Below are positions 1-64,000 of a DNA stretch of 64,000 nt, in pieces. Made by a program: the position numbers and the translations under genes. Each line of letters starts with the position of its first letter. Position 1 is the first letter of the stretch. The stretch is taken from NCBI GenBank assembly GCA_032622095.1, contig CP136067.1, forward strand, positions 197,556,052 through 197,620,051, written 5' to 3'. The DNA is from Siphonodentalium dalli. Lineage: Eukaryota > Mollusca > Scaphopoda > Gadilida > Siphonodentaliidae. The notes under the pieces were generated by a model. It was given only the letters and a program-made list of their open reading frames with translations. It had not been told where the DNA came from and did not search any database.

Positions 1-1205
1 ACGATGATAAATGTGCCTCACTGTGAACGATGATAAATGTGCCTCACTGTGAACGATGATAAATGTGCCTCACTGTGAACGATGATAAATGTGCCTCACT
101 GTGAACGATGATAAATGTGCCTCACCGTGAACGATGATAAATGTGCCTCACTGTGAACGATGATAAATGTGCCTCACCGCGAACGATGATAAATGTGCCT
201 CACTGTGAACGATGATAAATGTGCCTCACTGTGAACGATGATAAATGTGCCTCACTGTGAACGATGATAAATGTGCCTCACTGTGAACGATGATAAATGT
301 GCCTCACTGTGAACGATGATAAATGTACCTCACTGTGAACGATGATAAATGTGCCTCACTGTGAACGATGATAAATGTGCCTCACCGTGAACGATGATAA
401 ATGTGCCTCACTGTGAACGATGATAAATGTGCCTCACCGTGAACGATGATAAATGTGCCTCACTGTAAACGATGATAAATGTGCCTCACTGTGAACGATG
501 ATAAATGTGCCTCACTGTGAACGATGATAAATGTGCCTCACTGTGAACGATGATAAATGTGCCTCACTGTGAACGATGATAAATGTGCCTCACTGTGAAC
601 GATGATAAATGTGCCTCACTGTGAACGATGATAAATGTGCCTCACTGTGAACGATGATAAATGTGCCTCACTGTGAACGATGATAAATGTGCCTCACTGT
701 GAACGATGATAAATGTGCCTCACTGTGAACGATGATAAATGTGCCTCACTGTGAACGATGATAAATGTGCCTCACTGTGAACGATGATAAATGTGCCTCA
801 CTGTGAACGATGATAAATGTGCCTCACTGTGAACGATGATAAATGTGCCTCACTGTGAACGATGATAAATGTGCCTCACTGTGAACGATGATAAATGTGC
901 CTCACCGTGAACGATGATAAATGTGCCTCACCGTGAACGATGATAAATGTGCCTCACTGTGAACGATGATAAATGTGCCTCACTGTGAGCGATGATAAAT
1001 GTGTCTCACTGTGAACGATGATAAATGTGCCTCACTGTGAACGATGATAAATGTGCCTCACTGTGAACGATGATAAATGTGCCTCACTGTGAACGATGAT
1101 AAATGTGCCTCACTGTGAACGATGATAAATGTGCCTCACTGTGAACGATGATAAATGTGCCTCACTGTGAACGATGATAAATGTGCCTCACTGTGAGCGA
1201 TGAGA
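1..1205. repeat. 26-bp satellite array, truncated by window edge
   Basis: About 46 head-to-tail copies of a 26-bp unit containing GATGATAAATGTGCC followed by TCAC-T/C-GTGA. Copies are almost identical. Most variation is C versus T at the centre of the TCACNGTGA dyad; the C form contains a CpG, so the T form may be deaminated. The array starts at base 1, so its true length is unknown. It ends near 1205 in ordinary AT-rich DNA. Confidence 0.97.
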
Positions 1206-1423
1206 AATTAGCAAAAGCTGTTTATAAACAAATTAAAACAGGAAGTCCAAAACGGTAATAATTTAATATGATCACACTTCAGTTAGTGCAATGTTGACAC
1301 ATCACCGGGGGAGGGGTGGGGTTGGCTAATCGTCGCAAAATGGAACATGTTTTAATAACAGAGAAAGCCTATCAACCACCACAATGTGTTTTTATGACCT
1401 GATTTACTGTGATTTTATAACTT
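1206..1423. other. Spacer, no gene seen
   Basis: AT-rich DNA with a short G-rich run near 1307-1322. I see no coding potential or repeat structure here. Confidence 0.5.
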
Positions 1424-1778
1424 AAAGTGACGTGAAACACCCCGGCAGGATGATCAAATAGAAATGTAGAATACTTTTGCTCAAAGTAGTTGTTTTTACG
1501 AATATAAATCAAAATTTACAACACACACCGTCATTCTTATATAGCAATTAAATTCAATGACTCTCGATGGCGAAATCATTTGCGTTGGTTTATCGCTGTT
1601 TGTTGCGTCCCGAATCGAGATGTAAATATTTTACAATTGCGCGTTGTTTAGGCGATGTTTTCTATGAAGTGGTGCGGTCGATTTCGTTGAGATTTTCGGC
1701 GACGTTAGTAGAATTCTACATTCCTCCAGTTGGCTGAGTACTAACTTATCAGTTTCATGCACCCGAACAAGTCCATAA
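1424..1778 (+). repeat. Old dispersed repeat, copy 1 (interrupted by MITE A at 1779)
   Basis: Matches, with many substitutions, two separated pieces at 31317-31409 and about 34375-34630 in the same order and orientation. The other copy has the uninterrupted sequence where MITE A sits here, so it acts as an empty site. Its class is unknown; no coding remnant is visible. Confidence 0.75.
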
Positions 1779-1780
1779 TA

Positions 1781-2241
1781 TGTGACCCGCCATATCAAAT
1801 CCAGTCGTAAGTCGGGATTTTTTTTACCCTGTGCCAATGCATTCTCTTATATATGCGAGTCGACCATAGGTCGCCTCGCATATATAAGAGAATGCATTGG
1901 CCTAACAATTTTTTATCATTTTTTTTAAATAAATGTTTCTTACAATTTTTAGGACATACAATAAAAAAAACATCCATTACCCTGCAGGGAGCCCCACACA
2001 TATATAGAAGCACATAGAAGAGTGTCGTCTGCTCATGTTTGTCTGGGGCTCTGTATGTGTGAAATTATAAAATTGTTAAAGAATACAAGAAACAATTATT
2101 AAAATTGTAAAAAATTGTTAGGCCAATGCATTCTCTTATATATGCGAGGCGACCTATGGTCGACTCGCATATATAAGAGAATGCATTGGCACAGGGTAAA
2201 AAAATCCCGACTTACGACTGGATTTGATATGGCGGATCACA
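1781..2241. mobile_element. MITE family A, copy 1 (complete, forward core)
   Basis: A 461-bp palindromic element. The ends read TGTGACCCGCC inward and are inverted at the right end with one mismatch. Inside each end is a second, self-contained hairpin of about 67 bp running from CCAATGCATTCTC to its complement around a short GTCGACC/GGTCGCC loop. The two hairpins are reverse complements of each other. The unique core contains GGGAGCCCCACACA. The flanks fit either a TA duplication or a 4-bp ATAT duplication, which the palindromic end makes indistinguishable. There is no transposase, so it is non-autonomous. Confidence 0.9.
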
Positions 2242-2508
2242 TATGTCTTTAATAAAATTCATGCCGGTATGAACGCATTGACATCCATCTGTGGGAAGAT
2301 TTTTCCTTTTACTAGAGAAGTTGTTAGCAGCTGTATACATAACTATAAAAATAAAAACTTACTAGATAATAATTCCAAAGACATTGTTATTTTCAGAGCA
2401 ATTTATGAACATTGGAAAAGTTGTAACCATCATAGTCCAGGCGTCAGCTAAGGCAAGGTGTCACCCGGAGAGGGAGTTTATGGAACCTATATGTTCTTGT
2501 CAGATAAC

Positions 2509-2790
2509 TGAAATTTCACGACCCGGAACGATAACTCTATCCGAAGTATCTGAAATTTCAAGATCAGGAACGATAACTCTATCCGAAGTACATGACCTAT
2601 TTGTTCTGCAGTACCCCCAGTTGGGGTTAGTCTAGACATATTGTTGCGTCACTGACGTACATGACATACTTTCTCTGCAGTACCCCAGTTGGTGTTAGTC
2701 TAGACAGTTTGTTGCGTCACGTGCATGACCTACTTTCTCTGCAGTACCCCTGTTTGGGGGCAGTCTAGACATATTGTTGCGCCATGGTCT
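2509..2790. repeat. Degenerate tandem repeats inside the TIR element
   Basis: Two ~45-bp units around GGAACGATAACTCTATCC are followed by about three ~70-bp units around CTGCAGTACCCC...GTCTAGACA...TTGCGTCAC. An inverted version lies at 3565-3665, so these units form the subterminal arms of the enclosing element. Confidence 0.75.
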
Positions 2791-3299
2791 ATTTGTATAC
2801 CGGTTGGGCCAATTAGCATAATTTTAGGTCACTCCCTATGAACGGTGTATTATCTACATGTATATCACGTGATGACCTCGCTGTGAACAAGGGGTAGTTT
2901 GAATGTTAAAGGGACACTCGGTACTCATAAAGTGAATTTAAAGAGACACTCGGCAGTCTCTGTGGATGAACGTTAAAGTGACACTCGCAGTGAAAACGTT
3001 GTTTTCCAAAAATAAAATAAAAAATGGAAAACTTCAAAAACTTCAAAATTTGTCCGGTGACCCCTTCTCCCTTCCCCTGTCACCGTCCTTGGCAGGGAGT
3101 GGTTAATCGAGTGATAATTTAATGAGCGTTTGTATATGACGCGTATAATGTCAAATGAATAACAAACACACGTATGTGAATTATTATTTAATTAAAATTC
3201 CATCAAATTGCCCGTGCAACACAGCATATACGATTCTTGATTGTCGTGACTGAACGAGCAAGGTGAGAACTGTCGAAAAAAACTAAATATTTTTTAAAA

Positions 3300-3558
3300 C
3301 TCTTTTCCCCTCTCCCCTATTGCTCACTTGCTCTTTTCCCCTCTCCCCTATTGCTCAGTTGCTCTTTCCCTCTCCGCGCTTGCTCAGTTGCTCTTTTCCC
3401 CCTCCTCACTTGCTCAGTTGCTTTTCCCCCCTCTCCCATATTGCTCACTTGCTCTTTTTCCCTACTCCCATATTGCTCACTTGCTCTTTTTCCCTACTCC
3501 CATATTGCCCACTTGCTCTTTTTCCCCTCTCCTCACTTGCTCAGCTGCTCTCCCCCTA
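3300..3558. repeat. Pyrimidine-rich ~30-bp tandem repeat
   Basis: About eight imperfect units of TTGCTCACTTGCTC plus a C/T-rich run. The upper strand is nearly purine-free, so all three forward frames are open for about 80 codons. These frames are compositional, not genes. Confidence 0.85.
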
Positions 3559-4009
3559 AAGTAGGTCATGCGCGTGACGCAACAAACTGTCTAGATTAAC
3601 CCCAACTGGGGGTACTGCAGAACAAATAGGTCATGTACTTCGGATAGAGTTATCGTTCCTGATCTGACGTCAAACAGGCGGGGTGTCATCACCGGGTGAC
3701 ACCTTGCCTCAGCTGACGCATGGACTATTCAACGTAAAACAGCATTATCCATACCGATAACACTAGCTGGTTTACATCGAAGGAAACGTTGACTGGGTGA
3801 TAGATTCATGCTTTGAGATTAAAAACAGTTATTTGAAGCTGAACATTATAATGGCAAACAACGAGTAGTGCCCACACAAATAATTTGCGACCACAAATGG
3901 TTGGCCATTTTCCAGAATATTTAGCCAAATTGATTTTTTTTAAATATCCAGACATATCTTGAGAAAATCCATTTTGAAATACAACAAAGGAAATAAATTT
4001 AAATAAGCA

Positions 4010-4096
4010 AAAGATGCATCCAGGCTTTAACGTGACTAAAGATGCATCCAGGCTTTATCGTGACTAAAGATGCATCCAGGTTTTATCGTGACTAAA
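4010..4096. repeat. 28-bp tandem repeat, 3 copies
   Basis: Three near-identical units containing GATGCATCCAGG and CGTGACTAAA. Confidence 0.92.
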
Positions 4097-4956
4097 GTGA
4101 GAATTTTTTTATATGATTTGGTGCATATTAATTGTATATGATTGCGTGGTACTCGCAATGCCCGTGTGATACAAATGGTGGTTATTGAAAATATTTGTTT
4201 TATTTCATTTTGCCTCCTAAGCGGAAAATTGGCTTAGGAAACTATTGTATGGCGCCAACTCGGAGGAGGTTCTTTAACTGCGCCGTAACTTTTATTTAAT
4301 GGTTTAATGTTGTTTACAGGAAATAGCGCGCTCTATCGTTTCGTCTCCTTGTATACGATCTCTGACATCTCTTAACAAAGAATAATTTCATTTCACAGCC
4401 TGGAACTGTCTCTGGGACAACCATTGTATGTGATGCAACATTCATCATTATTTTACTTTATTCTCGGCATATGTTAATAAGAATCGCAATACATTCGAGA
4501 TGAGAAAATTAAGGTCAACCACGCATTATATTAGTCGATTATACACAGGGACGCGGTTAGAGGATTTCCGTTACTGTCCGCTTAGACTTTCCAACAGCTC
4601 ATCTAGTGAAATAGATCGAAGTGCACCCATATTGGGATGGAATTTTCCGACTGATACCCCAAGCTTTCGAATTGTTGGAAATGTCTCCAACCTAACACTG
4701 CTCTTTCAATGCGAAAATCTGACCGAATTTAGGAACATATTCGGCGAATTTAGGTCTAAAACAACAAAATATCACACTAAATCCTGGTTGAAAATATTCG
4801 ATTTTATGCCTAACAAAATGTCTAGGTGGAAAATCAAACTGTCATGACAATTTTAATAACATTTTTCGTCTGAAATATCCAACTACTGTAGTATCAGACA
4901 TAAACTGTTCATTGTAGAACATTTTGACCAAACCCAATTTTCTTTGTTTGACATAA

Positions 4957-4962
4957 TTTATT
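4957..4962 (-). terminator. Candidate polyadenylation signal for the GPCR
   Basis: AATAAA on the minus strand, about 160 bp past the GPCR stop codon. This is a plausible 3' end, but hexamers are common in AT-rich DNA. Confidence 0.35.
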
Positions 4963-5121
4963 CTTGTAATAATACGTTGTATTATAATACATAATTCTAC
5001 ACACGGGGAGCGGAGGCTCGTGTAAGTTCAAAGAACGTGTCCTCCAATCCCCAAAAATTTGTATTTTATAATAGAAAATTAATATGTTTTTAAATCAAGT
5101 CCCATGTTGTCACGTTTCTGC

Positions 5122-6264
5122 TCACAATTCTGTCACCATAACGCCATTCGATTGTTTGTGAGGAGTCGTTCGTGCGATCAACGAAAGACGTCTCATGTTC
5201 GTATCTTCAATGTCCAAACGTATAGGCTCTGTGCTACAGTATCCACAAAACAAAGAAATGAAGTTCTTCCAGAATATAGTGTTGAAAATACAATAAATAA
5301 CAAAATTCGTGGCGGAATTCACCAGGATTAGTAAATCGGTTATCTCCCTTATTCCGCGAGCGAGGTAGTTTTCTTCGTAATACCCGAAACCAAAGAACGT
5401 CGACATAATGGCGTCTGGAGTCACGCATACTAGGAACACAATAATAACGGCAATCAACATGAACGTTATCCGATGACGTCGTGCGGATCGATTTCGTCCG
5501 AATCGACAGCGGCGAATTCCGTACATGATACACGTGTTCAGAATGATCAGTACTATTAGAGGAATTATGGAACGAAGACAGTTCTGCACCCACGTATATG
5601 AAGTTTTGAACGTTTCGTCCTGCCATAATTCCGTGACGTTCAGATCGTATTTCAGAATAGCTCCACTGGTCCCGTTGACGCGACACACATCCGTCCTGTA
5701 ACGCAATGCATAAGGGACAGCCAGAAGACTCATAATTATGAATACGCAAAACGAAATAGTTCTTGCGCGTTGTATGCTGCAATACTGTTTCACGCGAGTT
5801 GGGTGACAAACGTATATATACCTCTCCAATGCGACGGAAACTGTCAACCAAGCCGAAATACACACAGATGAGTTGAAAATATAATGCGCGTATGGATACA
5901 AATACCCGTATGCTTGTTGTCCTGTTTCAGGCGACAGTTCCAAAAGCAATATAACAACGAAGTACAGGAAGTCTATAAGCAGCTTTATGCTATCCGATAT
6001 TGCCAACGACAACAGGTATACGTTTGTAGATGATTGCATTTGCTTCTGACACATCACTCGGATGCCAAGAGCGTTGCTGATAAGCCCGAACACGCAAATG
6101 GACGGGTAGAATATGAGTCCAGTCACGAAACGAGCATTCAAGTAGAAATCCCTATATTGTGGGTCCACCATTCTCCCGTCCATACAGCCGCGGCTCGTAT
6201 CGTCTGAGCAGTTACCATATGTTGGTATGGAAGCGGAAGATCTATCCTCGGTAAATATGGTCAT
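5122..6264 (-). CDS. Class A GPCR, FMRFamide-receptor-like
   Basis: A 380-residue single-exon seven-helix receptor, probably a plasma-membrane receptor for a neuropeptide. Approximate helices: TM1 45-71 (N64), TM2 82-108 (LAISD, D91), TM3 123-150 (ERY 147-149), TM4 168-187, TM5 229-251 (P235), TM6 265-290 (CVTP 280-283), TM7 307-331 (N320-F-V-I-Y324 in place of NPxxY). The N-terminus carries N18-C-S, and loop 2 carries N198-G-T and N209-V-T as glycosylation sites. C340 and C343 after TM7 could be palmitoylated. The chosen ATG leaves a 44-residue extracellular N-terminus, normal for the family. Two oddities: counting 25 residues back from R148, the usual disulfide cysteine of TM3 is Tyr, and TM4 lacks the usual Trp. 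The helix pattern and SATNFVIYC text are those of invertebrate FMRFamide-type receptors; the ligand is inferred, not shown. No neighbouring gene was found. Confidence 0.88.
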   Translation of the reverse strand: MTIFTEDRSSASIPTYGNCSDDTSRGCMDGRMVDPQYRDFYLNARFVTGLIFYPSICVFGLISNALGIRVMCQKQMQSSTNVYLLSLAISDSIKLLIDFLYFVVILLLELSPETGQQAYGYLYPYAHYIFNSSVCISAWLTVSVALERYIYVCHPTRVKQYCSIQRARTISFCVFIIMSLLAVPYALRYRTDVCRVNGTSGAILKYDLNVTELWQDETFKTSYTWVQNCLRSIIPLIVLIILNTCIMYGIRRCRFGRNRSARRHRITFMLIAVIIVFLVCVTPDAIMSTFFGFGYYEENYLARGIREITDLLILVNSATNFVIYCIFNTIFWKNFISLFCGYCSTEPIRLDIEDTNMRRLSLIARTTPHKQSNGVMVTEL

Positions 6265-7842
6265 TTTGTGTCTGATATATTGTGACAGACTACAGTGACC
6301 CTCAGACGAATCGTTTACAGGATGTCAGGAGTTATAACGTGTAACGACCGGATTACTCCGCGGTAATTGTCCGATATTCAGGATCAAAATCTGCGGTATG
6401 CAGGGATTTGATCTGCTGACACAATTTGCATTATCGAGCGAGTCATGTGTCAATACAATGTGCATCGATAAATTGAGGATAGATCATTAGTCAAGGAAAG
6501 TGTGACTCAAAACATGTTACATCAAACATATCTCCATTTACGCACCAATACACTGATCACATTTACATCAACGGGGTTTGAATTCTCCCACGAACGTGCA
6601 AGCGGTATATAAGTCTCCCGGTCTTCTGCGAAAATTGCTCCCCGATAGAGTTACAAGACTGATGAGATATTAATCCACCCGAATATGCAGCAAGTGACAT
6701 TTGGTATCTTGTAATAAACATTAGAACTGTTGCAATTCATGCTCGACATCATAGATAAGACACGTGTATGTATGTACATGTAAGTTCTGTTATTCCACAT
6801 GGCCTAATACGAATTTTGGAGATATGCAGGTAGATCGTATAATATTTATAAATTATTTCGTCTAACTTTCCACTATAAATACTGCTTCTAAACCAGAACA
6901 GTTCCAGATCACAAAAACAACCTAAGATACGATCATGGCGAATTCCACCCGTCAGTACTGATCCATCGCTGATTCTGTGTTTGATGAATAATTCACAATG
7001 TCTGGTCGCCACACAATCCCAAGGTGATATGTAATCCAAGTGTAACGTCGAACGTCAGATGATATCGCAGTGAAGTTGAATGAACTCATACACAGGTGCA
7101 TGTGATATATAGCTGAAGGCACGGCAGTCAACCTTCAGATGACGTCATAACATGTCTATGGTGTTATTATTGCGTGATTTTTTCCCTTTGTGTATCCGAG
7201 GTGTGACCAATTTCACTCACTTATAGTGAACCACCTGTAAAGAAAAAAGCCTACAGTTTGAATAGGCAATAAAAATCCGCTAACAAAACGTGACGCTATC
7301 AATTATCGTTCTACCAGATTGTGCGTCACATATCCAATAATGCCGGCTCATTATCCCCGTTATCGTGATCCAACCATACGGGGCGTATTAACATGTATTA
7401 ACACTTCATCCGAAAGAAGAAAACGTTTCAGAATGGAGTGCGGTGCATATATACTCTGACTTCAATAAGAATTAGTTTATATTGCTCAAAATAGTAATAT
7501 GGACTTCACAAACATCAATGGTAAATTAAACATTCATTCTCATAATGAACACCACCAAACTAATGATCATTTCCGTGTGCAATAACACCACCTGGTAATA
7601 GTTCCCGCACAACGTTTGGCTATGAAACGGATCGCGTTTCGGTTGCGAGCGAAAGGCCATATTTCTCCACCCAAAGGGTTTATAACAGCTTTAAAAATGG
7701 CAACAAAATTGATGTATTTAATTCGTGCACGCGTGTGTGAAAAAAACTAAATTGTTTTTCAAATGGCGCCGTAAAACGTTTCTTTTTCTTGCGTTACACA
7801 CCATATACATGTATTGAGTCAACAGTCGATTCTGGTAAATAT
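6265..7842. other. Intergenic DNA upstream of the GPCR
   Basis: About 1.6 kb, expected to hold the GPCR promoter and 5' UTR. I could not pick a minus-strand TATA or initiator with confidence. The only open frames are under 100 codons and show no motifs. Confidence 0.5.
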
Positions 7843-8607
7843 ATAGGGCCATCTGAGCAGATAGACATCCATTATAGGGCCATCTGAGCAGATATACATC
7901 CATTATAGGGCCATCTGAGCAGATAGACATCCATTATAGGGCCATCTGAGCAGATATACATCCATTATAGGGCCATCTGAGCAGATAGACATCCATATAG
8001 GGCCATCTGAGCAGATATACATCCATATAGGGCCATCTGAGCAGATAGACATCCATATAGGGCCATCTGAGCAGATATACATCCATATACAGTAGGGCCA
8101 TCTGAGCAGATAGACATCCATATAGGGCCATCTGAGCAGATAGACATCCATATAGGGCCATCTGAGCAGATAGACATCCATATAGGGCCATCTGAGCAGA
8201 TAGACATCCATATAGGGCCATCTGAGCAGATAGACATCCATATAGGGCCATCTGAGCAGATAGACATCCATATAGGGCCATCTGAGCAGATAGACATCCA
8301 TATAGGGCCATCTGAGCAGATAGACATCCATATAGGGCCATCTGAGCAGATAGACATCCATATAGGGCCATCTGAGCAGATAGACATCCATATAGGGCCA
8401 TCTGAGCAGATAGACATCCATTATAGGGCCATCTGAGCAGATAGACATCCATATAGGGCCATCTGAGCAGATAGACATCCATTATAGGGCCATCTGAGCA
8501 GATAGACATCCATTATAGGGCCATCTGAGCAGATAGACATCCATTATAGGGCCATCTGAGCAGATAGACATCCATTATAGGGCCATCTGAGCAGATAGAC
8601 ATCCATT
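7843..8607. repeat. 30/31-bp satellite array, about 25 copies
   Basis: Units of GGGCCATCTGAGCAGATA plus GACATCCAT. Copies are 30 or 31 bp depending on one T. The first ~8 copies alternate AGATAGACATCC and AGATATACATCC, a dimeric higher-order pattern; later copies are uniform. Each unit carries the dyad ATCTG-AG-CAGAT. All three minus-strand frames stay open by repetition and are not genes. Confidence 0.96.
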
Positions 8608-8830
8608 GTGATATATATGAATGATGTTTATGGTCACAGTTGGTATATTTCTCGTCGATTTTCGAGCGCTGTAATTTGTTCTATCGAGAGGACCTGGTTT
8701 TACCAGAGAGGACCACAGGGTGAGTGATTTATTACTCACGCTAGGTGGCCCGAGACAATACGTGTGGACTTGAGATGTCATGTGACAAACCAACTGTTAA
8801 AGTTTTGACCAACTGTTTATTTAGAATTGG
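8608..8830. other. Spacer between two satellites
   Basis: About 220 bp of non-repetitive DNA. I see nothing in it. Confidence 0.5.
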
Positions 8831-11800
8831 ATGGACCGAGATATCACCTCACTGACGAGTAGCATCTTAAAGATGTCCGATCCGATCCGAGATATCACCT
8901 CACTGAGTAGCATCTTAAAGATGTCCGATCCGATTAGAGATATCACCTCACTGACGAGTAGCATCTTAAAGATGTCCGATCCGATCAGAGATATCACCTC
9001 ACTGATAAGCATCTTAAAGATGTCCGATCCGATTAGAGATATCACCTCACTGAGTAGCATCTTAAAGATGTCCGATCCGATCAGAGATATCACCTCACTG
9101 ATAAGCATCTTAAAGATGCCCGATCCGATCCGAGATATCACTTCACTGAGTAGCATCTTAAAGATGTCCGATCAGATCCGAGATATCACCTCACTGAGTA
9201 GCATCTTAAAGATGTCCGATCCGATCCGAGATATCACCTCACTGAGTAGCATCTGAAAGATGTCCGATCCGATTAGAGATATCACCTCACTGAGTAGCAT
9301 CTTAAAGATGTCCGATCCGATCAGAGATATCACCTCACTGATAAGCATCTTAAAGATGTCCGATCCGATCAGAGATATCACCTCACTGAGTAGCATCTTA
9401 AAGATGTCCGATCCGATCAGAGATATCACCTCACTGATAAGCATCTTAAAGATGTCCGATCCGATTAGAGATATCACCTCACTGAGTAGCATCTTAAAGA
9501 TGTCCGATCCGATCAGAGATATCACCTCACTGATAAGCATCTTAAAGATGCCCGATCCGATCCGAGATATCACCTCACTGAGTATCATCTTAAAGATGTC
9601 CGATCAGATCCGAGATATCACCTCACTGAGTATCATCTTAAAGATGTCCGATCCGATTAGAGATATCACCTCACTGAGTATCATCTTAAAGATGTCCGAT
9701 CAGATCCGAGATATCACCTCACTGAGTAGCATCTTAAAGATGTCCGATCAGATCCGAGATATCACCTCACTGAGTAGCATATTAAAGATGTCCGATCAGA
9801 TCCGAGATATCACCTCACTGAGTAGCTTATTAAAGATGTCCGATCCGATCCGAGATATCGCCGCACTGAGTAGCATATTAAAGATGTCCAATCAGATCCG
9901 ATCAGATATATCACCTCACTGAGTGGCATTTTAAAGATGTCCGATACGATCCGAGACATCACCTAACTGAGTAGCATCTTAACGATGTCCGATCAGATCC
10001 GAGATATCACCTCACTGAGTAGCATCTTAAAGATGTCCGATCCTATCCGAGATATCACATCACTGAGTAGCATCTTAAAGATGTCCGATCCTATCCGAGA
10101 TATCACATCACTGAGTAGCATCTTAAAGATGTCCGATCCTATCCGAGATATCACATCACTGAGTAGCTTATTAAAGATGTCCGATCCGATCCGAGATATC
10201 GCCGCACTGAGTAGCATATTAAAGATGTCCAATCAGATCCGATCAGATATATCACATCACTGAGTATCATCTTAAAGATGTCCGATCCGATCCGAGATAT
10301 CACCTCACTGAGTATCATCTTAAAGATGCCCGATCCTATCCGAGATATCACATCACTGAGTAGCATCTTAAATATGTCCGATCCGATCCGAGATATCACC
10401 TCACTGAGTAGCATCTTAAAGATGTCCGATGTGATGAGAGATATCATCTCACTGAGTAGCATCTGAAAGATGTCCGATATACGATCAGAGATATCACCTC
10501 ACTGAGTAGCATCTTAAAGATGTCCGATACGATTAGAGATATCGCCGCACTGAGTAGCATCTTAAAGATGTCCGATCCTATCAGAGATATCACCTCGCTG
10601 AGTAGCATCTTAAAGATGTCCGATCAGATCCGAGATATCACCTCACTGAGTAGCATCTTAAAGATGTCCGATCAGATCCGAGATATCACCGCACTGAGTA
10701 GCATCTTAAAGATGTCCGATCCGATCCGAGATATCACCTCACTGAGTAGCATCTTAAAGATGTCCGATCCGATCCGAGATATCACCGCACTGAGTAGCAT
10801 CTTAAAGATGTCCGATCCGATCCGAGATATCCCCTCACTGAGTGGCATCTTAAAGATATCCGATCCGATCAGAGATATCACCTCACTGATAAGCATCTTA
10901 AATATGTCCGATCCGATCAGAGATATCACCTCGCTGAGTAGCATCTTAAAGATGTCCGATCCGATCAGAGATATCACCTCACTGAGTAGCATCTTAAAGA
11001 TGTCCGATCCGATCCGAGATATCACCTCACTGAGTAGCATCTTAAAGATGTCCGATGTGATGAGAGATATCGCCTCACTGAGTATCATCTTAAAGATGTC
11101 CGATCCTTTCCGAGATATCACCTCACTGAGTATCATCTTAAAGATGTCCGATGCGATCAGAGATATCACCTCACTGAGTATCATCTTAAAGATGTCCGAT
11201 CCGATCCGAGATATCACCTCACTGAGTAGCATCTTAAAGATGTCCGATCAGATCCGAGATATCACCTCACTGAGTAGCATATTAAAGATGTCCGATCAGA
11301 TCCGAGATATCACCTCACTGAGTAGCATATTAAAGATGTCCGATCCGATCCGAGATATCGCCGCACTGAGTAGCATATTAAAGATGTCCGATCCGATCCG
11401 AGATATCACCTCACTGAGTAGCATCTTAAAGATGTCCGATCAGATCCGAGATATCACCTCACTGAGTAGCATATTAAAGATGTCCGATCAGATCCGAGAT
11501 ATCACCTTACTGAGTAGCATATTCAAGATGTCCGATCCGATCCGAGATATCACCTCACTGAGTAGCATCTTAAAGATGTCCGATCCGATCCGAGATATCA
11601 CCTCACGGAGTAGCATCTTAAAGATGTCCGATGCGATCCGAGATATCACCTCACTGAGTATCATCTTAAAGATGTCCGATCCGATCCGAGACATCACCTC
11701 ACTGAGTAGCATATTAAAGATGTCCGATGCGATCCGAGATATCACCTCACTGAGTAGCATATTAAAGATGTCCGATCCGATCCGAGATATCACCTCACTG

Positions 11801-14800
11801 AGTAGCATCTTAAAGATGTCCGATCAGATCCGAGATATCACCTCACTGAGTATCATCTTAAAGATGTCCGATGTGATGAGAGATATCATCTCACTGAGTA
11901 GCATCTGAAAGATGTCCGATATACGATCAGAGATATCGCCTCACTGAGTAGCATCTTAAAGATGTCCGTTCAGATCAGAGATATCACATCACTGAGTAAC
12001 TTATTAAAGATGTCCGATCCTATCAGAGATATCATCTCACTGATAAGCATCTTAAAGATGTCCGATGCGATCAGAGATATCATCTCACTGAGTAGCATCT
12101 TAAAGATGTCCGATCGGATCCGAGATATCACCTCACTGAGTAGCATATTAAAGATGTCCGATCAGATCCGAGATATCACCTCACTGAGTAGCATCTTAAA
12201 GATGTCCGATACGATCCGAGACATCACCTAACTGAGTAGCATCTTAAAGATGTCCGATCCGATACGAGATATCAGCTCACTGAGTAACATCTTAAAGATG
12301 TCCTATCCGATTCAAGATATCACCTCACTGAGTAGCATATTAAAGATGTCCGATACGATCAGAGATATCACCTCGCTGAGTAGCATCTTAAAGATGTCCG
12401 ATGAGATCCGAGATATGACCTCACTGAGTAGCATCTTAAAGATGTCCGATCCGATCAGAGATATCACATCACTGAGTAACATCTTAAAGATGTCCGATCC
12501 GATCCGAGATATCACCTCGCTGAGTAACACCTTAAAGATGTCCGATCCGATCAGAGATATTACCTCACTGAGTATCATCTTAAAGATGTCCGATCCGATC
12601 CGAGATATCACCTCGCTGAGTAACACCTTAAAGATGTCCGATCCGATCAGAGATATTACCTCACTGAGTAGCATCTTAAAGATGTCCTAGCCGATCCGAG
12701 ATATGACCTCACTGAGTAGCATCTTAAAGATGTCCGATCCGATCAGAGATATCACCTCACTGAGTTGCATCTTAATGATGTCCGATCCGATCAGAGATAT
12801 CACATCACTGAGCAGCATCTTAAGGATGTCCGATCCGATCCGAGATATCACCTCACTGAGTAGCATCTTAAAGATGTCCGATCCGATCAGAGATATCACC
12901 TCACTGAGTATCATCTTAAAGATGTCCGATCCGATCAGAGATATCACCTCACTGAGTATCATCTTAAAGATGTCCGATCCGATCAGAGATATCGCCGCAC
13001 TGAGTAGCATCTTAAAGATGTCAGATCCGATCAGAGATATCACCTCACTGATGAGTAGCATCTTAAAGATGTCCGATCCGATCAGAGATATCGCCGCACT
13101 GAGTAGCATCTTAAATATGTCCGATCCGATCAGAGATATCATCTCACTGAGTAGCATCTTAAAGATGTCCGATCCGATCAGAGATATCACCTCACTGAGT
13201 AGCATCTTAAAGCTGTCCTATCCGATCCGAGATATCTCCTCACTGAGTAGCATCTTAAAGATGTCCGATCCGATCAGATATATCACCTCACTGAGTAGCA
13301 TCTTAAAGATGTCCGATCCGATCCGAGATATCACCTCACTGAGTAGCATCTTAAAGATGTCCGATCCGATCCGAGATATCACCTCACTGAGTAGCATCTT
13401 AAAGATGTCCGATGCGATCCGAGATATCACCTCACTGAGTATCATCTTAAAGATGTCCGATCCGATCCGAGACATCACCTCACTGAGTAGCATATTAAAG
13501 ATGTCCGATGCGATCCGAGATATCACCTCACTGAGTAGCATATTAAAGATGTCCGATCCGAGCCGAGATATCACCTCACTGAGTAGCATCTTAAAGATGT
13601 CCGATGCGATCCGAGACATCACCTCACTGAGTAGCATCTTAAAGATGTCCGATCCGATCAGAGATATCACCTCACTGAGTAGCATCTTAAAGATGTCCGA
13701 TCAGATCCGAGATATCACCTCACTGAGTATCATCTTAAAGATGTCCGATGTGATGAGAGATATCATCTCACTGAGTAGCATCTGAAAGATGTCCGATATA
13801 CGATCAGAGATATCGCCTCACTGAGTAGCATCTTAAAGATGTCCGTTCAGATCAGAGATATCACATCACTGAGTAACTTATTAAAGATGTCCGATCCTAT
13901 CAGAGATATCACCTCAATGATAAGCATCTTAAAGATGTCCGATGCGATCAGAGATATCATCTCACTGAGTAGCATCTTAAAGATGTCCGATCAGATCCGA
14001 GATATCACGTCACTGAGTAGCATATTAAAGATGTCCGATCAGATCCGAGATATCACCTCACTGAGTAGCATCTTAAAGATGTCCGATACGATCCGAGACA
14101 TCACCTAACTGAGTAGCATCTTAAAGATGTCCGATCCGATACGAGATATCAGCTCACTGAGTAACATCTTAAAGATGTCCTATCCGATTCGAGATATCAC
14201 CTCACTGAGTAGCATATTAAAGATGTCCGATACGATCAGAGATATCACCTCGCTGAGTAGCATCTTAAAGATGTCCGATCAGATCCGAGATATGACCTCA
14301 CTGAGTAGCATCTTAAAGATGTCCGATCAGATCAGAGATATCACATCACTGAGTAACATCTTAAAGATGTCCGATCCGATCCGAGATATCACCTCGCTGA
14401 GTAACACCTTAAAGATGTCCGATCCGATCAGAGATATGACCTCACTGAGTAGCATCTTAAAGATGTCTTAGCCGATCCGAGATATGACCTCACTGAGTAG
14501 CATCTTAAAGATGTCCGATCCGATCCGAGATATCACCTCACTGAGTTGCATCTTAAAGATGTCCGATCCGATCAGAGATATCACATCACTGAGTAGCATC
14601 TTAAGGATGTCCGATCCGATCCGAGATATCACCTCACTGAGTAGCATCTTAAAGATGTCCGATCCGATCAGAGATATCACCTCACTGAGTATCATCTTAA
14701 AGATGTCCGATCCGATCAGAGATATCACCTCACTGAGTATCATCTTAAAGATGTCCGATCCGATCAGAGATATCGCCGCACTGAGTAGCATCTTAAAGAT

Positions 14801-17800
14801 GTCAGATCCGATCAGAGATATCACCTCACTGATGAGTAGCATCTTAAAGATGTCCGATCCGATCAGAGATATCACCTCACTGAGTATCATCTTAAAGATG
14901 TCCGATCCGATCAGAGATATCACCTCACTGAGTAGCATCTTAAATATGTCCGATCCGATCAGAGATATCATCTCACTGAGTAGCATCTTAAAGATGTCCG
15001 ATCCGATCAGAGATATCACCTCACTGAGTAGCATCTTAAAGCTGTCCGATCCGATCCGAGATATCTCCTCACTGAGTAGCATCTTAAAGATGTCCGATCC
15101 GATCAGATATATCACCTCACTGAGTAGCATCTTAAAGATGTCCGATCCGATACGAGATATCACCTCACCGAGTAACATCTTAAAGATGTCTGATCCGATC
15201 AGAGATATCACCTCACTGAGTAACATCTTAAAGATGTCCGATCCGATCAGAGATATCACATCACTGAGTAGCATCTTAAAGATGTCCGATCCGATCCGAG
15301 ATATCACCTCACTGAGTAGCATCTTAAATATGTCCGATCCGATACGAGATATCACATCACTGAGTAGCATCTTAAATATGTCCGATCCGATCACAGATAT
15401 CACCTCACTGAGTAACATCTTAAAGATGTCGGATCCGATCCGAGATATCACCTCACTGAGTAGCATCTTAAATATGTCCGATCCGATACGAGATATCATC
15501 TCACTGAGTAACATCTTAAAGATGTCCGATCAGATCCGAGATATCACCTCACTGAGTAGCATCTTAAAGATGTCCGATGCGATCAGAGATATCACCTCAT
15601 TGAGTAGCATCTTAAAGATGTCCGATCCGATCAGAGATATCACCTCACTGAGTAACATCTTAAAGATGTCCGATCCGATCCGAGATATCGCCGCACTGAG
15701 TAGCATCTTAAAGATGTCCGATCAGAGATTTGACCTCACTGAGTAGCATCTTAAAGATGTCCGATCCGATCAGAGATATCACATCACTGAGTAGCATCTT
15801 AAAGATGTCCGATCAGATCAGAGATATCGCCGCACTGAGTAGCATCTTAAAGATGTCCGATCCGATCAGAGATATCACATCACTGAGTAGCATCTTAAAG
15901 ATGTCAGATCCGATCAGAGATATCACATCACTGAGTAGCATCTTAAGGATGTCCGATCCGATCCGAGATATCACCTCACTGAGTGGCATCTTAAAGATGT
16001 CCGATCCGATCAGAGATATCACCTCACTGATAAGCATCTTAAAGATGCCCGATCCGATTCGAGATATCACCTCACTGAGTAACATCTTAAAGATGTCCGA
16101 TCCGATCATAGATATCACCTCACTGATAAGCATCTTAAAGATGCCCGATCCGATCCGAGATATCACCTCACTGAGTGGCATCTTAAAGATGTCCGATCCG
16201 AACAGAGATATCACCTCACTGATAAGCATCTTAAAGATGCCCGTTCCGATCCGAGATATCACCTCACTGAGTGGCATCTTAAAGATGTCCGATCCGATCA
16301 GAGATATCACCTCACTGAGTATCATCTTAAAGATGTCCGATCAGATCCGAGATATCACCTCACTGAGTAGCATCTTAAAGATGTCCGATACGATCAGAGA
16401 TATCACCTCACTGAGTAACATCTTAAAGATGTCCGATCCGATCAGAGATATCACCTCACTGAGTGGCATCTTAAATATGTCCGATCCGATCCGAGATATC
16501 ACCTCACTGAGTAGCATCTTAAAGATGTCCGATACGATCAGAGATATCACCTCACTGAGTAGCATCTTAAAGATGTCCGATCCGATCAGAGATATCATCT
16601 CACTGAGTAACATCTTAAAGATGTCCGATCCGATCAGAGATATCACCTCACTGAGTAGCATCTTAAAGATGTCCAATGCGATCCGAGATATCACCTCACT
16701 GAGTAGCATCTTAAAGATGTCCGATCCGATCAGAGATATCACCTCACTGAGTAGCATCTTAAATATGTCCATTGCGATCAGAGATATCACCTCAGTGAGT
16801 AGCATCTTAAAGATGTCCGATGCGATCCGAGATATCGCCGCACTGAGTAGCATCTTAAAGATGTCCGATCCGATCAGAGATATCACCTTACTGAGTAACA
16901 CCTTAAAGATGTCCGATCCGATCAGAGATATGACCTCACTGAGTATCATCTTAAAGATGTCCGATCCGATCAGAGATATCACCTCACTGAGTAACATCTT
17001 AAAGATGTCCGATCCTATCAGAGATATCACCTCACTGAGTGGCATCTTAAAGATGTCCGATCCTATCAGAGATATCACCTCACTGAGTGGCATCTTAAAG
17101 ATGTCCGATGCGATCAGAGATATCACCTCACTGAGTAACATCTTAAAGATGTCCGATCCTATCAGAGATATCACCTCACTGAGTGGCATCTTAAAGATGT
17201 CCGATGCGATCAGAGATATCACCTCACTGAGTAGCATCTTAAAGATGTCCAATCCGATCAGAGATATCACCTCACTGATAAGCATCTTAAAGATGCCCGA
17301 TCCGATCCGAGATATCACATCACTGAGTGGCATCTTAAATATGTCCGATCAGATCCGAGATATCACATCACTGAGTAGCATCTTAAATATGTACAATGCG
17401 ATCCGAGATATCACCTCACTGAGTAGCATCTTAAAGATGTCCAATCAGATCCGAGATATCACATTACTGAGTAACACCTTAAAGATGTCCGATGCGATCA
17501 GAGATATCACCTCACTGACTATCATCTTAAAGATGTCCGATGCGATCAGAGATATCACCTCACTGAGTATCATCTTAAAGATGTCCGATGCGATCCGAGA
17601 TATCACCTCACTGAGTAGCATCTTAAAGATGTCCGATGCGATCAGAGATATCACCTCACTGACTATCATCTTAAAGATGTCCGATGCGATCAGAGATATC
17701 ACCTCACTGAGTAGCATCTTAAAGATGTCCGATGCGATCCGAGATATCGCCGCACTGAGTAGCATCTTAAAGATGTCCGATGCGATCAGAGATATCACCT

Positions 17801-18502
17801 CACTGACTATCATCTTAAAGATGTCCGATGCGATCAGAGATATCACCTCACTGACTATCATCTTAAAGATGTCCGATCCGATTAGAGATATCACCTCAGT
17901 GAGTAGCATCTTAAAGATGTCCGATGCGATCCGAGATATCGCCGCACTGAGTAGCATCTTAAAGATGTCCGATGCGATCAGAGATATCACCTCACTGAGT
18001 ATCATCTTAAAGATGTCCGATCCGATTAGAGATATCACCTCACTGAGTAACATCTTAAAGATGTCCGATCAGATCCGAGATATCACCTCATTGAGTAGCA
18101 TCTTAAAGATGTCCGATCCGATCCGAGATATCACCTCACTGAGTAGCATCTTAAAGATGTCCGATCCGATTCGAGATATCGCCGCACTAAGTAGCATCTT
18201 AAAGATGTCCAATGCGATCAGAGATATCACCTCACTGAGTAGCATCTTAAAGATGTCCGATCAGATCAGAGATATCACCTCACTGAGTAGCATCTTAAAG
18301 ATGTCCGATCCGATCGCGATATCACCTCACTGAGTAGCATCTTAAAGATGTCCGATCCGATCGCGATATCACCTCACTGAGTATCATCTTAAAGATGTCC
18401 GATCCGAGATATCACCTCACTGAGTAGCATATTAAAGATGTCCAATCAGATCCGAGATATCACCTAACTGAGTAGCATCTTAAAGATGTCCGATCAGATT
18501 TT
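8831..18502. repeat. 48-bp satellite, ~9.7 kb, about 200 copies with higher-order structure
   Basis: A continuous array of a 48-bp unit: GATGTCCGATC, a GATC/CCGA-rich stretch, GAGATATCACCTCACTGAG, then TAGCATCTTAAA. Unit variants are 45 bp (CTGATAAGC) or 51 bp (CTGACGAGTAGC). As 48 is 16 codons, one plus-strand frame reads MSDPIRDITSLSSILK repeatedly, and a minus-strand frame reads KMLLSEVISRIGSDIF. The longest open stretch is 867 codons at 15730-18333. Both strands are open and frames are broken wherever indels or point stops fall, as expected of a satellite without coding constraint. Each unit contains the dyad CATCTT-A-AAGATG and the palindrome GATATC. The organisation is locally dimeric near 8.9-9.6 kb, with a 1.88-kb superrepeat further on. 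Confidence 0.97.
11908..15160. repeat. Higher-order duplication of ~1.88 kb inside the 48-bp satellite
   Basis: Marker variants recur at a constant offset. The stop-containing unit ending 11908 recurs at 13785. The unit reading MSVQIRDITSLSNLLK at 11962 recurs at 13839. The unit at 12250 recurs at 14127. All offsets are 1877 bp, about 39 units. Past about 12.55 kb the offset drops to 1781 (12703 to 14484), because the second copy lacks two monomers. Confidence 0.85.
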
Positions 18503-18734
18503 ACGTCAAGTAAATAAGAATTTCATAAGCGAATTGTCCGCTTACATGGACCAGGCAATCAAAACACGATAAACAACTTTCAATCACCATAATTCTTGTC
18601 ACACAGGTTTTTTTTTTTGGTTTTGTGATACCCATAATATATGAGCAGGGGGTGCTCGTATCCCGGTCTCACAGTAGAGGCACCCCTGTCTTTCAGTCCG
18701 GTAGTGGAGACTTCACTAATGCTGTACAACTAGA
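18503..18734. other. Spacer after the satellite
   Basis: Non-repetitive DNA; I see nothing in it. Confidence 0.45.
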
Positions 18735-18841
18735 GCCACAGGTCCCCAGAACAAAAATTGACCCCACCCCAATAATACTTAATGCTATGGATTAAGTATT
18801 ATTGGGGTGGGGTCAAATTTTTTTCTGGGAACCTGTGACTA
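18735..18841. mobile_element. Short hairpin element (about 106 bp)
   Basis: An inverted repeat with arms of about 48 bp (ACCCCACCCCAATAATAC at the left, its complement at the right) and a loop of a few bases around GCTATGG. It could be a short foldback element or an RNA hairpin source. Confidence 0.75.
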
Positions 18842-19104
18842 GAGCAGTCTACCTTGCGCCAGTTTACATATGTCATGATAATCGCAACAAAAGCATAAAA
18901 TATAACAGTCTAGACTACCATGGATTAACCGCCCTTTATCATATTCACGTGCAAAAAGCAACCAATAAATTAATCGTGGCGTGGTATATTCGCCCGAAAC
19001 AAATCAACAAGGTGTCATAACTCATAACAAATTGTCGGGCGGATTCCAAGTGCGAACTTGACCCGTACCCTGGACCAGTAAATTTCTGGACCAAATTGCA
19101 TTCA
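18842..19104. other. Spacer
   Basis: A 72-codon plus-strand frame overlaps the hairpin but has no recognisable feature. Confidence 0.4.
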
Positions 19105-19135
19105 TAATAATAATAATAATAATAATAATAATATT
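19105..19135. repeat. (TAA)n microsatellite, 3' tail of the LINE fragment
   Basis: About ten trinucleotide repeats. It lies at the 3' end of the minus-strand LINE fragment, where simple A/T-rich tails occur in non-LTR elements. Confidence 0.8.
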
Positions 19136-19884
19136 TATATAGCGCCTATCACCCGCGAGGGGCCCTAAGCGCTTTACACATTATATAAATACACAAGAAA
19201 TGCACATGGAAAATAATCAATAGATATGTGGAATTATATATAATCAGATTTTGTTAGTTTTCTTTGTGTCGGGGTAGCGTCGTCGGAATATGTGAGTTTT
19301 TAAAGTGGATCGAAAATCGGTTAGCAAGCAAGATTGTCGCATTTCATTTGGTAGAGAGTTTCAAATGTCGGGACAGTCTACAGAGAAAGCTCTGTTGCCG
19401 ACGGTCATAAGATTTGCACCTTGAGGGCAGAGAAGGGACGATTCACCAGAACGAAGTGTTCGCCGGGGAGTGTATGGATATATCAGACTGTTAATATATT
19501 CGGGAAGGGATTCAGAGACAAACATCCGACGGAAACCAAATGTTGCTATTTTGAATTGTATCCGATCCGGTAGCCAGTGAAGGTCGGCGTGCATGGTTGT
19601 TACGCTACAGCCTTTCCTTCTTCGGAGTACAATTCTGGCGGCGGTGTCATGCAAGCGTTGAAGTAGTCTAGACGACTCATAACAAACGAAGCAACAAGTT
19701 TTTTTTGCTGCGTCAACAGTGAGATATTTGCGGACCTGGCCAAGGCGTCCCAGTTCAAAAAATATAGACTTGCAGAGGTGGTCGATATGTGTTTCCATAG
19801 ACAGTGTTTGATCGAGATGGACTCCTAGATTTTTGACACACGAAGAGAAGAAAATTCAATTCAGTTTGGACCCACCAATAGACT
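19136..19884 (-). pseudogene. Non-LTR retrotransposon reverse-transcriptase C-terminal fragment
   Basis: Minus-strand translation gives VKNLGVHLD, then SRLDYFN in another frame, LLQRLHDTAARIVL, LHWLPDRIQFKIA, TPRRTLRSGESSLL, and NSLPNEMRQS ending in FRSTLKTHIF. This is the order seen after the catalytic core in many animal LINE ORF2 proteins. It is broken: an internal deletion and frameshift lie between SRLDY and LLQRL, and the normal WNSLP tryptophan codon is TGA (at 19361). The 5' part, including endonuclease and RT catalytic motifs, is missing; the fragment ends against the 6-kb inverted-arm element at 19885. The clade cannot be set from this piece. Confidence 0.85.
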
Positions 19885-19899
19885 GGTGCGAGTCAAGAA

Positions 19900-22060
19900 C
19901 AATCTAAAAAAATTTGCTGTCAAACTTTTCAGAATGTTTTTGGATATAATGATCATTACTCTTCAAAATAAAAAAATGGGCCACCTTGAAAATGTCCTTG
20001 AATTCAAGATGGCTGCCAAAATCCAAGATGGCCGCCATAAGGCCAATTTTCCTATCTTGTATCACATTGATGGTTTTGAATTTAGGTTTTATCACCATGA
20101 AACCTTAATATATGCATGACCAAACTGTTGTCAGATAACAGCCTGATAAAAACACTAACAATCCAACCATATTGATGATGATTTTGATCCAAAATGGCCG
20201 CCAAAATCCAAAATGGCCTCCATAAGGCCAAGTTTCCTATCATGTGTAATGTTGCTGGGACTGAAAGTTAGTCTTATCAGCACGAAACATTGACGTATGT
20301 ACATAATAATTATTCTTAGATGATGAATTAATCAAAAAAACTAATATATTAACCACATTAATGATGAATTTATTTCAAAATGGCCGCCAAATCCAAAATG
20401 GCTGCCATAAGGCCAATTTTCCTATCTTGTATCACATTGATGGTGCTGAATTTAGGTTTTATCAGCATGAAACCTTAATATATGCATGACTAAACTGTTG
20501 TCAGATGATAACTTGATATAAACGCTAACAAACCAACCATATTGGTGATGATTTTGATCCAAAATGGCAGCCAAAATCCAAAATGGCCACCATAAGGCCA
20601 ATTTCCTTTCATGTGTAATGTTGCTGGGACTGAAAGTTAGTCTTATCAGCATGAAACATTGATGTATGTACATCTTAATTATTCTTAGATGAATTAATCA
20701 AAAAACTAATATATTAACCACATTAATGATGAATTTTTTTCAAAATGGCCGCCAAAATGGCTGCCATAAGGCCAATTTTCCTATCTTGGATCACATTGAT
20801 GGTGCTGAATTTAGGTTTTATCAGCATGAAACCTTAATATATGCATGACTAAACTGTTGTCAGATGATAACTTGATAAAATCACTAACAAAACAACCATA
20901 TTGATGATGATTTTGATCAAAAATGGCCACCACAATCCAAAATGGCCACCATAAGGCATGTGTAATTTTGCTGGGACTGATAGTCTTATCAGCATAAAAC
21001 ATTGATGTGTGTACGTCTTAATTATTCTTAGATGATGAATTAATAATAAAAAACTAATATAATAACAACCATTAATGATGAATGTTATTTCAAAATGGCC
21101 ACCAAAATCCAAAATGGCCACCATAACAGGCCATAAGGCCAATTTTCCTATCATTGTTGCATATATTGCTGGGTCGGAAAGTTAGTCTTGTCAGCATGAA
21201 ACATTGATCAATGTACGTCTTAATTGTTCTTAGATGATGAATTAATAACTGATACTAATAAATTAACTGTATTAATGATGAATGTTAGTCCAAAATGGCC
21301 ACCAACATCCAAAATGGCCACCATAAGGCCAATTTTCCTGTCATGTGTAATGTTGCTGTGACTGAAAGTTAGTCTTAGCAGCATGAAACAGTGATGTGTG
21401 TATGTCTTAATTATTCTTACATGATGAATTCATAACAAAACTAAAAAGTTGACCACAATGATAATGAATGTTATTTCAAAATGGCCACCAAAATCCAAAA
21501 TGGCCGCAATTTGTTTAATTTTCCTATCATGTGTAAATGCTGGGACTGAAAGTTGGCCTTGTCAGCATGAAACCTTGATGTATGTATGTTTTAAGAGTTC
21601 TTAGATGGTGAATTAATATAAAAAACCTAATAAAATGACCACATTGATAATAAATATTATTTCGAAATGGCCGCCAAAATCCAAAATGGTCGCTATATGT
21701 TCAATATTCCTAACATGTGTAATATTGCTGTGACTTGAAAATTAGTCTTATCAGTATGACAAATGTATGTATGTATGTCTTAATTGTTCTTAAATTATTA
21801 ATTAATTAAAAAAAATTATCACATTATTAATGAATTTTATTTCAAAATGGCTGCAAAAATCCCAAATGATGAATTAATAAAAACAACTAATAAATTGACC
21901 ACATTAAGGATTGATGTTATTTCAAAATGGCTGCCAAAATCCAAAACGGACACCATATGGTAAATATTTGTATCATGTGTTATGTTGTTGGAACTGAAAT
22001 TTAGTCTTATCAGCATGAAATATTGATGTATGTATGTCTTAACGATGGTCGATCTCTTCA
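19900..22060 (+). repeat. Left arm: about 11 tandem ~190-bp units
   Basis: Each unit reads: two AAAATGGCCGCC-like motifs separated by AAAATCC, then ATAAGGCCAATTTTCCTATC, GTAATGTTGCTGGGACTG, GTCTTATCAGCATGAAAC, and ATTCTTAGATGATGAATT. Divergence rises toward the inner end. Confidence 0.88.
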
Positions 22061-22627
22061 TATAACAAGTTTTATATAGTTTCATGGGTATAAAATAATA
22101 AATATGAATATAACACATCTGTTCGGAAATGTATAGAACTATCAATTGATTTTGATTTTATTTGTAATAATTTGTTATGCGATGATTAAATGGGACATAC
22201 ATTTGTTACTATTTTAGAACAGACCGTTCAGACGATATCAGGTAGCGATTATTCGAGTTTACCCATTGCACCGAACGTCAAATGTCCCAGATTGATTGTT
22301 TGTTGTATTCGATATCTATATGCGATAATGAGTCTAATTAGCGTTTATTTATGACAAAATTACACAATGCCATTTCTGGCTGTAGAGGGCAAGCCGAGGG
22401 ATTTAGTCATGCAAAAAGTAATATCAAAGATTGCTGTTGGCGGCCATATTTTTCATTGAAATTCAGAAAAAATATTACAGCTTCAATGAAGTTTGGTGAT
22501 TTGTGCAGAGGGGAGTAAATGTTTAGCGAAATATATAGGCGACAGTTCTACCGAATTGACACCTGCTGGTTCGTGGAGGGTTACGATGACGATATGATGA
22601 AGATCGCGACGACATTGATTATATGTG

Positions 22628-22715
22628 GTGGTGATGATGATGATGATGATACCGATGATTATTATTATGACAATGAAATTGGTGATGATCACGGTGATGA
22701 TGAAAATATTCATTA
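22628..22715. repeat. GAT-rich low-complexity stretch
   Basis: Imperfect (GAT)n with TAT and GGT interruptions; it makes Asp- or Met-rich open frames. Confidence 0.8.
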
Positions 22716-23088
22716 TGGCGCGCGCTGTACATGTATATTTTGTACATTCAAAATTTCTTCATTCTATCTATCTTTTGTATTTAATTTCATTTTCTCGTGT
22801 CAAATTGGATCAGAGACTAAAGCAATTATGACGACAATATTCACTGAGAACAACACTTTACCCGCCATACCTCTTCCCAAAAATGGCAGTGTGATCAAGT
22901 CCTATAGGGAGAGAATGTTGGCGATAATTGACACCCTTGAATTGCAGCACATCTTCGTTCGTGTTGAAGAGGCCATCAACAGCAAACTTCTGATAATGTC
23001 ATGGATAGAGCATGGAACATAGTATGAGATTGATCCTTCTGACATACGCCTTCGCTCAAATACGCATTATCACTGACTCACAGCCTTA

Positions 23089-23260
23089 TTGGATCCATCC
23101 ATCCAGCCCGTTCCATTTTTAGTGCTACATGTCAAAGTTCTGGAGTAGCATTCCATGTTTGGAATTCATGAAAATTCAAAAGCTCCATCTATGGAATGCT
23201 ACTCCAGAACTTTGACCTGTAGCACTAAAAACAACCGGAACGGGGCTGTATGGATCCAAT
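23089..23260. mobile_element. 172-bp snap-back element
   Basis: Two arms of about 70 bp start at TTGGATCCAT and share TTTTTAGTGCTACA, GTCAAAGTTCTGGAGTAGC and ATTCCAT, with a ~35-bp loop. It lies near the centre of the 6-kb foldback element and may be a nested MITE. Confidence 0.8.
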
Positions 23261-24329
23261 ATGACCACGACCCAGTGCAAAGGCTTATTAGGCCGTCTCA
23301 AACATGGTGGACGAAGGTTAGCCACATGCGTTATGTCAGCAGCTTCTACATAGAATCCAGAAAATGAATTATCTGAAGATATCAGTCATAAGAAAAAAAT
23401 TGGACTGTTAATAAAAACCCCTTTGTTCCTCGAAGACAACCTGTTCTGATATCTGCGGTGCCCAAACGCCCATACACCATGGATGAGTTAGTCGATATCC
23501 ATGTGCATTGATATAGCGCTTCCAAAATGTGGAGCCAGAGAGCCGTACGAGATCAAATTGGGAGTCAGTGAGTGGGACATTAAACAATCGTTCATCACAA
23601 TATTCCTAAAGAGCTTCAAATTTTGCACATTTTATTTTTATTTTGGATGACCCTGTTTCCACGAAATGACGTGAAACAAATAAAGTATAAAATCGACGGA
23701 CTCAAATCCACTGTTCGAAATGAATTAAAACTCGTGAAAAACAGCAGCAGATATCAGACAGGATTTCGGCATCCATGAAAGAAGACATATTTATGACTGG
23801 CCTGAAATTTCTTGATAGCAGTTAGTTTGATAATGGCTTATAAGTGCTCACTGGTCTCGCGTATTGGAATTGTCCGATCGCGCGCAGGAGACTAATGCTA
23901 TCAATGATTGGTGTGACCATGTAAAATACATGGAATACATGGATTTTACATACAGAAATTACATGCAAGTGTGTATCCACCCTTAAGCAGTTTCTTTTCC
24001 AAAAGGGATGTGATTGTTCTCTGATTCTACACATATAAACTCATTATAACTGGCATGGTATTATAGGATGGAAGTGAAAGAAATTACTTAGACAACCACA
24101 TTCCACTTGTCAAATAATTTTATATATGACGACCATGTAGTCAGTACAAAGTGTATTTCATGATGTATTACCATGTATCGGTGTTCACGAGATGTTTTCT
24201 ACAACAGAGTGTCACTTACTAGTTTCCACATAATGTATGAGTGGCCATCATTTGTGTATTTTTAATCACGATTACATGGGTTTTCAATCACAAATGCAGC
24301 AATGACGTAGCCTTATGGTGGCCATGGAC

Positions 24330-25915
24330 GTATATATACATCGCTGTGGTGGCCAACTTGGATTATGGTGCCCATTTTGAAATAACTTTCATCATTAATA
24401 TGGCCAGTTTATCAGTTTTTTTTACTGATTCATAATCCAAAAACAATTAAGACATACATCCATCAAAGTGGCATGCTGATAAGACTAATTTTCAGTTCCA
24501 GCAACATTACACTTGTTAGAACAAATTGACCACATGGTTCCCATTTGGGATATTGGTGGCCATTTTGAAATAATATTCATTATTAATGCGGTCATTTGAT
24601 TATGTTTTATTAAATTAAATTCATCATCTGAGAACAATTTAGACATACAAAATTGGCCTTATGGTGGCCATTTTGAATTTTAGCTGTCATTTTGAAATAA
24701 CATTCATCCTTTTTTGGTCAATTTATTAGTTTTTTATTTTATCAATTCATCATCTAAGAACAATGAAGACATACATGCATCAATGTTTCATGCTGCTAAG
24801 ACTAACTTTCAGTCCCAGCAACATAACACACGATAGGACAATTGACCATATGGCGTCCGTTTTGGATTTTAGCTGCCATTTTGAAATAACATTCATCCTT
24901 TAGTTTATTTTTCAATTCATTATCTAATAACAATTTAGACATACAACATCAATGTTTCACGCTGATAAGAATAACTTCCAGTCGCAGCAACATTTCACAG
25001 GATTGAAAAAATTGGCCATATTGCGGCCATTTTGGACTTTGGCGGCCATTTTGAAATACCACCAATCCTTAATGTGGTCAATTTATTAGTTATTTTATTA
25101 TTTCATCATTTAAGAAAAATTAAAACATACATACATCAATGTTTTATGCCGCTAAGACTAAGATTCAGTCCCAGCAACATAACAAATGAAAGGAAAATTT
25201 ACCATATGGCGTCCATTTAGGATTTTGTCGGCCATTTTGAAATAACATTCATATTTTGTTGTGGTCAATTTATTACTTGTTTTCATTAATTCATCATCTA
25301 AGAACTATTAATACATACATACTTACATCAATGTTTCATGTTGCTAAGACTAATTTCAGTTGCAGAAACATTACACATGATTGAAAAATTGACCATATGG
25401 TGGCCATTTTGTATTTTGGCGGCCATTTTGAAATAATATCCAACCTTAATTTGGTAATGTTATTAGTTATTTTATTAACTGATCATTTAAGAACAATTAA
25501 GACATACATACATAAATGTTTTATGCTGATAAGACTAACTTTCAGTCCCAGCAACATTACACATGATAGGAAAATTGGTCTTATGGCGCCATTTTGGATT
25601 TTGGTGGCCATTTTGGATCAAAATCATCATCAATATGGTTGGATTGTTAGTGTTTTTATCAAGACATCACCTGACAACAGTTTAGTCACGCACATATCAA
25701 GGTTTCATGGTGATGAAACTAAACTTCAACACCATCAATGCGACACATGATAAGAAAATTGGCCTTATGGCGGCCATTTTGGATTTTGGCGGCCATCTTG
25801 GATTCAAGGACATTTTCAAGGTGGCCCATTTTTTTATTTTGAATTGTAATGATCATTCTATGCAAAAACGTTCTCAAAAGTTTGACAGCAAAATCTTTTA
25901 GATTTTCTCTGGCAT
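24330..25915 (-). repeat. Right arm: about 8 tandem ~190-bp units, inverted
   Basis: Reverse complement of the left-arm unit family. The outermost 150 bp (25740-25915) is the best match to the left end, and similarity decays inward. Confidence 0.85.
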
Positions 25916-25920
25916 GCACC

Positions 25921-26482
25921 TGCCTACAAAGCCCTCATATGGAATCGCGAAAATCCACAAAAATCATCCATCCGTATAATACTTTGGAATGAGCACAAAC
26001 TCTCACGATTGAGAACGCTCTTAATTATCTATCACTTGTGGCGGACGAAAGTAGTCAAACAATGATAATTGGACGTTTTGCTCGCCAAAATTCAAAACAT
26101 ATTAAAAACTGTTCTTTTGAAAGTCAATATGTGACCATGGGTTCATATGTACGATCGAATTATTTTCTGGTATACAATGGTAATTGTATGGTGTCTCTGT
26201 CGGATCTGGCGTCTGTAACTTATCTCGAACGCAGCTATTATTGTTTCTCTTGGTGAAGTAGATATCTCAATTATAGAAACAGTACAATTATAGGCTACAT
26301 TCGGGATGTGTCAATTAACAAAACATGAAATAAGGCAAAGTTCCTCATAACTCTCCGATACTTTGTGGATAATTATTTTCCCAAAACATCAATATTTGTG
26401 ACGACTTGAGACTCTTCCACTATGAAGTAGTAATCTACGCTCTCGTCTGCGGGATTTTGTCATTACGACGAAGAGAGTGCTG
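25921..26482. other. Spacer
   Basis: No supported gene or repeat. A 72-codon plus frame at 26038 shows no motif. Confidence 0.45.
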
Positions 26483-26935
26483 TTGAATCCAAGCCTTCAA
26501 ATATCGTGTCTGTCATTTACAGAATGAGGTCCCCAGAGGGTGAATGTAGTGACGCTATCCAACACAGCGGGCTAGCATTACTAAATCCACCCTCTGGGGA
26601 CCTCATTCTGCTTAGGTCCTCAACTGCTATGGTAGACCTAGGATCAGATTGAAGTTCCCCATGCAGTTGAAGTTGGTGATGTTCACCCATTGGGCACCTC
26701 GATTATGCATTTTATTTGCTGCAAATTAGGGGATATAGAAGGGAAAACTAAAAAAACAATGTTAATTTGAGACTATAGATACTTCCCAGAAGATGAGACC
26801 TAAGCAGAATGAGGCACCCAGAGGGTGAATTTTGTGATGCTAGCCAGCTGTGCGGGATAGCATCACTAAATTCACCCTCTAGGGACCTCATTCTGCAAAT
26901 GACAGATAAACTATTTTCAGGCTTGGTTGAATAAT
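26483..26935. mobile_element. MITE family C, copy 1
   Basis: A palindromic ~450-bp element. Both ends read TTGAA(T/C)CCAAGCCT-like sequence, then CTGTCATTT(A/G)CAGAATGAGG and GAGGGTGAAT. Each end itself holds an inner inverted copy of AGAGGGTGAAT/ATTCACCCTCT, a hairpin-in-TIR design like family A. No coding frame. A second copy is at 47026-47374, inverted. Confidence 0.85.
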
Positions 26936-26994
26936 CATTATAGTGGTAAGAGAATCGTTAGATGAACTTATTTAATATAGCATATGTGACCCGC

Positions 26995-27433
26995 CATATC
27001 AAATCCAGTCGTAAGTCGGGATTTTTTTACCCTGTGCCAATGCATTCTCTTATATATGCGAGTCGACCATAGGTCGCCTCGCATATATAAGAGAATGCAT
27101 TGGCCTAACAATTTTTTACAATTTTAATAATGTTTTCTTGTTTTCTTTAACAATTTTATAATTTCACCCATACAGAGCCCCAGACAAACATGAGCAGACG
27201 ACGCTCTTCTATATGCTTCTATTTATGTGTGGGGCTCCCTGCAGGGTAATGGATGTTTTTTATTTATGTCCTAAAAATTGTAAGAAACATTTATTTGAAA
27301 AAAATTATAACAAATTGTTAGGCCAATGCATTCTCTTATATATGCGAGGCGACCTATGGTCGACTCGCATATATAAGAGAATGCATTGGCACATGGTAAT
27401 GACTTACGACTGGATTTGATATGGCGGGTCACA
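26995..27433. mobile_element. MITE family A, copy 2 (complete, reverse core)
   Basis: 439 bp with TGTGACCCGCC ends and ATAT/TA flanks on both sides. Its core is the reverse complement of copy 1. It sits about 60 bp from MITE C; the same pair with the same spacing recurs inverted at 46524-47374. Confidence 0.92.
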
Positions 27434-27436
27434 TAT

Positions 27437-27867
27437 ATACACTGCTGACAACTCAGTTTTGTAAAAGCCAGATAACATATAGCGATTATCGAAATAACAG
27501 GGGGAATTATACATACATATACATGTTTGTCGTTAGGAAAAGAAACAATGCATAATTGAAAGGAATAGACTGTGTTTATCGATTGTACGTGCTATAATTA
27601 TGCTTGTAATTCTTGCCTCTCGTAATAGTTATTCTGTCAAGCGATGGGTGATATTAATGGTTTACTTAAACAGCAGCCTCTATGACTTCTACATGTATCT
27701 TTGATAATATGAATCGTACGTGACACGTAGTGGAGCAACTACACATGATGTGCCTCAAACTTGCCTTTTCTCGGCGACATAACTCTAAGAATAATGTATG
27801 TAACATCATGCAGCGGTCGCGACGGAGACGACATGCCAAATTGACAAGACGTGTCGTGGATTGTAAA
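27437..27867. other. Spacer
   Basis: AT-rich DNA; I see nothing in it. Confidence 0.45.
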
Positions 27868-28195
27868 ATCTTGTCTGGATTATCGTCATGACTTCTTCAT
27901 TTTGCTTTTTCATTAAGCTGACCAACGAAATTGGTCTAAATGAAGTTAATAGACTTAAATCTCATGTGAATTCTTCGTAAGTTGTGAAGTAGTTACTTTC
28001 ATTTTTATCGCGATGCATCATTTCCAATTCCGCGTTTTTGCAATCTCCACACAGTTGCTAACCGGAAGTCACGTGACAATTTCTCCAAAATCTATACCCG
28101 CAATCTTGAAAAATCACTGATGGATATAGAAAAAAATAAATATGACGTCATTTACCTGCCTTAGGTATAAGCACCCTTGGTGGTTGCTATAACTG
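27868..28195 (+). repeat. Dispersed repeat, copy 1 of 2
   Basis: Similar in the same orientation to 55459-55820. Shared blocks include TCTCCACACAGTTGCTAACC, ATTTCTCCAAAATC, CACTGATGGATATAGAA and TGGTGGTTGCTAT. Its class is unknown. Confidence 0.8.
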
Positions 28196-28616
28196 TCACT
28201 GTTCCCATTCAAAATACGAAGGAGAAGCGACTTTATCCTGCGTCAAGCGTACAGTGTTATCATTTGTGCGCAAGTTGATAACAATATTTATTCACCGCTC
28301 ACTACATCTGTTGCCTACATAAAGCCTGCATAATAAACATTATGTTTATTACGTCAATGTAGCTTTATAGGTCGACGTAGCTTTAATATGATCATACGCT
28401 AGCGTAATTAACGAACCAAGGCAAAACCACTCACATGAGGGTAGCTGTGGCTTTTTTTGTTTAATTTTTTTGTTTTTTATTTATCAAAATATGTTTATAG
28501 ATTCCCTGGTATTCCCTTCAAATAAAATTTACATAAGCCTATATTTCCTGGGTTGATTATCAGTAAAAGTAATTAGAGTAAAAATTAGGCCTATCATACT
28601 TCCGCGTAGTCTTGAT
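28196..28616. other. Spacer
   Basis: Includes a T-rich run near 28450-28480. I see no gene. Confidence 0.45.
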
Positions 28617-29205
28617 TGACGGAATTCTGACTTTATAACCTCGGAATTATCTCTTTTTAACTCGGAATTCTGACTTTATAACCTCGGAATTATCTCTTTT
28701 TAACTCAGAATTCTGACTTTATAAACTTGATATTCTGTCTTTTTAACTCGGAATTCTGACTTTATAAACTCGGAATTCTGACTTTATAAACTCGGAATTC
28801 TGACTTTTTAACTCGGAATTCTGACTTTATAAACTCGGAATTCTGACTTTTTAACTCGGAGTTCTGACTTTATAAACTCGGAATTCTGACTTTATAAGCA
28901 CGGAATTCTGACTTTATAACTCGGAATTCTGACTTTATATCGAAATTCTGTCTTTTTAACTCGAAATTCTGACTTTATAAACTCGGAATTCTGACTATAA
29001 CTCGTCGGAATTCTGACTTTATAAACTCGGAATTTTGTCTTTTTAACTCGGAATTCTGACTTTTTAAACTCGGAATTCTGACTTTTTAACTCGGAATTCT
29101 GACTTATAAACTCGGAATTCTGACTTTATAAACTCGGAATTCTGTCTTTTTAACTCGGAATTTTGACTTTATTAACTCGGAATTCTGAATTTATAGCATT
29201 TTGAC
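28617..29205. repeat. ~22-bp minisatellite with an EcoRI site per unit
   Basis: About 26 imperfect copies of CTCGGAATTCTGACTTTATAA, with TTTTTAA replacing TTATAA in some. GAATTC occurs in nearly every unit. More variable than the other arrays here. Confidence 0.95.
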
Positions 29206-29326
29206 TTTATAAATAACAAAACACATAGATGATTTTATCACATAATTTGCCCATAAAAGCATTTTGACTTTATAAATAACAAAACACATAGATGATTTTA
29301 TCACATAATTTGCCCATAAAAGCAGT
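29200..29326. repeat. 63-bp tandem duplication
   Basis: Two identical copies of a 63-bp unit starting AGCATTTTGACTTTATAA, whose first part comes from the adjacent minisatellite. Confidence 0.92.
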
Positions 29327-29480
29327 TTCATAATTATCGGTAAGACACACACGTTTAATATCAGCGCGTGCGATGACGTCACGCCGTTCTTTAAATGACT
29401 TACGATGACTGCAGTTTATGATTGTTGTTTTCGATGAATACTTCGCGTTGCTTCGCATTTATTTGATGATGTGATAAAAC

Positions 29481-29625
29481 GTATCTCACACTCATTCTAT
29501 TATAGACGTAATTTATCAACCTCGTCCACTAAATTCTATTTGAGCCTCGGTAAACCACGGCTCAAATCGAATTTAGTGAACTCGGTTGATAAATTCCGTA
29601 TAAAATAGAAACTCATGTGAGATCC
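29481..29625. mobile_element. 145-bp hairpin MITE
   Basis: Inverted arms of about 65 bp; ends GTATCTCACACTCAT/ATGAGTGAGATCC-type, inner AATTTATCAACC and CACTAAATTC paired with their complements, short loop near GGTAAACC. Confidence 0.8.
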
Positions 29626-30220
29626 TCTATGTATGACGTTTATATAAATAGGAGAGTGTTGCACATCGACTGATTTGTGTTGGCCTCTTAACAGCCGATT
29701 ACGACAATAATGCTTTAGGCCCACCGATCTACTGTGCAACAAAAGTGCTCCCCAAATTAAAAAATTAGAGCGTCGTATTAGTTAATAATTGGTGACGTTA
29801 CAAAATCAGATATAGCCTATATACGACCCAAAGCGGCTTTGGTTCGTTATTAGGTTAGTACTATTTTCGTGACGTATTTTTATATGCAAATTGCGCAGGT
29901 AACCATGGACGTTAACCGACCTGAATGACATTGTGCTATTGGGACGTCTTTATCGTCCATAATTCACCGAAATTGATACAAAATTCGTAATCGGATATGT
30001 TTTTTCGCCCTTAAACATCTACAAATCATTAGCTAACGGCCGGCTTAGAATAACTATTAAAAAACACAAACGAACTATTTCGCTCTAAGCTGCACTCCGG
30101 GTTTTCACGTCATGAATAATAATTAGTTTTCTAATTAGAATTTAAAACTGAGGAAAATGACAGATTTACCTCACAAAATGCAAGTTTTCTGCGATGGATA
30201 AATAAAATTATCTAGCCCAT
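29626..30220. other. Spacer
   Basis: No supported gene. Short open frames only. Confidence 0.45.
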
Positions 30221-30332
30221 GTAGTCTCTAAAACTGTTTGTGTCCGCTCGGGGGATTTGGCATCTATTGGACATAGCCTCGCCCAATAGATGATCAAATC
30301 CCCTTCACGGACATAACAGTTTAAGCGACGAC
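30221..30332. mobile_element. 112-bp hairpin MITE
   Basis: Arms of about 50 bp share AAACTGTT(T/A)(G/T)GTCCG, GGGGATTTG and CATCTATTGG with their complements on the right. The loop is near CATAGCCTC. Confidence 0.78.
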
Positions 30333-30345
30333 ACTAGGTACATAT

Positions 30346-31073
30346 TCTATTATATATTTTGGAAGATCTGTCTGTGTCTGTGTGTTCGCGATGGACTCGA
30401 AAACGGCCGAACCGATTTCGATGAAACTTGGTATGTGGGGGTATTTTCGGCCGAGAACTGGCATAGGCCTATTAATTTGTCCGTGCGACGTGACCTTGAC
30501 CTTGATCGGGTAATTTCAAGGTCAAACGCCCGAATATCTCGGGATTTAGATGAAACTTGGTATGTGGGGGTACTTTCGGCCGAGGGGTGACATGAGCCTA
30601 TTAATTTGCCTGTGCGACGTGACCTTGACCTTGAAATCTGGTCATTCCAAGGTCAAACGCCCGAATATCACGGGATTTCGATGAAACTTGGTATGTGGGG
30701 GTACCTTCGTATGGGGAGTCTCATAAGCATATTCATTTGCCCGTACGACGTGACCTTGACCTTGACATCGGGTCAATTCAAGGTCAAATCGCCAATTTTG
30801 ATGGGATTTCGAAGAAATTTTATACATAGGGTTACTTTTGTCCACCGAGTGCTTTGGACGGGTCAAATCGTGACCCCGACATGACCTTCACCTTCAAAAT
30901 GATCAATTCAAGGTCAAATCGGGTAAAACCGGATGGATTTCGACGGGCCCGTTTGTCGGGTACTTTTGTCCGGGCAGTGTTTTGGACGGGTCAAATCGTG
31001 ACCCCACTTGACCTTGGCCTTCAAAATAGACAATTCAAGGTCAAAGCCCGGACGAAGTCGGGTCACCTTCTAG
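30346..31073 (+). mobile_element. Non-autonomous Helitron, copy 1
   Basis: Starts TCTATTATATATTTTGG and ends CACCTTCTAG followed by T. Eleven bases before the end a short stem CCC-GAC/GTC-GGG around GAA is visible. TC start, 3' hairpin and CTRR end are Helitron hallmarks. There is no Rep/helicase frame, so it must have moved in trans. The interior repeats a ~131-bp module three times (TTTCGATGAAACTTGGTATG, GTGCGACGTGACCTTGACC). Each module carries TGACCTTGACCTTGA and most carry TTCAAGGTCAAA. Here the 5' flanking base is T, not the usual A. Confidence 0.82.
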
Positions 31074-31075
31074 TT

Positions 31076-31316
31076 CTATATATAACCGCAGGCTCTATAC
31101 GTAAACAACTGCCTGATACGCAATTCTCATTCTCTATACTATCAACCGTGCATATCGGCGCTCAATATAATTATATAGTTTAGGCCATTCATTTCCGGAA
31201 TAGCTACTATTTACGGTATTACATCATTGGGATTTTCCGTGAACCTAGGTAGTCAATTAACCAAAAAAACAATAATTGTCTCACGAACAAGCATAGGTGT
31301 TTAGATAACATTAACC
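31076..31316. other. Spacer
   Basis: About 240 bp with nothing recognised. Confidence 0.4.
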
Positions 31317-31409
31317 CTTAAAGTGATGTGAAACACACCGGTAGGTTGATCAAATAGAAATTATTTTTTTGTTATGAATATTAATCCAAATTGAAAGCAC
31401 ACGCTGTCA
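31317..31409 (+). repeat. Old dispersed repeat, copy 2, first piece
   Basis: Matches 1424-1532 (CTTAAAGTGA(C/T)GTGAAACAC, GATGATCAAATAGAAAT-like blocks). It is cut at GTCA by the Helitron starting at 31410; the rest of the repeat resumes near 34375. Confidence 0.72.
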
Positions 31410-32319
31410 TCTATTATATATTTTGGAAGATCTGTTTGTTTGTGTGTTTGTAATCGATGGACTCGAAAATGGCCCAGCCGATTTCGATGAAACTTGGTAT
31501 GTGGGGGTATTTTCGGGTCAGGACCAACATAGGCCTATTAATTTGTCCGTGCGAGGTCAACTTTTCACGTGCCGAGGTCAAATCTGTTTTTACGCCGTTT
31601 TGCGCTAATATATTTCAGTTCGGTGCTTACAAATCGATTCGAAACAGCGCGAATAATAACATGCCAGTCATAATAATGACACTATGAGAATCTTTCGTGT
31701 TTCCTCTTTCCAACGATATATAATATGTATGTATCCGTTTTAGTTATCTGCCTCAATTATTAAGAAGAAGTGGTACGATCTTCTATCAGGGTAAAAACAA
31801 TGCGTAACTTCTATGACGTCGTTAGAGGTCATAAAGTTAGATCACGTTAACTCTTAACCTGCCGATGCATTTGACTGTTTCAGACGTCTTGGCGATATCT
31901 CGGGCACCGATGGTAATTTATCTTTACGTTGAAACTTGATAATTAATGAGCGTGTGTATATGAGGCGCGTTTATATACTTCAGTGGAAATCATATCGGGT
32001 TAAACTGGCGGATTTTTACGGACGAAATTTGATGCATAGGGTATCTCGGTATCCGCTGGGCCGATTTCCCGGTATCCGCTGGGCCGATTTCCACCATTTT
32101 TTGGGTGTTGGTGTTTGACCCCACCTGACCTTGACCTTCAAAATGGTCAATTCAAGGTCAAATCGGGTAAAACCGGATGGATTTCGACGGGTACTTTTGT
32201 CGGGTACTTTTGTTCGGGCACTGTGTTTTGGACGGGTCAAATCGTGACCCCACTTGACCTTGACCTTCAAAATGGACAATTCAAGGTCAAAGCCCGGACG
32301 AAGTCGGGTCACCTTCTAG
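31410..32319 (+). mobile_element. Non-autonomous Helitron, copy 2, with ~400 bp of unrelated interior
   Basis: Starts TCTATTATATATTTTGG after a flanking A and ends CACCTTCTAG before a flanking T, with the same 3' stem. This is the A-to-T insertion preference of Helitrons. The first 170 bp and the last ~330 bp match the other copies; about 31590-31985 does not. Helitrons are known to gain host DNA between their ends, so this may be captured sequence. The middle shows no clear exon. Confidence 0.82.
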
Positions 32320-32325
32320 TTATTA

Positions 32326-33215
32326 TATATTAACTAGAATGCACTCACTGGAGCTGCCTATACTTGCGCCTATCACACGTTTGGCATGTGCTGTGGTGTC
32401 TTGCCAACAACAGTACTGTTTGAACCACGGGTGCTGGTCCCTCGTTTGAGAGATCGATAAACAATCTGGATATCAAATTTCAGTTCATCCATCGCTGAAA
32501 TATTTGTGTGTAGGGACAGAATATCTCTGTTATCTCCAGTTGATCTATTACACTAATGATGGTCTTAGTAATACCGTACGATTTGTTTGACATATTTATA
32601 GAACAATATAGACATCGCTGATATGAAGGGTGTGAAGACGATTGGTTGCCGATGATGTTATATATTATATACCAATATGGGTTAAATTACTAGTTTGACT
32701 AGAATGATTTGTGTATGCCATTGCAATTCAGCGGCAAAACCCATCCAAGTCAATTACAAATACCAACACAGTAACAGTAACAGACACGTTAGTCTTTGAT
32801 TAAAAGTGTGTAAATGTGAAGATGCCCTTAGCGACTGATCTACAGTCTTCGGGAACATATCATCAAAATGTCTCTTGCGTTGAGAATGAGAAAGCTTGTT
32901 TTCCCAGTTAATAAATAAGGCATTTTAATAATCCATGTTTCCACATTCACATTTTCCAGTGTAATTGTTTCTCAATTGAACCATGCGCTCGACTGTTTGG
33001 CCGGACATGGTTTATACATATGCACCAGGATCTTTCGGAAATGTTTTGAACTTCGAAGAAAGTTTCCAGAAATATGTTCGCACCTCACTGTCTCTGCGGA
33101 AAAAAAAAGATTCCGCACGCTTTTAGACTTGATCTCAACTAATTTCCCGAGTTTCAAGTAAAATAGGCTTCTAATGGGCAGTATTATTGCCCACTTTTAT
33201 TTTCCATGCAGGGTA
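32326..33215. other. Inserted or spacer DNA between Helitrons
   Basis: By comparison with 1424-1778, the block from about 32337 to 34374 is absent from the related repeat copy, so it is inserted DNA. Its ends were not resolved. No gene seen. Confidence 0.4.
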
Positions 33216-33953
33216 TCTATTATATATTTTGGAAGATCTGTGTGTCTGTGTGTCTGTGTGTGTGTGTGTTCGCGATGAACTCGAAAACGGCCCACCCGAT
33301 TTCGATGAAACTTAGTATGTGTGGGTATTTTCGGCAGGGGGGAGACATAGGCCTATTGATTTGCCCGTGCGACGTGACCTTGACCTTGAAATCGGGTAAT
33401 TTCAAGGTCAAACGCCCGAATATCACGGGATTTCGATGAAACTTGGTATTTGGGAATATTTTCGGCCGGGGAGTGGCTTAGGCCTATTACTTTGCCCGTG
33501 CGACGTGACCTTGACCTTGAAATCGGGTCATTTCAAGGTCAAACGCCCGAATATCACGGGATTTCGATGAAAAATGGTATGTGGGGATACTTTCGTGTGG
33601 GGAGTCTCATAAGCCTATTCATTTGCCCGTGCGACGTGACCTTGAAATTGGGTCAATTCAAGGTCAAATCGCGAATTTTGATGGGATTTCGACGAAATTT
33701 GATACATAGGGTTACTTTTGTCCACTGGGTGTTTTGGACGGATCGAGTCGTGACCCCGGCCTGACCTTGACCTTCAAAATGATCAATTCAAGGTAAAATC
33801 GGGTAAAACCGGATGGATTTCGACGGGTACTTTTGTAGGGTACTTTTGTCCGGGCAGTGTTTTGGACGGGTCAAGTCGTGACCCCACCTGACATTCACCT
33901 TCAAAATGGACAATTCAAGGTCAAAGCCCGGACGAAGTCGGGTCACCTTCTAG
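33216..33953 (+). mobile_element. Non-autonomous Helitron, copy 3
   Basis: 738 bp, TCTATTATATATTTTGG after A and CACCTTCTAG before T, with the 3' stem intact. Close in length and order to copy 1, with the same ~131-bp internal modules and TGACCTTGACCTTGA sites. A GT-rich run follows the 5' end (33240-33270). Confidence 0.87.
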
Positions 33954-34374
33954 TATATATATATTTATAATAATAAAACACGAAGCTGTTGGCAGATGGA
34001 TCGGTTTAGCCTGCCGGTGTAATACGAGTCTCAGTTGTCTGGACATCGACGCAATCATGTCTGGTGTTTTGCGCGCCCTGTGACGTCCTGATGTGCGTCG
34101 TGACGTCATGGCGTCTTTATCGGTTTCTAGAAAGAAATCTTTCAATATTGTTCTTTTATGAACGATTTATTACCAAAATAAAACCAGATAACAATGCAAT
34201 TTGTGTATATACGTGAATTTAATTTACAATTGGTGCAACCATTTCATAATAGCGCATGTGCATTCTTTAGACTATGTACTTCCGGTATGACGTAACATAT
34301 TCACGGAAGGACAGATAAACAGATAAACAGATATACGGACCGAAAACATTACTTGCGCCCAGCATTGACTGGCG
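33954..34374. other. Spacer with a short 3' hairpin
   Basis: Contains CAGATAAACAGATAAACAGA and, at 34351-34380, ACTTGCGCC/GGCGCAAGT around an 11-base loop, next to the point where the old dispersed repeat resumes. It may be the end of an unidentified inserted element. Confidence 0.4.
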
Positions 34375-34630
34375 CAAGTAATTAAATGCAAAGACTCTCG
34401 ATAGCGAAATCATTTGTGTTAGCTTATCGCCAATAGTTGCGTCCAGAATCGAGATGTAAATATTGACAATTGAGTGTAGTTCAGACGATGTTTTCTAGGG
34501 TGTGGTATGGTCGATGTCTCTGAGATTTTCGGCGATGTTAGTCGAATGCTACATTCCTCCAGTTGGCATAGCAACCGAGTACTAACTTTTCAATTTCACG
34601 CACCCGAACAAGTCCATAATATGTCTTTAT
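34375..34630 (+). repeat. Old dispersed repeat, copy 2, second piece (empty site for MITE A)
   Basis: Matches 1549-1778 (GACTCTCGAT, GCGAAATCATTTG, CATTCCTCCAGTTGGC, CGAACAAGTCCATAATATGT). At 34621 it reads straight through CATAATATGTCTTTA, where copy 1 is interrupted by MITE A. Confidence 0.82.
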
Positions 34631-34720
34631 TTTACTAAATTGATTCTCACATGAGATATATATGTAAACTTTACTTGGGAGTGGTCTATTATTCATCCAC
34701 AGGGATGTTCAGAAAATATA

Positions 34721-35170
34721 AGGGTATCACCCCTCCCCCTTAATCCTGAATACCAGTTAATTTTGGGGGGTGAATCCTGAATACATGTTAAGATATAATA
34801 TGCGATAAATGACATACAAATTGACTGTTTTAATATCAGACAGATACAAGCAGAAGTTACATAGACACATTATGATCCATTATACCTGATATGATATTGG
34901 AGTAGAGTATTATGGGCGTTATGAGGCCGTTATGATACGATTAATGATACCTTATGATGGCATGGTGGTCGAATATGCCCAAGAATCTATTCTACCCACT
35001 CATTCATACAGATAACTAGCACAAAATATTATTTTGCGCCATCAAAACCTGCGTCCAAGATGTTTTGCTTGAACCCGAATATCAGTTAATTCCGGGGTAT
35101 GAATCCCGCGTACGGCTTCAAAACACCCTGAATCCCGCGTACCGAAGGGGGGGGGGGGGGTGATGCCCTC
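34721..35170. mobile_element. 450-bp MITE with likely 7-bp target duplication
   Basis: Ends AGGG(T/C)ATCACCCC are inverted at the two sides, and AAATATA flanks both outer edges. The interior repeats GAATCC(T/C)G(A/C)(A/G)TAC and AGTTAATT degenerately. A G-run (about 35148-35160) lies in the right end. A short duplication is compatible with a hAT-like or similar cut-and-paste element. Confidence 0.65.
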
Positions 35171-35182
35171 AAATATAAGCAG

Positions 35183-35706
35183 TAGATGACAGATAATTCA
35201 AAAGGAGAATGATTCCTATTCATTCATTTGGGCATATGACCGTTTGATGAACTTATTATCCAAACATTCCTAAAGGATGAGTATTTAGTCAAACAAAAGG
35301 GTTAATAATATCCGGAATATACGGGATATATGTAACGTAACAAAGATAACAAGGTTAACATATATGTCAATTTCAACCGTTTTAGTTTAAATATATGTTT
35401 ATATCCAATTCCAAACAAATAACATAATATCCAAAACGACAAAGAAATTCACGTTGATCCTTTTTGCTAATCAGCAACAATACAGCGCCACACGTGACCG
35501 ACTAGCAAAACAACAACCCACGTTGACCAAATTGTTATACCCTGTGTACGACAAGGTCCGGTCAGCCCAGGCACCTCCACATTGTATCATTTTGAAAGCC
35601 ACTCATCTGACCGAACACTCGACCTTTGACCTTTGGAGGTTTCAATCCAAGAAAAAACTAATGCTCGAAGTACTGGATTATTATTATAATAGTGTTAATT
35701 TGTATT
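35183..35706. other. Spacer
   Basis: An 86-codon plus frame (35454-35714) has no motif. I see no supported gene. Confidence 0.4.
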
Positions 35707-35709
35707 ATA

Positions 35710-36175
35710 TGTGACCCGCCACATCAAATCCAGAAATCCAGTCGTAAGTCGGGATTTGTTTTACCCTGTGCCAATGCATTCCCTTATATATGCGAGTCGA
35801 CCCTAGGTCGCCTCGCATATATACGAGAATGCATTGGCCTAACAATTTTTATCATTTTTTTTAAATAAATGTTTCTTACAATTTTTAGGACAGAAAATAA
35901 AAAACATCCACTACCATGCAGGGAGCCCCACACATATATAGAAGCATATAGAAGAGTGTCGTCTGCTCATGTTTGTCTGGGGGTCTGTATGGGTTAAATT
36001 ATAAAATTGTTAAATAATACAAGAAAAAATTATTAAAATTGTAAAAAATTGTTAGGCCAATGCATTCTCTTATATATGCGAGGCGACCTATGGTCGACTC
36101 GCATATATAAGAGAATGCATTGGCACAGGGTAAAAAAATCCCGACTTACGACTGGATTTGATATGGCGGGTCACA
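35710..36175. mobile_element. MITE family A, copy 3 (complete, forward core)
   Basis: TGTGACCCGCC ends, ATAT on both flanks, two internal hairpin cassettes. Its right ATAT is directly followed by MITE B. Confidence 0.92.
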
Positions 36176-36178
36176 TAT

Positions 36179-36814
36179 GTGACACATTGTCAAGGTAGAA
36201 CGTACAACAGGGCATAGATCATGACATGAAGATCTACTTTAGCAAACGCCCGTAGATGTCATATTCCACCACACTAACGCCCATAGAGATCATATTCCAC
36301 CACACTAACGCCCGTAGAGATCATATTCCGCATGTAAAAATCCTTGGAACTTTTTCAAGTTTTGACAGGGAACCTTATAAAGCCGAAAAAGTAACGCGGG
36401 GAATTTATTTCTAAGTTGTTATCTATTCCTTAATAATGTACTTCACTGAAAAGGTTAATGTCCCAACTAAAAAATGCATGCTTTTCTCTGATTTTTGTGA
36501 GCCGATGTCGCAATAAACATCGGAATTTATTACCCAGGAGAAATTCCATAATTGTAAGTTCACAAATTAACTTAAATTGTGAAATTTCGAGTTGGGATCT
36601 TCACTTTCAGTGAAGTACATTATTAAGGAACAGATAATAACTAAGAAATGTATTCTCCATGTTATTTTTCGACATTATAAGGTTCCCTGCCAAAACCGCA
36701 AAAAGTTCCAAGGTTTTGTACTGATGGAATATGATCTCTACGGGCGTTAGCCAGAGTAGAGATTCATGACACGATCTATGCCCTGTTGTACGTTCTACCT
36801 TAACAATGTGTCAC
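36179..36814. mobile_element. MITE family B, 636-bp foldback
   Basis: Ends GTGACACATTGT(C/T)AAGG and GTAGAACGTACAACAGGGC are inverted at both sides. The interior continues as an imperfect palindrome to near the centre (AATAATGTACTTCACTGA pairs with its complement; CGCCCGTAGA blocks at one end pair with CTACGGGCG at the other). It shares the GTGAC terminus and AT-rich flanks with family A, so both could use the same transposase. A single copy in the window. Confidence 0.88.
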
Positions 36815-36818
36815 ATAA

Positions 36819-37240
36819 GTGACCCGCCATATCAAATCCAGTCGTAAGTCGGGATATTTTTTACCCTGTGCCAATGCATTCTCTTATATATGCGAGTCGA
36901 CCATAGGTCGCCTCGCATATATAAGAGAATGCATTGGCCTAACAATTGTTTACAATTTTAATAATTTTTTCTTGTATTATTTAATAATTTTATAATTTCA
37001 CCCATACAGAGCCCCAGACAAACATGAGCAGACGAAACTCTTCTATATGCTTCTATATATGTGTGGGGCTCCCTGCAGGGTAGTGGATGTTTTTTTATTT
37101 TATGTCCTAAAAATTGTAAGAAACATTTATTTAAAAAAAATGATAAAAAATTGTTAGGCCAATGCATTCTCTTATATATGCGAGGCGACCTATGGTCGAC
37201 TCGCATATATAAGAGAATGCATTGGCAGAGGGTAAAAAAT
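36819..37240. mobile_element. MITE family A, copy 4 (right end lost, reverse core)
   Basis: Left GTGACCCGCC end and both hairpin cassettes are present, but the sequence leaves the family at GGTAAAAAATC, so the last ~45 bp are missing. The core is opposite to copy 3. Confidence 0.9.
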
Positions 37241-37946
37241 CTAAACAGAGCAGTGCAACCAATAACCCCTGCCGTTGGTCAAGGGAACCCGGTCTATAGC
37301 AACCTTGGGGTTCAGTGCTTATGCACGAGGCGTGCTTGCAATTGATGTAACTACATTCGTATACACTGCCATCCAAATAATTTAGTTTATTCCCCTCAAT
37401 TACATATAAACAACACAATTTTGAGACATGTAACATAAACATACAAGTTATAATTATTGGCATAATTTGCGTACTACTACTGGTAAGTACAGATATACAC
37501 AGCATGAGAGATCTAGAAGCGGGCAGGCAGACCAGCGGGATTACCATACTATGTATAATTAGTGTACTGCACTGTATTATAAATGAGCTTGCCTCTTGTT
37601 AGTGAAACTGCAGTTGTTCTAGCAGTGGTTATATGTACATATTTGTGGTCCATGAACATTATTCAGAATGGATTGAGGGTGTGTCAACAATATTTTATGT
37701 GGTAGCATTTTGTGTGCTTATATGCACATTCAGATTTGATGCTGGAATACCCAGTCTATATTTTTCTCGACATATTTTTGTTTGTGTGTACTGTTTTTAT
37801 TTTTGTTTTGTGTTTTTGCATAAAGCAGGCCAATGTGTATCATTTGAATATCTGTATGATTGAATCGTCAGAGCTTTCCACACTTATGGTATCTGAATAT
37901 CCCACAAGCGAAAAATGTACCACTAAAATGTTAGAATTATCCATAT
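37241..37946. other. Spacer
   Basis: Contains Phe-rich short open frames (37633-38035) caused by T-rich DNA. No supported gene. Confidence 0.4.
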
Positions 37947-37950
37947 TTAA

Positions 37951-38173
37951 AGGTACACAATCCGATCCGATGGTCTCATATCATCAGATTACAACAACAA
38001 CAACAACGTTTCTTCAAATGACGCTTTACATGTAGCTATTGGAATCGATTAATTACCAAAAAATAATGCTAACATATTTCAAAAATCGATATCTAATAAC
38101 TCTTTGATGTGTGGGTTCCTCGGCCTGAATCAAATATTTTTTCCATAGAAGCGTTAATTCGGATTATGTATCT
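37951..38173. mobile_element. MITE family D, short copy (TTAA flanks)
   Basis: 223 bp flanked by TTAA on both sides. Ends AGGTACACAATCCGAT / AGATACATAATCCGA in inverted orientation. Shares interior blocks (TTTCTTCAAA, AATAATGCTAAC, AAAATCGATATCT) with the copy at 54118-54560. Confidence 0.75.
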
Positions 38174-38289
38174 TTAACAATTGGGCGTTCGTTTCCGTAT
38201 GTCAGGTCGATTTACCGTTGTGTTAGTATGCCACGAAAGGGATCTACACGTGCTTGTTCTATACGGAGACACCTTATCTCACAAACATT

Positions 38290-38388
38290 CAAGATGTACG
38301 AATAAAGTGACCTTATTATATGTTCTGAGGCGTAGGACTATGTAGTGGCTTGTTGCGCTGATTACACGTTTTATAAAATTTTTTACCC
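38290..38388 (+). repeat. Isolated unit of the 53-bp repeat plus flank
   Basis: GATGTACGAATAAAGTGACC followed by one 53-bp unit; the same segment recurs at 38622-38700 on the other side of a truncated MITE A. Confidence 0.8.
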
Positions 38389-38617
38389 TGTGCCAATGCA
38401 TTCTCTTATATATGCGAGTCGACCATAGGTCGCCTCGCATATATAAGAGAATGCATTGGTCTAACAATTTTTTACAATTTTAATAATTTTTTCTTTAACA
38501 TTTTTATAATTTCACCCATACAGAGCCCCAGACAAACATGAGCAGACGACACTCTTCTATATGCTTCTATATATGTGTGGGGCTCCCTGCAGGGTAATGG
38601 GCGTTTTGTATGTCCTA
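38388..38617. mobile_element. MITE family A, copy 5 (half element)
   Basis: One hairpin cassette plus core, from TTTTACCCTG to TATGTCCTA; both outer ends are missing. It separates two copies of the 53-bp repeat segment. Confidence 0.85.
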
Positions 38618-38649
38618 ATGATGTATGAATAACGTGACCTTGTTAGGTT

Positions 38650-38993
38650 TAGAGGCGTAGGATTATGTAGTGGCTTGTTGCGCTGGTTACACGTTTGATG
38701 TTCTGAGGCGTAGGACTATGTAGTGGCTTGTTGCGCCGGTTACACGTTTGATGTTCTGAGGCGTAGGACTATGTAGTGGCTTGTTGCGCTGGTTACACGT
38801 TTGATGTTCTGAGGCGTAGGACTATGTAGTGGCTTGTTGCGCTGGTTACACGTTTGATGTTCTGAGGCGTAGGACTATGTAGTGGCTTGTTGCGCTGGTT
38901 ACACGTTTGATGTTCTGAGGCGTAGGACTATGTCGTGGCTTGTTGCTGAGGCGTAGGACTATGTAGTGGCTTGTTGCGCTGGTTACATGTTGG
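38650..38993. repeat. 53-bp tandem repeat, about 7 copies
   Basis: Units of GAGGCGTAGGACTATGTAG, TGGCTTGTTGCGCTGG and TTACACGTTTGATGTTCT. Copies differ by single bases; the sixth is shortened. Confidence 0.95.
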
Positions 38994-39224
38994 ATATCGT
39001 ATGAACTCTAAATTCAGCTTAACCTTACAGCCAAATGTTTGATACATACATAGCATTGAAACCTATATTTCACATCTTCCTTAAATATCACAATAGATAT
39101 AGATATACATATATTTATGCTCGTCCTAATGGTAATCCATAAACACATACGCTGAAAGATGTTATTCGACATAATGCAAACTCATATTGTTTTCTCACCA
39201 TGTACAAACGTTTCTGTTATCGCA
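38994..39224. other. Spacer
   Basis: AT-rich DNA; I see nothing in it. Confidence 0.4.
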
Positions 39225-39350
39225 TTTTTGTCATTTAATAACAATGTATTGTCAATTTTGTACGGGAGAGGGGCTACCTAAGTTGAAATAACTTGTGCCC
39301 CGATCCCTTTTGTATATTTATTTACGAATAAAATATGTTTAAAGTAAAAA
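39225..39350 (+). pseudogene. Probable LINE 3'-UTR fragment
   Basis: Reads GGGAGAGGGGCTACC, CTTGTGCCCCGATCC, CTTTTGTATATTTATTTACG and AATAAAATATGTTTAAA. A similar series (GGGAGAGGGGGGTACC, CTTGTCCCCCAATTCC, TTTGTATG, AATAAATATATCTAAA) is at 50999-51118. The shared order and terminal AATAAA suggest 3' ends of the same non-LTR family; no coding part is attached. Confidence 0.5.
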
Positions 39351-39599
39351 CTCAAAATTATCTAAACCGGTTTCAGCACAACGGGGACGTATATGGCGAT
39401 CACGCGAATAAGCTGACCGTTGGTAGGTACAGTAACGGGACCCAAGTTTGAAGTTCGCCGTTTTACTATCAAAATATGTTCAACATTATTTGGCTCACGG
39501 TATATTTCGGCAAAAAAAATGCGTGAAATGTAAATATATAGTTGAATGTACTTCGTTATTGGTATCATCTCATAGCATATAGAATATCAGTTTAAAATT

Positions 39600-39885
39600 T
39601 AAATTCACGGTGAGACTTCTTGCTCAGTTTCCCCGCGTGGCCCCGGGTAAGTACACCGCCCCACTGCGAGGGTAAGAATCCCCCTAATGTGGCACCCTAT
39701 TTGCCGGTACGTCTCGTGAAGAGTGGTGTAGGAGTCATGGTGCTACTAGGGCGGTCGTATCACGCGAAGCATGGCCAAGCATGGGGTACGGCTTAGCTCA
39801 TGGCCTACTTCGGTCCTGCATCGAGCGGTTGAATTGACCCGGCTCAATCAATCGACTAACCACATCTCTCCACTGTGTTAAGATT
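39600..39885. other. GC-rich block of unknown nature
   Basis: About 285 bp of markedly higher GC than its surroundings, with CCCCGCGTGGCCCCGGG, GGTACGTCTCGTGAAGAG and GCATGGCCAAGCATGG. No open frame of note and no match I recognise to rRNA, snRNA or tRNA. It could be a SINE, LTR piece or exon. Confidence 0.35.
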
Positions 39886-39914
39886 AGATTTATCTGTCGT
39901 ATTGTAAGTACCAT

Positions 39915-40202
39915 TAACCCTTAACCCTTTACCCAACAGAAGGGCCCTGTGCCAATGCATTCTCTTATATATGCGAGTCGACCATAGGTCGCCTCGCATA
40001 TATAAGAGAATGCATTGGCCTAAACAACACTTTTTTTAACACTTTTTACCATTTTTTCTTACATTCTTTAACAATTTTGTAATTTTTAATGTGTTAAGCC
40101 AATGCATTCTCTTATATATGCGAGGCGACCTATGGTCGACTCGCATATATAAGAGAATGCATTGGCACAGGGCCCTTCTGTTGGGTAAAGGGTTAAGGGT
40201 TA
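39915..40202. mobile_element. Hybrid MITE: family A hairpins with a different outer TIR
   Basis: The outer inverted repeat is TAACCCTTAACCCTTTACCC then CAACAGAAGGG, unrelated to family A. From CCCTGTGCCAATGCATTC inward both hairpin cassettes are those of family A. The core between them is short and different. Possible TA target duplication. Confidence 0.85.
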
Positions 40203-40277
40203 GATGCATGAATTTGTTCATGTAATGCCGTTTACTTTAACTTATACTTTATGATTGTTAAGTTTTTGCATCTAGTA

Positions 40278-40748
40278 CTATTCACGCCCGTTTCCCTGTG
40301 GGGTGGGTGGCACCAGAATGCTTGTATATGCAGTGGTTAAACGGGTCACCGTTTCAGTATGTACACGTGACGCACAATTCAAAGGGTAGTTCGAGGCGCC
40401 TGCTGTGCTAGTTGTCGTCAACTCAAACACGACATCGAATTGAGCGTAGGAATTGTGACTTGATAAGTCCCAATGATGCTGACTTACTTGGTTATTTGCT
40501 TCGAAACGACGGTTAAAATACCTTATAAATATATTATTGATAAAACGATTCAACGTACCGCTGTACGTATGAAATCTGTTTAGCCAGACCAGTAAATGAT
40601 TCTCTTCTGATTGAATGTTCAAAGAAATTTCAATATGACGCTCTTCGTCAGTTAAATATACGGGCGGCGTTGGCGGTGGGTATGCTATTAAAATATTCAC
40701 CTCCGTCAAAAACCGCCACAAACAGAAAGCATAGTAATATATAGACAA
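40278..40748 (-). CDS. Candidate exon or ORF, 156 codons, unknown protein
   Basis: A minus-strand frame with balanced composition: a proline-rich start (AYPPPTPPVYLTDEE), then alternating helical and strand-like text (SGTLNRFINNIFIRYF, YAQFDVVFEL) and a Ser/Thr-rich tail. The F...I..IF...F then QFDVVFEL pattern is faintly like an extracellular SEA-type domain, which is only a guess. A splice acceptor (TTTTAATAG) precedes the proline-rich part at about 40698, so the upstream ATG need not be real. No clear donor was found. It could be a chance frame. Confidence 0.25.
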   Translation of the reverse strand: MSIYYYAFCLWRFLTEVNILIAYPPPTPPVYLTDEERHIEISLNIQSEENHLLVWLNRFHTYSGTLNRFINNIFIRYFNRRFEANNQVSQHHWDLSSHNSYAQFDVVFELTTTSTAGASNYPLNCASRVHTETVTRLTTAYTSILVPPTPQGNGRE

Positions 40749-41100
40749 ACTTTGTTCTTATACCAATCAGAAATATGACATAAACTATGTTATTGTCAAA
40801 AGTTTTTCCTTTGTTATGTAAACAAAAGAAACAAACGTTACAGATCCTGGCTTTTGTTTAGATCCGGATATGGTAACATAAAAAGCATTATTTGTTACTG
40901 TTTTCCTGATATGTAAATAACAAAGAGCGTTTATATAATTTGTGTGTGATTAACCAATAGAATTGCGCTGTGTTATGTAAACCGAAGTTTTGTTCTGTAA
41001 CACGATCAGGCTCTTTTTTACGTACACCATCGTACGTCTTGTTGACAATATACTATTTACGCGCTAATTATGTTTGACATATGGACAAAACTATATATAT

Positions 41101-41310
41101 TTTAATATTCATTCTGTTGATGGCGATTTGAACAAATACGAATATTTCTGCAAAGAACGCCGCCCGTGCCTTTACTATATATTGCACAAACACCAATGTT
41201 GGAACTGAATAACAACAGGGGTGTGTTGAGAACCCTTGATATAACTGATTCTTCTGTGGAAATATTGGCTGAGCTGGCATCACACGAAGTTACATATGTC
41301 CGTAGATTTT
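41101..41310 (-). CDS. Candidate exon, unknown protein
   Basis: On the minus strand a strong acceptor (CTTTTATTGTCAACTTTTTCAG) precedes an open stretch reading NLRTYVTSCDASSANISTEE and continuing to LLLFSSNIGVCAIYSKGTGG. A GTAAAG donor inside would give a 135-bp exon (41176-41310); otherwise the frame stops at 41102. It lies upstream of, and on the same strand as, the candidate at 40278-40748. No family recognised. Confidence 0.22.
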
Positions 41311-41429
41311 CTGAAAAAGTTGACAATAAAAGAGTGTCTTTGAAAAGTTATCTATTCACCTTCAATCGGTGTGAACATCTGCCGACATTGACTCTTTTAA
41401 ACCTATTTATTAACCATATATGCATATAA

Positions 41430-42918
41430 ATACATACATTCGACAACGAGATTGAAGAACAAGTGCTGGTCACTTATATGGTACTTCTTTCCCGATCACC
41501 AGACACTCAAATGAAAAAAAAAACGAACATGGCATTAAACAATTATGCATGGTATTTAAGTGTATAATGGTATAGGTTGTTGTTGTTGCTAGTCTCTCCC
41601 AAATATAATTCGAAAGTATCTGGTTGCACTAAAATATTCTGTGCTCATCCGTCCTTAACATTGGCAACGTAAAAGGACAGTGGCTAAGTTCTTAAAGCGT
41701 TTCTGACAGTTGTCCTATACTCAGAACCATTATTTATATTGTATATATTTTTTGTTTTCTTGATAACCATCTGCTGTTGAAATTCGTGTGTTCTCATCCT
41801 GGGATGTGTCTCTTATAAAGATTTGGACAGCCTTGAGTTATTGGTATTTGCTAAGCTTGGATCTCCAAATAGTAAAGTTTTTACCGAATGAATATTGAAT
41901 CGTAGTAGCTTGTTCTGCAAATTTATTCTTGGAATAATATGCAATTGACATTGGAATAAATAATGAAATGCGTTTTCATCGCCAACACAGCATCTACCGG
42001 CTTTGGAAACCGCGATATAATTGAATTATTTATCTGATTGTAGCTCACTGCATTCACACCTGACGACTTTGACTGTGTTGGTTGTTCTTGATTCAGTTTA
42101 TCTCAGCCTTGACATAGAACTGCGGCTAATATGACGCTAAACCAGAACTATAGCCAAACAAACACACTTTCTCCAATTATCCATCGTTGTTTTATTTCGG
42201 TCAATTTGGCCGTTTACTTCATGTCTGTTTTTCATCTGACGTGTGTGTCGAATAAATGATGTGGAGGATTTATGTAAATGTTAGCCCAAACTACATTTCC
42301 AATTAACGATGGTTTTGTTGTTTATTTTGAGGAATAATACCGCGTCAGGTGAATTCAACCCAAATATGTTAACAGTTGTCGTGTAAATCATTCGGCAGTA
42401 GGTTAGCGTTATTTAGTATTTGTGGATGTCCTTTAACATGGGGGAAATAGACTACTGCGCTTGAACGAGCATGTGAATTTGTCGTTTTTAATGTATAGCA
42501 ACTTGATAATCAATAACAGGCATTCTCTGTCAAATATGGTCGCTCTATTTACGGTATTAATTGCGGAACTTTCTAAAGTAAACTACACGTAAACGGATAC
42601 ATACGGTAAATTATAGAAAGTGCCGGAATCGGCCTAATCGCCCCAGGGCAAACTCGCCCCAGTCGACGTGTGTCAATTCGGTACTTACTATAACATGTAC
42701 CCGAGGATGAGTCCGGCTAGGAATAAAATATGTATACGGGTGTTGTATAGCGTTTTGTCCGTTGTTTCTCAATGAATATTATTGAAATTTGGTGTATATG
42801 TCCGGGATGGGACATGGAACACAACAACGTTTGAATTGTTTTTAAATTTACAAATTTGTTTGATTTTATTCATTTTTTTTTTCGTTCTGAAAACACACTA
42901 TAAAGTGTATATAATATA
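41430..42918. other. Spacer
   Basis: About 1.5 kb of AT-rich DNA without a supported gene or repeat. Confidence 0.45.
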
Positions 42919-43212
42919 ATAACGAACACGAGACATACATAATTTATAAACTGTTAACAAAAGATATCAAATTCAATACATGACAAAGATGACTCAGTGG
43001 AGTTTATAAAGTGAACATAAAAACATTGAGGTAAGAATCTTTTTAAGGAATGCAAATTTATTTAATGATAATAAACACATAAATTAAAATAACAAACATG
43101 AGACATACATAATTTATAAACTGTTAACAAAAGATATCAAACTCAACACATGACAAAGATGACTCAGTGAAGTTTATAAAGTGAACATAAAAATATTAAG
43201 GTAAGAATTTTT
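42919..43212. repeat. 170-bp tandem duplication
   Basis: Two units sharing GAGACATACATAATTTATAA, CTGTTAACAAAAGATATCAA and GACAAAGATGACTCAGTG at an offset of 170 bp, with a few differences. Confidence 0.92.
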
Positions 43213-44575
43213 TTAAGCAGTCCACTTCAGTCCACTTCACTCATCCGATCATCACCAAACTTCATATTTATCTTGATATTGATCTATCAGATGAGAGCTA
43301 TCAAATATTTTTTTAATTTTATAGGAAAAAATGGTCGCCAGCGGCCATATTGCATTTACGTTATATGTTATCGCGTTATGTCGATATCTAGTATTACTTA
43401 GAAATTTCACCTTTCCAGATTCATAATTGCTCCATTGACTGTAACAGATGAAATTATTCCCCTCTTCGGATAGAGTGTCACTGAACCTTTATTTTGTCAG
43501 ACTGTCTGTATACTCACTGATTATATATGGCAATAATCTGTAATAAGATGTAGCACTATTTTATTTTATATTTACACGCAGTGCTGTTTTTATACAACAA
43601 TTCTAATCCCCCCTAGATCATCATGTGATCGACCATACATCGCGCGAGGACATGGTTGAATTAAAGGGGGTTTTATGGATCACTTCTGTCCTCAAGCTAG
43701 ATTATACTTATGACATTTAATGGCACGTTTCTAACGTGGAGGGTTAGATATGCTTGAGAAACCACCACTCTTTAATTCACACCAAGTTCTCAGCTGTCAT
43801 GAACCCATAGCCATGATATAGGGTTTATTTTATGTATACTAGTAATATAGTTATTTTCAGTACCTTTATATACCAGTACTGTGTATAACAATGCATATAA
43901 ATTAATCAATGTATACATGTATATTGATTCAACGGATTCAGTGGTTTTGTCCATCAGTCTATAAAATTTGCGGGGAAAACATGGCCACAAGCAGTACACC
44001 CTGCTAAATTTCGAATTTGAATCAATTGGCGCACCCTGCAGCCAGCTTTTATTGGAGAACTTTTTCTCATGTGGATATTTTGGGTCACCGCTAGATGTGA
44101 GCCATATTTTGTTCTCAAACTGTCCTTGTGAAGACATCACTGCCAGCGGTGATCTTCAATTTTACTATTTTTATGGCTAAATAATTTGGTTGATCCTACA
44201 GACGACACCCCTTTTCCGATCGTCACCAGATTCCACAATGATCTCCTGGATAACCAGCGTGAGAGTAATCTAATTTTCCCGAATTTCGTTAAAAAACATT
44301 ACCACAGGCAGCAATTTGGTATCTTACTCTTTTATCCTCTTTTGCGTGACTGAATTGTTTAGCAACTGTACAGTCATATCCCTCATCTGATAGTCACCAA
44401 ACTTCATATTGATCTTCGGGCTGACAACTAGATGGGAGCTATCGAATGCTTTGAATTTTTTTGGAAAACATTGTCGCCAGCAGTCATCTTCTATTTTGGT
44501 TTTTATATACATGTATATCTCTTCATGCGGATAGCCAGTATTACGTAGGTACTTCAACTTTCCGCATTCCTGTCA
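43213..44575. repeat. Diverged repeats around TCACCAAACTTCATATTGATCTT
   Basis: Units near 43250, 44220 and 44393 share blocks such as CACCAAACTTCATATT, GAGAGCTATC(A/G)AAT and GTCGCCAGC. Spacing is irregular and divergence high. No coding frame above 120 codons. Confidence 0.55.
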
Positions 44576-44743
44576 TCATTTGAAATATAAAAATTTACCT
44601 GATACATGCACCCTTCAAAATTTGTTTCGTCGTATCTATTTTAATGACCCGCATGGTAATATTGATACAGATATATTTGTCAAACATTTCTTTGTACAAT
44701 ATACAGGTATTTAGTTTGTAACTAAATCTAGAAATATATAATA

Positions 44744-45243
44744 GTAGCTGGTGGACCCGACTTCGTCCGGGATGTTCCCCTCTGATTTTCGGAGAATTGC
44801 GCGATTTAACCTTGAATTGACTATTTTAAAGGTGAAGGTCATGTCGGGGTCACGATTTGACCCGTCCAAAACACTCCCCGGACAAAAGTCACGACAAAAG
44901 TACCCGTCGAAATCCGCCCGGCTTTACCCGATTTGACCTTGAATTGACAATTTTGAATGTCAAGATCAGGTCAGGGTCATGATTTGACCCACCCGAAACA
45001 CTCCTGGGACAAAAGTAAAAGTAGGTATCACATTTCGTTGAAATACTTCCGTTTTACCAGATTTGACCTTGAATTGATCTTTTTGAATGTCAAAGTCAGG
45101 TCGGAATCAAGATTTGACCCGTCCGAAATACTCCCTGGAAATAATTTCCCCTAGGTATCAAATTTCGTCAAATCTGTCAGGCAGTTTTCCCGGCCATAGC
45201 TAACAGACAAACAGACAGACAAATGTCCAAAATATATATTAGA
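44744..45243 (-). mobile_element. Non-autonomous Helitron, copy 4 (minus)
   Basis: On the minus strand it starts TCTAATATATATTTTGG and ends CCCGGACGAAGTCGGG...CAGCTAC, where CTAC replaces CTAG. The interior has three diverged TTCAAGGTCAAAT modules. Its 5' TC is directly joined to the 3' CTAG of copy 5. More diverged than copies 1 and 3. Confidence 0.75.
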
Positions 45244-45621
45244 CTAGCTGATATACTCGACTTCGTTCGGGCTAGTTAGGGATTTTTTTGTGATCGCCTC
45301 CATCTGGACAGTACCCAGTATATACAGCGTCTGGCCAAACTATTGTTCAATTGGTCCAGAAACATGCCTATATCAGCACGTTCGAGAACATGGTCCCACG
45401 TGAAATTGGACCCGTCCATATTGCTCCCGGGATCGAAGTAGTCCTACACACAATTTTTTAGTCGGATCGGTCAAGGTCCAGAAACATGCCTATGAGCGAG
45501 GTCAAGTTGACACGTTAAATACCAAATTCGAGCAGTGTTAGAGTCTATAACACATGCACACATGCATTCATGCATACACACATTCATACATACAGACAGG
45601 TGTTTCAAAATGTATAATCGA
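45244..45621 (-). mobile_element. Non-autonomous Helitron, copy 5 (minus), abutting copy 4
   Basis: Minus strand: flanking A, then TCGATTATACATTTTGAAAC at the 5' end and TATATCAGCTAG at the 3' end after a CCCGAACGAAGTCGAG stem. It lacks most of the TCAAGGTCA modules. The next base on the minus strand is the TC of copy 4, a head-to-tail junction. Confidence 0.7.
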
Positions 45622-46519
45622 TAGCTACAACAATTCTATGGTAGATAGTTCACGGCCGACCTGATGCATGCATCTTAGTTTTCTTGTACATGAGTATCGC
45701 AGGCCTCGATGGAGTTTCATTGCTGACTTTAAATAATTGATATGCACTTCAGCCAGACAGGCAGCCGATGGTAATTGAATTCTGCAAACACAAGTCACTG
45801 CCCGGAATGTCCAAACTAAACGAGTGCTGTCTCGGATCGGTACATAATTAAACGGACATGGGCCACATAGGGCCTTGATTATTGTGACTCCGTCGACTGG
45901 GGTGTCAACGTTTGAATTTGCATCTGCACCACCCATTGAACCAAACAGAAATGTCCAACTCTGACAAATCCCGTTTGCAGTCCACACTTACTGGTATATC
46001 AAGTTTTCCAACTGTTGGTTTCCAACATATATCATTCGTTTTGTTGGAAATTTCCAACCAACTGATGTAACAATTAAAAGTAGGAAAGTAGGATGAAATC
46101 GACTCTTGTCTAAAACAACACATTTCACACTAAATATGGTTGGATTATCAATAGATGAGAACAAATTGAAAATAATTTTGGTCTGAACATTCCAACCAAA
46201 TGTTGTGGCAGGAATGAAATATTCAACTATTGACAAGTTCGGCCAAACATGAAGGGGGTAGGACCCCCTGCATCCTTGTCACCAAGTTTCGTGCATCCAA
46301 ATTATGTAATTTTAATGAAGGGAAAGATAGATGAAAATACACGAAATACCGATCAACATGCTTCATATACTATGAAACAAAAACGTATTAACTTACTATC
46401 AACCTTCATCCACTCGTTACTCGAAGAGCAGACACTATTGTTTCAAGAAATCTCTGAAAGCGAGACTATACTTAATTCCAGACATTGCTTAAACCATATC
46501 CTAATCTGTTCACTAGAAT
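45622..46519. other. Spacer with a diverged repeat
   Basis: The minus-strand frame 45625-45987 (120 codons, no motif) overlaps DNA similar to 51270-51350 (GTCAGA-TTGGA-ATTTC, TTTGGTTCAATGGG), so it is probably repeat-derived. No supported gene. Confidence 0.4.
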
Positions 46520-46522
46520 ATA

Positions 46523-46971
46523 TGTGACCCGCCATATCAAATCCAGTCGTAAGTCGGGATTATTTTACCCTGTGCCAATGCTTTCTCTTATATATGCGAG
46601 TCGACCATAGGTCGCCTCGCATATATAAGAGAATGCATTGGCCTAACAATTGTTTTTAAATAAATGTTTCTTACAATTTTTAGGACATAAAATAAAAAAA
46701 CATCCATTACACTGCAGGGAGCCCCACACATATATAGAGGCATATAGAAGAGTGTCGTCTGCTCATGTTTGTCTGGGGCTCTGTATGGGTGAAATTATAA
46801 AATTGTTAAAGAATACAAGAAAAATTATTAAAATTGTAAAAAATTGTTAGGCCAATGCATTCTCTTATATATGCGAGGCGACCTATGGTCGACTCGCATA
46901 TATAAGAGAATGCATTGGCACAGGGTAAAAAAAATCCCGACTTACGACTGGATTTGATATGGCGGGTCACA
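46523..46971. mobile_element. MITE family A, copy 6 (complete, forward core)
   Basis: TGTGACCCGCC ends and ATAT flanks. Inverted counterpart of copy 2: the next 60 bp and MITE C follow in the same arrangement as at 26483-27433. Confidence 0.92.
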
Positions 46972-47025
46972 TATGCTATATTAAATAAGTTCATCTAACG
47001 ATTCTCTTACCACTATAATGATGAT

Positions 47026-47374
47026 TCAACCAAGCCTGAAAATAGTTTATCTGTCATTTGCAGAATGAGGTCCACAGAGGGTGAATTTAGTGATGCTATC
47101 CCGCACAGCTGGCTAGCATCACAAAATTCACCCTCTGGGTGCCTCATTCTGCTTAGGTCTCACCTTGTGGGAAGTATCTATAGTCTCAAATTAACATTGT
47201 TTTTTTTAGTTTTCCCTTCTGGGAAGTTTCTATATCCCCTAATTTGCAGCAAATAAAATGCATAATCGAGGTGCCCAATGGGTGAACATCACCAACTTCA
47301 ACTGCATGGGGAACTTCAATCTGATCCTAGGTCTACCATAGCAGTTGAGGGCCTAAGCAGAATGAGGTCCCCAG
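47026..47374. mobile_element. MITE family C, copy 2 (truncated)
   Basis: Inverted copy of 26483-26935. It ends abruptly at GAATGAGGTCCCCAG, where half of a MITE A follows. Confidence 0.88.
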
Positions 47375-47604
47375 CATATAGAAGAGTGTCGTCTGCTCAT
47401 GTTTGTCTGGGGCTCTGTATGGGTGAAATTATAAAATTGTTAAAGAATACAAGAACAAATTATTAAAATTGTAAAAATTTGTTAGGCCAATGCATTCTCT
47501 TATATATGCGAGGCGACCTATGGTCGACTCGCATATATAAGAGAATACATTGGCACAGGGTAAAAAAATCCCGACTTAAGACTGGATTTGATATGGCGGG
47601 TCAC
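47375..47604. mobile_element. MITE family A, copy 7 (right half)
   Basis: Core from CATATAGAAGAGTGTC, right hairpin cassette and GGCGGGTCAC end; the left half is missing. Fused to MITE C without spacer. Confidence 0.9.
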
Positions 47605-47658
47605 ATATATGCATTGAATAAATGCAGATGAATTTGAGTCGGGGGTGAATGCAAAATA

Positions 47659-48426
47659 CACTAATGTACTGTATGAACGATGTAAAACAACATGGTAATT
47701 ATAATGTACTCTATGAACGATGTAAAACAACATGGTGATTATAATGTACTCTATGAACGATGTAAAACAAAATGGTAATTATAATGTACTGTATGAACGA
47801 TGTAAAACAACATGGTAATTATAATGTACTCTATGAACGATGTAAAACAACATGGTAATTATAATGTACTCTATGAACGATGTAAAACAACATGGTAATT
47901 ATAATGTACTCTATGAACGATGTAAAACAAAATGGTAATTATAATGTACTGTATGAACGATGTAAAACAACATGGTAATTATAATGTACTCTATGAACGA
48001 TGTAAAACAACATGGTAATTATAATGTACTCTATGAACGATGTAAAACAAAATGGTAATTATAATGTACTGTATGAACGATGTAAAACAACATGGTAATT
48101 ATAATGTACTCTATGAACGATGTAAAACAACATGGTAATTATAATGTACTCTATGAACGATGTAAAACAAAATGGTAATTATAATGTACTCTATGATCGA
48201 TGTAAAACAACATGGTAATTATAATGTACTGTATGAACGATGTAAAACAACATGGTAATTATAATGTACTCTATGAACGATGTAAAACAACATGGTAATT
48301 ATAATGTACTCTATGAACGATGTAAAACAACATGGTAATTATAATGTACTCTATGAACGATGTAAAACAACATGGTAATTATAATGTACTCTATGATCGA
48401 TGTAAAACAACATGGTAATTATAATG
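47659..48426. repeat. 40-bp satellite I, about 19 copies
   Basis: Units of AATGTACTCTATGAACGATG followed by TAAAACAACATGGTAATTAT. Variable positions (C/G in ACT(C/G)TATG; C/A in CAA(C/A)ATGG) recur in a partly periodic order, suggesting three- to four-unit higher-order copies. Confidence 0.97.
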
Positions 48427-48774
48427 ACAATGAGCTGAAGCCGTTTAACTATCAGGAATTCAGAATCAGAATTGTTTATTCTCAAATCGCCGGACGTGTC
48501 CGGTAAAACGTAGTATAGTTATGAAAACACATCAATATATACATATAGATAATAAAGCAAATGAAAACAATATATAGGTCAATAATCGTGTACACGTGCG
48601 GAGAGGATTGGGGGGTGGATTAGGTGTGTGTATAGGGGACTAACATCGGGTCTGGCATAAATCACTGCGGTAATGTGACAATCGTGTTCATCATATTTGT
48701 TTGCCTCCCGTATAATTTCGCTGTATATGGACGTACCTGAGGTGATTTAGGTGGGTGCTTCAAGGTTCGCGTAG
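48427..48774 (-). pseudogene. LINE 3' UTR and tail
   Basis: Minus strand: DNA past the stop at 48775, ending AATAAACAATTCTGATTCTG (48460-48480). An AATAAA followed by a short-repeat tail fits a non-LTR 3' end. Confidence 0.65.
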
Positions 48775-49027
48775 TTATGCCACAGGGGGCTCCATTAGGC
48801 GAAGGGCGTCTCGGATGAACATGCTAAGATTGGTGAGGATTCTTTTATTTGTGCACGTGAAGAGGGCATTTAGTTTGTGGGCATTGGGACGCGTGTAATA
48901 GTATGATTTTAGATATTTTCGTCTCAAATCGCGGAGATTTTACATTTGAGTATATGATATGGTATTCATCACCAAGTTCAACGTCATATAGCGTGCACTT
49001 TCGATCGGAGTAGTTTTTTTTGCCCAC
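48775..49027 (-). pseudogene. LINE ORF2 C-terminal fragment
   Basis: Minus-strand frames give RKCTLYDVELGDEYHIIYSN, then in another frame YYYTRPNAHKLNALFTCTNK and LTNLSMFIRDALRLMEPP before a stop. This C..C...(G)DE.H...C, YY.RPN..K, L.NL..FI order is common at the C-terminus of animal LINE polyproteins. At least one frameshift is present. The 5' side is cut by the 40-bp satellite at 49026. Confidence 0.7.
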
Positions 49028-49345
49028 GATCCGGATTCGATTGTTAGTTATACTAGCTCGCTTACACGATCCGGATTCGATTGTTAGTTATACTAGCTCG
49101 CTTACACGATCCGGATTCGATTGTTAGTTATACTAGCTCGCTTACACGATCCGGATTCGATTGTTAGTTATACTAGCTCGCTTACACGATCCGGATTCGA
49201 TTGTTAGTTATACTAGCTCGCTTACACGATCCGGATTCGATTGTTAGTTATACTAGCTCGCTTACACGATCCGGATTCGATTGTTAGTTATACTAGCTCG
49301 CTTACACGATCCGGATTCGATTGTTAGTTATACTAGCTCGCTTAC
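49026..49345. repeat. 40-bp satellite II, 8 identical copies
   Basis: Eight perfect copies of ACGATCCGGATTCGATTGTT followed by AGTTATACTAGCTCGCTTAC. Unrelated to satellite I despite the same unit length. Each has the palindrome ATCCGGAT. The absence of any difference indicates very recent expansion or homogenisation (or an assembly choice). Confidence 0.98.
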
Positions 49346-50315
49346 ACGCGGTTCGTTGTGTACGTGTGTGTATTTAGCTCCCATTCTTCACTTATATATT
49401 AATTTTTTTATTGGTTAACTTGTTGAATATAGTTGGAGATGGCTCCATGAATGTCTGATTTAAGTACAGCATCTTTTTTAAACTGTGTGTTTTGTTTTTA
49501 GAAATCTATACAGTATTTACTATTTTGTTTTTATCAGTGACAGGGTTTTATTTTTTATTTATGTTTTAATATGTTAGTTGTATACATGCATGCATGTACT
49601 TCTACTTTATGAACTTAATTATTGCAAGTAAGTATTATTAAATGCGCTTTTAAATGTAAATATACTAATACCAATAATGGAAATGTTCAAGCTGTTTTCA
49701 CTATTTTACACAGAAGTCAGATATACTATATTAATTTAGCTATATCATCAAGACACACTTTTCAATTGAATGTTTTAAAACGATCTGTATTTTGCTGTGT
49801 TAGGAAAAAATAAATTAATGGGTGTATAATAAATACCTGTACTCTGTGACTGTGTTAGGCCGATTTAGTACTCCTGATACCACAATAAGAACACTATTAA
49901 AGAAAACGCCACGTTTACAGTGTAAGTATAATGATATTTTGTTATCAGGGGAAATTATGAAGAATGAAGATGCGCCGAATGATACGGGACATCGAGTGGT
50001 GAGACATATGCCATTGATTTGTGTCAATCGAGTGATATTTGTACGCTATATATCATTGCATACAATGTCCTATCCTTGTCATCATGGGTTTCTCCAATCC
50101 CAAATCAACTGGAGCACCGCTCTGTAGCAAAAAGCAATCATTCCGTTTAATTGATTCCTGATTTTTTAGTTGTACTCGCGGATGCTCAAAGCAAAATGAA
50201 CTAAAGAACGGAAACCGTACCGCAACGTAACCTCTGGTTGCTAAGTTAATTGCGGAAGGACTATTCCTAAGTATCATATTAGCTATAGTTCTCGCTATTC
50301 GTACACTGAGAAAAT
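49346..50315. other. Spacer
   Basis: T-rich DNA with small frames; the 101-codon plus frame at 49822-50127 has no motif. No supported gene. Confidence 0.4.
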
Positions 50316-50929
50316 CCCCAGAGCCGTAATTTCGCTAAAATCCGGATTGAGAATCCAAAGCCGATTACGGGGGGCGGAGCTAATTTCGGATTCTAGGTCA
50401 GATTTTGAAATCCACGTGGTCTCCGAAACTCTCTCCCAGCGTCAAACATGGCTCATGTATTTGACACAAGTATCATTTGTATCTTATATTTATAAAGTGC
50501 ATGTTTGATGTGAAAGTCATGCTTTTCTTCTATGTGTGTATACACGGCACATCATTTGCTGCCAATCCGACTTAATCGCATCTTTTTTTCAAGTTAAAGT
50601 GTGTTTATTGATGATGGCAAGCATATCTAAACATGACAGCTCTAGGCCTCCTGAATCAAATTCCGAAGATGTTGTGAAGAACACACGGAACGTGTCAGTT
50701 GAACAGGGACGTGACGACAGGGGTTGATTGGGTGTCTCGACCCCCACCCCGAACTTTGGTACAATTTGCTAAGCTGTGCAGTCATTCATACGTGAGGAAA
50801 ATCAGGATTATTTTGACTAACTGTTTCAAATAATGATACGTACAAGCCAACAAACAAACCCGATTTTAAATAAATACATATACGAACTTATGACTAACTT
50901 GGGAGAGGGGTGTCCAGTTATCTGTATAT

Positions 50930-51120
50930 ATGTTCAACTTGTTTTGGTAGTCATGTTGCTTTGCCATTACTAATTATTTATTTTTTCAGTGTAATAACAT
51001 ATGGGAGAGGGGGGTACCATTAAGTGAGTCAGTACTTGTCCCCCAATTCCTTTGTATGTATAAACAAATGTATGTGTTATCTAAATTTGACATATATTTG
51101 AAATAAATATATCTAAACTA
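50930..51120 (+). pseudogene. Probable LINE 3'-UTR fragment, copy 2
   Basis: Similar order of blocks to 39225-39350, ending AATAAATATATCTAAA. Lies inside the possible 1.8-kb TIR element. Confidence 0.45.
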
Positions 51121-51340
51121 AAATATGGTACATTCCAGCAGTCGGAAATTTCATGCATGACACAACATTAGTTGGACATTAATTTGACACCATATATATA
51201 GGTTGGCATTGTTCTCATTGTTTGATTTTTTTCAACCAGTAAAGTTGGTAATTTTCCAATCTTAGTGTTTGTCAGATTGGATATTTCCAAGGAGAGCAAA
51301 TTGAATTCTGCGAACCTGTGAGATTGATGTTTGGTTCAAT

Positions 51341-51361
51341 GGGGGGGGGGGGGGGGGGGGG
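51341..51361. repeat. Poly-G run
   Basis: An unbroken run of about 20 G. Others are near 35148 and 59836. Confidence 0.95.
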
Positions 51362-52153
51362 GAAATTTGAGGAAACTTCTAGCCACGTCTCTAGAACATG
51401 TGTCTGTTGTCTATACAGAGACTATTGCGCAAAACGACTGCATTTAACGAAACAAAACATGTTAAAATTGCTATAACTTTAAGACTAGATGATAGTACAT
51501 ACGTGTATCTGATAATCCATCGATACCATATAATCCTACTATTTCTTGAATAAGAAGAAACATTATAATAACGAACACAGCAGAAGACATAGCCATGCAG
51601 GTTCATATAAATTCGGTCAATGGTGACGTATCCGCTGAATTCGAAATCGACATGCGTTCGGGCGGTATTTTAAGGATGGAATTATGAAATGGACATATGA
51701 AAGTGACAATCAACAATGGTTTGCAATTGCTTCGCTATCAACCGAAGTGCTCCCCCAGCGTTACTATCAATAGCGTTATTATTTGGCTAATTTCAGTAAT
51801 ATTCTCCCAGTTTACATTCAATAAAACAAATTTGTCTCCGCATTTAAAATTCTTTGATATAGATCGTTTATATTCTGCAATAATTTGTACACAAGAGACG
51901 GATTCTTATGTTTTATTGTGTTTTTAAACTCTGAGGTGGCGGAATCTCGGTTTGTTTACATTACGAACATTTGAGTCCGTAATCGGAATCCGAATCCCTA
52001 TCGGATTACCACGAAATTAGGATTACGGTCTGTTCGTTTACTGATTCTGGAAATTTGTGGTCTGTTCTTTTGCCGAACCAAGTCGTACGGGGACAAATCT
52101 GTAATCTGAATCCAGAATCCAAATCGGATTTTAGCGAAATAACGCCTCAGGGG

Positions 52154-54113
52154 TATACACGACACTCGGGTTAACAGATGTCCGCCTACACAGAAATGCT
52201 CCTTGATGAAGCGATGCAATATTCAGTGAAAAGGGGTAAGTATATGGCAATATATTGTCGTGTCCGGTGCTGGTTGCTAATCTCTCTGATATTACAGGAA
52301 CATATATGCGTTTTATAATAAATATTAGCACCATGCACGGCTGAGTATTTAACATATGTAACTTGACATATATATATATATATACTAGATACACATAATG
52401 GATAGCTAGTTAACCGATTATGTAAAATGTAAGGCTGCAAAACCTCTCTAATACGCACCAGGAGTCATTCCATACACAGGGACTTTCCGGCGCAAGGAAC
52501 GGCCAATTGTCCCCAGCTCCTATCAATAGGGTCTGAAGACAGGTCAAACCGGGTTTTTAATAGCTATCAGAAAAATATATGTTTGATTGCATAAGTTCCT
52601 ACGTTGAAAGTTGAAAATGCAGTCAAATGGACCAAAATCATGGGAAAGGGGGTTGGATTCGTAATATCTTGGAGAAATTTTTTTATATCGGGACACTATT
52701 ACAGTTCACGCCGAAAAGCGACGGTTCTTCGTTTAGAGGATATATTCGTCACCGAGATATTGTAACTGACGATGATATCGGCGAAATTTTGAATTTAACA
52801 TAATACACCTCTCATTTATACTATATATGCATACACCATCTCTTTATCCTACAACATACATGTATACTATTTAAATTCCTAATTAAACCCTTTGGCTATA
52901 AACTTCATTCGGCCCCTTGCATACACTCCAAATTACTTTCAAAATTGATAATAGCCCAACATCAGGTTACGGTCTTTGTACTCCCATTTGTTAACTGCTG
53001 TGATTTTAACTATAATACGATTTAGACCTCTTGCAAAACACTCCATTATAGTTATCACATGGCATACACAGCCTTCATGTGAGTAGCATTTCTAAATTCT
53101 ATTCTCCACCGCCAAGCCACCAATTATATTCTGTATAATCAGTTGACTAACCAGTAGGGCTCTTATAGCCTACTCCATGTTATGTATCCAGGAAATATCA
53201 TCGCCTGTATGCATACTTGTGGTTTATAACCTACCCTCGGTCTAGCGACATTCCTAGCAACCCTTGAATAATTTCACAACAGAATATGAGTATTGCATCA
53301 TGTTTTGTACTATGTCCTTTAAAGAGACATATTTTGTTGGTACTTTGTCTATCGGCTTCTATTCATGCAGCTGTGCGTTTAGTTATCTTGATTACTTGGC
53401 GTTTGTCGATGTCAATGGTGGTTTGATGTCCAAATCTGCAAAACAAATATACCAAAGGAGACACACTTTACTGGACGAGTTTTGTAAATTTCGATATAAA
53501 CTGGGAACGAGTTATAGATGTTATTACTTGATCCAAAACCTATAAAACACACTTAAATCAGTAAATGGGACGTGAAAGTAACAGCTGTTGCTATATGTCC
53601 TACGATGACGTTTCACGTAACTACGCATTGTTTTTCCGTGCACAGAAATAGTTCCAAATAAATAAGACTCTTTTACGTGCTTAATGACGTAAATTTAATT
53701 TAAATAGCTATTCAAACTATACAAAATATTAGTCACATACACCGATTCTTCTTCATTCCTCGTCCAGAGCGTACGGAATGTAGACATCGCCATCATTTCA
53801 TCATCATTTATTGAAGTAACGAATCAAACTCACACATAGTCCCCGTAATTACATATACGAGAATTAAACTTAAAGTCAAAGGTCATGTATGGGCATCAAT
53901 AATATACGTGAGTACACCTGGCACTATTTTCTGTTATAAAATGACAGTTGTGTATTCGAGTTGATGTTTTTGACAAGAGCGACGACGCACACAATATCAA
54001 CGATCCGTTTCTGGTAATGCACAGATATTAATTGCTGGTCGTCTTACTCAAATCAAAATAAATATGGTTATAGTACCAATGTTATAGTATAGCAGGGAAA
54101 CTTACCCGACACA
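52154..54113. other. Spacer
   Basis: About 2 kb, AT-rich, with a short (TA)n at 52370-52384. The largest frame (53264-53545, 93 codons) has no recognised motif. No supported gene. Confidence 0.45.
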
Positions 54114-54117
54114 TTAA

Positions 54118-54560
54118 AGGTACTCAATCCGATCAGACGGTCCCCATAATCATCAAGATACAACAATAACAACATTTCTTCAAAATACGCGTTAGTTATC
54201 AGAATAGATTTATTGCAACGAAATAATGCTAACCACTGTCAACTATGGTACGAAATTTCCCAAATTGTTATATATCAACATTTTGTTCAACAACATATGG
54301 CCGTGTCATCACTTAAGTATCACGAAATTGAGCCGTATTACCACGTGATTATCCATCTTCATCCGCAATGTTGTCGGAGACCTTCAGTTTGGCCACGTGT
54401 TTCTGGGCCACATATTATTACACATCTCGAGAAATAACAACCTCAAAAATCGATATCTGATCACTCTGAGCTTGATGGGTTCCTCGACTCGAATCAAACA
54501 GTTGTTACCCCCGAAGCCAAAGAAATACAAATTTGGAGCGTCTGATCGGATTGAGTACCT
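54118..54560. mobile_element. MITE family D, long copy, piggyBac-type TTAA flanks
   Basis: 443 bp flanked by TTAA on both sides. The inverted ends AGGTACTCAATCCGATC-AGACG are perfect over about 22 bp. A TTAA target duplication is typical of piggyBac transposons. No transposase; a 74-codon frame inside is not significant. Confidence 0.82.
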
Positions 54561-54564
54561 TTAA

Positions 54565-55458
54565 GGCCTCTGGAATAAATACAGAACACAATTTGCATCA
54601 GGATCCAGAATCTTTAGTCGAACGAGTGCGGACGGCGCATTGTCACATCTCAGATTAGTGAAATATATACTTGCCCCGTCTGCCGTCTGCAACTCATTTG
54701 CTATACAAATCATGGGGAATGAAGTGAAGTAGCTATGTTTCTTTTTCGGACGAGTAGTCAGACGACAGTTGCCAGTGACATACGTGGCGACCAGTGTGTG
54801 GTCACATGTTCGGTGATGTACCCACAACGTCGACAAAAATGTTCAACAGTTGTCAGTTTTAACCCTGACACCACATTATATTATAGATGGAAATGCCCGC
54901 CAAAATATAAGTTGACATTGTGTTGATAGATAAATATACAAAGGAAATGCATTAAGTTTGAGTTAAGAGTAAGAAAGAAGGAAAGACAAGAGAAGGAAAT
55001 ATGAATAGTCATACATAGGGTTAGGGTTTATTCAAGGACTCTACGAACTCATGATGACAGCGATATGAACAGCATCGTAGTTTCAGCCGATATAAACCAC
55101 AAGAAAACCAATGTCAGATATGGTAACGCGCTCAAGATCATATATTATATACCCATGTTTGTAATTATAGAATATAATATATATTGGTTTCGCGAATGAC
55201 CAACTCAGAATTCCGTTACAATAACAATAACAACCAGCACCTAATTAACGAACCGGCAGCCGACTCGGCCGTCTCCGACCACAACCCTCAATGGGCTGCA
55301 GAACGAAAAATGTCTATAAAAGTTGAAATACAAGACTTAAAAATTATCATTTTCATTTCTTCATTTGTAATTGACAAAGTTTGTCACAAACCAAAAATCA
55401 ACATTATTGACATAATAATGTAAAGGTCAATAAACTAAATTGAAATTAATTTATACAA
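54565..55458. other. Spacer
   Basis: A minus-strand frame (54561-54836) has protein-like text near LVRLKILDPDANCVLYLF but no supporting splice or domain evidence. No supported gene. Confidence 0.35.
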
Positions 55459-55820
55459 TCTTGTCTGAATTCTGGCCCACAAATCCAAAATGACGTAAAT
55501 AACGTCAGAACCCTTGTCATGGCGTCTTCGCTGGTTTTCATTAAGCAACCAAATTTGTCCAAATGAAACTAATAGTCCGAAATCACTTGGGAATTCTTCG
55601 TATCTTGCCCAGTAGCTAATTTAATTTTCATCGCGATGTCCATTCCCGATTCCGCGTTTTGGTAATCTCCACACAGTTGCTAACCGGAAAATTTCTCCAA
55701 AATCCATACCCGCGATATCTGATAACTCACTGATGGATATAGAACAAATATATGACATCATTCATCTGCGCTTAAGGTATAAACAACAACGCTTGCCTGC
55801 GGCGAGCTGGTGGTTGCTAT
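55459..55820 (+). repeat. Dispersed repeat, copy 2 of 2
   Basis: Same family and orientation as 27868-28195; both begin near TCTTGTCTG and end at TGGTGGTTGCTAT. Confidence 0.8.
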
Positions 55821-56566
55821 TAGACGACGTCTGTTAGACGACGTCTGTTTGTTGTCTGTGTGTATCCGAAATCCGCTCTTATTGAGATCCGAGTCAGCTT
55901 TGGCCTCGCTGTCTGGGTTATGTTGTCTTATTACGTCATGCACCTTGGCACCACGGGCCATTTATTTTATATATAGCTACAATCTTATTTTATGATCGTA
56001 AAAAGGAAAACAAATCAGAAATTAAAAGACTTCAATGCGGTCGTGTTCTGTAATTTATAATATTCAAACACTAATTTATATCGATTTTTTTAGATATGAT
56101 TTGTCTGAGAACGGGAAGTCCTAATTTAAACATGACGTATTTGGTTTTCATTAACCTCACAGTAACGGCACCATGCGTTATAACACATGGCATTTCTGCT
56201 CTGGGTACGTGTTGGACCTTTATAATGCTATATTGCATCAAAGGAACTCTATACTCACAACATAAGTCTGCTAAACATGGGAATTTACTAGTACATGTGT
56301 CATTAATTATTAGTTTGAGCATATTACTCATATTTCGGTGTCTTGTTGCACTCACCAATATTAATAGTTACTTGATTGTTGACTTCAATTATTGCTTTAG
56401 CAATAGGCATATGTCTCAATGAGCTTCAAATTGTATCTGGAATTGTTCTATGATGTTCGATGAATGGCGGTTGTTTTGTCTGCTGTCCCCTTGTTGTGGA
56501 ATACTGCAGCGTTTTCTCAGATACAACTATCCACTAATATTTCAGTCCGTGATATCTAAAAAGGAA
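55821..56566. other. Spacer
   Basis: Holds a 21-bp tandem duplication around GACGACGTCTGTT at about 55824-55850 and a hydrophobic 108-codon plus frame (56096-56422) overlapped by a minus frame. Neither is supported as a gene. Confidence 0.4.
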
Positions 56567-57812
56567 GTCGGTCGCCGAGAGGTAGCGTACTGGTCTCTCG
56601 GTGATAGCGTACTGGTCTCTCTGTGATAGCGTACTGGTCTCTCTGTGATAGCGTACTGGTCTCTCTGTGATAGCGTACTGGTCTCTCGGTGTAGCGTACT
56701 GGTCTCTCGGTGATAGCGTACTGGTCTCTCTGTGATAGCGTACTGGTCTCTCGGTGATAGCGTACTGGTCTCTCGGTGATAGCGTACTGGTCTCTCTGTG
56801 ATAGCGTACTGGTCTCTCGGTGATAGCGTACTGGTCTCTCGGTGATAGCGTACTGGTCTCTCGGTGATAGCGTACTGGTCTCTCGGTGATAGCGTACTGG
56901 TCTCTCTGTGATAGCGTACTGGTCTCTCGGTGATAGCGTACTGGTCTCTCTGTGATAGCGTACTGGTCTCTCGGTGATAGCGTACTGGTCTCTCTGTGAT
57001 AGCGTACTGGTCTCTCGGTGTAGCGTACTGGTCTCTCGGTGTAGCGTACTGGTCTCTCGGTGATAGCGTACTGGTCTCTCGGTGATAGCGTACTGGTCTC
57101 TCGGTCATAGCGTACTGGTCTCTCGGTGATAGCGTACTGGTCTCTCGGTGTAGCGTACTGGTCTCTCGGTGTAGCGTACTGGTCTCTCGGTGATAGCGTA
57201 CTGGTCTCTCGGTGATAGCGTACTGGTCTCTCGGTGATAGCGTACTGGTCTCTCGGTGATAGCGTACTGGTCTCTCGGTGTAGCGTACTGGTCTCTCGGT
57301 GATAGCGTACTGGTCTCTCGGTGATAGCGTACTGGTCTCCCGGTGATAGCGTACTGGTCTCTCGGTGATAGCGTACTGGTCTCTCGGTGATAGCGTACTG
57401 GTCTCTCGGTGATAGCGTACTGGTCTCTCTGTGATAGCGTACTGGTCTCTCGGTGATAGCGTACTGGTCTCTCGGTGATAGCGTACTGGTCTCTCGGTGA
57501 TAGCGTACTGGTCTCTCTGTGATAGCGTACTGGTCTCTCGGTGATAGCGTACTGGTCTCTCGGTGATAGCGTACTGGTCTCTCGGTGATAGCGTACTGGT
57601 CTCTCGGTGATAGCGTACTGGTCTCTCTGTGATAGCGTACTGGTCTCTCGGTGATAGCGTAATGGTCTCTCGGTGATAGCGTACTGGTCTCCCGGTGATA
57701 GCGTACTGGTCTCTCGGTGATAGCGTACTGGTCTCTCGGTGATAGCGTACTGGTCTCTCGGTGATAGCGTACTGGTCTCCCGGTGATAGCGTGCTGGTCT
57801 CTCGGTGATAGC
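56567..57812. repeat. 22-bp satellite, about 56 copies
   Basis: Units of GGTCTCTCGGTGATAGCGTA plus CT; some are 21 bp (GTGTAGCG) or read TCTCTCTGTG. Three units equal 22 codons, so a minus frame stays open for 558 codons (56542-58218). TAGCGTACTGG in each unit resembles a pol III A box with one mismatch, and the array begins with GCCGAGAGGTAGCGTACTGG, so the unit may come from a tRNA-like SINE head. Confidence 0.96.
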
Positions 57813-59320
57813 GGGCCGAGGATCGCAACCTGGTCAAGGTATTCTGATAAAAATCAGAACTAGGTAAGATACTAAGTTTGTCAGGCTGAAAAGTCTCATT
57901 CGAGATCTCTGAATACAGAACCGAATGCAAAATGCAGAATCCCCCCATTACAGTATTTGTCCAGGTATGTTGTCGTGGGTGCAGTGCGCTGTCCGATCGG
58001 ACGCGGACATTACTGGCTGACCCGTGTACACGCCGCGATGTGTGCACGCTACTGGAGTCACCACATGGTTGCAGTGTACGGTTAGTCGGCCGTGGTAGCA
58101 CATGGAACAGTGCGTCTATACCATAATTGGTTGCTGGACTTAAATATCTACAGGTACAGACAATCAGAGAAACATATGTTAGATTGTTAGCTGTCAAAGG
58201 TTGGCGAAAATAACACATTCGGTCCTATGTTATCTGCGGCTGATTAGGTCTATCTAATAGCTACACATTTTCGTAATCACTATTCGGTGAATAATCTGTA
58301 CTGACATGTGACAGTGGCACATCTCACTTTTAATCAGAAGCGATATGCAACATATCGATCCTCTCAGACGATTATACTTGTTATCTCCATATCTGATTTG
58401 AGAAAATAGCACCCACACATAGCTTTTCGTCACCTTTTAAATAACGTAATTTTAACCAGCCGTAACGGGCGAGATACATTCTCTTGGCTGTAATTTGTTT
58501 ATAAAGTGAACATGTGATAAGATACTCAACGCCTCAGTTGTCAGAAGTTTTAGTAGATGTATAAACTATTCACCACAAAAGTAACCACTAAAGTTTTATT
58601 CCCAAAATTTGGATAAGGCCAAATCAAAAAATACCTTTGTTTCCGGTAACGGAGGGCAAACAATTAGGGTGGGGAGGGGGGTAATTTTTATTATTTTTTA
58701 TTTTTTTTTATTTATTAAATTCCCATAATGCAAAAGGTAATAACAGCCCGTCCTTAATGCATTGCAGATACAGATATACTATGTAATAATGTATATAGTC
58801 TATCTAGATATAATATTGTAATGATCACCTTGCAAGGCACATTATTTTATATTCTTTTATTTAAGTTTGTATTTATCATATGGCCTGGCAATAACAGGAG
58901 TAAGACTGCTTTGTACAAATCTCGCATATAGGAGAGGCTGTCTTGAATCTGTTGTCTTAGGGAAGCTTTCACCACACCACTGCCTTCCCCACATTGGACA
59001 CTAAAATACTAAGTCAATACATATATAAAACTGATATAGACTTTATTCTAGTTAGTTGAAATTATTATTTACAAATTACATGTATTGTCAGGACTATTAT
59101 ATATTATTGATTCTTGGCGTAATTAGTACATGCAAGTAGAAATAGGTAGTTATTCCATAACAACATGTTGCGTTAAAGCATGAATTCCCTGTATGTGAAC
59201 AATATTTCATCCAATTTTCATACTGGGGTTACATGCTTCAGTGCCTAACTATCAGAACATTTAACAACAGATTGTAGAGAATTTGTATGAAACAATCAAT
59301 TGTCATATATGTCCAAACAT
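57813..59320. other. Spacer
   Basis: The first ~300 bp is more GC-rich and is the non-repetitive start of the long minus frame. T-rich run at 58680-58715. No supported gene. Confidence 0.4.
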
Positions 59321-59570
59321 GTTTGGGAATTTGAAATGTTTGGGAATTTTCAAATCAATTCTCCAATAAATGCGGCTGTGGGATGTGCCAATGGATTCGA
59401 ATTTGAAATCCAAGATGGCTCCTGTCGGCTATGTTTTTTAACACGTAAAGAGTAAAGAGTAAACAGTAAAGAGCGTTCCGTGTTTGTTTGTTTCTGATAT
59501 GGTAGAAATAAAGAGCGTTAAATTCCCAAACATTTCAAATTCCCAAACATTTCCCAAACATTTCAAATTG
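59321..59570. mobile_element. ~250-bp foldback element
   Basis: Left side GTTTGGGAATTTGAAATG and GTTTGGGAATTTTC; right side has three copies of the complement (CCCAAACATTT). The middle repeats AGTAAAGAG. Confidence 0.65.
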
Positions 59571-59918
59571 AGTTATAAATAAACATATTCCATACCCATT
59601 ACTCTAAAAGACTGGGTTAAAGTTTGGGTTTGGTGTGTTTTGTGAGTGCGATTTTGCAAGTTAATTAGGCTAATGACTCATTGAATTGAGACCAGCAACT
59701 TAAACTTAGAGAAACTGGAAGAATAAAGTAAAGTTGGGAGAAGGTGATTTGGTAATTTTCAGACTATAAATTGCGAACTTTGGAATGTTTTTTATTTTGC
59801 AAATAAAAAGTTTACGTGGGCCGTCTGGCGAGCGGGGGGGGGGGGGGGGGGGGGAGGGTTACTGGAAACAATGCTATTTTTTATGACTAAACATACAGAT
59901 GGATAATAAAAATGTCAT
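59571..59918. other. Spacer with poly-G run
   Basis: About 20 G at 59836-59855. Nothing else seen. Confidence 0.5.
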
Positions 59919-60074
59919 CATACAATGTTGTGTACAGTATGAGTTTTTCTTGTACTCGTCCAGGTTGTGGTGAAAAGTCATATTGGACTCGACACTGCGT
60001 GTCTCGTCCAATATGACTTTTCACCACAACCTGGACGAGTGCAAGAAAACACATACTGTACACAGCATTGTATA
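59919..60074. mobile_element. 156-bp near-perfect hairpin
   Basis: Arms of about 73 bp (TACAATGTTGTGTACAGTAT, CTCGTCCAGGTTGTGGTG, AAAAGTCATATTGGAC) pair with their complements with few mismatches; the loop is about 4 bases near CACTGCGTG. Very few differences between arms imply a young insertion or constraint. A MITE or small-RNA precursor is possible. Confidence 0.88.
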
Positions 60075-61004
60075 ACAGAAAAGAAGATGCATGCATCAGA
60101 TCCCCCATGAACTATTTTACAAGATTTAATTACGTATATTTGGAAAGCATTGTACATTCAATATATATAGTTATAACAGAATTAGCCTCTACAGTCGGCC
60201 TCATGATTTAGCAAGACACACGTTTATTGCTTAAAGCAATTATATCATTTGCAACACAAGCACTTTAGTATTATGTTAAAAGTCCAGTGCATTTGTGGCT
60301 TTCCCTCAAACTATTTGCAACAAAAGTTTCTCATTGGGAATGAGTACATTAGCCAATTAAAAGCAACATGCTAAAAAAAAAAAGAATCAAGAAAGGCGAA
60401 AATGATCAATTTGTGAATTGTGTTAAATAAATTTGTCATTGGTAAAATACTAAATTTATGACTTTTCAACAATGTTTATAAAAATAATATTTCACAAGGC
60501 CTTCCATTTGTTATCCATTTTGTAAAGTGCGTAGACAATCCTGAATACAGAACAGAAAACCTTTCCCAGATATGTTCAGTATTTTTCGGGTTATTTGCCT
60601 CAAAAATTGACAGTTTATCTAATTTTACAGCCGCAATTTCTCAATATTAGCTAAAATTCATTTTGTGTGGTCTTGTATTTTGGAAACTAAAGAAAAATGA
60701 AGGGATCTCTTGTTGTTTTATTAATGTCTTCTCTAGATTGTGCACAAACAAAAATCATTTCCTTATGCATCTATGATTGAGAAGACAAAAATAAAAATAT
60801 ATATTCTTCCATGTCTTCCATGACATGGGCAGACAAATGTGCCTGTGATCGAGAACCGGCGTGATGAAATATGATATTTGAGGTCATACAACTCAATAAA
60901 TATAAATCCATATTCCATTCATTTCTCATAACAACTTAATTATATATGGTTAAACACACTGTTAATTATGTGAAGGAATTTCCAAAAACATTGTGTAGAA
61001 AATC
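60075..61004. other. Spacer
   Basis: AT-rich DNA; no gene or clear repeat seen. Confidence 0.4.
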
Positions 61005-61842
61005 AACTTATGGCCCCATGAATCCCCAGTATTAACTTTTTTTCAACAAAAAAAACGAATTCGGGGCGCTTTTGTCCATTTTTAAGGTTTTTGTGTATAA
61101 ATAGTAAAATCAACATTCGTTTACCATAAAACTCTTAGTGTTGAAATAATAGTAGCTTTACATTGTATATGTCAATGAATGTCACTGGTTTTCACTCAAG
61201 TTTCTGGAAACTGACTCCAAATTTGAATATCGGAAAAAGGAGGCAGGGGAAACCATACTGACAAAATCTCAGAAAACATGGAACTTATTACATAAAACAT
61301 TACTAAAAACATTCTTTCATATACAGAGTGTACTGCTTCCTGATCTGATATTCATATTCAGAGCTACAATCATTTGTGTTGCCACTCGATGGCGAATTAT
61401 TATTTCGGGATTGTATTATATGACATGCCCATTAAGTTCTAAATATACCTCCACTAAAGTACTAATGAAACAATCTACACAAATTGGAATAAAACAACTT
61501 TTGTCTGCAATGACTAGAATGTGGAATGACAAGACTATAGCCTTTTGTGGTTATACCTACCCCATTATCAACGTTCAAATTTGGACTCAGTTTCTTGAAA
61601 AATAATGTGAAATCCAATAACTGTTGATTGGCTTAATCAATGTAATCGTATTTTTTCCAACATAAGCATTTTAGGAGGAACGTTGAAATGATCATACACA
61701 TTAAACACTAATTGTGTTCATTGTTGTTTACTATTTGTGCACATAAATATCTTTTAAAATGGACAAAAACATCCGAAAACAGTCCAATATGGCATTTCTT
61801 GGAAAATATTCAATACTAAGGATTCATAAGGCCACAAGCACT
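61005..61842. mobile_element. ~840-bp diverged foldback element
   Basis: Left blocks (TATGGCCCCATGAATCCCCA, TTTTGTCCATTTTTAAG, GAAACTGACTCCAAATTTGA) recur inverted at the right (ending near 61835) in mirror order. Arms are about 300 bp and diverged. No coding frame of note. Confidence 0.6.
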
Positions 61843-61939
61843 ATGCACTATGGCCACTACAATCATTATAATTAGACGCCACACGGGCGGTTCGGGTTGT
61901 TCGCTTCAATGGCGGCGAACATATAATCGGCGATGGTGA

Positions 61940-62052
61940 CATATCGAGGGTTAATTGCCAGGATATGTTGGGCAATATTCCTTATTACTTCGCGAATATA
62001 TAGTCGACGTTAGTTCCGCTATACCGACATATGTGGAGTTCTTCGTGGTACA
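61940..62052 (+). repeat. Local repeat unit, copy 1
   Basis: Reads TTAATTGCCAGGATATG, ATTACTTCGCGAATATATAG, TCGACGTTAGTTCCGCT and GTGGAGTTCTTCGTGGTAC. Similar units lie at 63666-63745 and 63855-64000. Confidence 0.8.
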
Positions 62053-63666
62053 CAGTGGATTCTTGGTGAGAATAACTTAGCAGAAGTGGAGAGTGTAGTG
62101 CACCTCGGAATACCACAAAGCCGCAGATCAGATCGTAAAACGAACATTGATAGGTCATGTGAGATAATGCGGAAAACATTTTTTGTTGCATGCAGGTCAT
62201 TTACCACGAAATGTCTTTCGCCGATCTCACAGCTGACCATATTTACACACGTGGGTCTCCCGAAATCTCTCTATGGCTGTGAGATGTGGTACCGGCTATC
62301 AGAAGCCAACATATTACAACTTGAGCGACATTACCGCATGTGCATCAAAACAATTCAAGGTCTACCGACAAGAGCGAGCACATAAATCGCATTGTCTCTG
62401 CTCGGAGTCAATCCACTCAGACTCGAAATTGAAAAGAAAAAACTGTTATTCATAGGCACTTTAATACATTTACCATGTAACCACCGTGTCGCTCTCCGCA
62501 TTTTCCTATTCAATCTACATGGTTATATAATATTTAAACGCCCTCCAATTGGCTTCACAGGAGACATTATTCCTATTCTTACAAAATAAAACCTATATGA
62601 GTATCTCACAACATTCGCTGAAACAGGATTCTTCCCTATTCAATCACATAGGAAAGCTATTGTGAAACAGAATATGTCTCACACAACGTCACAACCAAAT
62701 CAACCTGAACGAGTGGACTCCCTTGAGTTTTTTCGCAGAGTAAAACCTTGCCATATGTCTACCTGGAGTGGATGGAAGCTCTGTTGGCACAACCCTAATT
62801 ATCTACAGAAAGCGGTACAAATGGCTAACATTCTCAACCGCACGACATATGATAATAATACTATCTGCAAACACTGAGGCCATTTGTACAATAACCAGGT
62901 TGAACACATGTTTCTCCATTGTTTCTCACCACATATAGTTCAACTGAAGAACTGCTTCTGGTATAGAATTATTAATGTCCACGGTATCCCAATCTTTGTC
63001 ACGATGGATCAATTGTCTTGCAATGAATTTCTAATGTATGCATTTGGATGCCAGTCGCTGGACGGACTTGATCCCTCAGATATTCCCAATGAAAATAGTT
63101 TATTCACAGACTGCTTTTCGTTCATAAGTGTATTATGTTACATATGATTGTTTGCGAGTGGCGACTCCTATATAGATACATGCATCATGTATACTGCTGA
63201 TCTTTAATATCCCAAATTTATCTGGAAACAATATAGCATATGTAACAATACAATTTTATTATTACTGTCTGCAGTATACTGAAGTATACGAATATCACAA
63301 TATCAATGATAACATCGCATCTCTGTATATTTCATGGAATGCCACCATATATCGATATCTAATTTATTATATGGCATTATAGACATTGAAGTATAATTAT
63401 AATTTGCAGATATATGACCTCTGTGATTGCAATCGCCATGCAATTTATTATATAATTATACATGTGTATATGGGATAGTATTGACGTTATACATACACGT
63501 ATATATAGTACAGTAATTGCTTCTAATTTCACACGATGCATTCGTGTCTGTTCTGATAACATATACGTAACGCCTTATTATTCTTAATGTTTTTTGATTA
63601 TGTAATTGTATATACGTTGTACACTACGTCTCCCGTTCGTGGAGGAATAAACCATCTCTCTCTCTA
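62053..63666 (+). pseudogene. 5'-truncated non-LTR retrotransposon, ORF2 C-terminal half
   Basis: One frame (62053-63147) reads QWILGENNLAEVESVVHLGI, LPKSLYGCEMWYRLSE, LERHYRMCIKTIQGLP, LLGVNPLRLEIEKKKLLFIG, SGWKLCW and finally CKH-stop-GHLYNNQVEHMFLHC. This matches the thumb/C-terminal region after reverse transcriptase in animal LINEs, with a zinc-binding C..C...H....C at the end. The frame is broken only by TAA at 62383, TAA at 62587 and TGA at 62875; the last replaces the second zinc cysteine. No frameshift is seen over 1.1 kb. RT catalytic motifs are absent (5' truncation). The 3' UTR ends GGAATAAACCATCTCTCTCT at about 63666. It is flanked by two copies of a ~70-bp sequence. Confidence 0.88.
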
Positions 63667-64000
63667 TTACTTCGCGAATATATAGTCGACGTTAGTTCCG
63701 CTTTTCCGACATAAAAATAAATTATGTGGAGTTCTTCGTGGTACGATTGTGACAATATCGAAATTGTGGAAAGTAAGGGGTTAATACTTACGCGCGGTCG
63801 CAGCCACCATCCGTGCGTGGGTGAGTTTTCGTGTGCGTCATCGCGACAAACATTGTGATGTCGCCATTTCGAGTGCTAATTGCCTGGCATGGCTATGGTG
63901 GGCGATTCCCACTTGTCTTTATGCGAATATAGTCGATGGTAGTTTCGCTACATATATGTGTGGAGTTATTCGTGGTACGATGGCGATATGGGGTGTCTGG
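63666..64000 (+). repeat. Local repeat units, copies 2 and 3
   Basis: Copy 2 (63666-63745) is nearly identical to 61985-62050 apart from an 11-bp AT-rich insertion. Copy 3 (63855 to the window end) is more diverged: TATGCGAATATAGTCGATGG, GTGGAGTTATTCGTGGTACG. The family continues beyond the window. Confidence 0.75.

Follow-up and report, generated by a model that had tools for sequence, protein, structure and literature searches.

Anatomy of the Helitron-like elements

One non-coding mobile element occurs three times in the same orientation within positions 30346-33953 of the DNA analysed here, a 64-kb stretch referred to below as the window. Each of these copies opens with TCTATTATATATTTTGGAAGATCTG, continues with a GT-rich microsatellite and closes with GCCCGGACGAAGTCGGGTCACCTTCTAG, and their limits (30346-31073, 31410-32319, and 33216-33953) had been placed correctly in the sequence-only reading from which this analysis started. 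On the minus strand, a diverged fourth copy directly abuts the CTAG end of a related element. The features are as follows.

Helitron-like copy 1, 30346..31073, plus strand: 728 bp; 10 perfect TCAAGGTCA; flanks T^T; in order, 5' TCTATTATATATTTTGG, GT-rich microsatellite, three type-A modules, two type-B modules, 3' palindrome, CTAG
Array of copy 1, 30414..31058, plus strand: type A 30414-30542, 30543-30673, 30674-30804; type B 30805-30931, 30932-31058
Helitron-like copy 2, 31410..32319, plus strand: 910 bp; 4 perfect TCAAGGTCA, no double sites; flanks A^T; ends as in copies 1 and 3, enclosing part of module 1, ~550 bp, part of module 4, and module 5 (type B)
Helitron-like copy 3, 33216..33953, plus strand: 738 bp; five modules ordered as in copy 1; 10 perfect TCAAGGTCA; flanks A^T
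Array of copy 3, 33298..33938, plus strand: type A 33298-33428, 33429-33559, 33560-33684; type B 33685-33811, 33812-33938
3' end of copy 3, 33926..33953, plus strand: palindrome CCCGGACGAAGTCGGG, then 11 nt closing in CTAG; identical letters at 31046-31073 and 32292-32319
Diverged copy 4, ~44744..45243, minus strand: three type-B modules; 3' palindrome as in copies 1-3; ends CTAC; 2 perfect TCAAGGTCA
Related element, 45244..45621, minus strand: similar ends, TCGATTATACATTTTG ... CCCGAACGAAGTCGAG ... CAGCTAG; no perfect TCAAGGTCA

The middle of copy 2 (~31566-32113, ~550 bp) consists of other DNA, absent from copies 1 and 3. Copy 4 is older than copies 1-3 and has diverged from its counterparts by ~22% outside the core described below. 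None of the open reading frames touching copies 1-3 is longer than 124 aa from stop to stop, and no match to Rep or helicase was obtained among the nine frames scanned of the 78 listed in the window. No Rfam family reached its gathering score in the window, and three sub-threshold matches in 30200-34100 (the best scored 25.8 bits where 65 were required, E 0.0022) were taken as chance. A 7tm_1 receptor frame is also present in the 64 kb; it agrees with an animal as host, and the type of repeats hints, tentatively, at a mollusc.

Canonical Helitrons are described as having a 5' TC, a 3' CTRR, and a 16-20-nt palindrome about 11 nt from the 3' end (PMC4067079). All three full copies begin with TCTATTATAT and end with CTTCTAG, and in all three the palindrome CCCGGACGAAGTCGGG, 16 nt long and imperfect, is located 11 nt before the end. 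The assignment to the Helitron type made in the sequence-only reading is therefore supported by the 5' TC, the 3' CTAG and the palindrome alike. The hairpin predicted for the palindrome is weak (-3.3 kcal/mol, z -0.33) and no better than those of shuffled sequences. Canonical Helitrons insert between A and T and duplicate no target, and HINE or Helentron-associated elements insert at TT; here, copies 2 and 3 are flanked by A^T and copy 1 by T^T. HINE or Helentron-associated elements are also characterized by subterminal inverted repeats 11 bp or longer; none was found between the 70-bp ends of copies 1-3, where the best repeats were 8-9 bp long with one mismatch. The copies are best described as non-autonomous Helitrons of small size, built around an array of modules of 125-131 bp.

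In copies 1 and 3, type-A modules measure 125-131 bp and type-B modules 127 bp. When the elements were aligned, each module of copy 1 came to lie opposite the module of the same number in copy 3. Modules 1, 3, 4, and 5 also clustered by position on a module tree (support 0.755, 0.869, 0.774, and 0.975, respectively), the module 5 cluster taking in copy 2 as well; modules 2 of copies 1 and 3 did not pair. Alignment by number and grouping by position indicate that the array predates the movement of these copies. All modules go back to a single ancestral unit, whose 37-bp core has the consensus TGACCTTGACCTTCAAAATGGTCAATTCAAGGTCAAA.

Number and arrangement of receptor-type sites

Left and right sites oppose each other about a short spacer, and two kinds of sites were mapped.

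Double site TCAAGGTCAAGGTCA (AGGTCA direct repeat with zero spacing, DR0), minus strand: first at 30491..30505; the other four begin at 30620, 30751, 33375, and 33506
Right-arm site TTCAAGGTCAAA, plus strand: first at 30515..30526; ten in copies 1-3, the others starting at 30777, 30907, 31034, 32151, 32280, 33401, 33532, 33657, and 33914

All 26 perfect TCAAGGTCA of the 64-kb window fall within copies 1-4 (10, 4, 10, and 2, respectively). Shuffled versions of the window contained 0.57 on average and two at most (100 shuffles), and 0.007-0.011 were expected when each copy was shuffled separately (2000 shuffles each). Among the strand-collapsed 9-mers of copies 1-3, TCAAGGTCA is the most frequent one (24 occurrences), and those ranking second to eighth all overlap it. 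GGTCA was found 20, 15, 17, and 9 times in copies 1-4 compared to shuffle means of 1.3-2.0. The sequence-only reading had counted at least eight perfect sites in copy 1, which is true but an undercount, since ten are present. Its statement that each module of copies 1 and 3 carries the double site was too strong. Five of these ten modules contain TGACCTTGACCTTGA, namely modules 1-3 of copy 1 and modules 1 and 2 of copy 3; module 3 of copy 3 is short of one hexamer, and modules 4 and 5 are of the second type, without TGACCTTGACCTTGA. For TCAAGGTCAAGGTCA, the five occurrences in the window compare with 0.0001 expected per 64 kb by composition, all five stemming from one repeat family. Eight of the ten modules in copies 1 and 3 carry the right-arm site TTCAAGGTCAAA; among the 15 modules compared across all four copies, the number is 12.

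Counting sites against shuffled sequence, as had been proposed in the sequence-only reading, thus gives a large excess (26 versus 0.57), but the shuffle is a weak null: one ancestral core has been copied by tandem duplication and transposition, so that plain counts exaggerate the matter. A single matching module is sufficient to seed all sites, and enrichment alone therefore says little. According to a composition model, a random 131-bp module contains one given 9-mer with a probability of ~0.001, and any of 500 unrelated 9-mers with ~0.39.

The motif could accordingly be a passenger: chance words, or duplication of a hexamer (TGACCT twice), together with an inverted copy, would have arisen in the ancestral module and been multiplied with it, leaving sites without function. 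This explanation appears possible, if doubtful. The confinement of every site to one repeat family speaks for it, as do the ~39% of random modules expected to match one of ~500 unrelated 9-mers and the loss of one hexamer from module 3 of copy 3, which is what slippage would cause. Pure passengers, however, are expected to decay like the neighbouring sequence.

Conservation of the core over deep and recent time

Sixteen module stretches were aligned and 15 of them compared, the part module c2m1h (31480-31587) being left out; the tree contained 14 modules, the partial c2m4 also being left out. The element at 45244-45621 was kept out of the alignment because it has no clear module. On the 14-module tree, TTCAAGGTCAAA showed 0.25 changes per column compared to 1.39 module-wide, the lowest value of 116 12-base windows; after removal of CpG columns (module mean 1.16), three other windows of 108 were as low or lower. 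The bare TCAAGGTCA was less extreme, ranking 7 of 119 windows and 10 of 102 without CpG columns. The left double site TGACCTTGACCTT ranked 9 of 115 and, without CpG columns, 13 of 106. Judged by the number of modules in which they are intact, the top two of 119 nine-base windows, CAAGGTCAA and AAGGTCAAA, overlap each other within the right arm, and both are intact in 13 of the 15 modules. Intact TCAAGGTCA and TTCAAGGTC were found in 12, and only two overlapping windows, shifted by one or two bases, surpassed TCAAGGTCA. The left-arm TGACCTTGA was intact in eight (rank 13).

The consensus sequences of types A and B are identical at 33 of the 37 core columns and at 51 of the 90 remaining ones. 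Over all A-B module pairs, which are not independent, the difference was 3.2% in the right arm, 7.9% in the left arm, and 51% outside. Copy 4 differed from its counterparts by 6.0% in the right arm (5/84) and by 22.3% outside (139/623), with P=0.00015 in a test that reuses copy 4 and is therefore anti-conservative. Anchoring of the aligner on conserved words may exaggerate such contrasts with the flanks, and the P values of this section are optimistic because the four copies come from one window and the modules share ancestry. No part of the module changes more slowly than the one that contains the motif. For a passenger, a right-arm 12-mer that is the least-changed module window on the tree, with 3% difference between types A and B versus 51% in the flanks, would not be expected.

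Opposed sites also constitute the arms of an inverted repeat, and a hairpin or cruciform might be what matters, as a single-strand fold would in rolling-circle transfer. Three of the six type-A cores were folded, all of them strongly (z -3.98, -3.51, -4.37), and two have perfect arms of 13 bp. Results for the four type-B segments folded were split: two folded more stably than their shuffles (z -4.29, -2.74), and two did not (z -0.29, 0.72). Outer arms were paired in 94.7% of cells over the 15 modules (slid partners, 14.5-54.2%) and inner arms in 80.3% (slid partners, 10.4-53.9%). However, no pair was changed on both sides in either of two possible helices (0/13 and 0/9), in which pairing equalled that of shuffles, or in the structure obtained with RNAalifold (0/7), and the left arm changes while the right arm stays nearly fixed. 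A selected hairpin as first choice was set aside for want of compensatory change in any pair, and we regard it as very unlikely. The absence of two-sided change and the near fixation of the right arm favour recognition of the right-arm sequence over selected pairing.

Between copies 1 and 3, which reflect more recent divergence, the core differed at 10 of 180 positions compared to 49 of 459 outside (P=0.048). For the right arm, 2 of 60 against the same 49 of 459 gave P=0.10, and the left arm differed at 4 of 59 (P=0.49). When the exact sites were masked over the whole element, divergence was 3.2% versus 9.7% elsewhere (P=0.048; 0.066 without CpG columns). Masks allowing one or two mismatches yielded P values of 0.24-0.38, the six masks together ranging from 0.048 to 0.38. 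On neutral loss of the sites, which the sequence-only reading had named as an outcome that would speak against it, the result is thus mixed, with a marginal difference for the exact mask and no clear one for the looser masks. The signal is strong over deep time and weak in the resident copies, where the merely marginal retention of sites in copies 1 and 3 is in line with a passenger. Since site loss is not clearly slower between these two copies, such constraint as there may be would seem to bear on the mobile lineage. Constraint on a source lineage would account for the contrast between deep and recent time, but so might small numbers or anchoring of the alignment.

Candidate readers and known systems

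In other rolling-circle replicons, iterons near a stem-loop origin are read. The word in the modules could belong to an iteron-like array of this kind, recognized by the Helitron's own Rep/helicase or by a partner. One conserved word in direct and inverted repeats, with a right arm constant in place and orientation, would suit such an array, as would a constraint that seems tied to the mobile lineage and not to the resident copies. In copies 1-3, moreover, the last perfect TCAAGGTCA adjoins the 3' palindrome, ending three bases upstream of it. In copy 4, however, the last word is degraded and lies ~35 bases from the palindrome, the neighbour at 45244-45621 has similar ends without a perfect word, the nine frames scanned of the 78 in the window yielded no transposase, and a literature search joining Helitron, iteron and transposase found nothing. 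An array read in this way is unlikely.

The receptors of interest have their invertebrate counterparts in FTZ-F1, ERR, and HR4, HR4/GRF being the one that matches NR6A1/GCNF. The nine-letter site is probably bound by something, judging by its conservation. TCAAGGTCA is the reported consensus of Esrrb (PMC8451941), and NR5A2 is described as binding TCAAGG(C/T)CA as a monomer (PMC11102866). The 26 perfect TCAAGGTCA conform to this NR5A/ERR pattern, TCAAGG(T/C)CA, for which the published consensus is from vertebrates, and the sequence-only reading had thus rightly recognized an extended NR5A/ERR half-site. Its list of candidate receptors was incomplete, as it omitted NR6A1/GCNF, for which an AGGTCA direct repeat with zero spacing, DR0, is given as the high-affinity arrangement (PMC10909835). 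The overlapping pair TCAAGGTCAAGGTCA, AGGTCA AGGTCA with zero spacing, has this pattern, again by reference to vertebrate data.

Tentatively, the best explanation appears to be that a mobile Helitron lineage has been selected for TTCAAGGTCAAA, the likely reader being a host nuclear receptor that aids movement. Tandem duplication inside the element and transposition would have multiplied the sites, as the anatomy suggests. The mobile lineage was probably under selection for the right-arm TTCAAGGTCAAA, since this site persisted as the remaining module sequence diverged. The likeliest reader would be a nuclear receptor of the host, of the NR5A/FTZ-F1, ERR or NR6A/HR4 kind, presumably expressed in the germ line or early embryo, and its binding would open chromatin or drive transcription and thereby help the element to move. 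Effects on host genes, if any, would be a by-product. The array is not strictly needed, because the related element at 45244-45621 is without a perfect site and copy 2 without most of the modules. A more far-reaching proposal is that the strongly conserved iteron-like word is itself the NR5A/ERR/NR6A site and that every module recruits either the transposase or a receptor of the germ line or embryo, which promotes transposition. It is rather improbable; if true, the host would inherit dense arrays of DR0 and extended half-sites at every landing spot.

Searches were performed in viral and prokaryote collections, where absence says nothing about animals. TGACCTTGACCTTGAAAT matched nine viral contigs, each locus with two to three TCAAGGTCA, and TGACCTTGACCTTGA matched at least 119 prokaryote stretches. 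Among the nine viral and the 119 listed prokaryote loci none resembles the module, and nhmmer (E up to 10) returned only E 0.35 and 0.55. Patterns for the 3' end, the type-A module, the site with palindrome, and the paired core each had zero matches in the viral contigs. Literature searches of limited scope found no report of this site array.

The central tandem repeats of Helitrons, which are not known to have a settled function, are generally regarded as satellite-like cargo. With a word that is nearly fixed while the module changes by half, the function of the array can be approached in a concrete and inexpensive way. The observation holds for the most part, and the conservation of the word gives it somewhat more weight than a count of motifs would.

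Among described systems, oyster Helitrons/Helentrons with central satellite-like arrays, such as Cg_HINE and Helitron-N_Cgi, come closest in anatomy (PMC7492417, PMC8268682, PMC11136912). As in the elements studied here, a left end is followed there by a short microsatellite, a short satellite-like array and a 3' palindrome; the monomers listed include 134 and 164-166 bp, and two clusters of repeats in consecutive order are described as well. In contrast to the HINE-type oyster elements, subterminal inverted repeats of 11-12 bp are absent here (best 8-9 bp, one mismatch). The main text of PMC8268682 mentions neither 'transcription factor' nor 'nuclear receptor', and that of PMC11136912 neither 'transcription factor' nor 'binding'.

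Dispersal of ready-made sites for a host regulator by a Helitron is described for the ISX element of Drosophila miranda, which bears functional recognition motifs for the MSL complex (PMC4384637). Binding and host selection are demonstrated there, whereas the sites reported here are known as sequence. A mobile family with TCAAGG(C/T)CA is also found in SINE B1, a mammalian retrotransposon bound by NR5A2 in mouse two-cell embryos; binding is demonstrated in this case, and the account consulted mentions neither a tandem array nor a double site (PMC11102866). With the NR6A1/GCNF response element, for which the reference data are from vertebrates, TCAAGGTCAAGGTCA shares the AGGTCA repeat with zero spacing (PMC10909835). 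Provided that a receptor binds, the element would be a candidate source of ready-made nuclear-receptor response elements in an animal beyond the mammalian and fly cases cited. Given the array-bearing Helitrons/Helentrons of oysters and the site-spreading Helitron of Drosophila, the element is of a known kind, and what sets it apart is the conserved receptor-like word in its modules.

Helitron-like elements

At 45243-45244, two Helitron-like elements abut head to tail with no bases between them, CTAG closing one and TCTAAT opening the next. Copy 2, a Helitron-like element on the plus strand (31410-32319), contains about 550 bp of internal DNA (31566-32113) that is absent from copies 1 and 3, the other two plus-strand elements (30346-31073 and 33216-33953). 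This interior may be DNA that the element captured, or else an insertion nested within it.

Tandem arrays and inverted repeats

About 201 copies of a 48-bp unit form a tandem array at 8838-18499, in which several reading frames are free of stops over long stretches. Five short-period arrays are also present, with matches between copies ranging from 96 to 100% across the five.

Short-period arrays (position, unit length)
1-1208, 26 bp
7841-8606, 30 bp
47662-48426, 40 bp
49025-49348, 40 bp
56583-57813, 22 bp

A large inverted repeat at 19905-25900 looks like a foldback-type element. Its arms, 90% complementary and separated by 5.4 kb, contain 186/370-bp tandem repeats and measure 313 nt; they run to the edge of the searched stretch and may be longer. 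At 29495-29610 lies a small foldback palindrome (57-nt arms, 84% complementary, 2-nt spacer).

Receptor-type open frame

On the minus strand, an open frame of 400 aa (5122-6324) matches 7tm_1, the rhodopsin-type GPCR family (E 9.8e-25).
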